Shown here piece by piece: positions 1 through 64,000 of a stretch of 64,000 bases of DNA (positions are counted from its first letter, which is position 1; every line of letters begins with the position of its first letter). Source of the stretch: an uncultured Eubacterium sp. GTDB taxonomy: Bacteria > Bacillota > Clostridia > Lachnospirales > Lachnospiraceae. The notes below the pieces were generated by a model, which saw nothing but the letters and a program-made list of their open reading frames with translations, made no database searches and was not told the origin of the DNA. The position numbers and the translations under genes are program-made. The stretch covers positions 1-64,000 of the forward strand of contig CATLIX010000002.1 of the NCBI GenBank assembly GCA_949959185.1. Reading direction: 5' to 3'.

Positions 1-7
1 GTTTTTA

Positions 8-90
8 TGTGCAGCTCGCGGAGAGGAAATTTATTGCCAGGCAATCCGCTCGCGCGCGAAGAATGCGCTTGCGCATTCTTTGTTCCCACA
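8..90. repeat. Palindromic mosaic module (family iii), left-edge copy
   Basis: This stretch nearly duplicates 7158-7232 and its first half matches 24548-24592. It starts with a GCAGCTCGCGGAGAGGAAAT-type segment, runs through GCTCGCGCGCGAAG and ends in a hairpin made from GAATGCGC and GCGCATTC. It has no open frame of its own. It may be cut by the window edge. Confidence 0.7.
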
Positions 91-142
91 TAATACCAGG
101 AATTAACAAAGTATAAAAAATTCTTAAAAGAAAATAACTCCA

Positions 143-171
143 TTGACTTCCCGGAAGTTCTGCGCTACCAT
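143..171 (+). promoter_or_regulatory. Predicted promoter of the zinc-ribbon gene
   Basis: TTGACT (143-148) and TACCAT (166-171) are separated by 17 bp, 35 bp before the ATG at 207. A ribosome site AGGAG follows at about 194-199. This is a pattern match only. Confidence 0.5.
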
Positions 172-206
172 TAACTGCAACGGAAAGAAAGACAGGAGTT
201 GAGCAT

Positions 207-602
207 ATGAGACAAAAGATGCAGCATTTTATGGCAGGACGATATGGAGCAGACCAGCTTGGACAGGTATACCTGGGAATTTCCATGGTATTTCTGATTA
301 TTTCCCTGTTTTCCCGGTGGAATATTTTTTATGTACTGGCTCTGGGGCTGATGGGGTATGAATATTACCGTATGCTGTCCAGAAAAGTGGAGAAGCGGTA
401 TCAGGAAAATCAGAAATTTCTGAACTGGCGTTACGGGCTGGCAGTGAAGAAGAACCGGAGAAAAGAGCAGGCGCAGCAGAGGAAAATTTACCATTTTTAC
501 AAGTGTCCTTCCTGCAGGCAGAAAGTAAGGGTGCCGAAGGGAAAGGGGAAGATTTGTATTACCTGTCCGAAATGTAAAACAGAATTTATTAAAAAGAGTT
601 GA
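207..602 (+). CDS. Small membrane protein with C-terminal zinc ribbon
   Basis: The 131-residue product has a hydrophobic stretch at about residues 25-55 that could form one or two membrane segments. A strongly basic region follows (about 63-95). The C-terminus is a zinc ribbon built from CPSC and CPKC knuckles. The ATG follows an AGGAG site and its own predicted promoter. Nothing shows a specific function; a membrane-anchored nucleic-acid or protein-binding role is only an inference. It is monocistronic, and the next gene on the right (pyrI) points towards it. Confidence 0.75.
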   Translation: MRQKMQHFMAGRYGADQLGQVYLGISMVFLIISLFSRWNIFYVLALGLMGYEYYRMLSRKVEKRYQENQKFLNWRYGLAVKKNRRKEQAQQRKIYHFYKCPSCRQKVRVPKGKGKICITCPKCKTEFIKKS

Positions 603-728
603 AGCCATGATATACATTACATGCTCAGGGTGTCAGAAGTACCTTTTGACATCCTGAGCATTAAAATATTCGGACCGCACGGTCTTATCCCTATAATGTA
701 TAACTGTATAACAGGGCGGCGGAAGCTG

Positions 729-1169
729 CTATCTTACACGCTTGTGTCCTTCATATTTTTCTTCACAGTATTTGCAGCGGTAAGTTTCCGTAGCAGGGTC
801 GGTCAGCACAAAAATCTGATCCAGTTCCTGTTCAATGGAAGTGATACAGCGCGGATTCCTGCAGCGTACGATATTTTTAATTTCTTTTGGAAGATGAAGC
901 TCCCGCTTTTCCACAATCTTTTCACCCTTGATAATGTTGACCGTGATATTGTGGTCGATAAAACCAAGTACATCCAAATCCAGCGTGTCGATATCACATT
1001 CCACTTTCAAGATATCTTTTTTCCCCATTTTGTTGCTGCGGGCGTTTTTGATAATGGCGACGCAGCAGTCAAGCTGGTCCAGCTTCAGGTCATGGTAAAT
1101 GGACAGGCTGCAGCCAGCCTGAATATGGTCTAATACAAATCCCTCTGTAAGGGCGCCTACGTTCAGCAT
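729..1169 (-). CDS. pyrI: Aspartate carbamoyltransferase regulatory subunit
   Basis: PyrI is the nucleotide-binding regulatory chain that assembles with PyrB trimers and gives allosteric control by CTP/ATP in pyrimidine synthesis. The product has 146 residues, typical of the family. The C-terminal zinc-binding domain shows the four expected cysteines as RCRNPRC and YRCKYC. Its start overlaps the end of pyrB by 7 bp, so the two are translationally coupled in a pyrBI operon on the minus strand. Confidence 0.95.
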
Positions 1170-2083
1170 ACTTTCACCTCCAGTAATGTAAGAATCAGAG
1201 CCATCCGCACATAGACTCCATACTGAGCCTGCCGGAAATAAGCGGCTCTCGGATCGTCGTCCACGTCCACGGAAATTTCATTTACCCTGGGCAGGGGATG
1301 CATGACAATCATATCGTCTTTGGCCAGAGTCATTTTCTTTTTGTCCAGAATATAGAAATCTTTCATCCGCACATAATCTTCTTCGTTGAAGAAACGTTCC
1401 CGCTGTACCCGTGTCATATACAGGATGTCCAGCTCGCCCATGGCGTCTTCCAGACGTTCCACTTCCTGGAAAGAAATATTGTTCTTTTTCAGCACATCCT
1501 CCCGGATATAGCCGGGAACACGCAGTTCTTCCGGTGAAATCAGAATGAACCGGATATGCGGATAACGAATCAGAGCATGGATGAGGGAGTGAACCGTACG
1601 TCCGAATTTCAGATCTCCGCAAAGTCCAATGGTGAGATTATCAAGACGCCCTTTCAGGGAACGGATGGTAAGCAGGTCGGTAAGGGTCTGGGTGGGATGC
1701 TGATGCCCGCCGTCTCCGGCGTTGATGACGGGAATTCCGGATTTCTGAGAAGCAACCAGAGGTGCTCCCTCTTTGGGATGGCGCATGGCGCATATGTCTG
1801 CGTAGCAGGAAATGACGCGAATGGTATCGGAAACACTTTCCCCTTTGGAAGCAGAGCTGCTGTCCGCACTGGAAAAGCCAAGGACGCTTCCGCCCAGATT
1901 CAGCATGGCAGCCTCAAAGCTGAGTCTTGTCCTGGTACTGGGTTCATAGAAGCAGGTTGCAAGTTTTTTGCCCTCACATGCATGGGCATATTTGCCGGGA
2001 TTTCGTTCAATATCATTTGCCAGTGTAAGCAATCGGTCCAGTTCTTCCACAGACAAATCCAGCGGGCTCATTAAATGCTGCAT
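1163..2083 (-). CDS. pyrB: Aspartate carbamoyltransferase catalytic subunit
   Basis: PyrB condenses aspartate with carbamoyl phosphate to carbamoyl aspartate, the committed step of pyrimidine synthesis. The 306-residue product shows the carbamoyl-phosphate motif STRTR, HPTQT, and HPLPRVNE near the C-terminus. I chose the ATG at 2083 because it follows AGGAGG by 7 nt; the open frame extends 8 codons further upstream without a ribosome site. pyrI follows with an overlap. The other pyr genes are not in the window. Confidence 0.96.
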
Positions 2084-2118
2084 AGTTTTCCTCCTGATTT
2101 TTAACAATGATTTTTACT

Positions 2119-2147
2119 ATCATATAACAGAAGATTATAAATTTCAA
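2119..2147 (-). promoter_or_regulatory. Predicted pyrBI promoter
   Basis: On the minus strand TTGAAA (2142-2147) is separated by 17 bp from TATGAT (2119-2124), about 35 bp upstream of the pyrB start. The leader is too short for a PyrR-type attenuator and none is visible. Confidence 0.55.
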
Positions 2148-2155
2148 GATAAAAA

Positions 2156-2184
2156 TTGCAGAGAAAGGAAAAGTATAGTACAAT
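2156..2184 (+). promoter_or_regulatory. Predicted promoter of the PH-domain gene
   Basis: TTGCAG and TACAAT are separated by 17 bp on the plus strand, 54 bp before the ATG at 2239. It lies back to back with the pyrB promoter. Confidence 0.5.
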
Positions 2185-2238
2185 TGGAATAACAGCGTAA
2201 ATCAGAAAATTGATGAACAGAAATAAAAGAGGTGTTTT

Positions 2239-2613
2239 ATGAGCGAGAACAGAGAATATCAGGAAAAAAAGAGGGTTTTGTTTTTCGGGCTTCCATGGAC
2301 CTTTACGAAATACACCATTGGCCAGGAAATTCTGACCATCAACACAGGGCTGCTTCGGACAGAGGAGAATTACTGTTACATGTATAAGGTGCAGGATGTA
2401 AAACTGACCACCACACTGATGGAGCGTATCTTCGGCCTGGCTACGGTTGTATGTTATACCGGTGACGTAACGCATCCTCAGATTTCCCTGACCCATATCA
2501 AAAACGCCAGGGAAATCAAAGATTTTATTCTGGAGACGGCAGAGGAGGCCAGACAGAAGCGGAGAACCATGAATACGCTGGACATCGGCATTTCAGATAT
2601 GGAAGAAGTATAA
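2239..2613 (+). CDS. PH-domain (DUF304/YdbS-like) protein
   Basis: The 124-residue protein resembles the bacterial pleckstrin-homology fold found in YdbS/DUF304 proteins. It has an N-terminal hydrophobic LFFGLPWTFTKY region, then alternating beta-strand patterns (YKVQDVKLTTTLMERIFGLATV, cut here by residue class, reads as the typical bPH core). A helical tail (HIKNAREIKDFILETAEEAR region) closes the domain. AGAGGTG precedes the ATG. These proteins are usually membrane-associated; the biological role is unknown. Confidence 0.7.
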   Translation: MSENREYQEKKRVLFFGLPWTFTKYTIGQEILTINTGLLRTEENYCYMYKVQDVKLTTTLMERIFGLATVVCYTGDVTHPQISLTHIKNAREIKDFILETAEEARQKRRTMNTLDIGISDMEEV

Positions 2614-2655
2614 GGCTTTTCCGGAAATCCGGCAGATTTGCCTGCTGCCCGTCAG

Positions 2656-3072
2656 TCAGGTATTCCGGAGAGATTTGCCGGATGTTTCGGAAGTACGAAT
2701 CAGGAGCTTTTCAAAAATAAGCCCGGCAATCATCCAGTAAGGGGCGTAGTCCAGGCGGATTACTCCGTTTATACTGGTTTTTGCGCCGCTGTAGTCCCAG
2801 GGGCACATCCGGTATTTTTTCAAAATACTTCCGCTCACGTATTCTCCAAGAAAAATAAGGCATGAATAAAATGCTCCCCGAATCACAGGGGAACAGTGTT
2901 TCAGCAGGCGGCAGAAGGGCCTGAAACATGCTGTCATGCCGTAAATAGGGAACATCCACAGGGAGGTTTGCCCCATAAGCTGCAGTTCGCGTTTTCGGAA
3001 GGAGTCAAAAGAAGTAAACAGTATTTCCAGACACCATCCGGTTAATCCACAAAGTAAAAAATTCCGTTTCAT
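2656..3072 (-). CDS. CmpB-like putative ABC-transporter type IV membrane protein
   Basis: The 138-residue product has several hydrophobic segments and the family features GWCLEI, a LWMFPIYG segment and a conserved acidic residue in LDYAPYW. These match the 'putative ABC-transporter type IV' (CmpB, DUF1113) family of small Firmicute membrane proteins. I start it at the ATG at 3072 (MKRNFLL); an upstream ATG at 3108 is open, but neither has a clear ribosome site. Transport function is assigned by family name only. It converges with the PH-domain gene. Confidence 0.65.
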   Translation of the reverse strand: MKRNFLLCGLTGWCLEILFTSFDSFRKRELQLMGQTSLWMFPIYGMTACFRPFCRLLKHCSPVIRGAFYSCLIFLGEYVSGSILKKYRMCPWDYSGAKTSINGVIRLDYAPYWMIAGLIFEKLLIRTSETSGKSLRNT

Positions 3073-3137
3073 AATCACAGTATGTCCGATATTTGGCATA
3101 TTATGCATATTGACTGAATTTTTTGATGAAAAAATGA

Positions 3138-3166
3138 TTGACGGACAGGGGAAAAGCGATTATTAT
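3138..3166 (+). promoter_or_regulatory. Predicted promoter of the lipoprotein gene
   Basis: TTGACG and TATTAT are separated by 17 bp, about 36 bp before the ATG at 3203. Confidence 0.5.
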
Positions 3167-3202
3167 AGTAATGTAGCTAAATTTACGAAAAGGAGTAATA
3201 TT

Positions 3203-3841
3203 ATGAGGAAAATGAAAAAAGTAATGGTTCTGCTGGCAGCAATGCTGGTAGCAGCGATGTTAGGCGGATGCGGCGGCTCTTTTGATGCCAGCCAGTATGT
3301 GAAGGCTTTGTTGGACAATTCCTACAAAAACGATTCAGAGGCTTTTGTAAAAGAAAAAGTGGGCACCAAAGAAGAAGCAGAAAAGCTCTATACCGAAGGA
3401 ATTGATACGGAGATGGCGTCAATTACGACAGGAATGTCAGTTCCGGAAGACCTGGAAGCAGAGTTCCGGACAGTTCTGGAAGACGTATACAAGAATGTGA
3501 AGTATACTGTGGGCGATGCGAACAAGAAAGACAGCAAGACATATGAAGTGGAAGTAAAATGCGAGAAGATGAATATTTTCGGGCCTACCATGGAGAGTTT
3601 CTATGCTGCAGCAGAAGCATATGACGGAGATACCGAAGATGAAGCCGCACTGAATGAAGCGATTGTAACCATGCTGGCAGATGCATTTAAAGAGACACTG
3701 CCAAACGTTACTTACGAAGATGCAGAAACCGTAACGGTACGTGTAGAACTGGTGAACAATGTGTGGACACCCAACGAAGATGATATCGTAAAATTACAGG
3801 AAAGCCTGTTTGATACGGATGCAGCTTCCATGACCCCATAA
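3203..3841 (+). CDS. Putative secreted lipoprotein (DUF5105-like)
   Basis: The 212-residue product starts with a basic n-region and a hydrophobic core, then a lipobox-type LGGC. It should be a diacylglyceryl-anchored surface lipoprotein. The mature part is acidic, with the pattern DASQYVKALLDNSYKNDSE and later EEAEKLYTEGI seen in many Firmicute lipoproteins of unknown function. I start at 3203, after AAAGGAG; the open frame extends upstream through the promoter. A strong terminator follows at 3876-3920. The ligand or role is unknown. Confidence 0.8.
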   Translation: MRKMKKVMVLLAAMLVAAMLGGCGGSFDASQYVKALLDNSYKNDSEAFVKEKVGTKEEAEKLYTEGIDTEMASITTGMSVPEDLEAEFRTVLEDVYKNVKYTVGDANKKDSKTYEVEVKCEKMNIFGPTMESFYAAAEAYDGDTEDEAALNEAIVTMLADAFKETLPNVTYEDAETVTVRVELVNNVWTPNEDDIVKLQESLFDTDAASMTP

Positions 3842-3875
3842 TTGAGACAGAAAATTTAAAATCAGGAAATACATA

Positions 3876-3920
3876 CCCCGGAGGGCTATCCAGATGGATT
3901 ACTCTCCGGGGTTTCTTTTT
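3876..3920 (+). terminator. Rho-independent terminator after the lipoprotein gene
   Basis: CCCCGGAG pairs with CTCCGGGG across a 20-nt loop and is followed by TTTCTTTTT. Confidence 0.85.
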
Positions 3921-4075
3921 ATCTTACAGGAAAGACCTTGTCATGCTAAAGCGTGAAAGTGTCTTCCTATAAGATAAAACCATTATGCGCAGGGTCTTCT
4001 ACACTCCGTTTCGGTCCGCGCGGCGAGCAGGGAAAGAGGAACCTCCTCTGCCCGATTTTTACAGGAAAATCTTTG
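3920..4075. repeat. Palindromic mosaic modules (family iii)
   Basis: The block opens with CTTACAGGAAAG and TTCCTATAAGATAAAACC as inverted ends, nearly identical to 24211-24268. A GTTTCGGTCCGCGCGGCGAGC module follows, with a stem formed by GCAGGGAAAGAGG and CCTCTGCCCG. It lies directly against the larC stop codon. Confidence 0.7.
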
Positions 4076-5407
4076 TTACATATGTCCGCAGGCGTCCATG
4101 GCGGCCTCGTATACTCTGGAAAAGGGCACTTTGCACTGTTTGGCGGCGGCAGCCACATCTTCATATTCCGGTTTGTATTTGCTGATGCCGTATCCGGTGC
4201 TGATTTTGACTGTAATTTCTCCGTAGGGGGTGCGGACTTTACGGAACTGGGCCTCCAGTGTTCTGCGGTAGCAGGGCTGGATACGAATGCCTCTTGTGGT
4301 GGTATGGGTCAGTATCAGTCTGCTGAAACGGCTTTCTTCTTCCAGATTGCACAGGCAGGTCAGCAGAAGTCCGGGGCGGTTTTTCTTCATATGCACGGAA
4401 GTGGTGAAAACATCCAGTGCTCCCGCGTCCATCAGAAGGCTGACTGCATAGGAAATTGCTTCCGGCGTCATATCGTCCAGATTACAGGAAAGTTCCAGAA
4501 TCTGGTCAAGGCTGTGGAACTGTTCCGTATAAAAATCCGGGTGCGTTTCTTCTTCCGTAAACCGGGCCAGGGGTCTGGAGCTGTAAGAATCGGGAAGCTG
4601 TCTGGGAGAGGGAACCGGAAACAGGTTCATGTTTCCCTGGAATACCCGCAGGCAGTTGGCGGAGGGAAAATCTCCGGCGCCCATGCCGTAGCCTGTCTTT
4701 TCCACAGACATGGGAGGCATGGTAATGAACTGGCTGGCAAAATGTTTTAACAGGGCGGCGCCGGTGGGGGTGCACAGTTCGCCCTCAATGGTGCCGCAGT
4801 AAATGGGAACATCACGCAGAATTTCCGCAGTGGCCGGGGCAGGAACCGGAAGAATCCCGTGGGCACAGCGGACGCTGCCGCTTCCCACATGAACGGGAGA
4901 GGCGATAATCTGCTCCGGATTCAGAAGTTCCAGTAAAAGGCAGCAGCCTGTAACGTCCATCAGTGCGTCCAGTGTTCCCACTTCATGAAAATGAATCTGG
5001 GAAATATCTGTGTGATGGGCAGTGCTTTCCGCATTTCCAAGCAAAGTGTACACAGCCTTTGTGTGTTCTTTTACGGAAGAGGAAAGGGGCAGGCTGTCAA
5101 TTTTGGCCAGCATTTCCGGATAAGTGGTGTGAAGGCTGCGGTGCTGGACGTCTTCCGGATGAGAATGGCGGTCTTCCTGAGAGAGGAGTTCTTCCTCCGT
5201 CTGTCCCAGAATTACCACGTTCATTTTCGTGCCCCAGATTCCGCATTTCTCGGAAGGGCTGGCGGAAAGCATAATTTCGTCCGGAAAAAGACCGTTCATG
5301 GTTTCCAGAAACCGGTTCTGTTCCGATTCCGGTAAAAGTTCATAGAGAGCGCCCATCAGCATATCTCCGGCAGCGCCCATGTTGCATTCAATAAAAAGTG
5401 TTTTCAT
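4076..5407 (-). CDS. larC: Nickel-pincer cofactor biosynthesis protein LarC
   Basis: LarC is the CTP-dependent cyclometallase that inserts nickel into the pincer nucleotide cofactor of lactate racemase and related enzymes. The 443-residue product shows the family N-terminus with NMGAAGDMLMGAL, a histidine-rich segment at about residues 80-95 (RHSHPEDVQH) and IHFHEVGTLDALMD. The C-terminal part (LSCNLDDMTPE) is in the same frame. In Lactiplantibacillus the two halves are joined by a programmed frameshift, whereas here a single uninterrupted frame encodes both. The start overlaps the larB stop by 4 bp. Confidence 0.92.
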   Translation of the reverse strand: MKTLFIECNMGAAGDMLMGALYELLPESEQNRFLETMNGLFPDEIMLSASPSEKCGIWGTKMNVVILGQTEEELLSQEDRHSHPEDVQHRSLHTTYPEMLAKIDSLPLSSSVKEHTKAVYTLLGNAESTAHHTDISQIHFHEVGTLDALMDVTGCCLLLELLNPEQIIASPVHVGSGSVRCAHGILPVPAPATAEILRDVPIYCGTIEGELCTPTGAALLKHFASQFITMPPMSVEKTGYGMGAGDFPSANCLRVFQGNMNLFPVPSPRQLPDSYSSRPLARFTEEETHPDFYTEQFHSLDQILELSCNLDDMTPEAISYAVSLLMDAGALDVFTTSVHMKKNRPGLLLTCLCNLEEESRFSRLILTHTTTRGIRIQPCYRRTLEAQFRKVRTPYGEITVKISTGYGISKYKPEYEDVAAAAKQCKVPFSRVYEAAMDACGHM

Positions 5408-6165
5408 ATCTGATTACCTCCTGTATGATTAATCATGCTGGCAAGATAGCCGGCACCAAATCCATTGTCGATATTTACCACGCTGACGCCGCTGGCACAG
5501 GAATTCAGCATGGAAAGCAGTGCGGACAGGCCCTGAAAATTGGCTCCGTATCCGATACTGGTGGGAACCGCGATGACCGGACAGTCGCTTAAGCCTCCGA
5601 TTACGCTGGCAAGGGCTCCTTCCATTCCGGCAACCGCAACAATAACGGTGGCCTGGGAAATGCTGTCCACATGGGATAGCAGCCGGTGGATTCCGGCAAC
5701 GCCCACATCATAGAGGCGTTCCACCTGATTGCCCAGTACTTCTCCCGTAAGGGCTGCTTCTTCTGCCACCGGAATGTCGCTGGTGCCTCCGGTAGCTACC
5801 AGAATGGTGCCGGAAGCAGTGCGGTATTCCCTGCGGTTGACGATTCCGATACGGGAAAGTTTATCATAAGTAAGGGAAAAATGCAGGGACAGGTAAGAAG
5901 CAGATTCTTCGGAAAGCCGGGTAATCAGAATATTTTCCGAACAGTGGGATAACAGAGAATGGATGATACCCTCCATCTGTTCCGCTGTCTTTCCGGCGCC
6001 GTAAATCACTTCCGGAGTTCCCTGACGGATTTTCCGGTGATGGTCAATTTTGGCATATCCCAAATCTTCGAAAGGGCTGATTTTTAACTTTTCATAAGCA
6101 GTATGGATGTCCAGGGTGCCTTCCTGCACCTGCTGCAAAACGGACAGTATATGTTTTGATTCCAT
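5404..6165 (-). CDS. larB: Nickel-pincer cofactor biosynthesis protein LarB
   Basis: LarB carboxylates and hydrolyses nicotinic acid adenine dinucleotide in the first step of pincer-cofactor synthesis. The 253-residue protein has an N-terminal helical region and a C-terminal PurE-like (AIR carboxylase) fold, with VAGMEGALASVIGGL and PTSIGYGANFQGLSALL. The ATG at 6165 follows GGAGGTG by 8 nt. It is the promoter-proximal gene of a larBC operon. LarE (sulfur insertion) and any LarA-type racemase are absent from this window. Confidence 0.93.
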   Translation of the reverse strand: MESKHILSVLQQVQEGTLDIHTAYEKLKISPFEDLGYAKIDHHRKIRQGTPEVIYGAGKTAEQMEGIIHSLLSHCSENILITRLSEESASYLSLHFSLTYDKLSRIGIVNRREYRTASGTILVATGGTSDIPVAEEAALTGEVLGNQVERLYDVGVAGIHRLLSHVDSISQATVIVAVAGMEGALASVIGGLSDCPVIAVPTSIGYGANFQGLSALLSMLNSCASGVSVVNIDNGFGAGYLASMINHTGGNQI

Positions 6166-6199
6166 GGCAGCTTCACCTCCGTCTGAATAGTTATGAATA

Positions 6200-6228
6200 A
6201 TTATAGAATTTTATCACAGAATAGTCAA
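6200..6228 (-). promoter_or_regulatory. Predicted larBC promoter
   Basis: On the minus strand TTGACT (6223-6228) and a perfect TATAAT (6200-6205) are separated by 17 bp, 35 bp before the larB ATG. Confidence 0.7.
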
Positions 6229-6242
6229 GGAAGAGCTGGTAT

Positions 6243-6296
6243 CACCTTCATGCAGGCATGATTCGCCCATAATTTCGGCGATGGCTGAACTGTTAC
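6243..6296. repeat. Right-end remnant of the GTAACAGTTCAG element (family ii)
   Basis: The segment contains TTCATGCAGGCATGATTCG, then GGCGATGGCTGAACTGTTAC, which is the right end of the family-ii element found complete at 23712-23886. The left half is missing. From here to 6540 the sequence is AT-rich with no open frame I would support. Confidence 0.65.
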
Positions 6297-6540
6297 TTTT
6301 CCGGAAAATATAAAAAATTTTCTGTCACGAGCCTGTCCGCCGAATTATTTGAAAAAATGTGAAAAATGCCAGTTTTTTTATAAAATAATAGAAAATCATG
6401 GGAATTTATACAAAGTCAAAAAGAAAGAACAGACATAAAGTACCAGAGACAGGTATAACAATATGGATAAAACGAAAGAATATTAGTAAAAAAGCTATAT
6501 ATTTTTAGTAATATTACCTGCAGAGGCGGAAAATACGGAG

Positions 6541-6569
6541 TTGACAAAATGATAAAAAGGTGGCATAAT
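6541..6569 (+). promoter_or_regulatory. Predicted promoter of the HPr-like gene
   Basis: A perfect TTGACA is separated by 17 bp from CATAAT. The leader to the ATG at 6659 is about 83 nt and contains a small AAGTTC/GAACTT hairpin. Confidence 0.6.
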
Positions 6570-6658
6570 TTGCCACAAGTTCAGATAAGAACTTAACTGT
6601 GTTTGTAAATGCACATGGATGACGGTTCCAGAGTGCAGAATCAGAAAGGATGAGAACT

Positions 6659-6889
6659 ATGATGAATGAAAAAGTTATTAGATTGGCAGATGCAGATGAA
6701 GTATGTGATTTTGTACGTGCTGCTGGTATGTGTGACTTTGATATAGATATTTCGGACCAGCGCATGGTAATTGATGCCAAATCAATTCTGGGAGTAATGG
6801 GCCTGGGAGTGAAGAAGGAACTGACTGTAAAATATGGCGGGGAAGACCTTACCTTTGAGAATGTTCTGAGTAAGTATGCCATAGCATAA
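6659..6889 (+). CDS. HPr-like protein lacking the phospho-accepting histidine
   Basis: The 76-residue product matches the HPr fold. The C-terminal half has the family signature KSILGVMGLG, which includes the position of regulatory serine 46. Where HPr has the histidine-15 loop (GLHARPA type), this protein reads VCDFVRAAGMCD, with no histidine. It therefore cannot act as a normal PEP-dependent phosphocarrier. The start at 6659 is set by AAGGA 8 nt upstream; an ATG at 6650 overlaps that site. A terminator follows, so it stands alone. Confidence 0.8.
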   Translation: MMNEKVIRLADADEVCDFVRAAGMCDFDIDISDQRMVIDAKSILGVMGLGVKKELTVKYGGEDLTFENVLSKYAIA

Positions 6890-6921
6890 GGAACATTCCG
6901 CAATGTGAACAGAATCAGGTG

Positions 6922-6967
6922 AAACAGGGCTGCTGTACCGGGAAACATGGTGCGGCGGCCCTGTTTT
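6922..6967 (+). terminator. Terminator after the HPr-like gene
   Basis: AAACAGGGC pairs with GCCCTGTTTT across the loop, ending in TTTTG. Confidence 0.7.
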
Positions 6968-7237
6968 GCAGGTCTACGCTCCGCTTCGGTCCGCGCTAAA
7001 CGGACATCCACAGGATGTCCAGCGCCCCTCAGGATTGAGGGGGCCAGGTGAGTTGAAGTGGGCTTGCCCACTTTGTTCTCTTACAGGAAATATTGTGCCA
7101 CTGTGAAGTACTAAAGCATGTGGATTTCCTATAAGATAGAGCCCTCCGGGCGGGATGCGCAGCTCGCGGAGATGAAATTTATTGCCAGGCAATCCGCTCG
7201 CGCGCGAAGAATGTGCCTGCGCATTCTTTTTTACAGG
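6968..7237. repeat. Palindromic mosaic block (family iii)
   Basis: Consecutive short hairpins are visible: GGACATCC/GGATGTCC, CCCCTCAGGATTGAGGGG, GTGGGCTTGCCCAC, TTACAGGAAAT paired with ATTTCCTATAAGAT, and GAATGTGC/GCGCATTC. The first part matches 61343-61438, the middle matches 61451-61515, and the last part matches the left window edge. Confidence 0.75.
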
Positions 7238-7245
7238 AATTACGC

Positions 7246-7275
7246 TTGCAAAAGCCTTTTCTGTCATACTATAAT
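7246..7275 (+). promoter_or_regulatory. Predicted promoter of the nuclease-helicase gene
   Basis: TTGCAA and TATAAT are separated by 18 bp. The leader would be about 215 nt and includes further hairpin modules. Confidence 0.45.
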
Positions 7276-7292
7276 ATTTATATTACTCCGGC

Positions 7293-7462
7293 AATCAAAT
7301 ACCCCGCTGCAAGCAACGGGGTATTTGGTCTCCGCTTCGCTTCGGTCGGTGCTGAACGTGTGCCACTGGCACACAGCACCCCTCGCGGCATTCGTCAAAT
7401 AGCCATGCAAGCATGGCTATTTTCCTCATTGCTCGCGGGAATAAAATACCCGAAAGTCCAGT
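7293..7462. repeat. Hairpin modules in the helicase leader
   Basis: AAATACCCCG/CGGGGTATTT, GTGCCACTGGCAC and GCCATGCAAGCATGGC are short perfect hairpins in a row. The ATTCGTCAAATA and CATTGCTCGCGGGAATAAA parts recur at 21178-21233. The block lies in the presumed 5' leader of the helicase gene. No independent gene is seen. Confidence 0.6.
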
Positions 7463-7494
7463 CAGCAGCGCATATAGGAAGGGACAGAAAACAG

Positions 7495-9849
7495 ATGGAA
7501 CGAATAAAAATCTCGATACGGAATCTTGTGGAATTTATTCTGCGTTCCGGCGATATTGACAATCGAAAAGGCCGGGCCATGCAGAAAGAGGCCATGCAGG
7601 AGGGCAGCAGAATACACCGGAAAATCCAGAGGAGAATGGGCGCTTCCTATGAGCCGGAGGTTTTTCTGAAAACGGAACTGGTGCGGGAGCGGTACATTCT
7701 GGTTCTGGAAGGACGGGCGGACGGTGTAATTACGGAGGAAGAAAAAGTAACCATTGATGAAATAAAAGGGGTGTACCAGGATGTGAATTTCATGGAAGGG
7801 CCGGTTCCGGTTCATCTGGCCCAGGCAAAATGCTATGCTTATATGGTGGCTGCGGAACAGGAACTGCCGGAAATTTCTGTTCAGATGACCTACTGTAATC
7901 TGGATACGGAGGAAATCCGCAGATTTCAGGAGCATTACACGCTGGAAGAACTTGAGGAATGGTTTGAAGAACTGATTCGTGCATATGGAAGATGGGCGGA
8001 ATTTCAGTATGAGGCCAGATTGGAACGGAATACATCCATTGCCGGGCTGGAATTTCCCTTCCCCTATCGGGAGGGGCAGAGGGAACTGGCCGGCGACGTG
8101 TATCGTACCATTCACCGCAGGAAAACACTGTTTATCCAGGCGCCTACCGGAACAGGCAAGACCATCACTACGGTATTTCCGGCGGTGAAAGCTGTGGGAG
8201 AAGGGCTGGCAGACAAGATTTTCTATCTGACAGCCAAAACCATTACCAGGACTGTGGCGGGAGAAGCCTTCGGGCTGCTGCGGAACCTGGGGTACCGGGG
8301 ACGGATTCTCACCATTACTGCGAAGGAAAAGCTCTGCCTCTGTGAGGAAATGGACTGCAATCCGGTGCATTGCCCCTGTGCAAAGGGCCATTATGACCGG
8401 GTAAACGACGCAGTTTTTGATTTGCTCCGGAAAGAATATGAAATTACAAGGGAGATTCTGATACGTCAGGCGGAGGAATTTCAGGTGTGCCCCTTTGAAA
8501 TGTGTCTGGACACGGCCCTCTGGGTGGATGATATTATCTGTGATTATAATTATGTATTTGACCCCAATGTTTATCTGAAACGCTTTTTTGCGGAAGGAGT
8601 AAAAGGAGAATACCTGTTTCTGGTGGATGAAGCCCATAATCTGGCGGACCGGGCCAGAGAAATGTACAGCGCAGTTCTGTATAAGGAAGATTTTCTCCGT
8701 GTGAAAAAGATTTTAAAGAACCACAGCCTGAAATGCGTCCGGGGGCTGGAGCGGTGCAATAAACATCTGCTGGCAATGAAACGGGAGTGTGAAAACTGTG
8801 AGACGCTGGAAAGTATCAGCCCGCTGATTTTCTCCCTTATGCAGCTTGGGGCCGCAATGGAGGAATTCTTTTTAAAGGATATTGCATTTCCGGAGAAAAA
8901 GGAAGTGCAGGAATTTTATCTGGAGTTGCGGCATTTTCTGAACACGCATGAGCGGCTGGATGAAAATTATGTGATTTACACGGAGCATGAGACGGACAGG
9001 AGTTTTAAGCTGAAGCTGTTCTGTGTGAATCCGGCGGTAAATCTGCAGGAATGTCTGGATAAAAGCCGCAGTACCATCTTTTTTTCCGCCACTTTGCTGC
9101 CGATAAACTATTACAAGAAGCTGCTGAGCGCCAGAGAGGATAATTATGCGGTGTATGCCCGCACCTCTTTTCAGCAGGAACAGCATTTTCTGGCAGTGGG
9201 CACGGATGTGAGCAGCAGATATACCAGGAGAACAGAATCGGAATTTCAGAAAATTGCAGATTACATTTATGAGGCTTCCGGAGGGAAAACCGGAAATTAT
9301 ATGGTCTTTTTCCCTTCCTATAAAATGATGGAACAGGTATGGGAAAAGTTTCAGGCGCGGGAAGGAATCCGGGAGGAGCTGGACTGTGTCTGCCAGGAAA
9401 GCGGGATGACAGAACAGGAACGGGAGGAATTTCTGAGACTGTTTTCGGAAAAAAGAGAGAAAACCCTGATTGGCTTCTGCGTAATGGGAGGGATTTTTGC
9501 AGAGGGCATTGATTTGAAAGGGGAATCCCTGATTGGCGTGGTGATTGTGGGCACGGGGCTGCCTCAAATCAGCAACGAGCGGGAAATACTGAAACAGTTT
9601 TATGAGGAACGGGAACAGGCGGGATTTGCCTATGCATTCCGGTATCCCGGTATGAATAAAGTGCTGCAGGCGGCAGGGCGGGTAATCCGCACGGAAGAAG
9701 ACCGGGGCATTATTCTGCTGCTGGACGAACGTTTTCAGCAGCGGGAATATCAGTCTCTGTTTCCAAGAGAGTGGGAGTCATACCAGCCGGTCCGCCTTTC
9801 CGGGGTACGCCATGCGGTGGAAGCGTTCTGGAACAGGAGGAGTGTATGA
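7495..9849 (+). CDS. RecB-like nuclease fused to XPD/DinG-type helicase
   Basis: The 784-residue protein has an N-terminal PD-(D/E)XK domain of the RecB/Cas4 type: His41, GRAD with Asp76, ExK at Glu89-Lys91, and QAKCY (Gln110, Tyr114). The superfamily-2 helicase begins with APTGTGKT at 216-223 and has DEAH at 378-381. Seven cysteines at 281-337 are suited to an Fe-S cluster as in XPD and DinG. AGRVIR near the C-terminus is helicase motif VI. I chose the ATG at 7495 because homology begins there; the open frame extends upstream through repeat sequence. A role in DNA repair or replication-fork processing is inferred from the domains. Its stop codon overlaps the next (broken) reading frame as ATGA. 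Confidence 0.88.
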   Translation: MERIKISIRNLVEFILRSGDIDNRKGRAMQKEAMQEGSRIHRKIQRRMGASYEPEVFLKTELVRERYILVLEGRADGVITEEEKVTIDEIKGVYQDVNFMEGPVPVHLAQAKCYAYMVAAEQELPEISVQMTYCNLDTEEIRRFQEHYTLEELEEWFEELIRAYGRWAEFQYEARLERNTSIAGLEFPFPYREGQRELAGDVYRTIHRRKTLFIQAPTGTGKTITTVFPAVKAVGEGLADKIFYLTAKTITRTVAGEAFGLLRNLGYRGRILTITAKEKLCLCEEMDCNPVHCPCAKGHYDRVNDAVFDLLRKEYEITREILIRQAEEFQVCPFEMCLDTALWVDDIICDYNYVFDPNVYLKRFFAEGVKGEYLFLVDEAHNLADRAREMYSAVLYKEDFLRVKKILKNHSLKCVRGLERCNKHLLAMKRECENCETLESISPLIFSLMQLGAAMEEFFLKDIAFPEKKEVQEFYLELRHFLNTHERLDENYVIYTEHETDRSFKLKLFCVNPAVNLQECLDKSRSTIFFSATLLPINYYKKLLSAREDNYAVYARTSFQQEQHFLAVGTDVSSRYTRRTESEFQKIADYIYEASGGKTGNYMVFFPSYKMMEQVWEKFQAREGIREELDCVCQESGMTEQEREEFLRLFSEKREKTLIGFCVMGGIFAEGIDLKGESLIGVVIVGTGLPQISNEREILKQFYEEREQAGFAYAFRYPGMNKVLQAAGRVIRTEEDRGIILLLDERFQQREYQSLFPREWESYQPVRLSGVRHAVEAFWNRRSV

Positions 9850-10754
9850 AACGAAGGAATTCCGGAGAACTGACAGGGAATTATTATAATCCCAAAACGG
9901 GAGCTTTTTACAGCAGGGAAAATAAAACAGGCCATGTGGTGGGCTGGGACGATAATTATCCGCGGGAGAATTTTAACAGCAATTTCCGGCCCGCTGCCAA
10001 CGGAGCCTGGCTTGCCAAAGACAACAAGGGAGAAAAACATGGAAATCAGGGATATATCTGGATTTCCTATGAAGATACTTCTGTCCGTCTGAAAAATTTT
10101 ACTTTTTTGAATTGGAGCGGACGGGAAATTATCAGTATAATTACCACTATGACGGGACTGCAGGCAGCGGCTGCGCAGGATTCAGCTATCCGGAAGGGGT
10201 TACCCTGGCAAATATTTTTACAGCAAAGACCCGGAACGGGAAGACTGCTTCCTGTAAAATAACGGTTCAGGCGGTGACAGATCAGGAAGAACTGAACATG
10301 CCAGAGCTGTATCATGTATCCAATCAGGAATCCGGTATCCGGCTGAAATGGAAAAAGTATCAGGCGCTGACGGGTATGATATATACCGCAGGACGCCCGG
10401 CGGGAAGTGGAAGCGGGCAGCGGTTATGATGATTCCGGCAGAAAAACCGTACGGTTGTATATGCCGAAGCTGGCAAAGATAAACAGCAAATCCCCAGGGA
10501 CACTGACGGTAACATGGAAAAGAAACAGGAAAGCGGACGGTTACCAGCTTCAGTATTCCCGGTCTGGGAATTTCAAAAAGTCTGTCAGCCTGGAACTCCG
10601 TTCCGGAAACAAAGAGAAGAAAACCATCCGGAAATTAAAGAAAAAGAAAGTGTATTATGTGAGAATCCGAAGCTGGAAGAAGTCCGGAAACAGATTGTAT
10701 TACAGAGGATGGAGTGAGACGGGGAAAGCCAGAGTAAAACAGGGGCCGGAATAA
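9846..10754 (+). pseudogene. Broken surface protein with fibronectin-III-like domains
   Basis: An ATG at 9846 overlaps the helicase stop and opens about 90 residues (to about 10105). The frame then shifts near the T-run at 10101-10107 into a second frame (to about 10370), which has an Ig/FN3 pattern (KITVQAV, then RLKWKKYQALTG). It shifts again at about 10370-10380, where GYDIYRRTPGGKWKRAA continues the FN3 strand. The last part (to 10754) holds another FN3 module (LTVTWKRNRKADGYQLQYS). At least two indels break the frame. The intact ancestor was probably an extracellular repeat protein; no signal peptide is visible at the 9846 start. Confidence 0.75.
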
Positions 10755-10941
10755 AATCAGGATAAGGGAGAGACAGCCGCAAAGCAGCCGCTGTATACAG
10801 GATATGGCATTCGGCCCCAGGGAGCCTGATGTATATAGTGTAAATAAGCTGCCGTTTGCAGCCGTCTCTTCTTCTGTTCTGACGGAAAATATATTGCCGC
10901 GTTAAAGCAACCGTGCCCCTGTGTCAAAGGGCGCGAACCCC

Positions 10942-11313
10942 TTATTTTTTCGCAGGAATAACCTCCAGCCAGTATCCGTCCGGGTCTGTGACAAAGTAAA
11001 TGCCCATGGCAGGATTTTCAAAGCAGATACATCCCATGGCTTCATGCTTTGCATGGGCAGCGTCATAGTCTTCTGTCTCGAAGGCCAGATGGAATTCGCA
11101 GTCGCCCAGATCGTAGGGGCCTTCTTTTTCTTTCAGCCAGGTCAGCTCCAGATCGAAAGTGCTTTCCTCGTTAGAAAGAAATACAATGATATAACTGCCG
11201 TCAGCAGCCTCATTGCGGCGGATTTCTTTCAGGCCGAAGGCTTCCTGATAGAAAGCGATGGATTTGTCCAGATCCTGTACGTTATAGTTTTCATGAACCA
11301 TTTTAAAAGACAT
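10942..11313 (-). CDS. Glyoxalase/VOC-family protein (lactoylglutathione lyase-like)
   Basis: The 123-residue product is a typical two-module vicinal-oxygen-chelate protein. Putative metal ligands are His7, Glu56, His75 and Glu117. The C-terminal FVTDPDGYWLEVI motif is characteristic of glyoxalase I. A glyoxalase role against methylglyoxal is the best guess, but VOC proteins vary in substrate. AGGAGG lies upstream of the ATG at 11313. It follows the LysR gene on the same strand after a 150-bp gap. Confidence 0.85.
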   Translation of the reverse strand: MSFKMVHENYNVQDLDKSIAFYQEAFGLKEIRRNEAADGSYIIVFLSNEESTFDLELTWLKEKEGPYDLGDCEFHLAFETEDYDAAHAKHEAMGCICFENPAMGIYFVTDPDGYWLEVIPAKK

Positions 11314-11397
11314 AGCAATTCCTCCTTGATATATTATGGTTATTGGACTTCTGCAACGGATAAAGGGCTTTTGTCTCTCAGGTTACAGAAGCCGGTT

Positions 11398-11464
11398 TAA
11401 AGGCAACAGTCCGGACACAGCCCATGTTCAGGCTGAACATACGCTATGACTGAACTGCTGCCCT
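11398..11464. repeat. Degenerate short relative of the family-ii element
   Basis: GGCAACAGTCCGGAC at the left and GACTGAACTGCTGCC at the right form imperfect terminal repeats resembling GTAACAGTTCAG/CTGAACTGTTAC. The interior is a short hairpin (GTTCAGGCTGAAC). The assignment is tentative. Confidence 0.4.
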
Positions 11465-12369
11465 TAAAGGCCGGATATATGGTCGTTAAGTTCTGGCAGC
11501 AGATTTAAAAATTCCTCTGTGGAGGGTGAAACCGGAAGTTCGGGATTGACGGCCGCTGTGATTCGGCGCGGGGGCATTTTCTCCCTGGTCCGGACAATGT
11601 AAAGTTCCGTCATATGTTCCGAGAGACAGTAATCGGGGATAAAAGCAATGCCGATACCGATTTTGGCCAGGTCAGTCAGCAGATCGTTGCTGCTTAACTC
11701 CATTTCCGGAATCAACTCCAGCTGGTGCTGTAAAAACAGGTTATGCAAAAATTCACTGGTGGTACTTTTCCGGTCCAGCATTAAAATCGGGTATTTGTTT
11801 AATTCTGCAAAAGAAATTTCCTGCTGCTCCAGCGGAAAGCAGGCGGGATTTGCAATAAACACATCCCGGAAAGAAGCCACAGTTTTCCGGATACAGGAAC
11901 TGTCCATGCGGGAATTGGGATAATTGCTCACAATCAAATCCACCTTTCCCTGAGCGAGCAAATCCACGCAGCTTAAGGAAGTGGCATTTGTCACCTTGAT
12001 GGGAACCTGGGGAAATTTCTCATGGAACTGTTTCAGATAAGGCACCAGGAAATAGCGGCAGATGGTGTCGCTGGCGCCGATATGAAGCTGTCCAAGACCC
12101 AGAGTACCGGAATCCGTAAGCTGCTGTTCGCCCCGCTCAATCAGGTTGATGGCGGGTTCAATGTGTTTCAATAACAGTTGTCCCGCAGAGGTAAGCTGAA
12201 CCCTTTTGGTGCTGCGGATAAATAAAGGCTGTTCCAGTTTCTTTTCCAGCGTCTTGATGGACTGGCTGACGGCGGACTGGGAAATAAACAGTTTCCTGGA
12301 AGCCTCTGAAAAACTGAGGGAGGAAGCCACATGATAAAATACCTTGTACAGTTCATAATTAATGTCCAC
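11464..12369 (-). CDS. LysR-family transcriptional regulator
   Basis: The 301-residue protein has the N-terminal winged helix-turn-helix of LysR regulators (LSFSEASRKLFISQSAVSQS at about residues 18-37), followed by a substrate-binding domain. The start is GTG at 12369, with AGGGGGAA about 7 nt upstream. It is divergent from purL, but the ligand and targets are not visible. The C-terminus abuts the degenerate repeat at 11398-11464. Confidence 0.9.
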   Translation of the reverse strand: MDINYELYKVFYHVASSLSFSEASRKLFISQSAVSQSIKTLEKKLEQPLFIRSTKRVQLTSAGQLLLKHIEPAINLIERGEQQLTDSGTLGLGQLHIGASDTICRYFLVPYLKQFHEKFPQVPIKVTNATSLSCVDLLAQGKVDLIVSNYPNSRMDSSCIRKTVASFRDVFIANPACFPLEQQEISFAELNKYPILMLDRKSTTSEFLHNLFLQHQLELIPEMELSSNDLLTDLAKIGIGIAFIPDYCLSEHMTELYIVRTREKMPPRRITAAVNPELPVSPSTEEFLNLLPELNDHISGL

Positions 12370-12508
12370 AGGCAGTTCCCCCTTCGTAACAGTCCGGATG
12401 TTTCAATGTTATAAGTGAAATCTGCTTTTATTATAAGTATGGATTATAAATATGTCAATAGGAGAAAAATAAATAAGAAATAAATATAAATAGCATTAAA
12501 TATATTAA

Positions 12509-12538
12509 TTGTACTAATTATACATTTCGTGTTATACT
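12509..12538 (+). promoter_or_regulatory. Predicted purL promoter
   Basis: TTGTAC (12509-12514) and TATACT (12533-12538) are separated by 18 bp. The leader is about 27 nt, so there is no room for a purine riboswitch. The surrounding 12420-12530 is very AT-rich. Confidence 0.55.
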
Positions 12539-12571
12539 GTGTGGTAACAGGACAAATTAAGGAGGGAACCA

Positions 12572-15500
12572 ATGAGCAACGTAAGACGAATTTTCGTGGA
12601 AAAGAAACCGGATTTTGCCATTCAGGCCAGGGAGCTCCAGTCAGAAATCAGAAGCTATCTGGGCATTCGCTCTGTGACAGGTGTGCGGGTGCTGATTCGT
12701 TATGATGTGGAGAATATTTCTGAGGAAACGTATCAGAAAGCTATTGCAACGGTATTTTCCGAGCCTCCGGTGGATGATGTATATGAGGAAGCATTTGAGG
12801 CCGGTTCTGCCCAGGTATTCAGCGTGGAATACCTGCCGGGACAGTATGACCAGCGGGCGGATTCCGCAGAGCAGTGCGTGAAACTGTTAAATGAGACGGA
12901 ACATCCCATTATCCGTTCTGCCACCACCTATGTGATTGAGGGCGAGGTGAGCCCGGAGCAGCTTGAGGCCATCAAAAACCACTGTATCAATCCGGTGGAT
13001 TCCAGAGAAACCGGGCTGGAGAAGCCGGAAACGCTGACGGATGACTTTGAGGAGCCGGAAGATGTGAAGATTCTGGATGGATTTACCGGGTTGCCGGAAG
13101 CAGAACTGAAGAATTTCTATGATTCTCTGGGACTTGCCATGACTTTTAAAGATTTCCTGCACATTCAGAATTATTTTCAGAAAGAGGAAAAAAGAAATCC
13201 GTCCATGACGGAAATCCGTGTGCTGGATACCTACTGGTCTGACCACTGCCGTCACACCACCTTTTCCACAGAATTAAAAGACGTTGCCTTTGGAGAAGGA
13301 TTTTACCGGGAGCCCATGGAAGAGACTTACCAGGATTATCTGAACACCCATAAGGAAATGTACCAGGGCCGGGAGGATAAGTTTGTCTGTCTGATGGACC
13401 TTGCTCTGATGGCCATGAAACGGCTGAAAAAAGAAGGAAAGCTGGAAGACCAGGAAGAATCGGACGAAATCAACGCCTGTTCCATTGTGGTTCCGGTGGA
13501 AGTGGACGGGAAAACAGAAGAATGGCTGGTAAATTTCAAGAATGAAACCCACAACCATCCCACGGAAATTGAGCCTTTCGGCGGCGCGGCCACCTGTCTT
13601 GGAGGAGCTATCCGGGATCCTTTGTCCGGGCGTACTTATGTCTATCAGGCCATGCGGGTAACGGGAGCCGCGGATCCCACCGTATCGGTGCGGGATACCC
13701 TGGAAGGCAAACTGCCTCAGAAAAAGCTGGTGCGGGGAGCCGCTCACGGTTACAGTTCCTATGGGAACCAGATTGGGCTGGCGACGGGATATGTAAAAGA
13801 AATTTATCATCCTGATTACGTGGCAAAACGGATGGAAATCGGTGCGGTGATGGGGGCTGCCCCAAGGCGTGCCGTGCAGCGCCTTACCTCCGACCCCGGT
13901 GATGTAATTATCCTTCTGGGCGGACGTACCGGAAGGGATGGAATCGGCGGTGCCACAGGTTCCTCCAAAGCCCACAATACGGAATCCACCGCAGTCTGCG
14001 GCGCGGAAGTGCAGAAAGGAAATCCACCCACAGAGCGGAAAATTCAGCGTCTGTTCCGCCGGGAGGAAGTAGCCCATATCATCAAAAAGTGCAACGATTT
14101 CGGAGCAGGAGGCGTATCGGTGGCCATCGGCGAACTGGCTGACGGACTGCGTGTCTGCCTGGATAAGGTTCCGAAGAAATATGCGGGACTGGACGGTACG
14201 GAAATTGCAATTTCCGAGTCCCAGGAGCGTATGGCGGTGGTTATCGCCCCGGAAGATAAGGAGCAGTTCCTTTCCTGGGCAAAAGAGGAAAATCTGGAAG
14301 CAGTGGAAGTGGCTGTGGTCACAGAAGAACCCCGGCTGGTGCTGGAATGGAGAGGAAAGGAAATTGTAAATATTTCCAGAGCTTTTCTGGACACCAACGG
14401 GGCCCATCAGGAAACCTCTGTGAAAGTGGATATTCCCTCGCAGGAGGAAAATTTCTTTGAGAAAAAAGAAATTCCCAAAGTGGCGGAAGCTCTGAAAAAA
14501 GGCGATATGAAAAAGGCGTGGCTTGCGACCCTTTCCGACCTCAATGTATGTTCCCAGAAAGGCCTGGTGGAAATGTTTGACGGCTCCATCGGCGCGGGCA
14601 GCGTATTTATGCCTTACGGCGGAACATATCAGCTGACAGAGACCCAGAGCATGGTGGCAAAACTTCCGGTGGCGGAAGGGAACTGCGATACGGTTACCAT
14701 GATGGCTTACGGATTTGACCCGGAGCTGTCCTCCTGGAGTCCCTACCACGGAGCAGTGTATGCCGTACTGGAATCCATGGCAAGGATTGTGGCGGCAGGG
14801 GGCGATTACCGGAAGATTCGTTTTACGTTCCAGGAATATTTCCGCCGGATGAACGAACATCCATCCCGCTGGAGCCAGCCTTTTGCGGCCCTTCTGGGAG
14901 CCTACAGCGCCCAGATTGGATTCGGACTGCCTTCCATCGGAGGAAAAGATTCCATGTCCGGTACTTTTAATGAGATTGACGTACCGCCTACCCTGGTTTC
15001 TTTTGCGGTGGATGTGGCAAAAGAAGGGGATATTATCACACCGGAGCTGAAACAGCCGGGCAATAAGCTGATGATTTTTAAAATTGCCACAGATAAATAC
15101 GATTTGCCGGTATATGGCCAGGTTATGAAACTGTATGAGGCCATTCATACATTAATTCAGCAGAAAGCCATTGTATCCGCCTATGCCCTGGACGGAAAAG
15201 GAATTGCGGCGGCAGTGAGCAAAATGGCCTTTGGGAATAAGCTGGGCGTTACCATGGAATCCGATGTGTGCAGCGACTGTATGTTTTCTCCTCATTTTGG
15301 AAAACTTATTGCAGAAGTTCCGGCGGAGAAAACAGATTTTGTGACAGAAACCATTGAGAAGGTCATGGAGCCCTGGGCAAAAGCGGAAACAGAGGAGGGC
15401 GGCTGCGGCCATCTGTCTTACTGCAGAATCATCGGCCAGGTAAATGATTCGCAGAAATTTGTTTACGGAACCACGGAAATTTCCATGGAAGAAGCCATTG

Positions 15501-16417
15501 AGGCCTGGACAGGCACCCTGGAAAACGTATTCCCTACCATTGCGGTGAAAGAAAAAGAGGAAGTCAGGACAGATTTGTTCCATACGGATAAAGTATATGT
15601 GTGCAGACATAAAGTGGCAAGGCCAACCGTGTTCATTCCCGTATTCCCAGGGACAAACTGTGAGTATGACAGTGCGAAAGCCTTTGAGCGGGCCGGAGCA
15701 GACACCATTGTAAAAGTGTTCCGGAACCTGAGCGGAACGGATATCCGGGAGTCCGTGGATGAATTTGTGGAAGCCATCGAGCAGTCCCAGATTATCATGT
15801 TCCCAGGGGGATTTTCTGCCGGGGACGAGCCGGAGGGAAGCGCGAAATTTTTTGCCAATGCCTTCCGTAATCCGAAAATGGCAGAAGCTGTCAATCGTCT
15901 TTTACAGGAACGGGACGGCCTGATGCTGGGTGTCTGCAACGGATTCCAGGCACTGGTGAAACTGGGCCTTGTGCCTTACGGGGAAATCCGCCAGCAGAGT
16001 GAAGATTCTCCCACATTGACCTATAATACCATTGGACGCCACATTTCCAAAATGGTCTATACGAAAGTAGTGACCGACAAATCTCCCTGGCTGGCACAGG
16101 CAGAACCGGGAAAAATATACTGTAACCCCGCTTCCCACGGGGAAGGACGTTTTGTTGCGCCGAAAGAATGGCTGGACAGACTGTTCGCAAACGGCCAGGT
16201 GGCGACCCAGTATGTGAATGAAAAAGGACAGCCCACCATGGACGAAGAATGGAATATCAACGGTTCTTATATGGCCATTGAAGGAATTACCAGCCCTGAT
16301 GGCAGGGTTCTGGGTAAAATGGCTCATTCCGAACGCCGGGGCAGAAGCGTGGCAGTGAATATCTATGGAGAACAGGATATGAAGCTGTTCGAGAGCGGCG
16401 TGGCGTATTTTAAATAA
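12572..16417 (+). CDS. purL: Phosphoribosylformylglycinamidine synthase, fused large form
   Basis: FGAM synthase converts FGAR, glutamine and ATP to FGAM in purine synthesis. The 1281-residue protein is the single-chain form: PurS-like N-terminus, two ATP-binding synthetase halves (ETHNHPTEIEPFGGAATC; IGGKDSMSGTF), and a C-terminal class-I glutamine amidotransferase. The amidotransferase shows PGGFSAGDEPEG, nucleophile Cys in GVCNGFQ, and NPASHGEGRF. AAGGAGGG precedes the ATG. It stands alone here, without other pur genes. The LysR gene is divergent and may or may not regulate it. Confidence 0.97.
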   Translation: MSNVRRIFVEKKPDFAIQARELQSEIRSYLGIRSVTGVRVLIRYDVENISEETYQKAIATVFSEPPVDDVYEEAFEAGSAQVFSVEYLPGQYDQRADSAEQCVKLLNETEHPIIRSATTYVIEGEVSPEQLEAIKNHCINPVDSRETGLEKPETLTDDFEEPEDVKILDGFTGLPEAELKNFYDSLGLAMTFKDFLHIQNYFQKEEKRNPSMTEIRVLDTYWSDHCRHTTFSTELKDVAFGEGFYREPMEETYQDYLNTHKEMYQGREDKFVCLMDLALMAMKRLKKEGKLEDQEESDEINACSIVVPVEVDGKTEEWLVNFKNETHNHPTEIEPFGGAATCLGGAIRDPLSGRTYVYQAMRVTGAADPTVSVRDTLEGKLPQKKLVRGAAHGYSSYGNQIGLATGYVKEIYHPDYVAKRMEIGAVMGAAPRRAVQRLTSDPGDVIILLGGRTGRDGIGGATGSSKAHNTESTAVCGAEVQKGNPPTERKIQRLFRREEVAHIIKKCNDFGAGGVSVAIGELADGLRVCLDKVPKKYAGLDGTEIAISESQERMAVVIAPEDKEQFLSWAKEENLEAVEVAVVTEEPRLVLEWRGKEIVNISRAFLDTNGAHQETSVKVDIPSQEENFFEKKEIPKVAEALKKGDMKKAWLATLSDLNVCSQKGLVEMFDGSIGAGSVFMPYGGTYQLTETQSMVAKLPVAEGNCDTVTMMAYGFDPELSSWSPYHGAVYAVLESMARIVAAGGDYRKIRFTFQEYFRRMNEHPSRWSQPFAALLGAYSAQIGFGLPSIGGKDSMSGTFNEIDVPPTLVSFAVDVAKEGDIITPELKQPGNKLMIFKIATDKYDLPVYGQVMKLYEAIHTLIQQKAIVSAYALDGKGIAAAVSKMAFGNKLGVTMESDVCSDCMFSPHFGKLIAEVPAEKTDFVTETIEKVMEPWAKAETEEGGCGHLSYCRIIGQVNDSQKFVYGTTEISMEEAIEAWTGTLENVFPTIAVKEKEEVRTDLFHTDKVYVCRHKVARPTVFIPVFPGTNCEYDSAKAFERAGADTIVKVFRNLSGTDIRESVDEFVEAIEQSQIIMFPGGFSAGDEPEGSAKFFANAFRNPKMAEAVNRLLQERDGLMLGVCNGFQALVKLGLVPYGEIRQQSEDSPTLTYNTIGRHISKMVYTKVVTDKSPWLAQAEPGKIYCNPASHGEGRFVAPKEWLDRLFANGQVATQYVNEKGQPTMDEEWNINGSYMAIEGITSPDGRVLGKMAHSERRGRSVAVNIYGEQDMKLFESGVAYFK

Positions 16418-16641
16418 AAAAATCAGAAAATTAACGATGATTGTTGGAAATTACAGAAGGGTATAGCGGGAAAATATATAAAAAATACGTATATTCAGAA
16501 GGGAAATTTGCATATAATGTACAAAAAGAATGCGGCGAAATATGTTTTAATTGACAGTTTAACAAAAAATGCATACAAGATGAAACAAAGTTAAAAAATT
16601 ACGATTCATTTGGTGATTATATAAGAAGAAGTATTTGACGG

Positions 16642-16682
16642 AAAGGACCCTTATTATTCTGAGACAGGGTCCTTTCTTTTTA
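16642..16682 (+). terminator. Rho-independent terminator
   Basis: AAAGGACCC pairs with GGGTCCTTT and is followed by CTTTTTAT. It lies 225 bp after purL and just before the AT-rich accessory operon. The 16418-16640 interval is AT-rich with no supported gene. Confidence 0.8.
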
Positions 16683-16727
16683 TGCCATAGGACAAATTTA
16701 TAAAGTACAATAAAGAGGGTAGTATAT

Positions 16728-17024
16728 ATGTATAATATTTGCAGGCCATTTGTTTTACACAATGATTTTCTTCCGCCGTCAAGAGAGGTTCATCAGGACT
16801 GGGACTATCTTTCTTATGGTTATTACGACGGTATTTCAGTAGGGAAAAATCTTTTTTCAGACGGAACGATTGATTAAAAAAAGTTATGGGAATATTCTGT
16901 AGAACGGAGTACCCTGATGACAGGAAAGTGTCAGGAACAGGTAATCTATGGATTTCGGAGCGAGAAAGACGGAAGTTGGGAAGGAAGTTTTTGGGATGAC
17001 GCTATACTTATCAAAATTGCCTGA
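16728..17024 (+). pseudogene. Small protein gene with in-frame stop, first cistron of the DAC operon
   Basis: An ATG at 16728, 8 nt after AAAGAGGG, opens 49 codons rich in aromatic and acidic residues (HQDWDYLSYGYYDGISVG). The frame stops at TAA 16875-16877. The same frame then runs open for another 48 codons (KKLWEYSVERS to FWDDAILIKIA) to TGA 17022-17024. The sense-like second half suggests one ancestral protein of about 98 residues or the N-terminus of a longer one, interrupted by a nonsense change. Alternatively the 49-residue product is real and complete. I do not recognise the family. The next frame begins 6 nt after the second stop. Confidence 0.55.
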
Positions 17025-17029
17025 CAGGA

Positions 17030-18637
17030 GTGACCACTATTATAGGAAATCCTAATCAGAGGGAAAAAGCGGTACATGAAACATTTACCAGTGCGCCGAA
17101 ATCAGATAAAAAGCAGGCGGATTCCGGAAGTTTAAGCAGTATGCTGCGTAATGCATTTGGTGAGATGAAATTAATTAATAGTACGGATTGTGTGCGTTGT
17201 CACAATCTGAAGAAGGATTTGTATCAGACATTGAATGTATTGCAGAGATTTGAAACGACTTCTTTTTCAGATTATGTATTCCGAACATTGCTTATGCCCT
17301 TGCATATGGTAAAAAATATTATGGAAAAGGCATGTACAATAGAGGAAAAGGATAAGTTATTTGAATCTTTTTATGATTTGTTCAAAGGAATCAGTTTATA
17401 TGCGCAGAATTCGGTAAAATCCGATCGGCAATTTACACAGTCTCTGGATTATAATATCAGAATTTATCAAACCCCGGTAAAGTTGAATGCATTTTATAAC
17501 GCCTATATTTATAATCTGAAAGAATATTTGAATTCCATGGAAAATGACGATGGAAATTACTATTCGTTATTACAGGATTTCCCTTCAGGGAGAGCGGCTG
17601 GAAGAAATTCCGGAAGAATACTGGAAGGGACTGGAAAAAGTAGTAGAAGTTCGTTTACAGAAAAAGATGGGACAACAGAAAAGCAGGGATTATATACAGA
17701 GCAGGTATCTGGGCATATCAGAAAAAGAAATAGAAAAAATGGAAGAAGAACTGGAAAAATACGGGGTATATAGCAGTATACTGAATCTGTTACTGCAGGA
17801 GAGTATGAAAGAAATTCTGGAAGAATCAGAAGAACTGTTTTCTTATCTTCTGGAAGATATATTTATGAGAACGCTGGAGAAATCTGATTCAAAAAATGCA
17901 GAGCAGGAACGAAAAAGGCTGAGGAAAAAATTCAGAAAATTACGAATGAATGGCTTACGGAGTCTCCCTGGAATAAGACCATGACGAATTTATCAGCGTC
18001 TATGGACTTGCTCATAGAGAATTTCAAGGAATGTGTGGCAGATGTGATAGGAATTTTAACGCTGCGGCTTTCCATGTTTGATTATCTGGATTCTGTTATT
18101 CAAAGCAACTCAGACCAGGGACGTGTTGATATTGTGAATACAAAAGCGTTGGTAAGATGCGCATTGGTTGTTTATTGTATGACAGAATCAGGGGATGATT
18201 TGAGATATTACTGGAGCCGCGAGGAACTGCAGAAAATCAATGAATCTGGTGATGAGAGAGTCGTTAAGTTTAAAAATAGTATAGGCAAGTTTTTAGAGGA
18301 GTATTTTTATGAGAAAGAATCTCAGACAAAATTTCCTGAAATAGCTGATTATAAAAAGAGTGCTGTGAATATCCTGTATGATGCATTTGTTCTGCAGGAA
18401 TTGGGAATGTATTTATCTGTATGCAGAAAAACTTTTGAAGAACGTAATAATATGGAAAAAAGGTTTCAACAAAAAGAACTGATAGATGTATATAAATTGC
18501 AGCGGGAAAATAATATTGAAACATTTATTTTGGGAGTACAGAAATATATATTTGATTATCAGAATGTCGTGACTGAAAAGATGAGAGGATTAGCCGGGGA
18601 GAAGGATTATGGAAAAAACAGGAAGGCAAATATATGA
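17030..18637 (+). pseudogene. Unknown helical protein, about 535 residues, with two compensating frameshifts
   Basis: Three overlapping open frames form one protein. Frame one runs from GTG 17030 to about 17577. Frame two runs to about 17907. The first frame then resumes to 18637. Removing one C from the CCC at about 17581-17583 and adding one A to the run at about 17911-17915 gives a continuous product (DFLQGERLEEIP; ERKKAEEKIQKITNEW). The protein is helical and charged, with a possible CVRCHNLK knuckle near residue 60 and an acidic middle part. I recognise no family. No ribosome site is clear at 17030. It lies between the small gene and the DAC gene, overlapping the latter by 29 bp, so co-expression is likely. 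Real decay, sequencing error or slippage are all possible. Confidence 0.6.
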
Positions 18638-19949
18638 ACCGAATATTTGCAGATATGCAGTATTTCTTTTGGAAAAAAACTTTTCGGAATTAAAGGGAAA
18701 AATTAAGATATATGTACTTTGTGGAGAAAAAAGCAATGATAGTATAACAGGCTTTGAAGAAGGGTATGAAATACTGGCTGAGAAAACATCTGTTTTAAAG
18801 GATTCCCGTGTTCAGGGCTGGGGAAAGGAAAAAGCGGTCTGTTGGTTGTTTCTGGCAAAGGGGACGTCTGAAGCAGCGATGGCACTGGCAGAACTGGTAT
18901 TGGATGAATTACAGGAAAAATTTACAGATTATCTTTATATTGAGAGATTGGAATCCATAAGTTCCGAATGGATAAAAGGAAAAGAGCTAAGTGACAGAAG
19001 AAGAGAGTATTTTTTTGGATTTATCCAGGATGGTGAAAAGCTGCGAAATGAATGTGTAAAAAAGATACTTAAGAAGAATCAACTTCCTCCCTGGCAGTTG
19101 TTAGTGCAGATATCTTCCCGGCTTTATGAAAAACGCCCATTGAACACAAGGTTATATTTTATTCCGGATGATACTTTTCCAGATGTGCCATGTGTTCGGC
19201 TGGAAGGCGATAGTTCAGATGAAAAATGGGAAGAAAAATATAAGCTCTCAGAGAAAAATCTGCGAACTGTAAGAAAAATGATGGAAGCGGCTCATGATGG
19301 TCAGGGAATTTTGGTATCAATGAAGGAATATGTAATACGGAAGATTGTCGGACAGGAAGATTGTGAAAAGATTGCGAGGGTATGTATTCACTTTCAGGGA
19401 CATTTGAACTGGAAAGTTATTATAGAAGGGAAAGATGTACTTTGGTATCGAGGCGGAGAGTATCAGTTTCCGGCGTTGGGAGAGGCAGAGCCGGAACATA
19501 TTCAAAAACTGAAAAAAATGGACCTTGACGATGGTAAAAGAGAGAATATTAAGAAAATTATAGAAAAACTTTCCAGGCAACCTCACGGAACATCTGTGGT
19601 TTTTATGGATGAAAGATCTTTAAAGGATGAAATAGAACGTCTGGCCGGTTTGAACAGATTACATAAGGTGAAAGCATTTCAACTCATGGAGCAGGAAGAT
19701 GGGATGATAATGGGAATTACTGCCATAGATGGTGCGTTAATGGCCAATCTGGATGGAATGTGCTGTGCAATTGGTGCAATTCTGGATGGGGATGCAGTAG
19801 TCAGAGGTGATCCGGGGCGTGGTTCACGATATAATTCTCTTGCCAATTATATCGCACGCTTTAAGCAGAAAAAGAAAGCAGGAAAAGGTACATGCTTTGC
19901 AGTTATTTTTTCAGAAGATGAAAGAATTGATATTGAAACAGCAAAATAA
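18609..19949 (+). CDS. DAC/DisA_N-domain protein (predicted diadenylate cyclase-like)
   Basis: The 446-residue product ends in a segment resembling the diadenylate-cyclase fold. HGTSVVF (326-332) is the first core strand, DGA occurs at 374-376, and GRGSRYNSLANY (403-414) stands where c-di-AMP synthases have the RHR motif. The RYN form resembles that of DAC domains with specialised N-terminal sensor domains rather than housekeeping CdaA/DisA. Residues 1-300 are an unrecognised, probably sensory region. If active it would make c-di-AMP or a related dinucleotide. The start at 18609 follows GGGAGAAGG and overlaps the preceding frame. A terminator follows. The gene is intact although its upstream partners are broken, and its codons are AT-rich compared with neighbours. 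Confidence 0.7.
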   Translation: MEKTGRQIYEPNICRYAVFLLEKNFSELKGKIKIYVLCGEKSNDSITGFEEGYEILAEKTSVLKDSRVQGWGKEKAVCWLFLAKGTSEAAMALAELVLDELQEKFTDYLYIERLESISSEWIKGKELSDRRREYFFGFIQDGEKLRNECVKKILKKNQLPPWQLLVQISSRLYEKRPLNTRLYFIPDDTFPDVPCVRLEGDSSDEKWEEKYKLSEKNLRTVRKMMEAAHDGQGILVSMKEYVIRKIVGQEDCEKIARVCIHFQGHLNWKVIIEGKDVLWYRGGEYQFPALGEAEPEHIQKLKKMDLDDGKRENIKKIIEKLSRQPHGTSVVFMDERSLKDEIERLAGLNRLHKVKAFQLMEQEDGMIMGITAIDGALMANLDGMCCAIGAILDGDAVVRGDPGRGSRYNSLANYIARFKQKKKAGKGTCFAVIFSEDERIDIETAK

Positions 19950-19967
19950 TAAAAGCATTATGAAAAT

Positions 19968-20009
19968 GACTATGAAGTGGGAGATGATTCTGATTTCATA
20001 GTCGTTTTT
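19968..20009 (+). terminator. Terminator of the DAC operon
   Basis: GACTATGAA pairs with TTCATAGTC, followed by GTTTTTC. Confidence 0.8.
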
Positions 20010-20021
20010 CTGTCAAAACAA

Positions 20022-20050
20022 TTGATAAAGTCACACGGACCCGTTATAAT
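20022..20050 (+). promoter_or_regulatory. Predicted promoter of the Rpn-like pseudogene
   Basis: TTGATA and a perfect TATAAT are separated by 17 bp, about 50 bp before the ATG at 20102. Confidence 0.6.
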
Positions 20051-20101
20051 GGCAGTACAGAGAACTCTGTGCCTGAGAGAGAATTTCACATAACTACATA
20101 G

Positions 20102-21148
20102 ATGAAAAATAAAAAAGTGCGGTGGCATCCGGGATTTGTGGCGGCAATCACCCTGGAGCTGAAGCAGAATCGGGAGAACCTGCTGATTCAGAGTGAATAC
20201 AACCTGAACACAAAGCCGCTGGAAGTAGACGTACTGATTATCCGAAAGGAAAAGACGGAAGAAATCAGGAATGAAATCGGAAAGTTTTCCGCGGCCACAA
20301 CCTTCTGGAATATAAATCACCGGAAGACCATCTGGATGTGGACACCTTTTATAAGGTAACAGCTTATGCCGGGCTGTACAAATCCTATGGAAAAAGCCTG
20401 GATGAGCGAAAAGCCTATGATATTACCATCACTTTTGTTCGGGAGAAAAGGCCGGAAGGACTGTTCCGGTATTTCCGGGAACATGGACACGAGCTGTTAA
20501 AATCCTGTGAGGGAATCTATCAGGTGAAAGGAAATGTGCTGTTTCCCACGCAGATGGTGGTAACAGGAGAGCTGGATGTGGAAAAGCATACCTGGCTGAG
20601 GGCATTGTCCGGAAAAGTGGAAAAAGAGACAGCAGGAAAAAGTACCAGGTAAAACGTAACAGTTCAGCCCACGCCCCTTTAAACAGGCCACAGACCGCCT
20701 GCCAGGCAGGTTGTCCGCTGCTGACGCAGCTCTTGTCTGCGGCTTAAGGGACGTTCCGTTCATAGTCTGTATTTTGTGCTCATTCATGCAGGCATGATTT
20801 GCACAGAATACAGACTATGGCTGAATTGTTACGATAAAACTGCTGGAAGGAAAAGAAGAAAGAGAACTGGCAGATTCGGTGCTGAAAGTCATGCTGGAGG
20901 CAAATCGTAAGAAGATAGAAACCTGGAAAGGGGATGAAGATATGTTTGAAACGCTGATGGAGATCATGGAGCCCCAGATACAAATGAGGGAAGCGAAGAT
21001 AAGAATGGAAGAAAGAACAGAAGGGATTCGGGGAACAGTGGAAGCCCTCCGGGAATTCGGTCATGGAGATGGGGAAATAAAGACAGTGCTTATGAAGAAA
21101 TATGGACTTATGGAAGAAGAGGCGAAGGGGTATCTGATGAAAAGATGA
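20102..21148 (+). pseudogene. Rpn/PD-(D/E)XK transposase-like gene broken by a frameshift and an element insertion
   Basis: The first part (20102 to about 20288) reads WHPGFVAAITLELKQNREN and EVDVLIIRK, as in Rpn-type recombination-promoting nuclease/transposase proteins. A one-base deletion in the T-run near 20284 shifts the frame. The correct continuation (KFFRGHNLLEY, then DTFYKVTAYAGLYKSYG) goes on to about 20652. The family-ii element at 20656-20832 is then inserted. The C-terminal part resumes as LLEGKEERELADSVLKVMLE and ends at 21148. The remains correspond to roughly 290 residues of ancestral coding sequence. It is not functional as it stands. Confidence 0.85.
20656..20832. mobile_element. 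Family-ii miniature element (177 bp), copy a, inside the Rpn-like gene
   Basis: The ends are GTAACAGTTCAGCC and GGCTGAATTGTTAC. The left part folds as nested hairpins (CGCCTGCCAGGCAGG; GCTGCTGACGCAGC). The right part is a long stem formed by CATAGTCTGTATT and AATACAGACTATG around TTCATGCAGGCATGA. TAAAAC occurs just left of the left end and 2 bp right of the right end, a possible target duplication. Its position within coding sequence shows the family has moved. Confidence 0.85.
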
Positions 21149-21177
21149 TGGAGATATATATGCCTGAAAAATTTAAT

Positions 21178-21250
21178 AATTCGTCAAATATCCGGCAGGC
21201 GCAGCTGCATGGCCCATTGCTCGTGGGAATAAAGTGGACATTCGGGCATT
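21178..21250. repeat. Palindromic module shared with the helicase leader
   Basis: ATTCGTCAAATA and CCCATTGCTCGTGGGAATAAA match 7390-7446. It fills most of the gap between the Rpn-like pseudogene and the secreted-protein terminator. Confidence 0.5.
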
Positions 21251-21296
21251 TCCAGGCTTCAAGGACATCCGACACAATAAGTTATAATTTACAGTT

Positions 21297-21338
21297 GAAA
21301 AAAGAAACGTTCCGTCCATGAATATCACAGACGGAACG
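21297..21338 (-). terminator. Terminator of the secreted-protein gene
   Basis: On the minus strand CGTTCCGTC pairs with GACGGAACG, followed by TTTCTTTTTT. Confidence 0.8.
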
Positions 21339-21399
21339 CTTCTTTGGTTATAATGGTTTTTTTATGTTGTGAAAAAGTGGTTAGCATTATGTAAAGTTT

Positions 21400-22293
21400 T
21401 TATTTCCACTTAAGGGTATAATATCCGGAAGAAGTTTTATTATAACGTTCTACTTTTACATAGTAAGTACCAGGGTCAATACCAAAAGTTCTGCCAGTAG
21501 GTATTCCATTTCTGGTTTCCTCAATGTAATAGGAAGTGGAATCTTTTGAAACTTTCAGGTTTGCCAGGTCATAGTTATTGCTTCCCGATACAAATGGTTT
21601 ACCATTGCTTGCGCAAAGAGTGAATTTAATTCCATTGTTATAATAAATAGAGGTACCGCTTGAAGATAAAACAGCACCGTTTGTTTTAGCACTGTAAGTT
21701 AATTTTAATTTCTGCTTTTTGGTCAGTTTGATTTTATACCAGTCAACAGTTTTATCGCCTGCGATAATAACGCCCGTTGCAGTTTTTCCCTCTTTCAGCG
21801 TTTTTGCTTTCCCCCTGGAAGTATTGGAACCTTTCTTAAGAGAAGTCACAGTTGCTTTAACCTTTACACCGCCCATGCTCTCTACTTTGAAGTAATAGGT
21901 GCTTCCTTTTTTTACTCCATAGGTCCGTGTGTAATATCTTGTAGCTGATTCGCTGGTATCGAAATATTCACGAGTCTGGCCAAGAGCAGAAGTTTTGCTT
22001 TTGTTAAATGTAATATAACCATAGGCACCGCCGGAAACAACGGAACTGTTATTTGATATCTTGATGGTAATATAACCGGTTACGTTAGATTTGAATTTGA
22101 TAAAATTGGCTTCTTTGGTTGCACCCCAACATTCCTCATCTGAAATTGTAGCAGTAGATGTTCCCTTACCGTTAAAACTCAAATCTTCTGCTGCTTCCAC
22201 CTGCTGAGGAGTTGCCACAGCAAATACGGAAACCATCATAACTGCTGCAAGTACAAGACTTACAATTTTGTTACATTTTTTTCCTTCTCTCAT
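21400..22293 (-). CDS. Secreted protein with repeated beta-rich (PPC-like) domains
   Basis: The 297-residue product has an N-terminal signal peptide (basic n-region, SLVLAAVMMVSVFAV core, cleavage probably after VEA-A). The mature part is rich in Ser, Thr, Lys and Tyr. It seems to carry two beta-sandwich modules: one around residues 45-150 ending YYFKVESMGGVKVKATV, and one at about 165-297 (DWYKIKLTKKQKLKLTY, ending GTYYVKVERYNKTSSGYYTL). The pattern resembles bacterial pre-peptidase C-terminal domains. I start at 22293, because the upstream ATG at 22302 overlaps the ribosome site. It is probably exported and cell-associated; function unknown. Confidence 0.8.
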   Translation of the reverse strand: MREGKKCNKIVSLVLAAVMMVSVFAVATPQQVEAAEDLSFNGKGTSTATISDEECWGATKEANFIKFKSNVTGYITIKISNNSSVVSGGAYGYITFNKSKTSALGQTREYFDTSESATRYYTRTYGVKKGSTYYFKVESMGGVKVKATVTSLKKGSNTSRGKAKTLKEGKTATGVIIAGDKTVDWYKIKLTKKQKLKLTYSAKTNGAVLSSSGTSIYYNNGIKFTLCASNGKPFVSGSNNYDLANLKVSKDSTSYYIEETRNGIPTGRTFGIDPGTYYVKVERYNKTSSGYYTLKWK

Positions 22294-22414
22294 AATGTAC
22301 ATTCCTTTCCTGATTAAATTCTGACAGGAACTTTAACTTTCATATAACCAGAAAACGGATGATGATTTCCTGTATATATAAAGCTACTGTCACATCTTAT
22401 CCTGTCTCTTATAA

Positions 22415-22441
22415 TTTATAACATAACTTTGGAAATGTCAA
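22415..22441 (-). promoter_or_regulatory. Predicted promoter of the secreted-protein gene
   Basis: On the minus strand TTGACA (22436-22441) is followed by TATAAATTATAA after 15 bp; TAAATT at 17 bp spacing is the alternative -10. The leader is about 120 nt. Confidence 0.45.
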
Positions 22442-22470
22442 TATTTTGTGAAAAAAATGTGAAAAAAGGA

Positions 22471-22634
22471 GTAACAGTTCAGCCATAGCCTGTGTTCTGT
22501 GTAAGTCATGCCTGCATGTATGCGCACAGAATGCAGGCTACGAGCGGAGCGCCCTTTCATGAGCAAAAGTAGTTGCAGCGCAACGGAGAAGCACCGCAGG
22601 TGCGTTTTGCGAATGGCACGGGTTGAACTGTTAC
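22471..22634. mobile_element. Family-ii miniature element, copy b (164 bp)
   Basis: It is bounded by GTAACAGTTCAGCC and GTTGAACTGTTAC. The interior differs from copies c/d: a long hairpin around CATGCCTGCATG, then GAAGCACCGCAGGTGCGTTTT. It lies between the divergently placed promoter of the secreted-protein gene and the 3' end of the HAD gene. Confidence 0.75.
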
Positions 22635-22668
22635 AAAAAGGGTGAAATGCTATCCCTGTTCCCGAAGC

Positions 22669-23520
22669 TCAGCCTGTCCACTTTTCCAGCATGGCGGCTA
22701 CTCCATGCTGGTCGTTGCTCAAAGTGACGTCGTCAGCCTGGCTGCGAATTTCTTCCGGAGCATTTGCCATGGCCACGCCCAGTCCTGCAGCTTTCATAAT
22801 GTCCAAATCGTTCTCGCTGTCTCCGCAGGCAATGGTGTGTTCCATTGAAATATCCAGGTAACTGCACAGCAGTGACAGACCTCTGGCCTTGGAGATGCCT
22901 GTTCCGGTAAATTCCAGATTGCCGTAGCCGCCGGAAAGATAGCTGATGTCCGGATACTGCTCCAGAATCCGGATGGCATTATCCCGGTCTGTGTAGTTCC
23001 CGTCGAGGTCTGTCAGAAAATTTAAGGTGAGCTTCTGGACGGGAGCCTGATGTTCCCGGAGAAAAGAAACCATATCCGGGATACTTTCACGGGTGGAGAG
23101 AATGTATTGTTTCAGAGAATCCGGGAGACTGTCTATTTTCAGAAAGGTTTCCCGGCACTGTTCGGGGGTATAGGCGTCGCCATGGATGAACAAATCCATG
23201 TGAATTTCCAAGTTCAGCAGTTCTTCCACAATATCGGCTGCCAGGCTGGCAGACATGCAGTTTTCAAACAGACATTCTTTTTCCGGAACCTTGTAAATAC
23301 CGGCTCCGTTTGTGGTGATGGCATACCGGATGCCAAGTTCGGTCATCAGTTCCAGAGGAAGTCCCCTGTAAGGACGTCCGGTGGATATCACAAAAGTAAT
23401 GCCCCGGCGGGCGGCTTCCCGGATAGCAGCTTTGTTTTCATCGGAAACCTGGCTTTCAGAGTTGAACAACGTACCGTCCAAATCCAGGGCGACCAGTTGA
23501 AACTTTCTTTTTGCATTCAT
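22669..23520 (-). CDS. Cof-type HAD-family sugar/nucleotide phosphatase
   Basis: The 283-residue protein has all HAD motifs: LDLDGTLFN (nucleophile and acid aspartates), STGRPY, the conserved lysine before GLSLL, and CGDSENDLDIMK. The large central cap is of the Cof/YidA C2b type. It probably dephosphorylates a small phosphorylated metabolite; the substrate is not predictable. The start at 23520 follows GGAGG. Both flanks hold family-ii miniature elements. Confidence 0.9.
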   Translation of the reverse strand: MNAKRKFQLVALDLDGTLFNSESQVSDENKAAIREAARRGITFVISTGRPYRGLPLELMTELGIRYAITTNGAGIYKVPEKECLFENCMSASLAADIVEELLNLEIHMDLFIHGDAYTPEQCRETFLKIDSLPDSLKQYILSTRESIPDMVSFLREHQAPVQKLTLNFLTDLDGNYTDRDNAIRILEQYPDISYLSGGYGNLEFTGTGISKARGLSLLCSYLDISMEHTIACGDSENDLDIMKAAGLGVAMANAPEEIRSQADDVTLSNDQHGVAAMLEKWTG

Positions 23521-23536
23521 AAAAAATCCTCCATGT

Positions 23537-23711
23537 GATAACAGTTCAGTCCACGCCCCTCAGACAGGCCACAGACCGCCTGCAAGCAGGCTATCCGCTG
23601 CTGATGCAGCTCCTGTCTGAGGCTTAAGGGGCGTTCCGCTCATCGCCGTCATTATGAGCTCCTTCATGCCAGCATGATTCACTCATAATTTTGGCGATGT
23701 CTGGATTGTTA
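23537..23711. mobile_element. Family-ii miniature element, copy c (tandem)
   Basis: It begins GATAACAGTTCAGTCC and ends GTCTGGATTGTTA, then joins copy d directly. Inner stems: CGCCCCTCAGACAGG with CCTGTCTGAGG...AGGGGCG, enclosing two arms (CGCCTGCAAGCAGGC and GCTGCTGATGCAGC), which gives a cloverleaf-like fold. The right half is a long hairpin around TTCATGCCAGCATGA. Confidence 0.85.
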
Positions 23712-23886
23712 GTAACAGTTCAGTCCACGCCCCTCAGACAGGCCACAGACCGCCTGCAAGCAGGCTATCCGCTGCTGATGCAGCTCCTGTCTGAGGCTTA
23801 AGGGGCGTTCCGCTCATCGCCGTCATTATGAGCTCCTTCATGCCAGCATGATTCGCTCATAATTTTGGCGATGTCTGAACTGTTAC
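23712..23886. mobile_element. Family-ii miniature element, copy d (tandem)
   Basis: It is almost identical to copy c, differing by only a few bases. Ends are GTAACAGTTCAGTCC and GTCTGAACTGTTAC. The right end is 20 bp before the tRNA promoter at 23907. Confidence 0.88.
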
Positions 23887-23906
23887 AAAAAAATTGTAAA
23901 AACCTC

Positions 23907-23936
23907 TTGACATTTGTCTTCATATCGTATTATAAT
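23907..23936 (+). promoter_or_regulatory. tRNA-Val/tRNA-Met promoter
   Basis: A perfect TTGACA and a perfect TATAAT are separated by 18 bp, upstream of the tRNA pair. Confidence 0.8.
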
Positions 23937-23973
23937 AGTCAAGCAGTCGGCAGTCAAGACTGCAGACAACCAT

Positions 23974-24046
23974 GGGATCTTAGCTCAGCTGGGAGAGCAT
24001 CTGCCTTACAAGCAGAGGGTCACAGGTTCGAGCCCTGTAGGTCCCA
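23974..24046 (+). tRNA. tRNA-Val (anticodon TAC)
   Basis: The 73-nt sequence folds as a cloverleaf: acceptor GGGATCT/AGGTCCC (one G-T pair), D-arm GCTC/GAGC, anticodon stem CTGCC/AGCAG region with loop CTTACAA, and TTCGAGC T-loop. The anticodon TAC reads valine. CCA is not encoded. Confidence 0.95.
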
Positions 24047-24077
24047 TTTTGTGATTCTTCACAGAATTTATGGTTGT

Positions 24078-24151
24078 GGCGGAATAGCTCAGTTGGCGAG
24101 AGCACACGGTTCATACCCGTGGTGTCGGGGGTTCAAATCCCTCTTCCGCTA
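24078..24151 (+). tRNA. tRNA-Met (anticodon CAT, probably elongator)
   Basis: The 74-nt cloverleaf has acceptor GGCGGAA/TTCCGCT, D-arm GCTC/GAGC, anticodon stem CACGG/CCGTG with loop TTCATAC, and T-arm GGGGG/CCCTC-like around TTCAAAT. The G1-U72 pair and the stem lacking the three G-C pairs of initiators argue for elongator Met; a tRNA-Ile with lysidine is less likely. Confidence 0.88.
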
Positions 24152-24175
24152 TTTTTAATATCAGTTATATAAGTT

Positions 24176-24208
24176 CACTACCGAATGATGAATCGGTAGT
24201 GTTTTTTT
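24176..24208 (+). terminator. Terminator of the tRNA operon
   Basis: CACTACCGA pairs with TCGGTAGTG and is followed by seven T. Confidence 0.9.
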
Positions 24209-24592
24209 ATCTTACAGGAAAGAACTTGCCACGCTAAAGCGTGAAAGTGTCTTCCTGTAAGATAAAACCATTATGCGCACTCGTGCGAATGGAAGATGTC
24301 ACTACGTGACCGCACTCGGCGCGACAAAATGTGCAATCCCCTCAAGACTGAGGGGCAGGGAAGTTGAAGTGGGCTTGCCCACTTTGTTCTGCACAGCTCC
24401 GTGCAGCGAAGACATGCCGCTATGCGGCGCACGGGTCGCGCGGCGAGCAGAGGAAGATAGCTCTTCCCTGCTCGATTCTTACAGGAAACACTTTCGCACA
24501 TTAGCGTGACATAGTATTTCCTGTAAAATAAAACCCTCCGGGCGAGATGCGCAGTTCGCGGAGAGGAAATCTGTTGCCGGGCAATCCGCTCA
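24209..24592. repeat. Large palindromic mosaic block (family iii)
   Basis: Successive hairpin modules: CTTACAGGAAAG/TTCCTGTAAGATAAAACC, GCACTCGTGC, GTCACTACGTGAC, CCCCTCAAGACTGAGGGG, GTGGGCTTGCCCAC, CGAGCAGAGGAAG/CTCTTCCCTGCTCG, TTACAGGAAACAC/ATTTCCTGTAAAATAAAACC, then GCAGTTCGCGGAGAGGAAAT. The first module duplicates 3921-3976. The block runs up to the stop codon of the next gene. No protein-coding frame is supported here. Confidence 0.78.
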
Positions 24593-25261
24593 CTCCTGTA
24601 CATCAGAAGAATCGAAGGCTCGGATAACCTGTCCGGAATCCTGGCTGACATACTCCACATGTACAGATTCCGTATCTTCTCCGGAGAAGGCGCCATAGAG
24701 TTTTCCGTACATAAAAAACGTCATGGCGGAATAAGAATCTGATGTTTCCAGCTTTTCCGAAGAAAGGAGGACGGTAAATTCTGTAAAATTTTCATTTGTA
24801 CTGATTTCCCGGAATCTGGGATATTCTTCCGAAGCAGTCATATCCTCCAGTCCTTCACGGATAAAATCTGCCATACCTTCCATCAAATCCAGATGTTGCT
24901 GCTGGCTCATGCGCAGGGTGACGCTGCCGTCATCATGTAAAGCGGCATAGGGGTAGCCGGCGTCAGAAGCAATCTGCTCCAAATCCTCCTGAGTGACCGG
25001 GCCCAGGAAATCGGCGGGAATATTCAGCTCTACCGCCGAATCTTTTTGTTTCACTTTTATTCCGTCCAGAACATCCAGTTCCGGTGAAGAAAAACCGGTA
25101 TCAATTTCTTCTGACGGGACAGAGGTGGAAGGGCTTCTGAACTGGTCTGCAGCCGGATGCTTTTTTGCAGATGCGGGTGCTTTTTCCGGCTGACTGCCTC
25201 CGCAGCCGGGAAAGAGCAGACAGGACAACATCAGCAGGAACAGGAAAGAAAAACGTTTCAT
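24590..25261 (-). CDS. Putative lipoprotein of unknown function
   Basis: The 223-residue product has a lipoprotein signal (hydrophobic FSFLFLLMLSCLLF, lipobox FPGC). A low-complexity Ser/Pro/Ala linker (about residues 22-60) and an acidic globular domain follow. I start at 25261, 9 nt after GGAGG; ten more open codons upstream lack a site. The last codons overlap the palindromic block. I do not recognise the globular domain; the ligand is unknown. Confidence 0.75.
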   Translation of the reverse strand: MKRFSFLFLLMLSCLLFPGCGGSQPEKAPASAKKHPAADQFRSPSTSVPSEEIDTGFSSPELDVLDGIKVKQKDSAVELNIPADFLGPVTQEDLEQIASDAGYPYAALHDDGSVTLRMSQQQHLDLMEGMADFIREGLEDMTASEEYPRFREISTNENFTEFTVLLSSEKLETSDSYSAMTFFMYGKLYGAFSGEDTESVHVEYVSQDSGQVIRAFDSSDVQE

Positions 25262-25393
25262 AAATATATCCTCCATCTTATATAAAAACACAGTTATTGC
25301 AGGATTCCTTTTTATTATAGCATGAAAAAAAGAATTCAGTACATACTATTGATGGAACATTTTAAACGATCAGAGGGCAGGAGGAGATACCAT

Positions 25394-25618
25394 ATGATAA
25401 ATATTGAAACAGAGTATCTGAAAGAAAAAGTGGAACACAGGCTCAGGGAAGAAAACAGCCACCGGAACAGACGGGAAGACCTGTATGAACTGGATCAGCA
25501 GATTACGGGACTGTACAGTACTTTTGAGCTTATCAGCAGCGCACAGGAGAAAGAACTGCGCCGTCCGGTCAGAGAAGCCATGGCTCAGCTTGGCAACTGT
25601 ATGACCATTAAATCGTAA
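25394..25618 (+). CDS. Small charged helical protein of unknown function
   Basis: The 74-residue product (starts MINIETEYLKEK) follows AGGAGGAG. It is rich in Glu, Arg and Leu, consistent with a helical hairpin. An upstream ATG at 25322 in the same frame lacks a comparable site. A strong bidirectional terminator follows. No family is recognised. Confidence 0.65.
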   Translation: MINIETEYLKEKVEHRLREENSHRNRREDLYELDQQITGLYSTFELISSAQEKELRRPVREAMAQLGNCMTIKS

Positions 25619-25647
25619 AAAAGAATGCGCACAGCGCATTCTTTTTT
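25617..25647. terminator. Bidirectional terminator
   Basis: AAAAAAGAATGCGC pairs with GCGCATTCTTTTTT and serves the two convergent small genes. Confidence 0.9.
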
Positions 25648-25656
25648 ACGGACATA

Positions 25657-25809
25657 TCAGCCTTCCCCTTCTCTGACGATTTCTTCCAGAACAAGAATCA
25701 GGTCCTGAAGGGTATTTAACTGAACGTTCCGCGCCAGAATGCAGTCCTGCAGTTCTGACGACAGTGTGTCAAACTGATCCCGTAAACCGGGAGCTACATA
25801 GGATGCCAT
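25657..25809 (-). CDS. Very small protein (50 residues) of unknown function
   Basis: On the minus strand ATG at 25809 follows CGAGGTGATTAT and opens 50 codons (MASYVAPGLRDQFDTLSS...), ending at TGA 25657-25659. The product is amphipathic with a helical, leucine-rich C-terminus (LQDLILVLEEIV). The ribosome site and length resemble the 55-residue gene at 27131-27298. The bidirectional terminator directly beyond the stop supports a real transcription unit. Confidence 0.65.
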   Translation of the reverse strand: MASYVAPGLRDQFDTLSSELQDCILARNVQLNTLQDLILVLEEIVREGEG

Positions 25810-25870
25810 ATAATCACCTCGGTATAGTATGGTGCAGAAACAGAAAATTTATTCTTTTTCCATTGGGTGA

Positions 25871-25899
25871 TTGTGCCTGAAGGAAGAAAGTATTATAAT
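25871..25899 (+). promoter_or_regulatory. Predicted promoter of the NYN-LOTUS gene
   Basis: TTGTGC and a perfect TATAAT are separated by 17 bp. A hairpin (GGAAGC..GCTTCC, 25909-25935) follows directly, then the 287-bp miniature element that now separates promoter and gene. Confidence 0.55.
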
Positions 25900-25945
25900 G
25901 GAGCCTGAGGAAGCGCTGATTAAATCAGTGCTTCCATGAAATGAC

Positions 25946-26232
25946 ACAGGTAATTGCGAAACTCAATAATTGTACCAATTTCATGTGCAATTTAAAAAAT
26001 TCGAATGTAAATATTTTCTCATACAAAAGGTGAGAAATGCATTTCAGCACCATGGAAGCGAGACTTAAAAGAGAATGGAAGCCTTTGCTGACATGCTCTT
26101 TCGTAGTCAAAGGCTCGCTGGAATGTTCGGTGCGTCCGGCATTTCGGCCTTTTTGTATGATGAAAATATTTCATAGAAAGTGTAGGAATTGTACATGAAA
26201 TTTTGATAATTTAATAGTTTCGCAATTGCCTG
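25946..26232. mobile_element. Family-i miniature inverted-repeat element, copy 1 (287 bp)
   Basis: The ends are CAGGTAATTGCGAAACT and AGTTTCGCAATTGCCTG (one mismatch in 17). The flanks carry a perfect 11-bp direct repeat, CATGAAATGAC, at 25935-25945 and 26233-26243. The interior matches copy 2 (56556-56843) at high identity, including GGAAGCGAGACTTAAAAGAG. There is no transposase frame; the 61-codon minus-strand frame shared with copy 2 is probably not a gene. It sits in the 5' leader of the NYN gene. Confidence 0.92.
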
Positions 26233-26263
26233 CATGAAATGACAGCGCAAAAGGAGAGGTAAG

Positions 26264-27073
26264 ATGGATGATGAAAAGAAGTACGCTTTATTAATTGACG
26301 CGGACAATGTATCTTCCAGGTATATTGAAATTGTCACAAAAGAAGCCCAGACGCTGGGAAATGTCACAATACGAAGGATATACGGTGACTGGACTTCCAG
26401 TTCCAAAAATTCCTGGAAGGATTCCCTGCTGGAAAATTCCCTGTCACCCATTCAGCAGTATAATTATACGGTAGGGAAAAATTCCTCTGACTCAGCCATG
26501 ATTATTGACGCCATGGATATTCTGTATACCAGTCCGGTAGACGGTTTTATTCTGGTATCTTCCGACAGCGATTTTACCAGGCTGGCCATGCGGCTGCGGG
26601 AATCGGGAAAGCGCGTGGTTGGTATGGGAGAAAGCAAGACGCCCACTCCTTTTGTCCGGGCCTGCGAACAGTTTAAAACACTGGATGTTTTGTATAAAAA
26701 TAATAATCCGCAGCCCAAAAACACCAGCCCTGAGCCAAAAGCGGCTCCTCCGGAGCGAGGGAGAAGACAGAATGGGAAAAATGCGGAGCCGGAGAAACCG
26801 CCGGTGAAAGACGCGGAGCCTATTACCAATCTGAAATCCATCAAGGCAATGGTAATTTCTCTTCTGGATGAGAATTCAGACGAGGACGGATGGATGTATC
26901 TGTCAGAACTTGGAAATATGATTCAGAAAATGTATTCAGATTTTGACTGCCGGAATTACGGATATCATAAATTTGGAAAGCTCATTGAATCTTTTCCGGA
27001 GCTTCAGACCAGGAAAGATGATTCCAGCAATGGGATTACGAAAATTGTGCTGGTGAAGAAAAGAGAAGATTAG
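26264..27073 (+). CDS. NYN-domain ribonuclease-like protein with OST-HTH/LOTUS domain
   Basis: The 269-residue protein begins with an NYN (PIN-like) domain: ALLIDADNVS, acidic residues in SSDSAMIIDAMDILY, and LVSSDSDFTRLAMRLRESG. A proline/charged linker (about residues 145-185) leads to an OST-HTH/LOTUS domain (about 190-265; YLSELGNMIQKMYSDFD, YGYHKFGKLIES). By family it should cleave or bind RNA. AGGAGAGG precedes the ATG. A family-i element separates it from its predicted promoter, so expression may be altered. Confidence 0.88.
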   Translation: MDDEKKYALLIDADNVSSRYIEIVTKEAQTLGNVTIRRIYGDWTSSSKNSWKDSLLENSLSPIQQYNYTVGKNSSDSAMIIDAMDILYTSPVDGFILVSSDSDFTRLAMRLRESGKRVVGMGESKTPTPFVRACEQFKTLDVLYKNNNPQPKNTSPEPKAAPPERGRRQNGKNAEPEKPPVKDAEPITNLKSIKAMVISLLDENSDEDGWMYLSELGNMIQKMYSDFDCRNYGYHKFGKLIESFPELQTRKDDSSNGITKIVLVKKRED

Positions 27074-27130
27074 CCGGTCTTCCCGGCAGCAGGCCCGGCC
27101 TGTCCTTTGCCCGGCCGGGCCCTGGGATTA

Positions 27131-27298
27131 TTATGAATTTTCTGTACGTTGCTTGCGGACCAGACGCCAGATGGTGTCGTGCATCCAGCCCACTGTGTCG
27201 TTTAGTTTTTTATTTTCTTCCAGTAAAAGCCGGTTTTCCGTTTGTAATTTTTCTAACAGTTCCATATTATCGCTTTTGAGAATATTGCTAACTGCCAT
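27131..27298 (-). CDS. Very small coiled-coil-like protein (55 residues)
   Basis: On the minus strand the ATG at 27298 follows GAGGTGATTAC and opens 55 codons ending TAA at 27131. The product (MAVSNILKSDNMELL...) is a continuous heptad-like helix to about residue 35, followed by a Trp/Arg-rich tail. Function unknown. Length, strand and ribosome-site sequence resemble the 50-residue gene at 25657. A CAGGCCCGGCC/GGCCGGGCCCTG inverted repeat lies at 27091-27124, between it and the NYN gene. Confidence 0.65.
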   Translation of the reverse strand: MAVSNILKSDNMELLEKLQTENRLLLEENKKLNDTVGWMHDTIWRLVRKQRTENS

Positions 27299-27520
27299 GT
27301 AATCACCTCATTTTTATTATACCAGAACAGCCGCCGGTTGGGTGTTAAAATTGTGGAAAGAAATGGGAAATTTCCGACATTTTTCCCGCAAAAAACAGAG
27401 ATTTCTACAGAAAATGTGACGATAAGAGACGAAGAAGCTCAAAAAGAAAAAATTCTTGTATAAATGGCCGGTGTATACTATACTGAATAAGGATACGGAG
27501 ATTTGTAATAAGGAGAGAAA

Positions 27521-28627
27521 ATGAAAACGTATGATTATTTAATTGCGGGTGCGGGACTGTTCGGTGCGGTTTTTGCACAGGAAGCAAAAAAGGCAGGGAA
27601 AAAATGTCTTGTGATTGACAAAAGGGAACATATTGCCGGAAATATTTATACCAGAGAGGTGGAAGGCATTCAGGTGCATGAATACGGCGCTCATATTTTC
27701 CACACTTCCAGCAGAGAAGTCTGGGAATATGTGAACAAATTTGCAGAATTTAACCGCTATACCAATGCGCCGGTGGCAAATTATAAAGGCGAAATATACA
27801 ATATGCCGTTTAATATGAACACATTCCATAAGCTGTGGGGTGTGGTGACGCCCCAGGAAGCGAAGGCAAAAATCGAAGAGCAGAAGCGGGCCCATGCAGT
27901 GGAACATCCGAAGAATCTGGAAGAACAGGCCATTAATCTGGTGGGGACAGACGTATATACCAGGCTGGTGAAAGGTTATACGGAAAAACAGTGGGGCAGG
28001 CGGGCAGCAGAACTTCCGGCTTTTATTATCAAACGTCTTCCGGTGCGGTTTACCTATGATAATAATTATTTTAACGATAATTATCAGGGCATTCCCATTG
28101 GAGGTTATACGGGGATGATTGAGCGGATGCTGGAAGGAACGGAAGTGCGCCTTCAGGAAAATTTTCTGGAAAAGCGGGAATATTATCAGGATATGGCGGA
28201 AACCATCATCTATACGGGTATGATAGATGAATATTTTGATTACTGTTTCGGAGAACTGGAATACCGCTCTCTCCGATTTGAGACAGAAGTTCTGGAAGAA
28301 GAAAATTATCAGGGCAATGCGGTGGTTAATTATACGGAATATGAGATTCCTTACACCAGAATTATTGAGCATAAGCATTTTGAATACGGGACGCAGCCTA
28401 AAACTGTGATTACGAGAGAATATCCTCAGAGCTGGCACAAAGGGGACGAGCCATATTACCCCATGAATGATGAAAAAAATATCAGACTTTATGAAAAGTA
28501 CAGAGAGCTTGCCTGCCGGGAAGGAAACGTAATATTCGGCGGAAGGCTGGGACAGTATAAATATTACGATATGGATGATACTGTGGAGGCTGCATTGCAG
28601 TGTGCACGGGAACTCATAAAAGTCTGA
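27521..28627 (+). CDS. glf: UDP-galactopyranose mutase
   Basis: Glf is a flavoenzyme converting UDP-galactopyranose to UDP-galactofuranose for cell-surface glycans. The 368-residue protein starts with the FAD-binding GAGLFGAVFA motif and has RREHIAGN-type (KREHIAGNIY), HEYGAHIFHT, GYTEKQWGR and the C-terminal FGGRLGQYKYYDMD signature. AAGGAGAG precedes the ATG. No other glycan genes are adjacent. Confidence 0.96.
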   Translation: MKTYDYLIAGAGLFGAVFAQEAKKAGKKCLVIDKREHIAGNIYTREVEGIQVHEYGAHIFHTSSREVWEYVNKFAEFNRYTNAPVANYKGEIYNMPFNMNTFHKLWGVVTPQEAKAKIEEQKRAHAVEHPKNLEEQAINLVGTDVYTRLVKGYTEKQWGRRAAELPAFIIKRLPVRFTYDNNYFNDNYQGIPIGGYTGMIERMLEGTEVRLQENFLEKREYYQDMAETIIYTGMIDEYFDYCFGELEYRSLRFETEVLEEENYQGNAVVNYTEYEIPYTRIIEHKHFEYGTQPKTVITREYPQSWHKGDEPYYPMNDEKNIRLYEKYRELACREGNVIFGGRLGQYKYYDMDDTVEAALQCARELIKV

Positions 28628-28660
28628 AAACCATAAGAGGAAGGATTGGAGGAACCCAAA

Positions 28661-29185
28661 ATGAAAAAATTAGAAGACTATGTGAGAAGTATACCTGATT
28701 TTCCGAAACCGGGGATTATTTTCCGGGATGTGACCAGTATCCTGCAGGATGCGGACGGGCTTCATCTTGCCATCGACGGTCTGACAGAAAGCCTGAAAGA
28801 CGTGGAATACGACGTGGTGGTGGGGCCGGAATCCAGAGGATTTATTTTCGGCGTGCCGGTGGCCTATGAAGCCCATAAAAGTTTTGTGCCGGTGCGCAAA
28901 CAGGGCAAGCTCCCCTGCGAGACCATTTCAGCAAAATATTTTCTGGAATACGGAAGTGCGGTCATTGAAATGCACAAAGACGCCATAAAGCCCGGTCAGA
29001 AAGTGGTGATTATCGACGATCTGATTGCAACGGGAGGAACCATTGAAGCTATTATCGGCCTGATTGAGCAGTTAGGCGGAGAAGTAGTGAAAATCTGCTT
29101 TGTGATGGAACTGGCCGGATTAAAAGGAAAAGAAAAATTATCCGGTTACGATGTGGAAAGTCTTATTACATACGAAGGAAATTAG
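28661..29185 (+). CDS. apt: Adenine phosphoribosyltransferase
   Basis: Apt salvages adenine with PRPP to AMP. The 174-residue protein shows [14 protein letters not shown], the hood [10 protein letters not shown] and the PRPP-binding [13 protein letters not shown]. The ATG at 28661 follows TTGGAGGA; five more codons upstream are open. It lies 33 bp after glf and is followed by ispF 22 bp later, so they may be cotranscribed. Confidence 0.96.
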
Positions 29186-29207
29186 TAAAGGAGAATCGGA
29201 AACATAT

Positions 29208-29774
29208 ATGAGAGTCGGGACAGGGTATGATGTGCACAGATTGAAAGAAGGCAGAAAACTGATACTGGGCGGCGTGGAAATCCCTCATTCCATGGGGCTG
29301 GACGGCCATTCCGATGCAGATGTGACGGTACATGCCGTAATGGATGCATTGCTGGGAGCGGCGGCCCTTGGAGATATCGGAAAGCATTTTCCGGATACGG
29401 ATGATACTTATAAGGGGATTTCCAGTCTGAAACTGCTGGCCCGTGTAGGCGAACTGCTGCAGCAGGAAGGATATGTGGTGGAGAATATTGACGTTACCAT
29501 CATTGCCCAGAAGCCAAAGCTGCGCCCCTATATAGAGCAGATGGAGCAAAACGTTGCCCATACCCTGCAGATTGCCGGAAATCAGATTAATATAAAAGCA
29601 ACCACCGAAGAAAGACTTGGATTTACCGGCAGAGAGGAAGGGATTTCCGCCCAGGCTGTCTGTATGCTGGCAGGTTTGTATGAGAGCAGCGCGGCTGTAT
29701 ATGACAGCGGCAGAACCTGCGGGGACTGCGGCGGGTGCGGCAGGCAGGCGGAACTTTCGGAGGGCAGCAGATAA
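29208..29774 (+). CDS. ispF: 2-C-methyl-D-erythritol 2,4-cyclodiphosphate synthase
   Basis: IspF forms the cyclic diphosphate intermediate of the MEP isoprenoid pathway. The protein begins [12 protein letters not shown] (zinc ligands Asp and His) and has GHSDADV, HFPDTD and [20 protein letters not shown]. At 188 residues it is about 30 longer than usual. The extra C-terminus includes a glycine/cysteine cluster, CGDCGGCG. The start at 29208 follows TAAAGGAG. The stop codon overlaps the next ATG by one base. Confidence 0.93.
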
Positions 29775-30907
29775 TGGAGACCATACGTTATCTGGCACAG
29801 ACGGAAAAACAGCAGACCAGAACATTATATGAAAGGGCTTTTCCGGAAGATTCCGGTGCTTTTGTGGACTATTATTATCAGTGGAAGACAGCAGACAACC
29901 GTATTCTGGTAATGGAAGAAGAGGGCAGGATTCAGGTGATGATTCATCTGAATCCCTATACCTTCCAAATCTGCGGAGTCAGGCAGCAGATACCCTATAT
30001 CGTAGCAGTGGCAACCTGGCCGGACTGCCGCAGGCAGGGAAAGATGAGGCGGCTGATGAACCGCCTGCTGCAGGATCTGGAACAGCAGAAATGTCCCTTT
30101 GCCATACTTCTGCCTGCAGACCCGGCTTATTATGAAAGCCAGGGATTTGTATTTGTGCCGAAACAGAACGAATGGGAAATGTTCCGGGCGGAACCCCATC
30201 TGAAAGCTGCGGAAGCGGAAGTCCGGAAGTCCGCGGAAACGGTACGGAAACCGGAAGTCCGGAGGTCCGCAGAAACGGTACGGAAGCCGGAAGTCCGGAG
30301 GTCCGCAGAAACAATACGGGGACTGGAAGTCCGGAAAGCCGGGGAAGCAGATATTCCGAAACTGGTAAAGCTGTCCAACGGTATTCTGCAGAGAAACAGC
30401 CAGATATTTGCAGTCCGGGACAGGGCATATTATCAGCGTCTGCTGGCGGAAACCCAGGCTGAACAGGGCGGAGTTCTTTTCCTGACTTCGCCGGGGAACA
30501 TCCGGGGAATCCTTGTGTATGGAATGGAAGGGGCAGAAAGGCCTGCTGCAGAGATAAAAGAACTGTTGCAGGCCTTTCCGGCAGAACCGGAGGAACTCAG
30601 AACCCTCTGTGAAAAAGCGTTGCCAGGCTGTGAAATTTCGTTCAGCAGACCACGGATGATGGTGCGTATCGCCAGTCTGGAAACCCTGGTCTCCATGTTG
30701 AAAAGCGAACGCGCCTGGTCTTTTGCGGTGAAGGTCAGGGATTCTGCGGTGAAAGCCAACTGCGGATGTTTCCGGATTACGCTGAACGCAGACGGAGGAA
30801 AGCTGGAAAGAATCCCGGACAGGGGAGAACTGCCGGAACTGGATATTTCTGAGCTGGCATTGGAACTGTTGCAGGATATTTATCTGGATTTTTGGGAATG
30901 GGTATGA
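29774..30907 (+). CDS. Eis-type GNAT acetyltransferase with internal 12-residue repeats
   Basis: The 377-residue protein has a GNAT domain at the N-terminus (VATWPDCRRQGKMRRLMNRLL acetyl-CoA region, cut by class) and PADPAYYESQGFV. A second region from about residue 190 (VRKAGEADIPKLVKLSN) and an SCP2-like C-terminus give the Eis arrangement. A repeat unit EVRRSAETVRKP occurs about three times between them (30218-30325). The substrate is unknown. The ATG overlaps the ispF stop and GGAGGG lies 10 nt upstream. Confidence 0.8.
   Translation: METIRYLAQTEKQQTRTLYERAFPEDSGAFVDYYYQWKTADNRILVMEEEGRIQVMIHLNPYTFQICGVRQQIPYIVAVATWPDCRRQGKMRRLMNRLLQDLEQQKCPFAILLPADPAYYESQGFVFVPKQNEWEMFRAEPHLKAAEAEVRKSAETVRKPEVRRSAETVRKPEVRRSAETIRGLEVRKAGEADIPKLVKLSNGILQRNSQIFAVRDRAYYQRLLAETQAEQGGVLFLTSPGNIRGILVYGMEGAERPAAEIKELLQAFPAEPEELRTLCEKALPGCEISFSRPRMMVRIASLETLVSMLKSERAWSFAVKVRDSAVKANCGCFRITLNADGGKLERIPDRGELPELDISELALELLQDIYLDFWEWV
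30218..30337 (+). repeat. 36-bp in-frame tandem repeat in the GNAT gene
   Basis: Three 36-bp units begin at 30218, 30254 and 30290 with GAAGTCCGGA, and a partial fourth follows at 30326. Each encodes 12 residues with alternating charge, forming the linker between the two halves of the protein. Confidence 0.88.
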
Positions 30908-30915
30908 CTTTTCTA

Positions 30916-30944
30916 TTGACAAACAGGAGGTTTCTGCATAAACT
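30916..30944 (+). promoter_or_regulatory. Predicted promoter upstream of cysE
   Basis: TTGACA and TAAACT are separated by 17 bp just after the GNAT stop codon. Confidence 0.5.
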
Positions 30945-30983
30945 AACAGGAAGAGAACAGAAATCTGTGAACCGGCTGAAACC

Positions 30984-31026
30984 GCGGATAATTTCGTCTC
31001 TTAGTGAGATGGATTATCCGCTTTTT
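30984..31026 (+). terminator. Terminator-like hairpin in the cysE leader
   Basis: GCGGATAAT pairs with ATTATCCGC and is followed by TTTTTATG. It lies between the predicted promoter and cysE, so it may end GNAT read-through or act as an attenuator. ACCGCGG just before it recalls a T-box core, but there is no room for a T-box stem I. Confidence 0.7.
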
Positions 31027-31130
31027 ATGCACACGGGCGTCCGGAGGAAATATGTCAGCTAAAGCTGACGGACGCCCGGCGCAGCGAGCAGCGGAGAAGT
31101 GCATACCCCTGCTCGATTGTATACGGGCAC
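31027..31130. repeat. Palindromic mosaic modules (family iii) before cysE
   Basis: GGGCGTCCG pairs with CGGACGCCC around GTCAGCTAAAGCTGAC. A GCGCAGCGAGCAGCGGAG module and CCCCTGCTCGAT, as seen at 24447-24476, complete it. The block lies in the leader 40 bp before the cysE ATG. Confidence 0.65.
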
Positions 31131-31171
31131 CCAGATGGAGTTATCCTGACAGAAAGGAAAACAGACAGAAA

Positions 31172-31846
31172 ATGGGATTCTGGAAGCATGTGAAAGAAGA
31201 ATTTGAAGTTATCCGGGAGCGGGATCCTGCCATAAAGTCTCCCTGGGAGGTGCTGCTTTATCCCAGCTTTCGAGTGATGATAAGCTACCGAAAGGCTCAC
31301 AGACAGTATCTGCGGGGCCATTATTTCCGGGCCAGAAGAATTTCCCAGAAAGCAGCCAGGAAGACCGGAATCGAGATTCATCCGGGGGCAGTCATAGGAA
31401 AAGGATTTTTTATTGACCACGGAAGCGGTGTGATTATCGGTGAGACAGCCATTATCGGAGACAATGTAACCCTTTACCAGGGAGTGACTCTGGGCGGTAC
31501 GGGAAAGGAGACGGGCAAGCGTCATCCTACCCTGTGCGATAATGTGATGGTCAGTGCCGGAGCCAAGATTATCGGCTCCTTTACCATAGGAGAAAACAGC
31601 AAAATCGGTGCGGGAAGCGTGGTGCTGGAGGAGGTTCCTCCCAACTGTACGGTGGTAGGCGTGCCGGGGAGAATTGTAAAGCGGGATAACATCAAGGTTC
31701 CAAGGAGCGATATGGACCAGATTCATCTGCCGGATCCGGTGATGGAAGACATTACCATTCTGCAGCATGAAAATTCCGCCCTCTGCAACCGAATCATAGA
31801 TTTGGAAAAGGAACTGCGGGAACTGAAAAATAAGAACGGAAAATAA
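31172..31846 (+). CDS. cysE: Serine O-acetyltransferase
   Basis: CysE acetylates serine as the first step of cysteine synthesis. The 224-residue protein has an N-terminal helical part and a left-handed beta-helix of hexapeptide repeats ([20 protein letters not shown]-type with catalytic His, [16 protein letters not shown]). The C-terminal tail is a charged helix. I start at 31172 (MGFWKHV). AGAAAGG lies rather far upstream, so the start is likely but not certain. cysS follows after 16 bp. Confidence 0.93.
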
Positions 31847-31862
31847 CCAGGAGGAAGAACTT

Positions 31863-33269
31863 ATGAGAGTATACAACACCCTGAGCAGACAGAAGGAAGA
31901 ATTTATTCCTCTGGAAGAAGGAAAGGTAAAAATGTACGTGTGCGGCCCAACCGTGTATAACCTGATACACATTGGAAATGCAAGGCCCATGATTGTGTTT
32001 GACACGGTGCGGCGCTATATGGAATACAAGGGCTATGAAGTGAACTTTGTGTCCAATTTTACGGACGTGGACGATAAGATTATCAAAAAAGCGCTGGAGG
32101 AAGGAGTTACCGCCCAGGAAATTTCTCAGCGTTATATTGCTGAGTGCAAAAAAGACATGGAGGCCATGAACGTAAAACCGGCAACCACACACCCTCTTGC
32201 AACGGAGGAGATAGATGGTATGCTGGAAATGATTTCCAACCTGATTGAAAAAGGATTTGCCTATCCGGCGGCAGACGGGACCGTTTACTTCCGTACCCGC
32301 AAATTCGAAGAATATGGCAAGCTGTCCCATAAGAATCTGGATGACCTGCAGGCAGGCCACCGGGATATTAAAGTCACCGGAGAAGAAAAGGAAGATCCGC
32401 TGGATTTTGTGCTGTGGAAGCCCAAAAAAGAAGGAGAGCCTTACTGGGAGTCTCCCTGGTGCCAGGGAAGGCCGGGCTGGCATATTGAGTGTTCCGTTAT
32501 GTCCAGAAAATATCTGGGCGAGGAAATTGACATCCACGCAGGCGGCGAAGATTTGATTTTTCCTCATCATGAGAATGAGATTGCCCAGAGCGAGGCCTGC
32601 AACGGTAAAATATTTGCCAGATACTGGCTGCATAACGGATTTTTGAATATCGACAATAAAAAAATGTCAAAATCACTGGGCAATTTCTTTACGGTACGGG
32701 AAATCAGCGAGAAATATGATTTGCAGGTACTGCGGTTTTTCATGCTGAGCGCCCACTACAGAAGCCCTCTGAATTTCAGTGCGGATTTGATGGAAGCAGC
32801 CAAAAACAGCCTGGAAAGAATCCGCAACGGTGCCTCAAACCTGAAACATCTGTCCCAAAATGCCCGAACGGAGCAGATGACAGATTCGGAAAAAGCAATT
32901 CTGGAAGAAAGCGGCAGATTTGTGGAAAAATTTGAGAATGCCATGGATGACGATTTCAATACTGCGGACGGAATTTCTGCCGTCTTTGAGCTGGTAAAAT
33001 ATATCAATACGAAAGCAGATGAAACCTCCTCGCGGGAACTTCTGGAGCAGCTTTCTCAGAGAATGGAGCAGTTATGCGGTATTCTGGGCATTGTCCTGGA
33101 GGAGAAAGAAGAAATCCTGGATGAGGAAATTGAGCGGCTCATTGCAGAACGCCAGGCAGCCCGGAAGGAAAAGAATTTTGCCAGAGCAGACGAAATCCGC
33201 GGAATCCTGCTGGAGCAGGGGATTATTCTGGAAGATACCAGAGAAGGGGTAAAATGGAAAAGGGCATAA
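31863..33269 (+). CDS. cysS: Cysteinyl-tRNA synthetase
   Basis: CysS charges tRNA-Cys. The 468-residue class-I synthetase shows the zinc-binding VCGPTVYN, the HIGH-type [31 protein letters not shown] and KMSKS. CAGGAGGA precedes the ATG. It follows cysE and overlaps mini-RNase III by 16 bp, the common clostridial order cysE-cysS-mrnC-rlmB. Confidence 0.97.
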
Positions 33270-33736
33270 ATGAATATATTTTAGGAAAATTCGGTATGCA
33301 GCAGGCGGATATCCGCAGCTATTCGCCTCTGGTGCTGGCTTATATCGGGGATGCTATCTACGATCTGGTTATCCGCACCATAATGGTGGGCCGGGGAAAT
33401 ACCCATGTGAACATTCTGCATAAGAGAACATCCCAGCTTGTAAAGGCCCATGCCCAGTCAGAGATGGCGGAGGCCCTGCTGCCGGATTTGACAGAAGAAG
33501 AACTCTCCGTGTACAGGCGGGGAAGAAATGCCAAATCCTTTACTATGGCTAAAAATGCAACGGTGGCAGATTACCGCCGGGCTACGGGATTCGAAGCCCT
33601 GATGGGATATCTGTATCTGGAGAACAGGACAGAACGTATGATGGAACTGATTCTGCGGGGCCTGAAGAAAACAGGCGTCTGCAAAACCAGGCCGGAAACC
33701 AGGTGCCGGAACACAGGAAAGGAAAAACAGTCATGA
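33254..33736 (+). CDS. mrnC: Mini-ribonuclease III
   Basis: Mini-III processes 23S rRNA ends. The 160-residue protein has the catalytic [11 protein letters not shown] and a [34 protein letters not shown] segment (given here by landmark) typical of the family, and lacks a double-stranded RNA-binding domain. The start lies within the end of cysS; the stop overlaps rlmB as ATGA. Confidence 0.94.
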
Positions 33737-34470
33737 GATATGAGGAACTGACCATTGAGGGAAGAAATGCAGTGATGGAGGCATTTCGTTCCGGAAAAAC
33801 CATAGATAAGCTGTTTGTGCTGGAGGGCTGCCAGGACGGGCCTGTGCGCTCTATCACCAGAGAAGCCGGAAAACATGATACCATTGTGAATTTTGTCAGA
33901 AAAGAACGTCTGGACCAGCTTTCAGAAACGGGAAAACACCAGGGCGTCATTGCCTTTGCAGCGGCTTACGAATATGCCAAAGTGGAAGATATGCTCAAAC
34001 GGGCGGAGGAAAAGGGAGAACCGCCATTTCTGATTCTCCTTGATAATATCGAAGACCCCCACAACCTGGGGGCCATTATCCGTACCGCCAACCTGGCGGG
34101 AGCCCATGGCGTCGTTATTCCCAAACGCCGGGCCGTGGGCCTGACAGCTACCGTGGCCAAAACTTCAGCAGGAGCCATCAATTACACGCCGGTGGCAAAA
34201 GTCACCAACCTTTCCAGTACCATTAAGGAGCTGAAAGAGCGGGGACTCTGGTTTGTCTGCGCCGATATGGACGGAACTGCCATGTATGAGCTGGATTTGA
34301 AAGGGCCAATCGGGCTGGTAATTGGCAGTGAAGGCGACGGAGTCAGTAAACTGGTCAGGGAAAACTGCGACTTTACCGCGGCCATTCCCATGGCAGGGGA
34401 AATTGATTCACTGAATGCTTCCGTGGCCGCAGGCGTTCTGGCCTATGAAATTGTGCGGCAACGTTTGTAA
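33733..34470 (+). CDS. rlmB: 23S rRNA (guanosine-2'-O)-methyltransferase, SpoU/TrmH family
   Basis: The 245-residue protein has an N-terminal L30e-like substrate-binding domain and a C-terminal SPOUT knot. Motifs are NIEDPHNLGAIIRTA, GLVIGSEGDGVS and IPMAGEIDSLNASVAAGVLAYE. By family it methylates a guanosine in 23S rRNA. The ATG overlaps the mrnC stop codon, so translation is coupled. Confidence 0.92.
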   Translation: MRYEELTIEGRNAVMEAFRSGKTIDKLFVLEGCQDGPVRSITREAGKHDTIVNFVRKERLDQLSETGKHQGVIAFAAAYEYAKVEDMLKRAEEKGEPPFLILLDNIEDPHNLGAIIRTANLAGAHGVVIPKRRAVGLTATVAKTSAGAINYTPVAKVTNLSSTIKELKERGLWFVCADMDGTAMYELDLKGPIGLVIGSEGDGVSKLVRENCDFTAAIPMAGEIDSLNASVAAGVLAYEIVRQRL

Positions 34471-34542
34471 CCAATTTACGAAGTAAATTGATTACCCAAA
34501 TCCGATGGGAAGTAAACAGTAAGAAAATCAGGGGAAAAATCA

Positions 34543-35151
34543 GTGCAGAGAGATACCGAATACCAGAACCAGACCGATGAGGTGTTAATTGAAGAATGGC
34601 GGAAGGGACAGCCGGATATTATTGATTACATTATGGAAAAATATAAGTATCTGGTGCGCAGGCGCGCCAAAGCAATGTTCCTTATTGGCGGCGATACGGA
34701 TGATTTAATCCAGGAGGGAATGATAGGGCTGTTTAAGGCAATCCGGGATTACCGGAAAGAAAAGGACACTTCTTTTTATCATTTTGCAGATATTTGTATT
34801 ACCAGACAGATTTATCGTGCGGTGGAAGCGTCTCAGCGGAAGAAACATCAGCCTCTGAACAGCTATATTTCGCTGGATACGGGGCTTGGAGGAGAGGGAA
34901 CCGACACATTGCTGGATTTGCTGGAATCTTTTGAAAATGCCAATCCGGAACAGCTTTTTATTGACCGGGAAAACGCCAGAGCCATACAGGAAAAGCTGGA
35001 AAACAGCCTCAGTTCTCTGGAACAGCAGGTCCTTGGCCTGTATCTTGGCGGTATGAATTACCGCCAGATTGCCGGTATTCTGGAAAAAGAGCCCAAGGCA
35101 ATCGACAATGCCCTGCAGCGCATCCGGGGAAAATTTGCAAAAATATTGTAA
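34543..35151 (+). CDS. sigH: RNA polymerase sigma factor SigH-like (sigma-70 family)
   Basis: The 202-residue protein has sigma-70 region 2 (KYLVRRRAKAMFLIGGDTDD, LIQEGMIGLFKAIRDY) and region 4 (LSSLEQQVLGLYLGGMNYRQIAGIL). It resembles the early-sporulation sigma H of Firmicutes, and the location after rlmB is the usual one. The start is GTG at 34543 with AGGGGAA upstream. Only a short gap separates it from the tRNA-Thr promoter. Confidence 0.92.
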   Translation: MQRDTEYQNQTDEVLIEEWRKGQPDIIDYIMEKYKYLVRRRAKAMFLIGGDTDDLIQEGMIGLFKAIRDYRKEKDTSFYHFADICITRQIYRAVEASQRKKHQPLNSYISLDTGLGGEGTDTLLDLLESFENANPEQLFIDRENARAIQEKLENSLSSLEQQVLGLYLGGMNYRQIAGILEKEPKAIDNALQRIRGKFAKIL

Positions 35152-35157
35152 AAAATA

Positions 35158-35186
35158 TTGACAACCCATTCAGAATATAGTATAGT
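35158..35186 (+). promoter_or_regulatory. tRNA-Thr promoter
   Basis: A perfect TTGACA and TATAGT are separated by 17 bp, 38 bp before the tRNA. Confidence 0.8.
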
Positions 35187-35223
35187 AGACAAGTCGGTTG
35201 GGAAACCAGCAGACAGAAGAAAC

Positions 35224-35296
35224 GCTGCTGTGGCTCAGTCGGTAGAGCGTCGCATTGGTAGTGCGGAGGTCACGGGTCCGATTCCCGTCAGCAGCT
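35224..35296 (+). tRNA. tRNA-Thr (anticodon GGT)
   Basis: The 73-nt cloverleaf has acceptor GCTGCTG/CAGCAGC, D-arm GCTC/GAGC, anticodon stem TCGCA/TGCGG with loop TTGGTAG, and T-arm ACGGG/CCCGT. The anticodon GGT reads threonine. CCA is not encoded. Confidence 0.95.
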
Positions 35297-35302
35297 TTGG
35301 AA

Positions 35303-35327
35303 AACCTTGAGGAATCAAGGTTTTTTT
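35303..35327 (+). terminator. Terminator after tRNA-Thr
   Basis: AACCTTGA pairs with TCAAGGTT and continues into seven T. Confidence 0.9.
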
Positions 35328-35422
35328 GCTGTTAAAAGAATCAAAATATATGTTCGCACGGGTACCCTTGCTTTGCCGGGGCATTCTGTTCCAGAACAAT
35401 ACCTGAGGAGGAATCCTTACGA

Positions 35423-36301
35423 ATGAATTCATCTGAAAAAATCAAACGGAAATTTATAAAGGAACTGATATCGCTGATGGAACAGGAACAGCTGGACCGG
35501 ATTACCGTAAAGGAGACCCTTTCGGGTATATCCCGATCCAGCTTGGCCACGAGGGTACAGGTACGGTGGTAAAGATTGGAAAAAATGTAACCGCAGATTA
35601 TTCCGGTAAGCCTCTGGCAGTGGAGATAAGATTGTAACCGGGCTGAAACCCTGCGGAACCTGTGATACCTGTACAAAACATCCGGAACAGATTCACCTGT
35701 GCGACGGAGGAGAGATTTTCGGTCTTCTGGCCGGGGAAGAACATTTTTTTAACGGCTGGTTCGGAGAATATATCAAAATCAATGACGGGGAGTTATTTTC
35801 AATGTGTCCGATATGGAAGATCTGGACAGCCGTCTGCTGATTGAACCTGCTGCAGTTGTGGTTCATGCAGTGGAAAAAGCAAAAGAAATCTTTAATTTCA
35901 AACACAATTCTTATGTTTTGGTACAGGGCTGCGGCCCCATCGGCCTGCTTCTTCTGGCAACCGTGCGGACCATGGGCTGCCGGAATATCATTGCTTCCAC
36001 CATATGGCATTATGTGCGCCGGGGCGGTTCCATGTGCGAACTGGGATTTTTCGTAAACAACGGCGACGCAGTTTACAATCCCCATCTGGATATCTGCAAC
36101 AAAGAAATCAAAGTAGTGGGTTCCTGGACCTGTCAGACCAAAGACTGGCTGCAGGCAATGGAAATGCTGAAAGAAGCCATGAAACAGGGATGGCCTGTAG
36201 GAGAACTGGTTTCCCATAAATTCCCGTTAGATGAAATCAACGAGGCAATGGAGACAAATATCCGTATGGGCGGCCTTAAGATTGCCGTTGTCAATTCGTA
36301 A
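35423..36301 (+). pseudogene. Chimeric pseudogene: TetR-type start fused to zinc alcohol dehydrogenase remnant
   Basis: An ATG at 35423 after GAGGAGGAA opens about 32 residues that read like the first helix of a TetR regulator (KELISLMEQEQLDRITVKE). From about 35525 another frame encodes a medium-chain zinc dehydrogenase: LGHEGTGTVVKIGKNVTA, then frame shifts near 35600 and 35795, GLKPCGTCDTCTKH, EPAAVVVHAVEKAKE and VLVQGCGPIGLLLLATVRTMG. The central nucleotide-binding domain is cut short at about 36000 (deletion after NIIAST), and the rest runs to the C-terminus at 36301. Structural-zinc cysteines are partly retained. This is a decayed hybrid of two genes. Confidence 0.82.
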
Positions 36302-36365
36302 ATTAAGACTATAATATAAGGTTCGGTTGTCAGAGGCCCCGAATCACATAATAAATAGCAGGGAG

Positions 36366-36410
36366 AAATCAGGGAAGCGCGGCAGGAAATGTTGGCTTCC
36401 CTGATTTGTT
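36366..36410 (+). terminator. Terminator-like hairpin after the dehydrogenase remnant
   Basis: AAATCAGGGAAGC pairs with GCTTCCCTGATTT, followed by a weak GTTGAT run. Confidence 0.6.
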
Positions 36411-36417
36411 GATAAAT

Positions 36418-36566
36418 GTACCAGTTCAGCCCGCGCCCCTTCAGACAGCATTCTGAGCTCATTCATGTATTTACCATGAGGAGGGACCCACGAAGTGGGA
36501 AGAGCCCTGATGGTTCCTCCTGTAAGAATCTTGTACACATAATACAGGCTATGGCTGAACTGTTGT
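36418..36566. mobile_element. Family-ii miniature element, copy e (149 bp)
   Basis: Ends are GTACCAGTTCAGCC and GGCTGAACTGTTGT. The left arm keeps CGCCCCTTCAGACAG and GAGCTCATTCATG; the middle is replaced by a different hairpin (GGAGGGACCCACG around GTGGG, and AGGAGG/CCTCCT). It appears rearranged or partly deleted. Confidence 0.7.
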
Positions 36567-36669
36567 AATAAAAATCAATATTTTTCTGGTATTTTTCCGC
36601 TGTTTCTGTTAAAATAAACATAATTATGTAATATACATGGCCAGGCCATGGGGAAAAGGAGTGTTGATT

Positions 36670-37572
36670 ATGGCAGAATCTATGGAAGATTACAAGGAAG
36701 AACTGGAAGCCTCCTTCCGGAAAATCAGCGAGGGGGATATTGTTTCCGGGACTGTCATCGGTGTAAGCGAAGAAGAAGTGACACTGGATTTGAAATACTA
36801 TGCCCAGGGAATTATTAAAGCAGAAGATTTGAGCAACGACCCGGCTTTTCGTATTATGGAAGAAGTACATCCGGGAGATGTGATAGAAGCTACCGTGGTA
36901 CGGACGGACGACGGAGAAGGAAATATTCAGCTTTCCAAAAAGGAAGCCAACGATATTCTGGCCTGGGAGAAACTGCATACCTGCCTGGAGGAAGGCACAG
37001 AACTTTCCGTAAAAGTGGCTGGAATCGTACCCAGCGGCGTTGTGGCTTATGTGGAAGGAATTCGCGGCTTTATTCCCGCTTCCCAGCTTGCCCTTTCCTA
37101 TGTGGAAGCCACAGAGGAATGGCTTGGAAAAGAAGTGAAGGTAAGAGTCATCACTGTGGATGAATCCAAAAAGAAGCTGGTGCTTTCCGCCAAGGTGATT
37201 CTGAAAGAACAGCAGCAGGAAGAACACAATCGGAAAATCGCCATGATGGTACCGGGAAGCATTCTGGAGGGTACGGTGGAATCTCTGATGCCCTATGGAG
37301 CTTTTGTGGATTTGGGAGACGGAATCAGCGGACTGGTACATATTTCCCAGATTTCCAGAAAGAGAATCGGAAAGCCTTCCGAAGTATTAAGCGTGGGCCA
37401 GAAAGTAAAAGTAAAAGTGCTCAATACCAATGATAATAAGGTAAGCCTCAGCATGAAGGCACTGGAAGAAGAAATGGTGGATGTGGACAGGCCGGAAGAA
37501 GTGGAAGAATATGTATCTCATGAAAGTGCTTCCACCAGCCTGGGAGATCTGCTTTCCAAAATTAAACTGTAA
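36670..37572 (+). CDS. S1 RNA-binding-domain protein (ribosomal S1-like)
   Basis: The 300-residue protein has three S1 domains: about residues 18-90 (GDIVSGTVIGVSEEEVTLDL), 102-170 (VPSGVVAYVEGIRGFIPASQ) and 185-260 (GSILEGTVESLMPYGAFVDL; GLVHISQIS). The clostridial short-S1 proteins of this size may help recruit structured mRNAs to the ribosome. AAAAGGAGTG precedes the ATG at 36670. The next gene follows after 32 bp. Confidence 0.9.
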   Translation: MAESMEDYKEELEASFRKISEGDIVSGTVIGVSEEEVTLDLKYYAQGIIKAEDLSNDPAFRIMEEVHPGDVIEATVVRTDDGEGNIQLSKKEANDILAWEKLHTCLEEGTELSVKVAGIVPSGVVAYVEGIRGFIPASQLALSYVEATEEWLGKEVKVRVITVDESKKKLVLSAKVILKEQQQEEHNRKIAMMVPGSILEGTVESLMPYGAFVDLGDGISGLVHISQISRKRIGKPSEVLSVGQKVKVKVLNTNDNKVSLSMKALEEEMVDVDRPEEVEEYVSHESASTSLGDLLSKIKL

Positions 37573-37604
37573 CAATTCAGAAGTGACAGAAAGGAGTCCG
37601 TTCC

Positions 37605-38384
37605 ATGAGAGTAAACGGAGTACAGAGTACAGACAGTACCGGAAACCAGACAGCGGCCCCTGTGGCGGCACAGAATGGAGATTTTTCTTCCTATCTGCAG
37701 ACCACAGCTTCACTGGAGCAGATATTTGACGAGGCGGCCAGAACCTACAATGTGCCCAAAAATCTGATTAAGGCCATTGCAAAGGCAGAGTCGGATTTCA
37801 GGCCTGACGCTACTTCCAAAGCCGGCGCACAGGGAATTATGCAGTTAATGCCGGCCACAGCGCGGGAACTGGGCGTGACAGACGCCTATGACCCTTATCA
37901 GAACATTATGGGAGGAACCAAATATATCAGCCAGATGCTTGCAAAATATGACGGAAATGTGAGCCTGGCCCTTGCTGCCTATAATGCAGGAAGCAATAAT
38001 GTGGCAAAATACGGTGGGATTCCGCCTTTCAAAGAAACGCAGAATTATGTGGTAAAAGTAACCCAGTACATGAATGAGGGCGTTTCAGCCCCCAATGCTT
38101 CCTACAGCATAAATGCCGGTGCGGCAGGCGGCAGCGGCAATGTGGCGGCGGCTTCTGTGGAAGAAGCGGAGGAAAGCTATTATCAGAGCATTCTGGAACA
38201 GCTTTTTTCCTATGAGGATTATCTGAAATTTATTGATTTATATACAAAGATACAGGAAGCACAGCAGGAAAAGGCAGAAGAGGAAGAACAGAAACAGCAG
38301 CAGGAACAGAACGATTCCTGGCGTGCATATCAGGACCTTTCCTATAATCCGGTAGCCATGAACCTGCTGGGAGGCGGCTTCTGA
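37605..38384 (+). CDS. Lytic transglycosylase (SLT domain)
   Basis: The 259-residue protein has an SLT lysozyme-like domain at about residues 38-150: catalytic Glu62 in KAESDF, GAQGIMQLMPATA, ALAAYNAGSNNV and NYVVKV. The C-terminus is Gln/Glu-rich helix (EEAEESYYQ..., KAEEEEQKQQQEQ) and ends LLGGGF. No N-terminal signal peptide is visible, so the export route is unclear. The stop overlaps the dut start. Confidence 0.88.
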   Translation: MRVNGVQSTDSTGNQTAAPVAAQNGDFSSYLQTTASLEQIFDEAARTYNVPKNLIKAIAKAESDFRPDATSKAGAQGIMQLMPATARELGVTDAYDPYQNIMGGTKYISQMLAKYDGNVSLALAAYNAGSNNVAKYGGIPPFKETQNYVVKVTQYMNEGVSAPNASYSINAGAAGGSGNVAAASVEEAEESYYQSILEQLFSYEDYLKFIDLYTKIQEAQQEKAEEEEQKQQQEQNDSWRAYQDLSYNPVAMNLLGGGF

Positions 38385-38818
38385 TGGAGAAAATCAGAAT
38401 AAAGTATTTTGATTCCGAGCTGGAAAAACTGACTTATATCGGCGGAAAATCGGACTGGATTGATTTGCGTGCCAGCGAGACCACAGAGTTGAAAGCAGGA
38501 GAATTTAAACTGATTCCCCTTGGTGTTGCCATGGAGCTTCCGGCGGGATATGAAGCCCATGTGGTGCCCAGAAGCTCCACGTTTAAGAATTACGGAATTC
38601 TGCAGGTCAACAGCTGCGGTATCATAGATGGCAGCTACTGCGGAAATGAAGATATGTGGCGACTGCCGGCCTATGCCACCAGAGATACGGTAATCCATAA
38701 AAATGACCGTATCTGCCAGTTCCGGATTGTGGAAAACCAGCCTGCCATTGTGTTTGAGGAGACGGAAGTTCTGGAAAATAAAAACAGAGGCGGTTTTGGA
38801 ACTACAGGGGTAAAATAG
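38384..38818 (+). CDS. dut: Deoxyuridine 5'-triphosphate nucleotidohydrolase
   Basis: dUTPase hydrolyses dUTP to dUMP, preventing uracil in DNA. The 144-residue protein has the five motifs of the trimeric family: IDLRASE, PRSSTFKNY, NSCGIIDGSYCGNED, RICQFRIV and RGGFGTTG. The ATG overlaps the preceding stop codon as TGATG. It is cotranscribed with the transglycosylase gene. Confidence 0.95.
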   Translation: MEKIRIKYFDSELEKLTYIGGKSDWIDLRASETTELKAGEFKLIPLGVAMELPAGYEAHVVPRSSTFKNYGILQVNSCGIIDGSYCGNEDMWRLPAYATRDTVIHKNDRICQFRIVENQPAIVFEETEVLENKNRGGFGTTGVK

Positions 38819-38880
38819 GTATTTCGTCAATTTGTACAGAAAACATCAGTAATTTCGTTAAAGTAACGAAGAGACAGGAC

Positions 38881-38928
38881 AGAAGTACTCTTTTCTGGCG
38901 AATGTGACAGGAAAGGGTACTTCTTTTT
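38881..38928 (+). terminator. Terminator after dut
   Basis: AGAAGTACTCTTTTCTG pairs imperfectly with CAGGAAAGGGTACTTCT and is followed by TTTTTG. Confidence 0.8.
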
Positions 38929-39024
38929 GTGTAGTTGGCGGGTGGTAATTCCACTGGAAGTCTGTTAGTATATTCACATAAACAATTCTGCACAGAGCAG
39001 AATATTACAGGAGGGAAATGAAAA

Positions 39025-40137
39025 ATGGCAAGTTTATCATTAAAAAATATCTGTAAGAAATATCCGAACGGATTTGAAGCAGTTAAAGATTTTAATCTTG
39101 AGATTGAAGACAAGGAATTCATCATTTTCGTAGGACCTTCAGGATGCGGAAAGTCCACAACACTTCGTATGGTGGCTGGTCTGGAAGAGATTTCTTCCGG
39201 TGAACTTTCCATCGACGGAAGAGTGGTAAACGACGTGGAGCCCAAGGACAGAGATATTGCAATGGTATTCCAGAACTACGCGCTGTATCCCCATATGACC
39301 GTATTTGACAATATGGCATTTGGTCTGAAGCTGAGAAAAGTTCCGAAGGATGAAATCAAGAAGAAAGTGGAAGAAGCTGCAAGAATCCTTGATCTGGAGA
39401 AACTGTTAGACCGTAAACCAAAGGCTTTGTCCGGTGGACAGAGACAGCGTGTTGCTATGGGACGTGCAATTGTCCGTGAACCAAAGGTATTTCTGATGGA
39501 CGAACCGTTATCCAACCTGGACGCAAAACTTCGTGTGCAGATGCGTGCAGAGATTGCTTCCCTTCATCAGAGACTGGGCGCAACGATTATCTATGTAACC
39601 CATGACCAGACAGAGGCTATGACACTGGGAACCAGAATCGTTGTACTGAAAGACGGAATCATCATGCAGGTAGATTCTCCTCAGAAGTTATACAACGAGC
39701 CGGATAACCTGTTTGTAGCAGGATTTATCGGATCTCCTCAGATGAACTTCCTGGATGCTGTATGTAAGGTAGAGGGAGATACGGTTAAGTTACAGGTTGG
39801 CGATACAGCCATTACATTACCGCCTTCCAAGGGCAGGAAACTGATTGACGGTCATTATAATGGCAAGACAGTTGTAATCGGTATCCGTCCGGAAGATATT
39901 GACGATTCCCAGATTGCTCTGGAGACTCATAAAGACAGTATCTTTAACACAAAAGTTACCGGATACGAATTACTTGGCTCCGAAGTACTGTTATACTACA
40001 CCATCAATGGAACCAGCATGACTGCAAAAGTGGATTCAAGAACACCGGCCCGTCTCGGCGATTCCATCCAGCTTGCAATGGATATTGAAAAGATTCATAT
40101 TTTCGATAAAGAAACTGAATTGACAATTACCCACTAA
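39025..40137 (+). CDS. MsmX/UgpC-type sugar ABC transporter ATP-binding protein
   Basis: The 370-residue protein has Walker [10 protein letters not shown], signature [14 protein letters not shown], Walker [14 protein letters not shown], switch VTHDQTEAM and a C-terminal TOBE region (GIRPEDID). Its closest family is the shared ATPase (MsmX/UgpC) that serves several carbohydrate importers. No permease or binding-protein gene is adjacent, fitting a multi-partner role. Codon choice looks optimised (frequent GAA, AAA, CGT), suggesting high expression. A terminator follows. Confidence 0.93.
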
Positions 40138-40168
40138 TCCGGTAATATAATTTCATAACACTAATGTT

Positions 40169-40205
40169 CGGAAGCGATGCAGAGATGTGTTGCTTCCGTT
40201 TTTTG
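40169..40205 (+). terminator. Terminator after the MsmX-like gene
   Basis: CGGAAGCGA pairs with TTGCTTCCG (one mismatch), followed by TTTTTTG. Confidence 0.85.
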
Positions 40206-40262
40206 TTCCGTATTCGTATGCTCTGACATATCGTAAATGAAAACATTTTCAGGAGAAAACAT

Positions 40263-41366
40263 ATGCTGTCAAATCATAAATTACAGGTTACATTAGAAGA
40301 AATCAAAGAAATATCCAGAGTGGATCTGGCTCTTTACAGCGACAAGGGAAAGCTGCTGGCTTCCACGTATCAGCCGGAAGAGGAAATGGAAGATGCCATC
40401 CGGTTTTTTGCAGATTCCATGGCGGAAAGCCAGATGCTTTCCGGATGCCACTTTTTTAAGATTATGATAGAAAATGAACTGGAATATATTCTGCTGGCGC
40501 GGGCCGGCAGTGAGGAAGCCTACATGATTGGAAGGCTGGCGGCCTGCCAGATTCGGAATATGGTCAGTGCTTTTCAGGAGCAGTTTGACCGGAACAGCTT
40601 TATGCAGAATGTGGTGCTGGGCAATATGCTGGTGGTGGACATGTATAACAAAGCCAAGAAACTGCATATTGAGACAGCTCAGCGCGTGGTATTTATTATA
40701 GAAGTATCCGGCAAAAAAGACGGAATTGTGATGGAGACAGTGAAGAATCTTTTCGCTTCCACCACCAGGGATTTTATTACGGAGGTAGATGAGAAATCCG
40801 TGATTCTGGTGAAAGATGTACGGGAACTTCCCCAGGAAGAAGAGCTGGCAAATCTTGCGGAGATGATTGTGGATAATCTCCAGATGGAAGCCCTGGTAAA
40901 AGTGCGGGTAGGTTACGGCAACCGTGTGGAGTTGCTGCAGGACATTGCACGTTCTTATCAGGAGGCCAGGATGGCATTGGAGGTAGGAAGCATTTTTTAC
41001 GCGGAAGACCACACGGTTTCCTACAGCAATCTGGGCATTGGAAGGCTGATTTACCAGCTTCCTGCCAGTTTATGTGAAATGTTCCTGAAAGAAGTGTTCG
41101 GGGAAAAAGTGCCGGATATTTTTGATGAGGAAACTACGGTAACAATTAACAAATTTTTTGAAAATAATCTGAATATTTCGGAGACAGCACGCCAGCTTTA
41201 CGTGCATCGGAATACGCTGGTGTACCGTCTGGAGCGAATCGAAAAGGTGCTGGACCTGGATATCCGTACTTTCGAGGACGCCATGTTGTTTAAAATTGCC
41301 CTGATGGTTATTTCTCATATGAATTATCAGAGAAGTCTGACAGAAAAGAAAGCAGAAGAAGATTAA
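40263..41366 (+). CDS. CdaR/PucR-family transcriptional regulator
   Basis: The 367-residue protein has an N-terminal sensory region, a central GGDEF-like domain remnant (VRVGYGNRVELLQDIARSYQEARMAL) and a C-terminal PucR-type HTH (NLNISETARQLYVHRNTLVYRL). By family these control sugar-diacid or other catabolic genes, but no such target is adjacent; it lies between the MsmX-like gene and an Rrf2 regulator. CAGGAGAAAAC precedes the ATG. Confidence 0.88.
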   Translation: MLSNHKLQVTLEEIKEISRVDLALYSDKGKLLASTYQPEEEMEDAIRFFADSMAESQMLSGCHFFKIMIENELEYILLARAGSEEAYMIGRLAACQIRNMVSAFQEQFDRNSFMQNVVLGNMLVVDMYNKAKKLHIETAQRVVFIIEVSGKKDGIVMETVKNLFASTTRDFITEVDEKSVILVKDVRELPQEEELANLAEMIVDNLQMEALVKVRVGYGNRVELLQDIARSYQEARMALEVGSIFYAEDHTVSYSNLGIGRLIYQLPASLCEMFLKEVFGEKVPDIFDEETTVTINKFFENNLNISETARQLYVHRNTLVYRLERIEKVLDLDIRTFEDAMLFKIALMVISHMNYQRSLTEKKAEED

Positions 41367-41423
41367 CTGCCCGAAACAGGAAGAAAAACAGGATTAGCTG
41401 TCTGAAACAGGAAGGAAAAATAT

Positions 41424-41861
41424 ATGAAAATTTCTACAAAGGGGCGGTATGCCCTGCGTTTGATGCTGGATCTGGCACTGGAAGAAAATCAGATTGTCAG
41501 ACTGAAAGATGTGGCAGAGCGACAGGAAATTTCCATAAAATATCTGGAGCAGATTATTTCTGTCCTTCAAAAATGCGGCTACGTGAAAAGCATGAGGGGA
41601 CCGGGCGGAGGTTATACCATTGCCAGAAAGCCGGAAGAATATACGGTGGGGATGATTCTGCGTCAGATTGAAGGGAGCCTGGCCCCGGTAAGCTGTCTGG
41701 AGCAGCCGGAAAATGACTGTCACCGCCGGGGCGAATGTGTTACGCTGCGGGTCTGGCAGATGCTGTATGACGCCATAAATGAAGTGGTGGATAAAGTGAC
41801 GCTGGCAGATTTGGTAGAATGGGAGCGGGAACTTCGGGGAACGGTGGATTATGTAATCTGA
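41424..41861 (+). CDS. Rrf2-family regulator (IscR-like)
   Basis: The 145-residue protein begins KISTKGRYALRLMLDLA, the Rrf2 winged helix-turn-helix, with recognition region ISIKYLEQIISVLQ and GPGGGY wing. Three cysteines at 91, 99 and 105 (spacing C-x7-C-x5-C) match the [2Fe-2S] ligands of IscR. It is therefore a likely Fe-S-sensing or cysteine-metabolism regulator. No isc/suf genes are adjacent. Confidence 0.9.
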   Translation: MKISTKGRYALRLMLDLALEENQIVRLKDVAERQEISIKYLEQIISVLQKCGYVKSMRGPGGGYTIARKPEEYTVGMILRQIEGSLAPVSCLEQPENDCHRRGECVTLRVWQMLYDAINEVVDKVTLADLVEWERELRGTVDYVI

Positions 41862-42002
41862 CAGAACTTCCATTTATGACAGGAAATTGCCTTTTTGCAC
41901 CATGCTATGTTAGAAAATTAAGGAAATTTCGGGAGAAACCGATATATAATACAGGTAAACAATGACGTGATTGGATTTCTGACAGCAGAAAGGGGCAGAG
42001 GC

Positions 42003-42899
42003 ATGAAAATAGGAAAGGCAGCAGAACAGGAGACGCCTGTAAGAAACGGGTATGGAAAAGACCGTGTGGAACATCAGGCAGAGGAGAAACAGGGAAAAGA
42101 GAAACAGGGCCGGAGCATTCAGGCTTCCGAGCTGAATCTGTTCCAGGACGGGATTGCAGATAAGAAGAAAAAGGCAATGCAGGATGCCATGGATTTTGTA
42201 AAGCAGCAGTTTGCATCAGATTCTGAAGTAGATGCAGTGATGGATGAGTGCAGGACTCAGATTGCAGAAGGGAAGGAGCAGTCCCTGGAGGCTTCGAGAG
42301 AACTGAGAAGTATTGAGGAACAGAAAGCACAGTTGAAGGAAGAATATCCCGACGGCGGCGAAGAATATGACGCTTTTATGAAGGATTTAAATGAACAGGC
42401 AGGCCACTGGAAGAAAGAAATGGAAATGGGCCAGTCTGCGGTTTCCGATTCCACGAAGGCCATTAAGTCCATGAAGCAGGAAGCCCTGAAACACCATGGT
42501 ATGGTGGATGCTGCGAAAGCGGCTGAGGAGACCCTGGAAGCTGCCAGCAAAGAAATGGTGGGAATGCTGCTGAATGAGGCAAAGGATACGGTGGATAAGA
42601 AACAGGAAGAGACCGTAGAGAAGGCTGAAGAAGCCAAAGAGGAAAAGACTGAGCAGGAAGAAGCAATAAAGGAAGCACAGGCGGAGCAGGAAAAACAGGC
42701 ACAGGAAATCGAAGAAGCACTGGAGAAGCAGAAACAGACCAGGGAGCGCAGGCATATACCCCAGTCAGCATCCTTTGCCCCGGTGGAAGAACTCCGGAAT
42801 AAGCAGCAGAAAATTCTGGAAAATACCCAGTTGATTCTGGAAGAACAGAGTCTGCTGCCGGAAGAGATAAAAGGAATTGTAGTAGACTTTAATTTATAA
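42003..42899 (+). CDS. Long coiled-coil protein of unknown function
   Basis: The 298-residue product is almost entirely helical and rich in Glu, Lys, Gln and Ala. An N-terminal region of about 45 residues is basic, the middle has GEEYDAFMKDLNEQAGHW, and residues from about 195 to 250 form a long EEKTEQEEAIKEAQ-type coiled coil. The end is LLPEEIKGIVVDFNL. There is no signal peptide or membrane segment. I start at 42003 after AAAGGGGC. I do not recognise a family; a terminator follows. Confidence 0.7.
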   Translation: MKIGKAAEQETPVRNGYGKDRVEHQAEEKQGKEKQGRSIQASELNLFQDGIADKKKKAMQDAMDFVKQQFASDSEVDAVMDECRTQIAEGKEQSLEASRELRSIEEQKAQLKEEYPDGGEEYDAFMKDLNEQAGHWKKEMEMGQSAVSDSTKAIKSMKQEALKHHGMVDAAKAAEETLEAASKEMVGMLLNEAKDTVDKKQEETVEKAEEAKEEKTEQEEAIKEAQAEQEKQAQEIEEALEKQKQTRERRHIPQSASFAPVEELRNKQQKILENTQLILEEQSLLPEEIKGIVVDFNL

Positions 42900-42960
42900 A
42901 AGGCGCTGCAGACATTGCCGGTGCTGCGGAGTTTTGATTGGAATTTGTTTGAAAACAGAG

Positions 42961-43010
42961 CAGAAAGCCAGACCTTCAATGTTATTTGACAGGGACTGGC
43001 TTTCTGTTTT
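42961..43010 (+). terminator. Terminator after the coiled-coil gene
   Basis: CAGAAAGCCAG pairs with CTGGCTTTCTG and is followed by TTTT. Confidence 0.85.
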
Positions 43011-43098
43011 ATGCACAGGCCCACATAGAGGAACAGGTATATTCAGGGAAATATGCCAGCAGGATAACGGTGGAAATTTGTACAGGAGGAGACAGACG

Positions 43099-44292
43099 TT
43101 GAAAAACAGAAGAAAACAGATGCGGGGCAGAATCCTGCTGCTGTCTGTATTTGCCAGCTTTTGGATGGCAGGCTGCGGAAATCTTTTACAGGAAAGCCCG
43201 GCCGGGCAGGACAGCCTGCAGGCGGAAAACAGCCAAAAAGGCGCAGCCGGCGGCAGCAGTGACGGAACGCTGGAAGTTCACTATATAGACGTGGGCCAGG
43301 GGGATGCTACGCTGATTCGGCAGGGCAGTCATGCCATGCTGATTGACGGCGGAAATAATGATAAGGGCACTGCTCTGCAGTCTTACTTACAGTACCAGGG
43401 GATTGAACATCTGGATTATGTAATCGGAACCCATCCTGACGCCGACCATGTGGGCGGGCTGGATGTGGTTATGTATAAATTTCCCTGGGATACGGTTATC
43501 CTTCCGGATTTGGAGAAGGATACCAGGACGTATCAGGATGTACTGAACGTGATTGCAGAACAGGGAAAGAAGATTACTTATCCCGCCGCCGGTACTGTTT
43601 ATAAGCTGGGCGAGGCAGAATATACCATTATAGCTCCGGCAAAAGAGGATTACGGGGATAACTGGAATGATTATTCTGTGGGGATTCTTCTGCAGTTTGG
43701 AGAAAATCGCTTTATCTTTACCGGGGATGCGGAAGAACAGGCAGAACAGGATATGATGGAAGAAGGGCTGGATTTGTCTGCGGATGTGTTAAAAGCAGCT
43801 CATCATGGCAGCGATACGGCCAACACCATGGAATTTCTGGAAGAAGTAGAGCCTGATGCTGTAGTAATAAGCTGCGGGGAAGGAAACAGCTACGGCCATC
43901 CCAGAGCCGGGGCCATGAATAATTTCCGCAGTATTGGAGCGAAAGTATACCGTACTGATGAACAGGGAACCATTGTGGCAGTTTCCGACGGAAAGGGAAT
44001 CACCTGGAACTGCTCCCCCAGTGAGAGCTGGAAAGCCGGAGAGCCTGGAGGAGGGCAGGAGGCAGAACCTGAACAGGCCGCCAGTACAGGCCAGGACACT
44101 GCAGGCAGGAACCTCTCAGGGGAAGACGATGCGGAAACGGAGTATGTGCTCAATACCAATACCGGAAAATTTCATCGGCTTTCCTGCGGCAGTGTCGTAC
44201 AAATGCAGGAGGAAAACAGGGAATACACCGATTGCAGCAGGCAGGAACTGATAGAACAGGGGTATGAACCCTGCGGCAGGTGTAAGCCCTGA
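43099..44292 (+). CDS. ComEC-like metallo-beta-lactamase lipoprotein with C-terminal Cys4 tail
   Basis: The 397-residue product starts at TTG 43099, 7 nt after AGGAGGAG. Its signal ends in a lipobox (WMAGC), so it should be surface anchored. The hydrolase domain resembles the soluble domain of ComEC/Rec2: YIDVGQGDA, HPDADHVGG, FTGDAEEQAEQD, AAHHGSD and YGHP. A linker leads to a terminal module (YVLNTNTGKFHRLSC ... YEPCGRCKP) with an Ada-like zinc site. It may act on extracellular DNA or nucleotides. A bidirectional terminator follows. Confidence 0.88.
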   Translation: MKNRRKQMRGRILLLSVFASFWMAGCGNLLQESPAGQDSLQAENSQKGAAGGSSDGTLEVHYIDVGQGDATLIRQGSHAMLIDGGNNDKGTALQSYLQYQGIEHLDYVIGTHPDADHVGGLDVVMYKFPWDTVILPDLEKDTRTYQDVLNVIAEQGKKITYPAAGTVYKLGEAEYTIIAPAKEDYGDNWNDYSVGILLQFGENRFIFTGDAEEQAEQDMMEEGLDLSADVLKAAHHGSDTANTMEFLEEVEPDAVVISCGEGNSYGHPRAGAMNNFRSIGAKVYRTDEQGTIVAVSDGKGITWNCSPSESWKAGEPGGGQEAEPEQAASTGQDTAGRNLSGEDDAETEYVLNTNTGKFHRLSCGSVVQMQEENREYTDCSRQELIEQGYEPCGRCKP

Positions 44293-44314
44293 GCAGGCAG
44301 TATGTAAAATGCGC

Positions 44315-44357
44315 ACAATAAAAAGAATCCGGCTTTGCCGGATTCTTTTTATTGTGC
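44315..44357. terminator. Bidirectional terminator
   Basis: ACAATAAAAAGAATCCGGC pairs with GCCGGATTCTTTTTATTGT and serves the ComEC-like gene and the convergent sulfatase gene. Confidence 0.9.
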
Positions 44358-44371
44358 GACAGGAGGAAAAT

Positions 44372-44490
44372 ATTGCTTTGCAATTCTTATAAACGCGATA
44401 CGTTCAGCATACTGCGTATGCTCTGACGCACCGCAAATGGCGCAGCAAACCGTCCAGCTCCCTCATGATTGAGAGATTCAAAGAGTTGAA
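44372..44490. repeat. Palindromic mosaic modules (family iii, diverged)
   Basis: The segment includes GCATACTGCGTATGC, GCGCAGCAAA as seen at 61329-61338, and CTCATGATTGAG/AGAGTTGAAG resembling 7045-7060. It is degenerate and reaches the stop codon region of the sulfatase gene, which may have gained its last codons from it. Confidence 0.45.
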
Positions 44491-46778
44491 GCGGACCTGG
44501 ACGCTCTGTCATTTTCTGCATCTGAAGTATCGCTGCCTTCTGCCTCCGTACCGTCTGTTTCATCGGCAGATTCCGAAGATTCCGATTCCGAAGATTCGTC
44601 GGAACGGTTCCCGTTGACAGCTTTGTCAATGCTGCTGGGAGTATTTTCCACAGTGTCGTCCACCGGAATTTCTTCTGTGTTTTCCGGCTGCTCAGTCAGA
44701 GGTTTCAGCCAGGATATTTCATTGGAGCTTCGGAATATGGTATCAGAGGAACCCATCTGGTTGACCACAATGGTGTTGGGGCCCTCCTCAAAGCTGCTCA
44801 TGGAAATCACCAGCTCCGTGTCACTGACAAAGGAAGTGGAGACTTTGGTGTCATTGATAAATACTTTGCTCCAGGGAGTGAAGTTGCTGCCGAAAATGTG
44901 CATTCCGTCTTCCCGTTCTTCCAGACGTTCCGCAGTTACGTTCTGCACGCCCATCTGCATGTCAGAAGCAGGGTATAAGTCCTCTCCATGGTATGCGTAG
45001 CGCTTCCCATACAGAATATCATACTGCAGAAGTTCCATGTCTCCGGAGGAGTCCTCTGTAATCTGAAATCCGTTGTTCTGATGGAAAGAGAACATGGTTC
45101 CTTCATGGATATTCACCTGATTCATGGCAGAAGCAAGTAACTGATAAGAAGTCAAATCCTGATTTACTTTTTCCATACCAAAATTGTTCCAGGTGGCGTA
45201 TTTGGTTTTGAAAATGCTTCCGCTCTTCATATCCTCGTCGGTGAGTCCCATGGTGGGCAGGTGGTCTCCGAAAAATACCACCAGTGTTTTTTCATCCCGT
45301 CTGGAAAGCATATCCGTAAGGCTGGCAATAAATTTATCTACTTCATGAATCTGATTTACATAATATTCCCATTCGTTGTTTCTGGCTTCTGTTTCCCCTC
45401 CGGTCACGGTAATCTCCGGATTTTCAATGATTTTTTCTGTGGGATATGCACCGTGTCCCTGAACGGTAATAGTATAAATAAAGTCCTGCTGTTCTGTGGA
45501 ATCCAGTGCTTTTTCCACTTCCCCGATAAGGATATCATCGGTGGGCCATGTGCCCAGAGGCGTATACTCCTGAATGTTCATCATTTCCTTGCTGATGAAG
45601 CTGTCAAATCCCATCTGGGTAAAAGCATTTCTCCGGCTGTAGAAGTTACCGCCGTTGTTATGTACCACATGGGAGCCATAGCCCAGATTTTTCAGGTCGG
45701 AGGCAACACTTTCACAGGAGGTGGATTTCAGGATGGTCTTGTAGGGATACTCGCCCAGTCCGAAATACTGCATACCCATACCGGTGAGAATTTCAAATTC
45801 CGTGTTGGCGGTGCCGGCCCCTACCACCGGAACGGTCAGGTAACCGGAAGAGTAGTTGTTGTACAGGTTATCAAAATTAGGCACCGGGTTTTCGGAAAAA
45901 TTCAGAAAGTTTACTTCTTTGGGGTCCGTAAAGGATTCCAGCAGCACGCAGATAATGTTGGGCAGGTCTTCTGTTGCGGAAGGTTTGTCTTCTGCAGCGG
46001 AGAGAGCTTCGTCCACCGTTTCCTGAGAATAATCTCTGGGGGCGGTCATGCCCTGGTCCACCACGCTGGCGGAAAAGCTGTATACAAATCCATAGTCCTC
46101 ATAGCCCTCGGCAATATTTTCAAAATAATCGGCCAGTATGTTGTTGCTCACTGCGGCCTGCGTTACCATGGGAATGAAAAATGCGAAAATCCCAATGGCG
46201 CCGATACTGGCAAAACGGTTCTGTTTCCCCTGATACCGGGGGCCTTTTTTCCATAATACAATGATTCCCGCCAGTACGACCGCAACCAGAAGGATTACGG
46301 CAAGGGCCTCGCCTTTACTGAAATAATTGCTCTGCATGGTAAACAGGTCGTTAATCAGCTTTACGTCCGTATAGGTAAAGGGTGTGACACGTTTGGCAAG
46401 GATGCATCCGTTGATGGTTCCGAGAAACAGCCATGCCACGCAGATGACGGTACGCATCAGGGCCCGCCTGCGGAAGAAATATACCAGATGCAGGGAGGTA
46501 AATACAATCATGGAATTATATAAAAATACCAGGCTCCGGTCGAACATAAACTGAAAAGCATCCACAAAAGAATGTCTGGAAATCATTTCTATGAAAAAGC
46601 AGATACTGCAGGCCAGCAGATAATGAAATACCAGAGAATAGCGGTTCAGGATATGTATCAGAGCTTTCTTCTGTTCCGGTTTCAGGATATGCTTCCGGGG
46701 ACGTGCATTTCTTTTTTCCCGAAAAGCCTTGTATTTTGCTGCAACTTTCTGTAAAGTGTTTTTTGCGGTATAAAACAT
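44478..46778 (-). CDS. LTA synthase-family sulfatase with extended C-terminus
   Basis: The 766-residue protein has an N-terminal cytoplasmic tail, five hydrophobic membrane segments (about residues 45-230) and an extracellular sulfatase-fold domain (ICVLLESFTDPKEV; catalytic Thr in GAGTANTEFE; GYGSHVVHNNGG; FFGDHLPTMG). This is the lipoteichoic acid synthase/phosphoglycerol transferase family. From about residue 620 there is an extra IPT/TIG-like beta domain (MHIFGSNFTPWSKVFIND) and a Ser/Asp/Glu-rich tail of about 60 residues. Target polymer unknown. It is monocistronic and divergent from the folate operon. Confidence 0.88.
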   Translation of the reverse strand: MFYTAKNTLQKVAAKYKAFREKRNARPRKHILKPEQKKALIHILNRYSLVFHYLLACSICFFIEMISRHSFVDAFQFMFDRSLVFLYNSMIVFTSLHLVYFFRRRALMRTVICVAWLFLGTINGCILAKRVTPFTYTDVKLINDLFTMQSNYFSKGEALAVILLVAVVLAGIIVLWKKGPRYQGKQNRFASIGAIGIFAFFIPMVTQAAVSNNILADYFENIAEGYEDYGFVYSFSASVVDQGMTAPRDYSQETVDEALSAAEDKPSATEDLPNIICVLLESFTDPKEVNFLNFSENPVPNFDNLYNNYSSGYLTVPVVGAGTANTEFEILTGMGMQYFGLGEYPYKTILKSTSCESVASDLKNLGYGSHVVHNNGGNFYSRRNAFTQMGFDSFISKEMMNIQEYTPLGTWPTDDILIGEVEKALDSTEQQDFIYTITVQGHGAYPTEKIIENPEITVTGGETEARNNEWEYYVNQIHEVDKFIASLTDMLSRRDEKTLVVFFGDHLPTMGLTDEDMKSGSIFKTKYATWNNFGMEKVNQDLTSYQLLASAMNQVNIHEGTMFSFHQNNGFQITEDSSGDMELLQYDILYGKRYAYHGEDLYPASDMQMGVQNVTAERLEEREDGMHIFGSNFTPWSKVFINDTKVSTSFVSDTELVISMSSFEEGPNTIVVNQMGSSDTIFRSSNEISWLKPLTEQPENTEEIPVDDTVENTPSSIDKAVNGNRSDESSESESSESADETDGTEAEGSDTSDAENDRASRSASTL

Positions 46779-46934
46779 TACGTCACCATCCTTAATTTAT
46801 GCTGAAAATCCAATATGTGAACTGATTGTGAACAAAATATGAATATTGCAATTTCCATAGCAAAGATTAGCTTACTTTTTGGGAAAAGTCAACTGATAAA
46901 TACAATTTTTATACATACCATAATAAATATTAAG

Positions 46935-46986
46935 AATTTCTTTATAAATTTGGTGAAATTTCCAAAGAAATTTATTATCTTTTTTA
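46935..46986 (+). promoter_or_regulatory. AT-rich terminator-like hairpin in the folC leader
   Basis: AATTTCTTT (46935-46943) pairs with AAAGAAATT (46964-46972), with an inner AAATTTGGTGAAATTT hairpin, followed by a T-run TCTTTTTT. It is 26 bp before the folC ATG and the gene to the left is divergent, so it is not a normal operon terminator. A tetrahydrofolate riboswitch is not evident; it may be an attenuator of unknown trigger. Confidence 0.45.
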
Positions 46987-47011
46987 TTATACGAACGGAG
47001 AGGAAAGAAAT

Positions 47012-48307
47012 ATGTTAAATGAAAAAGAAGCACAGGAATTTCTGGAAGAGACAGGACGGACAGGGGGGATTCGGCCCGGCCTTGCTGTCATGCGGGCATT
47101 GATGAAGGAACTGGGCGATGTGCAGGATAAGCTGCACATCATTCATGTGGCGGGAACCAACGGGAAAGGCTCTGTGTGCGCCATGCTTTCCTCCGTGCTG
47201 CAGGAAGCAGGATACCGGGTGGGCATGTATACGTCCCCGGCGGTATTTCACAGGCGGGAACAGTATCAGGTGAACGGGGAATGGATGACCCCGGCGGAGT
47301 TCGCAGAGGTGATAAGCGATGTGAAAGAAGGCTGCGAACAGGTCAGGGCAAAAGGCGGCCGGCTGCCCACGGTGTTTGAGATTGAAACAGCAGCGGCTTT
47401 TCTGTATTTTTACCGGAAATGCTGCCAGGCGGTGGTACTGGAGACAGGCATGGGGGGAGCGGAAGACGCCACCAATATAATAAGGAAACCTCTGGTGAGC
47501 GTTCTCACATCCATCAGCATGGACCATATGAAATTTCTGGGAAACAGTCCGGAGGAAATCGCCCGCCAGAAAGCGGGAATCATCAAAGAACACGGAACAG
47601 CAGTGGTTCTCAGGCCCCGGCAGGAGCAGGTCAGACAGGTGCTGGAAGAAGCGTGCAGAAAGCGTCAGGCAGTGCTTTATTATGGGGAACCGGAGCGGGC
47701 CGCTCAGGTGCGCAGGGAGCAGGGACAGCTTTGCTTTTTCTGTGAGGAAACGGGAGAAATCCGGCTGTCCATGACGGGGAGGTATCAGGTGGAAAATGCA
47801 GTCTGCGTACTGGAAACCGTGAAAGTATTAAGAAAAATGGGATGGGATATTTCCGGAGAAGTTCTGGTCAGAGGGCTGGAACATGCCCGCTGGGAAGGGC
47901 GGTTTTCTGCGGTGTGCCGGAAGCCTTTGTTCCTGCTGGACGGGGCCCATAATGAGGACGCGGCAAAAAAATTGCGGGAAACTTTGAAAATGGGTTTTAC
48001 AAATGGAAAAATAATCTATATAATAGGAGTACTTGCAGATAAAGAGCATGAGAAAATGTTAAAGCTCCTGCTGCCTCTGGCCTGGAAAGTATTTACCGTT
48101 ACGCCGGATCATCCCAGAGGCCTGGACGGACAGATTCTGGCGCAGGAGGCCCGCCGGTATCACGATGATGTGACCTGCTGCCGGAAGGTTTCGGAAGCGG
48201 TATCGGCTGCGCTGGCCCTGGCGGAGCAGGAACATGCCATGATACTTGCCTTTGGCTCTTTGTCGTATCTGAGAGAGATTAAGGAGAACATGTGCCATGA
48301 TAGATAA
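47012..48307 (+). CDS. folC: Folylpolyglutamate/dihydrofolate synthase
   Basis: FolC adds glutamate to dihydropteroate/folates. The 431-residue Mur-ligase-like enzyme has the P-loop [33 protein letters not shown] and the C-terminal [23 protein letters not shown] precedes the ATG. It is the first gene of a four-gene folate operon; its stop overlaps folE by 11 bp. Confidence 0.95.
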
Positions 48308-48854
48308 AGGGAAAATAGAACAGGCTGTAACCCTTCTGCTGGAAGGAATGGGAGAGGATGTAAACCGGGAAGGCCTGAAAGAGACACCTGGCCGGATTGC
48401 CAGAATGTATGAGGAGATTTTTGCAGGGATTGACCAGACGCCGGAGCCATATCTCACCAGGACATTTTCGGTGGAAAACAGCGGCATGGTGCTGGAAAAA
48501 GATATTGTGTTTTATTCCACCTGCGAACACCATCTTCTTCCTTTTTACGGAAAGGCGCACATTGCCTATCTTCCCGACGGAAAAGTGGTGGGGTTAAGCA
48601 AACTGGCCAGAACCGTGGAGGTGTATGCAAGGAGGCCTCAGCTTCAGGAGCAGATGACAGCTCAGATTGCAGACGCTCTGATGGAATATCTGCGGCCGAA
48701 AGGCGTGATGGTAATGGTGGAGGCAGAGCACATGTGCATGACCATGCGGGGTGTGAAAAAGCCCGGCACTCAGACCGTAACACTGGTAACCAGAGGGGCT
48801 TTTGCGCAGGAGGAAAAGCTGCAGGAAGAATTCTGGCGGATGATGGGGCGATGA
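48297..48854 (+). CDS. folE: GTP cyclohydrolase I
   Basis: FolE converts GTP to dihydroneopterin triphosphate. The 185-residue protein shows [16 protein letters not shown], the zinc/active-site [30 protein letters not shown] and [16 protein letters not shown]. The start codon is inside the end of folC, so expression is coupled. Confidence 0.97.
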
Positions 48855-48882
48855 TAATAAGACAGCAGTGAGAGGAGACATC

Positions 48883-49725
48883 ATGAAGAACAGTATAAAG
48901 ATAGGCAACAGAGTTTTTGACACGGAAACCCGCACATATATCATGGGAATTCTGAATGTAACGCCGGATTCCTTTTCTGACGGGGGCCGGTTTAACAGTT
49001 TTGACCGGGCCCTTGCCCATGTGGAGCAGATGGCGGCAGAAGGGGCCGATATCATTGATGTGGGCGGCGAATCCACCAGGCCGGGACATCAGCAGATTTC
49101 AGCGGAGGAGGAAGTGGAGCGGACAGCTCCTGTCATTGAAAAAATAAAAGCGCGGTTTGACATTCCTGTTTCCACAGACACTTACAAAACGGAGGTGGCC
49201 AGAGCTGCTCTGGAGGCGGGGGCCGATATGATTAACGACGTCTGGGGCCTGAAATACGACAGAGAACTGGCAGAACTGATTGGAAGCTCCGGGGCTGCCT
49301 GCTGCCTGATGCACAACCGGAAGGAAAGCCTTTACCGGAATCTGATGGAAGAACTGAAATCTGATTTGCAGGAAACCCTGGCAATTGCCAGAGCAGGAGG
49401 AATTTCAGATGAGAAAATTATCCTGGATCCAGGGGTTGGGTTCGGGAAGACATATGAGCACAATCTGGAGGTAATCTGTAAGCTGAAGGAACTGAAAAGC
49501 CTGGGATTTCCCATACTGCTGGGAGCTTCCAGAAAATCTGTGATTGGCCTGACCCTGGACCTTCCTGTAACAGAGCGAATGGAGGGCACGCTGGTTACCA
49601 CGGTGCAGGCAGTCATGAGCGGATGTGCGTTTGTGAGAGTCCACGATATCCGGGAGAATAAACGGGCCATTCAGATGGCGGAGGCAGTCCGGGATGGATG
49701 GAAGCAGGTACAGGCGGAAAGATAA
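48883..49725 (+). CDS. folP: Dihydropteroate synthase
   Basis: FolP condenses p-aminobenzoate with dihydropterin pyrophosphate. The 280-residue TIM barrel has GILNVTPDSFSDGG, DVGGESTRPGHQQIS, PVSTDTYK, DPGVGFGKT and GASRKSVIG. GAGGAGAC precedes the ATG at 48883, 28 bp after folE. Confidence 0.97.
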   Translation: MKNSIKIGNRVFDTETRTYIMGILNVTPDSFSDGGRFNSFDRALAHVEQMAAEGADIIDVGGESTRPGHQQISAEEEVERTAPVIEKIKARFDIPVSTDTYKTEVARAALEAGADMINDVWGLKYDRELAELIGSSGAACCLMHNRKESLYRNLMEELKSDLQETLAIARAGGISDEKIILDPGVGFGKTYEHNLEVICKLKELKSLGFPILLGASRKSVIGLTLDLPVTERMEGTLVTTVQAVMSGCAFVRVHDIRENKRAIQMAEAVRDGWKQVQAER

Positions 49726-49812
49726 AGCCCGGACAAAGGCCTGTATGAAACGACAGAAGTGGAAGAAAAGGGAAGCAGATGCGGGAAAGGAAAGAGGGAA
49801 AGGACGACGGAT

Positions 49813-50655
49813 ATGGAAAATAGCAGAAATCCGGATAAAATACACATCAGGAACCTGGAAGTGTTTGGAAAGCACGGGGTACTGCCGGAAGAAAACAGAC
49901 TGGGACAGAAATTTCAGATTAATGCAGTTCTTTACACCCATACCAGAGAAGCCGGATTAAAAGACGATTTAACAAAGACAATTCATTATGGAGAAGTCTC
50001 GCGTTTTATGTCTTCTTTTATGATGGAGCATACCTTTCAGCTTGTTGAGACGGCAGCGGAGCAGATGGCCCGCGCCCTGCTCCTTGCCTTTCCGGCCCTG
50101 GAGAACATCCGGCTTGAAATTGTAAAACCCTGGGCTCCCATCGGCCTGCCCCTGGAATCCGTATCTGTGGAGATTGAGCGGGGCTGGCACCAGGCTTTTG
50201 TGGCTATGGGCTCCAATCTGGGAAACCGGGAGGAATACCTGCAGCAAGCAGTCACAGCCCTGAAGAACCTGGAGGACTGTGAGGTGGAACAGGTGTCCGG
50301 GATTCTTGCGACCAGGCCTTACGGGATGACAGACCAGCCGGATTTCCTGAATGGAATGGTAAAACTGCGGACGCTGCTGACGCCCTGGGAACTGCTGGAG
50401 CAGCTTCACCGGACAGAACAGGAGGCCGGCCGGGAACGTCTGGTGCACTGGGGGCCAAGAACGCTGGATCTGGATATTATTTTCTATGATGACTGCGTCA
50501 TTGACACACCGGATCTGACCATTCCCCACCCGGATATGAAGAACCGGGAGTTTGTACTGAAACCGCTGGCAGAGCTGGCGCCTCAGTTCCGTCATCCTCT
50601 GCTGGGTAAAACTGCGGCACGGATGCTGGCGGAACTGCAGCAGATGGACACATAA
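49813..50655 (+). CDS. folBK: Fused dihydroneopterin aldolase / HPPK
   Basis: The 280-residue protein joins FolB (residues about 10-130; IHIRNLEVFGKHGVLPEE, conserved Glu in the pterin pocket) and FolK (about 133-280; AFVAMGSNLGNREEYL, PDFLNG, GRERLVHWGPRTLDLDII, IPHPDMKNREFVL). Thus the aldolase and pyrophosphokinase steps sit on one chain. I start at 49813, because homology begins here and AAAGGA lies 9 nt upstream; an open extension reaches 49759. It closes the folate operon. Confidence 0.93.
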   Translation: MENSRNPDKIHIRNLEVFGKHGVLPEENRLGQKFQINAVLYTHTREAGLKDDLTKTIHYGEVSRFMSSFMMEHTFQLVETAAEQMARALLLAFPALENIRLEIVKPWAPIGLPLESVSVEIERGWHQAFVAMGSNLGNREEYLQQAVTALKNLEDCEVEQVSGILATRPYGMTDQPDFLNGMVKLRTLLTPWELLEQLHRTEQEAGRERLVHWGPRTLDLDIIFYDDCVIDTPDLTIPHPDMKNREFVLKPLAELAPQFRHPLLGKTAARMLAELQQMDT

Positions 50656-50670
50656 TCGGAAGAAACGGGC

Positions 50671-50699
50671 TTTACACTTTAAAGGCCGTCTGATATAAT
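50671..50699 (+). promoter_or_regulatory. Predicted promoter of the ABC-F gene
   Basis: TTTACA and a perfect TATAAT are separated by 17 bp, 15 bp after the folBK stop. It implies a leader of about 400 nt before the ABC-F ATG. Confidence 0.65.
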
Positions 50700-50826
50700 A
50701 GGAGCGGTAACTGGAAGATATGATGTATAAATGTTATATTGAGCTGAAAGTTACATTATCGAGCCTGGGTGTTAATCTTACAGAGCCTGACAGAATCAGA
50801 GAATAAGAAGAAAAGCGAGGGATAAC

Positions 50827-50838
50827 ATGTTCAGATAA
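50827..50838 (+). CDS. Candidate leader mini-ORF (MFR)
   Basis: ATG-TTC-AGA-TAA lies 5 nt after AGCGAGGGATAAC-type Shine-Dalgarno bases, within the long ABC-F leader. Short leader peptides commonly control ABC-F resistance genes by drug-induced ribosome stalling. Whether this one is translated is unknown. Confidence 0.35.
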   Translation: MFR

Positions 50839-50992
50839 TCCATTTTGTATCAACAGAAAATTTTTTCTGATTGTTTGCCGAAGCGGATTCTGTACGTGAT
50901 ATTCCGAATGTTGTCTGCACAGACAGGTAATTGTCTGTACGCAGAGTACTACGGGAAAATTTATGATGTGATACCGGAATCATGTCCGGGAG

Positions 50993-51040
50993 AAATCTGC
51001 TTTCGGCGGCAATCCTTGCCTTCAGGTGAAAGCAGATTTT
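50993..51040 (+). promoter_or_regulatory. Attenuator-like hairpin in the ABC-F leader
   Basis: AAATCTGCTTTC (50993-51004) pairs perfectly with GAAAGCAGATTT (51028-51039), followed by TTTTG. It could be an intrinsic terminator controlling read-through into the ABC-F gene at 51108. The rest of the 50700-51107 interval holds shorter inverted repeats and no supported protein gene. Confidence 0.55.
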
Positions 51041-51107
51041 GACGTATTTCAGAACATGGGAATTTTCTGAATTCCGGTTCCGGAGCCGTACAGGAGGAGG
51101 TATCATT

Positions 51108-52667
51108 ATGTTACAGTTGAAAAATATAACCATTACACATAGAAAAGACTTAAGGGAAATCGTAAAGGATTTTTCCTTTGTATTACATCCGGGAGATAAG
51201 GCGGTTATCATCGGGGAAGAAGGAAACGGGAAATCCACGCTGCTGAAGCTGATTTATCAGGAAGCTCTGATAGAACCCTATGCGGAATATACCGGAGAAA
51301 TTATCCGCAATGGCAACCGTATGGGCTATCTGGCCCAGGAACTGTCCCCGGAGCAGAAGAGGGGAAGAGTAGACGAATATTTTTATCAGATTCCCGTATT
51401 TTTTGAAAAGACCCCCAAAGAGCTGGGAGCCCTGGCCAGAGAGCTGGGACTTTCCGGAAGTTTCTTTTTTGAAGACAGAGAAATCCGTACCTTGTCCGGC
51501 GGAGAAAAGGTAAAAATGCAGATGGCGGGAATTTTGCTGAACCAGCCGGATATCCTGTTGCTGGACGAACCTTCCAACGACATTGATTTGAATACGCTGG
51601 AGTGGCTGGAGCGGTTTATCAGCCGGAGTAATTTGCCGGTGCTCTATGTATCCCATGACGAGACGTTCATCCGGCGGACTGCCAATGTGATTGTTCATAT
51701 GGAACAGGTGAAGCGCAAAACCGCGGCCAGGCATACCATAGCAAAAATGGGGTACGACCAGTATATCCGGGAACGGCTGAACGGTCTGCAGCGGCAGGAA
51801 CAGCTTGCCCGCAAAGAGCGCAGTGAGCATGATAAGCAGATGGAGCGGTACCGGAAGATTCAGCAGAAGGTGGAGCATCAGCAGAATGTTATAACCAGAC
51901 AGGATCCCCATGGAGGACAGATGCTGAAAAAGAAAATGCACAGCGTAAAAGCCATGGGCAGAAGGCTGGAAAAGCAGCAGGAAAACCGGACGGAACTGCC
52001 GGATACGGAAGAAGCTATTTTTGCCGCATTTTCCGGAGATATCCGAATTCCAAACGGGAAAATAATTCTGGATTTAACTATTGACACATTGTACACAGAA
52101 GAATATGGAAAGAAACTGGCGGAGAATATTCATCTGCGGGTACAGGGCCCGGAAAAAATCTGTATTGTGGGCAGAAACGGAGCGGGGAAGACCACGCTTC
52201 TTTCCAGGATTGCAGAGGAACTGCTGAAAAGAACCGATATTCATGCGGCCTGTATGCCTCAGAATTATGAAGAACTGCTGGAGATGGAAAAAACTCCGGT
52301 GGAATTTCTGCAGAAATCCTGTGACAGAGAGGAATATGGCAGAATCCGCACGTATCTGGGCAGTATGAAATATACGTCCGATGAAATGGAGCACAGTATC
52401 TCGGAGCTGTCCGGGGGACAGAAAGCAAAGCTGCTTTTCCTGAAAATGAGCATGGACGGTAATGACGTGCTGATTCTGGACGAGCCAACCCGGAATTTTT
52501 CGCCCCTGTCAGGCCCGGTCATCCGGCAGCTTCTGAAAAATTATGGAGGAGCCATTATCAGCGTGTCTCACGACAGGAATTATGTGGCTGAAGTCTGCCA
52601 GAAGGTTTACCGGCTGACGGAACAGGGGCTGGAGCCTGTTTCGGCTGAGTTTGGAAAGGAATCGTAA
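51108..52667 (+). CDS. ABC-F family ATPase (possible ribosome-protection protein)
   Basis: The 519-residue protein has two ATP-binding cassettes and no membrane segments. Cassette 1: GEEGNGKST, LSGGEKVKMQMA, LLLDEPSNDID. Cassette 2: GRNGAGKTT, LSGGQKAKLLFL, LILDEPTRNFSP. A basic helical linker (about residues 205-300) joins them, as in ABC-F proteins. Some members displace antibiotics from the ribosome, others are translation factors. The long leader with mini-ORF favours a regulated resistance role but does not prove it. The ATG at 51108 follows GGAGGAGG. Confidence 0.88.
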   Translation: MLQLKNITITHRKDLREIVKDFSFVLHPGDKAVIIGEEGNGKSTLLKLIYQEALIEPYAEYTGEIIRNGNRMGYLAQELSPEQKRGRVDEYFYQIPVFFEKTPKELGALARELGLSGSFFFEDREIRTLSGGEKVKMQMAGILLNQPDILLLDEPSNDIDLNTLEWLERFISRSNLPVLYVSHDETFIRRTANVIVHMEQVKRKTAARHTIAKMGYDQYIRERLNGLQRQEQLARKERSEHDKQMERYRKIQQKVEHQQNVITRQDPHGGQMLKKKMHSVKAMGRRLEKQQENRTELPDTEEAIFAAFSGDIRIPNGKIILDLTIDTLYTEEYGKKLAENIHLRVQGPEKICIVGRNGAGKTTLLSRIAEELLKRTDIHAACMPQNYEELLEMEKTPVEFLQKSCDREEYGRIRTYLGSMKYTSDEMEHSISELSGGQKAKLLFLKMSMDGNDVLILDEPTRNFSPLSGPVIRQLLKNYGGAIISVSHDRNYVAEVCQKVYRLTEQGLEPVSAEFGKES

Positions 52668-52690
52668 CGAAGGGCACAGGGAGGATTGGG

Positions 52691-53689
52691 ATGGAAGCAC
52701 AGAGCTTTGCCTTTGAAAAAGTAAATGATGGAATCCGTATTCTGAGATGTTACGGCGTCAGCGGCAGAGTAACCATTCCGGAGGCACTGGAAGGCCTCCC
52801 GGTGACGGAGGTGGCAGATTATACCTTTGCGGAAGAGATGGACTGGGAGCCGGAAAATACCAGCGGCCTGCCCTGTATCTGCGGCGACGCATTAGAAGAA
52901 CTGGATTTGCCTCAGACTGTCCGGCGGCTGGGCAGGTATGTGTTTTATAACTGTACCGGGTTTCGGAAGCTGTCCTTTTACAGCAACATTGCGTATATGG
53001 GAGCCGGCGGCTTTACCGGATGCGGAAATCTGGCTCATCTTGTGTGTTATCAGCAGGACGGGCCCTCCTGTCTCCGGGAAATCCTGCAGGATTTGAAACA
53101 GTCGGTGGTGGTGGACTGTTATTGGGACAGGGCTCCGGCGGCTGCCGGGGGTTCGGACAGCCAGAACCAGCGGGGGGAGGCGGAAGGCAGTTCTGAGAGG
53201 AGAAATCTCAGGTGCCGTCTGGTCTATCCGGAATTTTTTGAAGAAGCCGTGGAAAATACCCCGGCCAGAATTATTTCCACCCAGACCCATGGCATGGGCA
53301 TCCAGTACCGGAATACCTTTCGGAATACCGGAATTGTTTTTGCGGAGTATGATAAACTTTTTGAAACAGGGAAATATAATATGGATTTAACAGATAATAT
53401 AAAGATATCTGCGGCAAGGCTTTCCTGCCCCTGGGAATTATCGGAAGATGCCGAAGCCGGATATGCTTCCTGGCTGAGGCAGCACATCCGGGAAGGGGCG
53501 GCATATTTCCTGGAACAGGGACAGCGGGAAGAAATAAAGTGGATGGCCGAATCTTTTGCGGAGACAAAAGAGGAGCTGGACCTTCTGGTGCAGGCAGCCG
53601 GGGTTCGGAAGGACACGGAAGTTTTAAGCAGTCTGATGGATATCTCTCACCGGCGGTTTCCGGGGAAGCGGAAGCGGTTCGCTTTGTGA
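52691..53689 (+). CDS. Leucine-rich-repeat (BspA-like) protein
   Basis: The 332-residue product starts with LRR_5/BspA-type repeats (VTIPEALEGLPVTEVADYTF; ALEELDLPQTVRRLGRYVF; GFRKLSFYSNIAYMGAGGF), about residues 25-120. The remainder is mixed with a Gly/Ser/Glu linker at about 150-170 and a helical C-terminus. No signal peptide is visible, so it seems cytoplasmic, unlike most BspA proteins. It is the first of three tightly spaced genes with the VWA and MoxR genes (gaps of about 20 bp), so joint function is likely. Confidence 0.75.
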   Translation: MEAQSFAFEKVNDGIRILRCYGVSGRVTIPEALEGLPVTEVADYTFAEEMDWEPENTSGLPCICGDALEELDLPQTVRRLGRYVFYNCTGFRKLSFYSNIAYMGAGGFTGCGNLAHLVCYQQDGPSCLREILQDLKQSVVVDCYWDRAPAAAGGSDSQNQRGEAEGSSERRNLRCRLVYPEFFEEAVENTPARIISTQTHGMGIQYRNTFRNTGIVFAEYDKLFETGKYNMDLTDNIKISAARLSCPWELSEDAEAGYASWLRQHIREGAAYFLEQGQREEIKWMAESFAETKEELDLLVQAAGVRKDTEVLSSLMDISHRRFPGKRKRFAL

Positions 53690-53711
53690 TTCTTTATGAA
53701 AGGATGTCATG

Positions 53712-55019
53712 ATGTTTGAGGAAGCATTACTGGAAAAAGTGGATATCTGCAACGAAATCCTGCGGGACGTAAGAAGTGAACTGTATCTGAATCTGCGGTT
53801 TCTGGATGTGGCCCTGCACAGCCTGGAGCCGGAGCCTTCCATGGCTCTGAGGACTGCGGCCACGGATGGTCTGGTCTATCGTTATAATCCGGAATTTCTT
53901 ACGGAGCAGTATAAAATCGGCACGGTTCCGGTGAACCGCTGTTATCTGCACAGTATCCTGCACTGCCTGTATGGGCATATCTGGAAACAGAGGCAGGAAG
54001 AAGAACTTATGTACTGGAATCTTGCCTGTGACATTGCGGCGGAATATGTGCTGGACAGCCTGCCTCTGCGGTGCCTGCGCAATCCTCCCAAACCTTACCG
54101 CCGGGCGGTCTACGACGGTCTCATGAAAAAAATTCCGGTGATTCACGGGGAGGGAGTGTTTCATTTGCTGCAGAAAGCAGAGCCTGATATCCGGGTGACA
54201 GCCAGACTGATACAGGAATTTACCGTGGATGATCATATGCTCTGGCAGCGGGAGCCTTCCGGGCCGAAATCTCCCCTGGAGCAGCAGAACCGCTGGCAGG
54301 AGATTCGGGATAAAATGGAGACGGAGCTGGAGACTTTTTCCAAAGAGGCAGCGGAGGATTCCAGAGGGCTGCAGGAACAGCTTCGGGTGGAGAACCGGGA
54401 ACGGTATGATTACCGGGAGTTTCTGAGAAAGTTTTGTGTGCTGAAAGAAGAAATGCAGGTGGATCTGGACAGTTTCGACTATATCTTTTACAATTACGGC
54501 ATGGAATTATATGGGAATATGCCCCTGATTGAGCACCAGGAGACCCGTGAAATGCAGAAAATCGAAGATTTTGTGATTGTGATTGACACCTCCATGTCCT
54601 GCAAGGCAGTGCTGGTGCGGAAATTTCTGGAGGAGACTTACAGTATCTTAAGCCAGTCGGAATCTTTTTACCGCAGGTTCTGCATTCATATCATCCAGTG
54701 CGACGAGCGGGTGCAGTCGGATGTGGAGATAGAAAACCGGCGTCAGCTTGAGGAATATATGGAGCAGTTTCAGTTGAAGGGCATGGGCGGCACGGATTTC
54801 CGTCCGGCTTTTTCCTATGTAAATACTCTTCTGGAGAAAAAGAGTTTCCAAAAGCTCCGGGGACTGATTTATTTTACGGACGGATATGGAATCTATCCCC
54901 TGAAAAAACCGGTGTATGACACAGCCTTTGTATTTTTCCGGGAAGATTATCAGGATGTGGACGTGCCTCCCTGGGCCATCAAACTGATTCTGGGAGAAGA
55001 AGAACTGCAGACATTATGA
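53712..55019 (+). CDS. VWA-domain protein with degenerate metallopeptidase-like N-terminus (DUF2201-like)
   Basis: The 435-residue protein has a helical N-terminal domain with HSILHCLYGH (His80, His84, His89) where DUF2201 peptidase-like proteins have HExxHxxxxH; Ser81 replaces the catalytic Glu. The C-terminal von Willebrand A domain shows the MIDAS motif DTSMS, GGTDFRPAF and TDGYG. Such proteins usually work with MoxR-type AAA ATPases, and one follows directly. The ATG at 53709 is possible, but 53712 is better spaced from AAAGGA. Confidence 0.85.
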   Translation: MFEEALLEKVDICNEILRDVRSELYLNLRFLDVALHSLEPEPSMALRTAATDGLVYRYNPEFLTEQYKIGTVPVNRCYLHSILHCLYGHIWKQRQEEELMYWNLACDIAAEYVLDSLPLRCLRNPPKPYRRAVYDGLMKKIPVIHGEGVFHLLQKAEPDIRVTARLIQEFTVDDHMLWQREPSGPKSPLEQQNRWQEIRDKMETELETFSKEAAEDSRGLQEQLRVENRERYDYREFLRKFCVLKEEMQVDLDSFDYIFYNYGMELYGNMPLIEHQETREMQKIEDFVIVIDTSMSCKAVLVRKFLEETYSILSQSESFYRRFCIHIIQCDERVQSDVEIENRRQLEEYMEQFQLKGMGGTDFRPAFSYVNTLLEKKSFQKLRGLIYFTDGYGIYPLKKPVYDTAFVFFREDYQDVDVPPWAIKLILGEEELQTL

Positions 55020-55038
55020 GAAAGAGGGACATAAGATT

Positions 55039-56544
55039 ATGAATATCAGACGAGTGAAGGAAGAAATCAGAAACACCATAGAGGCTTATCTGAAAAAAGA
55101 TACGTTCGGGGCTTATGAAATCCCTTCCATCCGCCAGCGTCCGGTGCTTCTGCTGGGGCCTCCCGGCGTGGGCAAAACCCAGATTATGGAACAGATTTCC
55201 AGAGAGTGCGGAATCGGGCTGGTAGCCTATACGATTACCCATCATACCAGACAGAGCGCCATTGGCCTTCCTTTTATTTCCAGAAAACAATACGGCGGCC
55301 GGGAATACGCGGTGACGGAATACACCATGAGTGAGATTGTGGCTTCCATTTACGATAAAATGGAGCAGACCGGCCTGAGAGAGGGAATTCTGTTCATTGA
55401 TGAGATTAACTGCGTATCGGAAACCCTGGCGCCGGCCATGCTGCAGTTTCTGCAATGCAAATCCTTCGGCAACCATAAGATTCCCGAAGGCTGGGTGATT
55501 GTGGCGGCCGGGAATCCCCCGGAATACAACAAATCCGTCCGGGAATTCGACGTGGTGACCATGGACCGGGTGAAAAAGATAGAGGTGGAAGCAGATTTCG
55601 AGGTATGGAAGGAGTACGCTTACCATCAGGGAATCCATGGGGCTGTGATTTCCTATCTGAATACCAGAAAACAGCATTTTTACCAGATGGAAACCACCAT
55701 AGACGGAAGGAATTTTGCCACTCCCAGAGGCTGGGAGGATTTGTCTGATTTTATAAAAGTGTACCGGCAGCTTGGGAAAACCGTGGACAGGGAAGTGGTG
55801 GGTCAGTATATCCAGTTTCCGAAAATCGCGAAAGATTTTGCCAACTATCTGGAATTATATGATAAATATCAGACGGATTACCAGATGGATGAGATTTTTC
55901 AGGGGCGGCCGGATGAAATCCTGCTGAAAAAAATTGCCCATGCTTCCTTTGACGAGCGTCTCAGCGTTCTGGGATTGATTCTTTCCAGAGTCAATGAAGA
56001 ACTGAAAAAGGCGGTTCAGCGGGAAGACTACATGGAAATGCTGCAGTCCTGCCTGCTGGAGTTCCGGGAACTGACAGAAGCAGCTTCTGCAACAGCGGAA
56101 GGCGGCCAGTTGTTTGAATGCGTGTGCCGGAAATTAAATACAGATTATACTAATAAGCGAAAAGCGGAACTGCTCGCCCGTGAGGAAGAACGACAGTACC
56201 GCAGACTGATTCAGACCATGGAAAGATTTTTACAGACCCTGAAACTGGAACCGGCCGGAGAACCCAAAAAAGCATTTTGGCGTGTCAGAGAGCTGTTTGA
56301 AGGAGAAAATCAGAGCTACGAGAGGCAGCAGGAACTGGCCCTGCAGACGCTGGAATACGCCTTTGACTTCCTGGAAGGAGCTTTCGGCACCGGACAGGAA
56401 CTGGTTATGTTTATCACAGAGCTGAATTCCGGATATTACAGCGTAAGATTTCTGCAGAATGGCGGCTGTGAACGGTATTACCGGTATAACCGGGAACTGC
56501 TGTTTGATGAAAAGCGCAGGAAACTGCTGGAGCGGCTGGAGTAG
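55039..56544 (+). CDS. MoxR-like AAA ATPase
   Basis: The 501-residue protein has Walker A GPPGVGKT at 40-47, Walker B ILFIDEIN with the acidic pair at 121-122, and sensor-1 VAAGNPPEYNKS. The C-terminal half (from about 280) is helical and holds several acidic/basic stretches without recognised domains. It lies 19 bp after the VWA gene, forming a MoxR/VWA pair thought to remodel or load metals or complexes; the client is unknown. The family-i element has inserted right after the stop codon. Confidence 0.88.
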   Translation: MNIRRVKEEIRNTIEAYLKKDTFGAYEIPSIRQRPVLLLGPPGVGKTQIMEQISRECGIGLVAYTITHHTRQSAIGLPFISRKQYGGREYAVTEYTMSEIVASIYDKMEQTGLREGILFIDEINCVSETLAPAMLQFLQCKSFGNHKIPEGWVIVAAGNPPEYNKSVREFDVVTMDRVKKIEVEADFEVWKEYAYHQGIHGAVISYLNTRKQHFYQMETTIDGRNFATPRGWEDLSDFIKVYRQLGKTVDREVVGQYIQFPKIAKDFANYLELYDKYQTDYQMDEIFQGRPDEILLKKIAHASFDERLSVLGLILSRVNEELKKAVQREDYMEMLQSCLLEFRELTEAASATAEGGQLFECVCRKLNTDYTNKRKAELLAREEERQYRRLIQTMERFLQTLKLEPAGEPKKAFWRVRELFEGENQSYERQQELALQTLEYAFDFLEGAFGTGQELVMFITELNSGYYSVRFLQNGGCERYYRYNRELLFDEKRRKLLERLE

Positions 56545-56555
56545 AAATATTGCAC

Positions 56556-56843
56556 GCAGGCAATTGCGAAACTCAATAATTGTACTAATTTCATGTACAA
56601 TTCGGTGAATTTGAGTACAAATGTTTTCCTCATGCAAAAGGTGAGAAATGCATTTCAGCACCATGGAAGCGAGACTTAAAAGAGAATGGAAGCCTTTGCT
56701 GACATGCTCTTTCGTAGTCAAAGGCTCGCTGGAATGTTCAGTGCGTCCGGCATTTCGGCCTTTTCGTATGATGAAAATATTTCATGGAAAGTGTAGAAAT
56801 TGTACATGAAATTTTGATAATCAGATAGTTTCGCAATTGCCTG
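56556..56843. mobile_element. Family-i miniature inverted-repeat element, copy 2 (288 bp)
   Basis: The perfect 17-bp ends CAGGCAATTGCGAAACT and AGTTTCGCAATTGCCTG are flanked by a perfect 11-bp direct repeat, AAATATTGCAC, at 56545-56555 and 56844-56854. The interior is near-identical to copy 1 (25946-26232), with most differences in AT-rich outer parts. It fills the gap between the MoxR and HAD genes, which otherwise would be about 30 bp. Confidence 0.93.
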
Positions 56844-56872
56844 AAATATTGCACAGGAAGAAAGGAGACACT

Positions 56873-57544
56873 ATGAGAAAGACAACGATTCTCTTTGATT
56901 TGGACGGAACGCTGGTCAATACGGAAGAGGGTGTTGGAAAAAGCGTGCGGTACGCACTGGATAAATATGGAATACCGGAACCGGACAGAGCCACTATCCG
57001 ACGATTTATCGGCCCCCTTCTGGCAGATTCTTTTCAGCGGGAATACGGGTTTTCCGAGGAAAAGGCAAAAGAGGCGGATCTGGTTTTCCGGGAACGTTAT
57101 GAAACCATCGGACTGTTTGAATGTGAGCTGTTTCCCGGTGTGGAAGAAGCATTAAAAATTCTGAAGGAAAAAGGGTATAAAATCAGCGTGGCCTCCTCGA
57201 AGGAGGAAGTGCCCTGCCGCCGGATTCTGGAACGCCTTGGCGTGGCTCAGTATTTCGATTTGATAGGGGGAGCCAGACTGAAAGAAAATATAGGCACCAA
57301 GATAGAAGTGCTGCATGACGTTATGAAACGTCTCGGCATTTCCCATAAGGAAGAAGTGGTGCTGATTGGAGACAGCCGGTATGACGCCAGGGGAGCCAGA
57401 GAGGCGGGCATTGACTGTATCGGTGTTTCCTATGGATTTGAGGAAGATTTTGAGGAAATGAGAAAAGCCGGGGTAACGGAAATCTTTGATACGCTGGCGG
57501 AGGTAATTGAGTATCTGGAAAGGAGCAGGGAAGATGAGTATTAG
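56873..57544 (+). CDS. HAD-family phosphatase (phosphoglycolate phosphatase-like)
   Basis: The 223-residue protein has LFDLDGTLVNTEEGV, SVASSKEEVPCRRIL, a conserved lysine in the third motif and IGDSRYDARGAREAGID. The small alpha-helical cap is of the C1 type (PGP/Gph class). Substrate not predictable. AAAGGAG precedes the ATG at 56873, just after the family-i element; it overlaps ddh by 11 bp. Confidence 0.9.
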   Translation: MRKTTILFDLDGTLVNTEEGVGKSVRYALDKYGIPEPDRATIRRFIGPLLADSFQREYGFSEEKAKEADLVFRERYETIGLFECELFPGVEEALKILKEKGYKISVASSKEEVPCRRILERLGVAQYFDLIGGARLKENIGTKIEVLHDVMKRLGISHKEEVVLIGDSRYDARGAREAGIDCIGVSYGFEEDFEEMRKAGVTEIFDTLAEVIEYLERSREDEY

Positions 57545-58520
57545 AATTGGTATTTCAGGTTATGGAAATCTCGGAAGAGGCGTGGAGTGTGCGGTGAAAC
57601 AGAATCCCGATATGGAGCTTGCGGCGGTATTTACCAGAAGGGAGCCGGAATCCCTTTCCATTCTCACAAAAGAAGCGGCTGTATGCCACGTTTCTCAGGC
57701 GGAGGAATGGAAAGATAAGATTGATGTAATGATTCTCTGCGGTGGGAGCGCCACGGACCTGCCGGAGCAGACGCCGGAGTATGCGAAATATTTCAATGTG
57801 GTGGACAGCTTTGACACTCATGCAAAAATTCCGGAGCATTTTGCGAATGTGGATGCGGCTGCAAAAGAAAACGGGCACGTGGGAATTATTTCTGTGGGCT
57901 GGGATCCTGGTATGTTTTCCTTAAACCGCATGTACGCCAATGCAATTCTGCCGGAAGGGAAAGACTATACGTTCTGGGGAAAGGGCGTCAGCCAGGGCCA
58001 CTCGGACGCTGTACGCCGGATTCCGGGCGTGAAAAATGCAAAGCAGTACACCATTCCGGTGGACAGCGCCCTGGACGCTGTACGGGCCGGGGAGAATCCG
58101 GAGCTTACCACAAGACAGAAACATACCAGAGAATGTTTTGTGGTGCTGGAAGAGGGAGCAGACGGGGCGAAAGTGGAAGAAGCCATTAAGACCATGCCCA
58201 ATTATTTTGCAGATTATGATACAACGGTGCATTTTATCAGTGAGGAAGAGCTGCTGAAAAATCACAGCGGGATTCCCCATGGAGGATTTGTCATCCGCTC
58301 CGGTAAAACCGGCCGGGAACAGGAACACAGCCACGTGATTGAATACAGCCTGAAACTGGATTCCAATCCGGAATTTACCGCCAGTGTGATTGCAGCCTAT
58401 GCCAGAGCAGCTTACCGTCTGGCGCAGGAAGGACAGACGGGATGCAAAACCGTATTTGATGTTGCACCGGCTTATCTCAGTGCCCGGAGCGGGGAGGAAC
58501 TGCGGAAGCATTTGCTGTAA
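57534..58520 (+). CDS. ddh: meso-Diaminopimelate dehydrogenase
   Basis: Ddh makes meso-diaminopimelate directly from tetrahydrodipicolinate with NADPH and ammonia, giving peptidoglycan crosslinker and lysine precursor. The 328-residue protein starts with the nucleotide-binding SGYGNLGRGVE and has SVGWDPGMFSLNR, FWGKGVSQGHSDAVRRIPGV and SGIPHGGFVIR. The ATG at 57534 follows AGGAGCAGGG and overlaps the HAD gene. Confidence 0.95.
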   Translation: MSIRIGISGYGNLGRGVECAVKQNPDMELAAVFTRREPESLSILTKEAAVCHVSQAEEWKDKIDVMILCGGSATDLPEQTPEYAKYFNVVDSFDTHAKIPEHFANVDAAAKENGHVGIISVGWDPGMFSLNRMYANAILPEGKDYTFWGKGVSQGHSDAVRRIPGVKNAKQYTIPVDSALDAVRAGENPELTTRQKHTRECFVVLEEGADGAKVEEAIKTMPNYFADYDTTVHFISEEELLKNHSGIPHGGFVIRSGKTGREQEHSHVIEYSLKLDSNPEFTASVIAAYARAAYRLAQEGQTGCKTVFDVAPAYLSARSGEELRKHLL

Positions 58521-58604
58521 AGGGTTGGAATGATTGATTTAATTTTATTTAACGATTCCGTTTCTATAGTAGAGTATATGTTGTATTTTTAAAAGGTTTG
58601 AGTC

Positions 58605-58650
58605 ATATCCCATCAATCTAATGAATATATGGATTGATGGGATATGTGAT
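58605..58650. promoter_or_regulatory. Long perfect inverted repeat before the HD gene
   Basis: CATATCCCATCAAT pairs with ATTGATGGGATATG around a 13-14 nt spacer. There is no downstream T-run, so it may be an operator, a recombination site or a structured RNA. The rest of the 58521-58739 interval is AT-rich with no gene. Confidence 0.5.
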
Positions 58651-58739
58651 ATTTATGCATAAAACAGGAAAAAAATGGTGGAATATATACGGAAAAAGAA
58701 TTATAATTGCTATAACAAATGAAGGGGAGGTAAAAATAC

Positions 58740-60733
58740 TTGAGAAAAGGCATTTATCTGAATGATACTATTCATGGTTTGGTTGCATTGTCTGAGTATG
58801 AAAAGAGAATTATTTCTACTATAGGTTTTAACCGTTTGCATGATGTGTATCAGAATTCAACAGTTTATCTTACATTTCCGACTAACAGAACAAAGCGTTT
58901 TGAGCATTCTATTGGGACTATGAAACTTTGTTCAGATATGTTTTTTTATTCTGTATTGAACGCATCTGAAGAAATGTTGGATAAAATGTATCAAATTTTT
59001 GAGAATGAGTTTTCAGAGATTTTAGGGGAAATAAAAGAAAAACCAGATTTTTGTGATCAGAAGTTAGGAGGAGTAACTCCGGGAGAAATGCCTCAAATTG
59101 ATTTTGATAAATTGCGGCATTCGCTGATACCTAATAATGTGTCCTCTGAATATCAGATTATCCACATTATTTTAATTCAGGCGATTCGGGCAGCGGCATT
59201 GCTGCATGATATTGGGCATCCGCCCTTTAGCCACGTTGTTGAGTATGCTTTAAAAGCGGTTTATCAGGAATACAAAAGTTTTGAGAGCACTGACAATCAT
59301 AATCTTCAGAAGTATTTGGAAATTATGTCTAAATATTTTGAAGATAATAAGAAACTTCATGAACAAATGGGTGACGAAATAAGTAATAGTATACTATCAG
59401 AAATAATAACAAGAATTACGGATGAATATGAGAGATATAATGAAAATTTATTTGAAGTTCTTGTTTGGGAAAGCGTGAAAAGAATTTTTCAGGAAAAAGG
59501 TGCATTTGGCTCGTTGCATAGAATAATTGACAGCAGTCTCGATGGAGACAGACTGGATTATGTAACAAGAGATTCCATTAATTCAGGAATGAATTCAGGA
59601 CAGATTGACTATACAAGAATTATTAATGATATGCAATTAATAGTAAATGGAGAAGAAATTTTGTTTTGTATTCCTCTGAAAGCGGTTAACTCTGTAGAGG
59701 ATTTCATTAAACGTCGTTTTAATATATATAAGGATATTATTTACCATCACAGAGTCATTAAAACAGATTATTTACTGGAGTATACAGTAAGGGATCTTGT
59801 TAAAGAATATCTAAGTAAGCAGTCTGAAGAACCAAATCATCAAAATAATAAAGTAGTAATTCCTTTTGATGTGTCAGGATTATGGTTTCCATTAGGCAAC
59901 GCTACAACTGTGGAAAAATCAAATGCGTTGTCACAATGGAATGATTCGTGGCTGATGACCGTATTAAAACAAATTTTTTATACGGAATATTATCGTAATA
60001 AAAATATAAAAAAGGTTCATCAGAATACATTTTATCACAGCGATTATCCGAATTATTGCGTAATAACAAATGTTATTATTCTCTGATTAAACGTAGTGAG
60101 AATTTTAAGACTATTGATGATGCTGTAAAGGAAACTTTGTTACGAAGTAAGGAGGCTATTGGAAAAATTGTTTTAAAAGTGAATACATTGTCCGGTCAGT
60201 CAGGATTAGCTGCACCACCAGATGGTACTATGGTGGATATGAGTGCAACTTTGGATTTTATTGATGAAATTTTAGGCGGTACGGCCAAAGCTGCCGGAGG
60301 ATTTGTAATGTCTTTTATTTCCAAACATTATAAGGCGATAGGAATGAGTTCTATAGAAACGCTTATACGGGATATTGTTACAGAAGAAACACAAAATATG
60401 TTTGTTAATGTAGAACTATATGATACAATTGTTGTATTTAAAAGTATTTCTATTGGGTTGGATCAGCCAATATACTTTTATGATAATTATGGAAATATAT
60501 CTATATTAGATGAAATAAGTGGGATTTCTGATATATTGAGGCTTGATGCCGATTATTTGCCGGTTTTTTATATTTACGTATTGATGAAAGATGGAAGTTC
60601 TATAATAAAAGAAAAGAGAGATGAGCTTTTGGGAAAAATAGGAAACAGAATAGGCAATATGATTGTTCAAAAGATAATTGAAGCACTTAAAAAAAGAATA
60701 AATGAAATGGAGGAGCAAATATGTGTAGAGTAG
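58740..60733 (+). pseudogene. HD-domain SAMHD1/dGTPase-like protein gene with one frameshift
   Basis: A frame from TTG 58740, after AAGGGGAGG, gives 448 residues with HD signatures: TNRTKRFEHSIGTM, LLHDIGHPPFSHVVE (metal His-Asp) and SSLDGDRLDYVTRD, as in HD-type dNTP triphosphohydrolases. At about 60050 the frame ends in an out-of-frame tail, and the frame starting near 60056 continues the protein (LLRNNKCYYSLIKRSENFKTIDD) to 60733. One missing base near CCGAAT explains the break. The C-terminal part is unrecognised, with an amphipathic segment (about GGTAKAAGGFVMSFIS). The restored protein would have about 664 residues. AT-rich codons differ from neighbouring genes. Confidence 0.75.
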
Positions 60734-60948
60734 TAATAAGCAATTCTAAAAGAGAGGCAGAATTTATAATTTATAATCATCTTTTCTCAAAAAAGAATTA
60801 TAGGTTCACAATTCCACAGCTTGTTGGAGAATTGCAGGAGTACAAACTAAATTTGTCTCAGGAATATGTTCAGGCAGAAATAGATGAGTTTGTTGAAGCA
60901 GGATTAATTCATCAGAAATTCAGAACCTATTCTACCTGTAGCAGGTAG
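60721..60948 (+). CDS. Small winged-helix-like protein
   Basis: The 75-residue product overlaps the end of the HD gene by 13 bp and follows GGAGGAG. Its pattern, with a helix-turn-helix-like YRFTIPQLVGELQEYKLNLS and a short C-terminal helix (VQAEIDEFVEAGLIHQ), suggests a winged-helix domain. It could regulate the HD protein or its operon. No family recognised. It shares the AT-rich base content of the HD gene. Confidence 0.65.
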   Translation: MCRVVISNSKREAEFIIYNHLFSKKNYRFTIPQLVGELQEYKLNLSQEYVQAEIDEFVEAGLIHQKFRTYSTCSR

Positions 60949-61170
60949 AATTTATAGTGGGAATACGGAGGTTTTTGTGTGAGTTTTTCCTGTTTTTCTA
61001 AGGCTGACTGTGAAATTACGGTTTTCAAAATGAAATGTAAAAGCAAGGCGAATATTGCTTCATAATTACAGGAAAATGCAGTTCTTTGAAGGTAGCGTTT
61101 GATAAGTGGCTGTTAATAAAAGAGATATAAAGGGTTTTCCGGAAACTGCCGATATGTACTTTAGCTACGG

Positions 61171-61214
61171 ATGGCATTTATTTCCAGGGAGGATGGGAAT
61201 AAGTGCCATTTTTT
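61171..61214 (+). terminator. Terminator after the HD-gene island
   Basis: ATGGCATTTATT pairs with AATAAGTGCCAT, followed by TTTTTT. The 60949-61170 interval is AT-rich with no supported gene. Confidence 0.8.
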
Positions 61215-61530
61215 ATCTTATAAGACAAAAACAAAGATGCGCACTCGTGCAAGAGGAAAATGTCACTTCGTGACCGTCCTAAGGTATCCCCCAGGCAAGC
61301 CTGGTACCCCTTAGGACAAATCCGCACTCGGCGCAGCAAAGTGTTCAGGTCTACGCTCCGCTTCGGTCCGCGCTAAACGGACATCCACAGGATGTCCAGC
61401 GCCCCTCATGGATGAGGGGATGGGGAGTTGCTGTGGGCATGGCCACTTTGTTATCTTATAGGAAATACCGTGTTACTGTGAAGTGCTAAAGTATATAGAT
61501 TTCCTATAAGATAAAACCATTATGCTGCAG
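61214..61530. repeat. Large palindromic mosaic block (family iii)
   Basis: Modules: GCACTCGTGC, GTCACTTCGTGAC, GTCCTAAGG...CCTTAGGAC around CCAGGCAAGCCTGG, GGACATCCACAGGATGTCC, CCCCTCATGGATGAGGGG, GTGGGCATGGCCAC and TTATAGGAAAT/ATTTCCTATAAGATAAAACC. Parts are near-identical to 6970-7137 and 24252-24320. It precedes the gene at 61562. Confidence 0.78.
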
Positions 61531-61561
61531 GAAAGGCATTCTTTTTTAAGGAGGAAACATT

Positions 61562-62425
61562 ATGTCAGATAAAGTACAGGGAACTTTCGGAAACAGTTAT
61601 TTTACACAGACAGTACAGGGCTATGCCGCAGGAGTAATACAGGAAGAAAAAAAGCAGGGAGCTTTCGGCGGAAAGCTGGCGGCGGAATACGCCCGCATGG
61701 AACAGGCAAGAATTCTGGATGAGATGGATCATTCTGCCGTGGAATACAGAGGTTACGGGGCAGACGGCATGTGGAAAGGCAACTTTTTCTCCGGGGATGC
61801 TCAGAATCTGAAGGAAGCGTATGATGGCGATAAGGACGGACAGGAAAAACAGCAGGATATGATGAAACATATATCTCCTGAGACAAAAGAAGCGGCAGTC
61901 CGGAAACTGACCGGGGACCGAAATGCGCCCTATTCCATACTGGCAGACGGAAACGGGGAGATAATTTATAATGGAGTAATCTTCCGCTGTGATTATGAAA
62001 ATAACAGGCTCTGTCTGGGAGATGTGTCCAATCCGGATAACTGTCTGAATATCCCTCTGGAAAAAGGCGGCAGCCTGGTGGTAAACCGGAACAATATCGA
62101 CGGGCTGGTGAAAGCCATCGGTATGTTTTCTCCGGCAGATGTGCGGCGGATTATGCAGGCTCTTGCCCAGGATGCGAAGGTGCGGCAGACAGAACTTCAG
62201 ATTGAGGATGACACCAGCGGAGAGCAGGTTTTGGAAAAAGAAGATAAGAAAACCGGTGAAATGAAAGCACCGGGGGAAGACGATAAAAAAATCGGCGAAG
62301 AAAAAACGCCGGAAGAACATGGAAAGACCGGTCCGGTACAGACGTTGGAGCAGGAAAAAGAGGAATCCCATGAAAAAGCTGTGCAAAACCGGGAAAAGGA
62401 AGGAGAACATGAATCAGAAGAATAA
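61562..62425 (+). CDS. Unknown protein with acidic, repetitive C-terminus
   Basis: The 287-residue product follows AAGGAGG. Residues 1-210 look globular (YFTQTVQGYAAGVIQEEKKQ, YSILADGNGEIIYNGVIFRCD, GLVKAIGMFSPADVRRIMQAL). Residues about 218-287 are Glu/Lys-rich and low-complexity (EKEDKKTGEMKAPGEDDKK). There is no signal peptide. Its end overlaps the CPBP gene by 17 bp, so the two are coupled. I do not recognise the family. Confidence 0.7.
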   Translation: MSDKVQGTFGNSYFTQTVQGYAAGVIQEEKKQGAFGGKLAAEYARMEQARILDEMDHSAVEYRGYGADGMWKGNFFSGDAQNLKEAYDGDKDGQEKQQDMMKHISPETKEAAVRKLTGDRNAPYSILADGNGEIIYNGVIFRCDYENNRLCLGDVSNPDNCLNIPLEKGGSLVVNRNNIDGLVKAIGMFSPADVRRIMQALAQDAKVRQTELQIEDDTSGEQVLEKEDKKTGEMKAPGEDDKKIGEEKTPEEHGKTGPVQTLEQEKEESHEKAVQNREKEGEHESEE

Positions 62426-63305
62426 TCCTTACAGTAACAACGCAATGTTTAAATCGTGGAATGTCATTTATCCCATATTTATCTATTTTGTGGTGGCAAA
62501 TCTGGCCATGTCGCTGTTTGCCATGCTGGCTTCTGTTCTGGGGGCTGATTACCAGAAACAGTACATGGCTCTGCAGACAGCAGCGGTGGCGGTAACCATA
62601 CCATTTATTGCCAGATATTATCAGAGGGACAGAAAAGAGCCTACGGTATTCTGGGAACATATGGGGATGGAATTTGCCGGGAAAACCCGTGCTCAGAAAA
62701 TCATCAACGGAGTGCTGATGTTCCTGGCAGGAGCTGTCATCGGCATGGCGCTGAACAATGTGCTGGCTCTGACCACCCTGGAGGAAATTTCAGAAGGGTA
62801 TCAGGAGGCAACGGAGAATTTCTTTGCGGGCGGTATTTTCTTTGAACTGCTGGGCGCCTGCTTTCTGACGCCTTTTCTGGAAGAACTGCTTTACCGGGGC
62901 GTGGTGTATGGAAGGCTCTGTGATCTGATGATTCTGAACAATGAAAAAAAGACGGAAGAAGGCACAAAACGGGAAAAACGCAGCCGGTTCACAGCAATGT
63001 TATTCTCGGCTCTGCTGTTCGGAGTGCTGCATATGAATCTGGTGCAGTTCGTTTATGCAGGGGTACTTGGTATTCTTCTGGCCTGGTTTATGGAACAATC
63101 CGGGCATTTTTACGGAGCGCTGCTGGCCCACATGGGTGCCAATCTCACCTCTGTGCTTCGGGTGGAGACCAGACTGTTTGACTGGATGGAGCAGAGCAGA
63201 GGCGTGTTTGCAGGAGCCACAGCGGGACTTGGTCTGGCGGGAATTGTTCTGATTGGAGCAATCTGGCTGCAGAACAGAAAGGGACAGGATGTAACAGACG
63301 GTTAA
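62409..63305 (+). CDS. CPBP-family intramembrane protease-like protein
   Basis: The 298-residue membrane protein has about seven hydrophobic segments and the three CPBP (Abi/CAAX-protease-like) motifs: EELLYRG, FGVLHMN and HMGANL. By family it may be an intramembrane glutamic protease or a bacteriocin-immunity-like protein; the partner at 61562 could be its substrate or regulator. GGAAGGAG precedes the ATG at 62409. A terminator follows. Confidence 0.88.
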   Translation: MNQKNNPYSNNAMFKSWNVIYPIFIYFVVANLAMSLFAMLASVLGADYQKQYMALQTAAVAVTIPFIARYYQRDRKEPTVFWEHMGMEFAGKTRAQKIINGVLMFLAGAVIGMALNNVLALTTLEEISEGYQEATENFFAGGIFFELLGACFLTPFLEELLYRGVVYGRLCDLMILNNEKKTEEGTKREKRSRFTAMLFSALLFGVLHMNLVQFVYAGVLGILLAWFMEQSGHFYGALLAHMGANLTSVLRVETRLFDWMEQSRGVFAGATAGLGLAGIVLIGAIWLQNRKGQDVTDG

Positions 63306-63411
63306 AAGAGCGGCTGTCCTGCTGTATGACCATTTTCTGTTGCCATGGCCGCTACAATAACCAGACGTGGAGTATCGGCTGAAAGATTTGGCCGTACCGT
63401 GATATTTTAAG

Positions 63412-63443
63412 AAAAGGAGCTGTTGCAAAATACAGCTCTTTTT
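63412..63443 (+). terminator. Terminator after the CPBP gene
   Basis: AAAGGAGCTGT pairs with ACAGCTCTTTTT. The 63306-63411 stretch holds nothing else that I can support. A similar hairpin, ATGTTGCAGGAAA/TTTCCTGTAACAT, follows at 63443-63473. Confidence 0.8.
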
Positions 63444-63529
63444 ATGTTGCAGGAAAATCTTTCCTGTAACATAAAAAATCTCCGGCAGAACAGGCGGAGA
63501 TTGAAATCTTATAAAATGGTTATACTAAA

Positions 63530-63563
63530 AATGCAACATTTCTTACAATAATGTTGCATTTTT
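63530..63563. terminator. Terminator-like hairpin near the integrase end
   Basis: AATGCAACATT pairs with AATGTTGCATT, with TTTTTCTTT to the right and TTTTTAG on the other strand. It probably terminates the minus-strand integrase gene. Confidence 0.7.
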
Positions 63564-63633
63564 CTTTACAGTTCTTATATCGGAGCTTCTCTGAAAAACT
63601 TTAGCCCCTGAATTTATTTTTCAGGAGAAATTC

Positions 63634-64000
63634 TTATGACAAATCAATTTTTGTAAAAACAGAATCCCGCTCGTCCTGTTCAATTCCAAGATATTTTTTT
63701 GTGACCCGGTAGGAAGAATGATTGAAAATGTCCATTAAAAGAGCAGGGGGAACCCCCTGTTTCCATGCATGATAACCGAAAGTTTTGCGGAGGGAATGGC
63801 AGCTCACATGAGAGGTGTGCAGTGTTTCCTCCGCCGCTTTTTTCATAATGCGGAAGGCCTGGGAGCGGCTCAGAGGCCTTCTGTAATCGGTTGTTTTTGT
63901 GAAAATATAATCTTCCGGAGCCGGATTGCGGCTTTTCATGTAAAGATGCAGCGTTTCTTTCAGGTGGTCATTCAGGGCCACCATATTTTCTTTTCCGGTC
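63634..64000 (-). CDS. Tyrosine recombinase/integrase, C-terminal part (cut by window edge)
   Basis: The visible 121-residue portion runs open into the window edge. It has the catalytic-domain features CHSLRKTFG (HxxR motif), NHSSYRVTKKYLGI (second His and candidate nucleophile Tyr), and SRSQAFRIMKKAA. The N-terminal and arm-binding parts lie beyond base 64000. It may be the end of an integrative element, a chromosomal XerC/D-like enzyme or an invertase. The function cannot be resolved here. Confidence 0.85.
   Translation of the reverse strand, partial: TGKENMVALNDHLKETLHLYMKSRNPAPEDYIFTKTTDYRRPLSRSQAFRIMKKAAEETLHTSHVSCHSLRKTFGYHAWKQGVPPALLMDIFNHSSYRVTKKYLGIEQDERDSVFTKIDLS

What the first reader, a model, noticed from the sequence alone, without database searches (positions are those of the whole stretch)
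16728..19949. AT-rich three-gene operon ending in a DAC-domain protein: candidate cyclic-dinucleotide signalling or defence system
Seen: the terminator at 16642-16682, then a small aromatic/acidic protein, an unrecognised about 535-residue helical protein, and a 446-residue protein whose end carries DGA (374-376) and GRGSRYNSLANY (403-414), all closely spaced or overlapping, followed by a terminator. Established: DGA and RHR-type motifs build the active site of diadenylate cyclases (CdaA, DisA). Comparative work by Burroughs, Aravind and colleagues noted DAC domains with alternative N-terminal sensors in conflict-associated contexts. Inference: this is not the housekeeping enzyme but an accessory nucleotide-signalling unit whose N-terminal 300 residues and upstream partner are undescribed to me.
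Basis: partly seen in the sequence, partly recalled or inferred. Interest (0 to 1): 0.78.

Follow-up and report, generated by a model that had tools for sequence, protein, structure and literature searches.

The report
Broken peptidase–cyclase defence-like gene pair
This gut-bacterium DNA holds a worn-out copy of a two-gene unit, a zinc-peptidase-like protein next to a signal-making cyclase; intact relatives swap the cyclase for other likely cell-stopping proteins, as virus-defence systems do.

Summary
The 446-aa ORF (18609-19949) is real and has the DAC (diadenylate-cyclase) fold, but the 'three-gene operon' is a two-gene operon whose first gene is broken. In Eubacterium sp. 14-2 that gene is one intact 894-codon ORF at the same site after purL; the window copy has an in-frame stop, two large deletions (one removes HExxH) and shifted frames, and a second genome of the species shares the lesions. 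An intact paralogue pair (902 + 440 aa) lies elsewhere in the genome.

The partner is an HExxH...ExxxD (gluzincin-like) protein without a database family. At 11 intact loci its operon neighbour is a DAC in 5, SIR2 in 2, a multi-TM protein in 3 (one in this genome), unclear in 1. The DAC is kin to DS2_3, an anti-phage DAC, but has no CBASS genes beside it. All 18 accessory DACs compared read G[AS]R[YFH]N[ST] where the genome's own CdaA reads GTRHRA.

Best reading: a decayed member of a new HExxH-centred, output-swapping, defence-like family in which the DAC is one of several outputs. Mechanism and defence are inferred, not shown.

The parts
16640..16683 (+). intrinsic-terminator-like hairpin upstream of the operon (stem 16640-16677, then U-run)
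   Evidence: -18.6 kcal/mol, z -3.63, 0 of 200 shuffles as good
16728..17006 (+). piece 1 of the broken HExxH-partner gene (N-terminal 'GYYD' region); in-frame TAA at 16875-16877
   Evidence: tblastn to paralogue residues 5-97, 48% identity; stops
17007..17008 (+). junction of a 565-nt deletion relative to Eubacterium sp. 14-2
   Evidence: alignment; the same in G224
17009..17555 (+). piece 2 of the broken partner gene (ORF called from 17030)
   Evidence: 38% identity to paralogue residues 284-472
17555..17556 (+). junction of a 239-nt deletion; the relative's HEVGHFVG motif lies in the lost stretch
   Evidence: HEVGH at residue 518 of the relative
17556..17925 (+). piece 3 of the broken partner gene, in another frame (ORF 17544-17984)
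   Evidence: 26% identity to paralogue residues 540-665; 1-nt length difference near 17926
17926..18637 (+). piece 4 of the broken partner gene; keeps the FKECVAD (E..AD) motif
   Evidence: 30% identity to paralogue residues 662-890
18609..19949 (+). DACNH-DAC protein, 446 aa, intact ORF
19101..19418 (+). DACNH 'probable sensor' domain (residues 165-270)
   Evidence: Pfam PF21750 E 2.7e-5, 24.4 bits, curated cut-off 27
19560..19946 (+). DAC domain (residues about 318-446)
   Evidence: Pfam PF02457 E 0.016, 15.2 bits, cut-off 27, residues 318-412; PDB Foldseek: CdaA/DisA
19728..19736 (+). DGA motif (residues 374-376)
   Evidence: DGA in 16 of 18 accessory DACs, DGT in 2
19821..19838 (+). GSRYNS motif (residues 405-410) where canonical DACs have RHR
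   Evidence: G[AS]R[YFH]N[ST] in 18 of 18 accessory DACs; GTRHRA in the genome's own CdaA
19962..20009 (+). terminator-like hairpin after the operon
   Evidence: -23.6 kcal/mol, z -6.91, 0 of 200 shuffles as good

Best explanation
The locus is a decayed copy of a two-gene unit: (1) an about 900-residue protein with an N-terminal 'GYFD' region and a C-terminal HExxH...ExxxD zinc-peptidase-like domain, and (2) a DACNH-DAC protein. Shown by sequence: gene 1 is broken here and in a second genome of the species; intact pairs exist, one in the same genome; gene 1's family keeps its likely metal-site residues, and its operon neighbour is a DAC, a SIR2 protein or a multi-TM protein in different loci. 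Inferred: it is a modular anti-phage (abortive-infection type) system in which the HExxH protein is the common trigger, perhaps by cleaving or releasing its partner, and the second gene is the output: NAD+ loss (SIR2), membrane damage (TM), or, for the DAC, a burst of c-di-AMP or a related nucleotide made from ATP. The host has its own CdaA and so presumably c-di-AMP receptors, so an uncontrolled DAC could arrest growth without a dedicated receptor gene. In the window copy the trigger is gone; the DAC is an orphan, silent or under another control. My grades: gene identities and decay about 0.95; partner exchange about 0.85; defence about 0.6; HExxH as trigger and DAC as output about 0.4.
For: Intact syntenic gene in Eubacterium sp. 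14-2 and lesion list, the same in G224 (11 differences and no length difference over window 16650-20000). Intact paralogue pair. Pairs in G111, 1XD21-72 and An81, the last with the gene order reversed. HExxH and the E and D of a later E..xD at 11 of 11 intact loci; in the 8-row core alignment 11 columns are invariant, 6 of them the residues of HExxH and ExxAD. SIR2 beside it in 2 loci (PF13289 E 4e-15 and 5.9e-17, gaps of 2 and 3 nt); TM proteins in 3 (3-4 hydrophobic segments each). The SIR2 protein of G900 matches PADLOC models ThsA, LmuA and Dsr2. The DAC matches DS2_3 (E 2.2e-30); mutants of two predicted catalytic residues of the DS-2 DAC lost phage defence (PMC13092281, passages).
Against: No phage or enzyme data. 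The HExxH proteins have no significant match in Pfam (all 11 scanned, 1XD21-72 as core only), NCBIfam (4 of 11 scanned) or PADLOC (5 of 11 scanned), and no PDB fold match; the model is poor (pLDDT 56.7). The cores were cut around HExxH and E..xD found by pattern (A, S or P allowed before the D), so the exact 11 of 11 is partly by construction. 'TM' rests on a hydropathy threshold alone. The DAC-type loci sit beside housekeeping genes (purL, ribosomal proteins, and by eye lysC- and ferredoxin-oxidoreductase-like genes), not in evident defence islands. The unit is rare; 1 of 11 intact loci (G647) has no clear partner. In the DAC tree G898, which has no HExxH partner, falls inside the HExxH-paired group (96/90). 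The window DAC was under constraint over the time compared (dN/dS 0.25).
Confidence: 0.55

Rival explanations
1. CBASS-like order: the DAC is sensor and signal maker and the HExxH protein is the effector, a protease switched on by the DAC's nucleotide through its N-terminal alpha/beta region.
For: The DAC carries a domain that Pfam calls a probable sensor; in DS-2 the DAC sits with CBASS; the HExxH residues are kept; the partner's N-terminal half is predicted as alpha/beta.
Against: SIR2 and multi-TM proteins, normally effectors (recalled), occupy the DAC's place in 5 of 10 loci with an assigned partner; no nucleotide-sensor domain was found in the 4 full-length HExxH proteins scanned; the N-terminal model is low-confidence.
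Confidence: 0.25
2. The altered R-[YFH]-N-S/T site makes these DACs bind nucleotides without making c-di-AMP (another product, a linear product, or none), so that they act as decoy, sponge or different messenger.
For: 18 of 18 accessory DACs compared depart from RHR, while the genome's own CdaA has GTRHRA.
Against: Two proteins over the DS2_3 cut-off (Gluconobacter 712 bits, Citrobacter 804 bits) have the same RYNS, and mutation of two predicted catalytic residues of the DS-2 DAC ended defence (passages). The DGA/DGT motif is kept in all 18.
Confidence: 0.25
3. A stress or osmoregulation module that uses c-di-AMP and has nothing to do with phages.
For: Chromosomal sites beside housekeeping genes; no phage record matched the SIR2-type HExxH protein of G900, and no viral contig was confirmed for the partner alignments.
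Against: Patchy presence of the DAC (3 of 29 genomes of the genus; 3 of 200 of the family; own genome counted in both), a SIR2 protein in the DAC's place in 2 loci, mosaic divergence of the paralogue partner between two genomes of one species, kinship with DS2_3.
Confidence: 0.12
4. The window gene is not decayed but a working split gene (re-initiation or frameshifting).
For: The pieces lie in one direction with small gaps or overlaps; in the TM-type loci of C14 and G097 the HExxH protein is in two ORFs.
Against: The HExxH-bearing stretch is absent, not just out of frame; the partner is a single ORF in all 5 intact DAC-type pairs.
Confidence: 0.03

Closest known systems
DS-2 anti-phage system (DefensePredictor, PMC13092281, passages only; NCBIfam NF053872 DS2_3)
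   Same: Kindred DACNH-DAC protein; the two proteins over the DS2_3 cut-off that I compared have the same RYNS motif; the DAC is needed for defence in DS-2 (passages)
   Different: DS-2 has a phospholipase and a CD-NTase beside the DAC (seen here in Gluconobacter and Citrobacter plasmids); this family has an HExxH protein instead. NF053872 score of the window protein is 105.5 bits against a cut-off of 630.
Housekeeping diadenylate cyclases CdaA and DisA
   Same: DAC fold, DGA motif
   Different: RHR replaced by R-[YFH]-N-S/T; DACNH region before the DAC domain; patchy accessory gene; the genome has its own CdaA
Partner-swapping immune systems such as long-B prokaryotic Argonautes with distinct effectors (PMC10620215, start of abstract only)
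   Same: One conserved protein paired with different outputs; recalled: SIR2, membrane and nuclease types there
   Different: The conserved protein here is an HExxH protein, not an Argonaute, and one of the neighbours is a DAC
Gluzincin zinc peptidases (Pfam M48 and relatives)
   Same: HExxH followed 160-239 residues later by E..xD; that this is the gluzincin pattern is recalled
   Different: No significant Pfam match (M48 in 2 of 5 cores, best E 0.06), no fold match, large extra N-terminal region in the fused forms

Membership tests
DAC (PF02457, diadenylate cyclases) | DAC fold | tested here: met
   Model pLDDT 70.9; the first 12 PDB matches are CdaA/DisA, probability 0.97-1.00, E 4e-3 to 9e-2, TM by target up to 0.62; none at E <= 0.001
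DAC (PF02457, diadenylate cyclases) | Pfam gathering score | tested here: not met
   15.2 bits against 27 for the window protein; met by relatives An81 (33.7) and L017 (28.2)
DAC (PF02457, diadenylate cyclases) | DGA motif | tested here: met
   Residues 374-376; DGA in 16 of 18, DGT in 2 of 18 accessory DACs
DAC (PF02457, diadenylate cyclases) | RHR motif | tested here: not met
   RYN here; R[YFH]N in 18 of 18 accessory DACs; RHR in own CdaA
DAC (PF02457, diadenylate cyclases) | c-di-AMP synthesis | not testable with these tools
   needs an enzyme assay
DS2_3 / DS-2 system | NF053872 curated cut-off | tested here: not met
   105.5 against 630 bits, residues 213-442 only
DS-2 / CBASS | CD-NTase and phospholipase beside the DAC | tested here: not met
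   None recognised by eye in the ORF lists between purL and the secreted-protein gene or beside the C19 pair
Gluzincin metallopeptidase (partner) | HExxH plus downstream glutamate in E..xD | tested here: met
   11 of 11 intact loci, E..xD located by pattern; in the window copy the HExxH stretch is deleted
Gluzincin metallopeptidase (partner) | Profile or fold match to a known peptidase family | tested here: inconclusive
   Pfam M48 E 0.06 at best; no PDB fold match with a low-confidence model
Anti-phage system | Protection against phage | not testable with these tools
   needs plaque assays

The most novel reading that the evidence does not exclude
A new class of modular immune system centred on a zinc-peptidase-like trigger with interchangeable outputs (DAC, SIR2, membrane protein), in which a diadenylate-cyclase relative with a family-wide R-[YFH]-N-S/T site is used as a growth-stopping output, possibly with a product other than c-di-AMP. 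A strain can carry several types at once, as this genome does (two DAC-type loci, one of them broken, and one TM-type).
Probability: 0.4. Interest if true: 0.85.

Novelty: new variant of a known kind. Interest (0 to 1): 0.62.

Why it matters
By the DefensePredictor paper, DACs had not been validated in phage defence before DS-2 (passages), where the DAC comes with CBASS. An HExxH-DAC pair without CBASS, and kindred HExxH proteins paired with SIR2 or membrane proteins, would show a separate route by which a DAC enters a conflict system, add an uncatalogued trigger or peptidase family, and give a direct test of whether a c-di-AMP-type enzyme can be a terminal output. Intact pairs for such a test lie in the same genome and in Eubacterium sp. 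14-2.

Tried and rejected
Rejected: the 535-residue ORF (stops). PADLOC Csm2 (E 3.6e-4) and GajA (E 0.003) hits on window fragments: weak, and absent from the intact partners scanned (P0005, P0008). Rfam: nothing at gathering score in 16000-21000. PDB sequence searches with the DAC and partner alignments gave no believable relative: mostly helical proteins, and toxin light chains at E about 0.6, which I did not pursue. hhalign of A3 to one CdaA sequence was uninformative (probability 0.4). Partner-model fold search: no hit at E <= 0.001; weak likenesses of the low-confidence N-terminal half to tandem alpha/beta folds are not claimed.

Dropped before counting: G140 (27-residue match in a 63-aa frame; no DAC ORF seen); G157 (no ORF listed around the match has HExxH; a histidine-kinase-like ORF lies there); G991 (the ORF at the matched place lacks HExxH). 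Not counted as separate loci: G224 copies (same species) and L014, L015, L018 (the same contigs as G203, G111, G028 by length and place).

Papers: PMC13092281 passages only; all others search listings or abstract starts. Galperin 2023 and Burroughs 2015 are not held, so what they say about DACNH or DAC neighbourhoods is unread. No paper on an HExxH-DAC or HExxH-SIR2 unit appeared in the lists returned; these are capped lists of one open-access library, so that is no proof of absence.
Full report
What is there. The rest of the 'operon' is not three genes. The frame 17030-18637 has stops at 17771 and 17885 before its end, and the frame of the small first ORF stops at 16875. tblastn with the intact paralogue of the same genome shows that the pieces from 16728 to 18637 belong to one gene.

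Decay. Eubacterium sp. 14-2 (NZ_KE159567.1, the same contig as G203:C1 by length and place; same genus) has the pair at the same place after purL, with an 894-codon partner and a 452-codon DAC. Against it the window copy has a 565-nt and a 239-nt deletion and a 1-nt length difference near 17926 in the partner gene, besides the in-frame stop; the DAC gene differs by one 3-nt gap. A second genome of the species (G224) has the same gaps, with 11 differences and no length difference over window 16650-20000, so this is not an error of one assembly. The 239-nt deletion removes the HEVGHFVG stretch. Pairwise dN/dS (NG86) to Eubacterium sp. 14-2 is 0.25 for the DAC, 0.10, 0.13, 0.41 and 0.27 for the four partner pieces, 0.071 for the last 663 codons of purL, 0.069 for the HAD gene and 0.157 for the secreted-protein gene; between the two genomes of the species the DAC differs at 6 non-synonymous and 3 synonymous codons. 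The DAC evolves fast and was constrained over the time compared; whether it still is cannot be told from nine codons.

The DAC. Pfam gives DACNH (E 2.7e-5, 24.4 bits) and DAC (E 0.016, 15.2 bits), both below their cut-off of 27; some relatives exceed it. The AlphaFold model (pLDDT 70.9) matches CdaA and DisA first: the top 12 of 106 matches, probability 0.97-1.00, E 4e-3 to 9e-2; the other shown matches have 0.12 or less, and none reaches E 0.001. The genome's housekeeping CdaA is a separate gene. NCBIfam's DS2_3 anti-phage model matches at E 2.2e-30 over residues 213-442, far below its cut-off (105.5 of 630 bits). In the DefensePredictor paper DS-2 is phospholipase + cGAS + DAC; two catalytic-residue mutants of the DAC lost defence, and 15 of 30 DAC homologues lay beside a CBASS (PMC13092281, passages). 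Of six plasmid DAC relatives, the Gluconobacter and Citrobacter loci have the DS-2 arrangement and one Priestia locus has a nucleotidyltransferase; in the incomplete annotation within 5 kb the other three show neither. In an alignment of 18 accessory DACs, DGA is in 16 and DGT in 2 (the DS-2-like ones), and G[AS]R[YFH]N[ST] in 18 of 18, where CdaA has GTRHRA.

Distribution. DAC: 3 of 200 genomes of the family and 3 of 29 of the genus, the own genome counted in both; 7 of 392 of the order, own included, of which G140 was dropped; 5 loci in genome contigs, 3 of them already known; 1 in viral contigs. The DAC tree joins the window, Eubacterium, C19, G111 and 1XD21-72 (100/99); G898, which has no HExxH partner, is next to them (96/90), then An81 with weak support (83/54) and the partnerless L017 (91/90). 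So the HExxH-paired DACs are near each other but not alone in their group. Other DAC neighbours seen: an HD protein with dGTPase-model matches beside the G631 DAC, and a calcineurin-like phosphoesterase matching PDC-S60 and a CBASS endonuclease effector beside the G898 DAC.

The partner. Intact DAC-linked partners (5 loci: C19, Eubacterium 14-2, G111, 1XD21-72, An81) are 894-973 aa and have no significant Pfam or NCBIfam match where scanned (4 of 5 at full length; all 5 cores against Pfam). They keep HEV[GA]HFVG and, later, E..AD in 5 of 5. Early, longer profiles found nothing new (1 of 398 and 2 of 391 genomes, own included, G991 dropped). A profile of the 5 cores (A5) matched 4 of 392 genomes of the order: own, An81, and new loci in G900 and G647; it also showed a third locus in the own genome, C14. 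The 8-row profile A6 matched 7 of 160 genomes of the family: own, An81, G111, new loci in G149, G097 and G035, and G157, which was dropped. At the 11 intact loci HExxH is present and is followed 160-239 residues later by E..xD (AD in 9, SD and PD in one each). I cut the cores around these motifs and allowed A, S or P before the D, so the exact count leans on the search pattern; the profile hits themselves do not. No partner match in plasmids with the C19, An81 and G900 proteins, none in phages with the G900 protein, the only one tried there, none confirmed in viral contigs.

Exchange of the neighbour. DAC: 5 loci, overlapping genes, in An81 with the order reversed. SIR2: G900 and G149, 2 and 3 nt after the HExxH gene; PF13289 E 4e-15 and 5.9e-17; 40% identical to each other. 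Membrane protein: G000:C14 (561 aa, 4 hydrophobic segments), G097 (379 aa, 3), G035 (428 aa, 4), by a hydropathy threshold. In C14 and G097 the HExxH protein is in an N-terminal and a C-terminal ORF; in G097 ambiguous bases lie at the split, so that split may be an artefact. Unclear: G647 (an AAA_35 protein on the same strand, 132 nt away). The HExxH tree holds the SIR2 pair (100/99) and four DAC loci (100/100) as groups and leaves An81 and the TM loci unresolved; partner types need 3 changes, as few in 15 of 200 shuffles. The number of exchanges is therefore unsure, but exchange itself follows from the neighbours.

Site. In the genus the stretch after purL is variable: in L055 and L061, for example, the HAD gene that in the window begins about 6 kb after purL lies within 160-360 bases of it. 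The paralogue's partner gene differs at 66 synonymous and 66 non-synonymous codons between the two genomes of the species while its DAC differs at one; the difference peaks in the last third of the partner and falls to zero at the DAC: a mosaic, as from recombination.

How it may work. Steps shown: gene identities, decay, conserved likely metal-site residues, different neighbours. Inferred: the HExxH protein is the constant part and so the likely trigger; SIR2 and TM proteins are effector-like by analogy (recalled), so the DAC in their place is likely the output, acting through c-di-AMP or a related nucleotide or by using up ATP. The opposite order (DAC signals, HExxH acts) remains possible. 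The window copy cannot work as a pair.

Verdict. The named copy is a relic, and the value lies in the family it points to.

Noticed in passing
G000:C14 (locus L086) 3639-7913: A third locus of the same HExxH family in the window's own genome, with a 561-aa membrane protein instead of a DAC and the HExxH protein in two ORFs.
   Followed up: partly
L003 7938-10646 against L013 4245-6953: The paralogue's partner gene is 92.7% identical in protein between two genomes of one species while the neighbouring DAC is 99.8%; divergence peaks in the C-terminal third.
   Followed up: partly
L034 9027-11915: A DACNH-DAC gene next to an HD-domain protein with dGTPase-model matches (G631): possibly another DAC partner type.
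   Followed up: partly
L031 1485-10169: A calcineurin-like protein (PDC-S60 and CBASS-endonuclease matches), a DAC, and ORFs that look by eye like a recombinase and an AAA plus subtilase pair, on one 11-kb contig (G898).
   Followed up: partly
window 16418-22670: The stretch between purL and the HAD gene looks like variable cargo in the genus; at least two relatives have the HAD gene close after purL.
   Followed up: partly
window 20102-21148: Broken ORFs that look (by eye, recalled) like remains of an Rpn-type nuclease/transposase gene.
   Followed up: no
L022 1-2963: A viral-contig DAC close to the DS2_3 model (578 bits, cut-off 630) next to an ORF that looks like a phage integrase, at the contig edge.
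   Followed up: no
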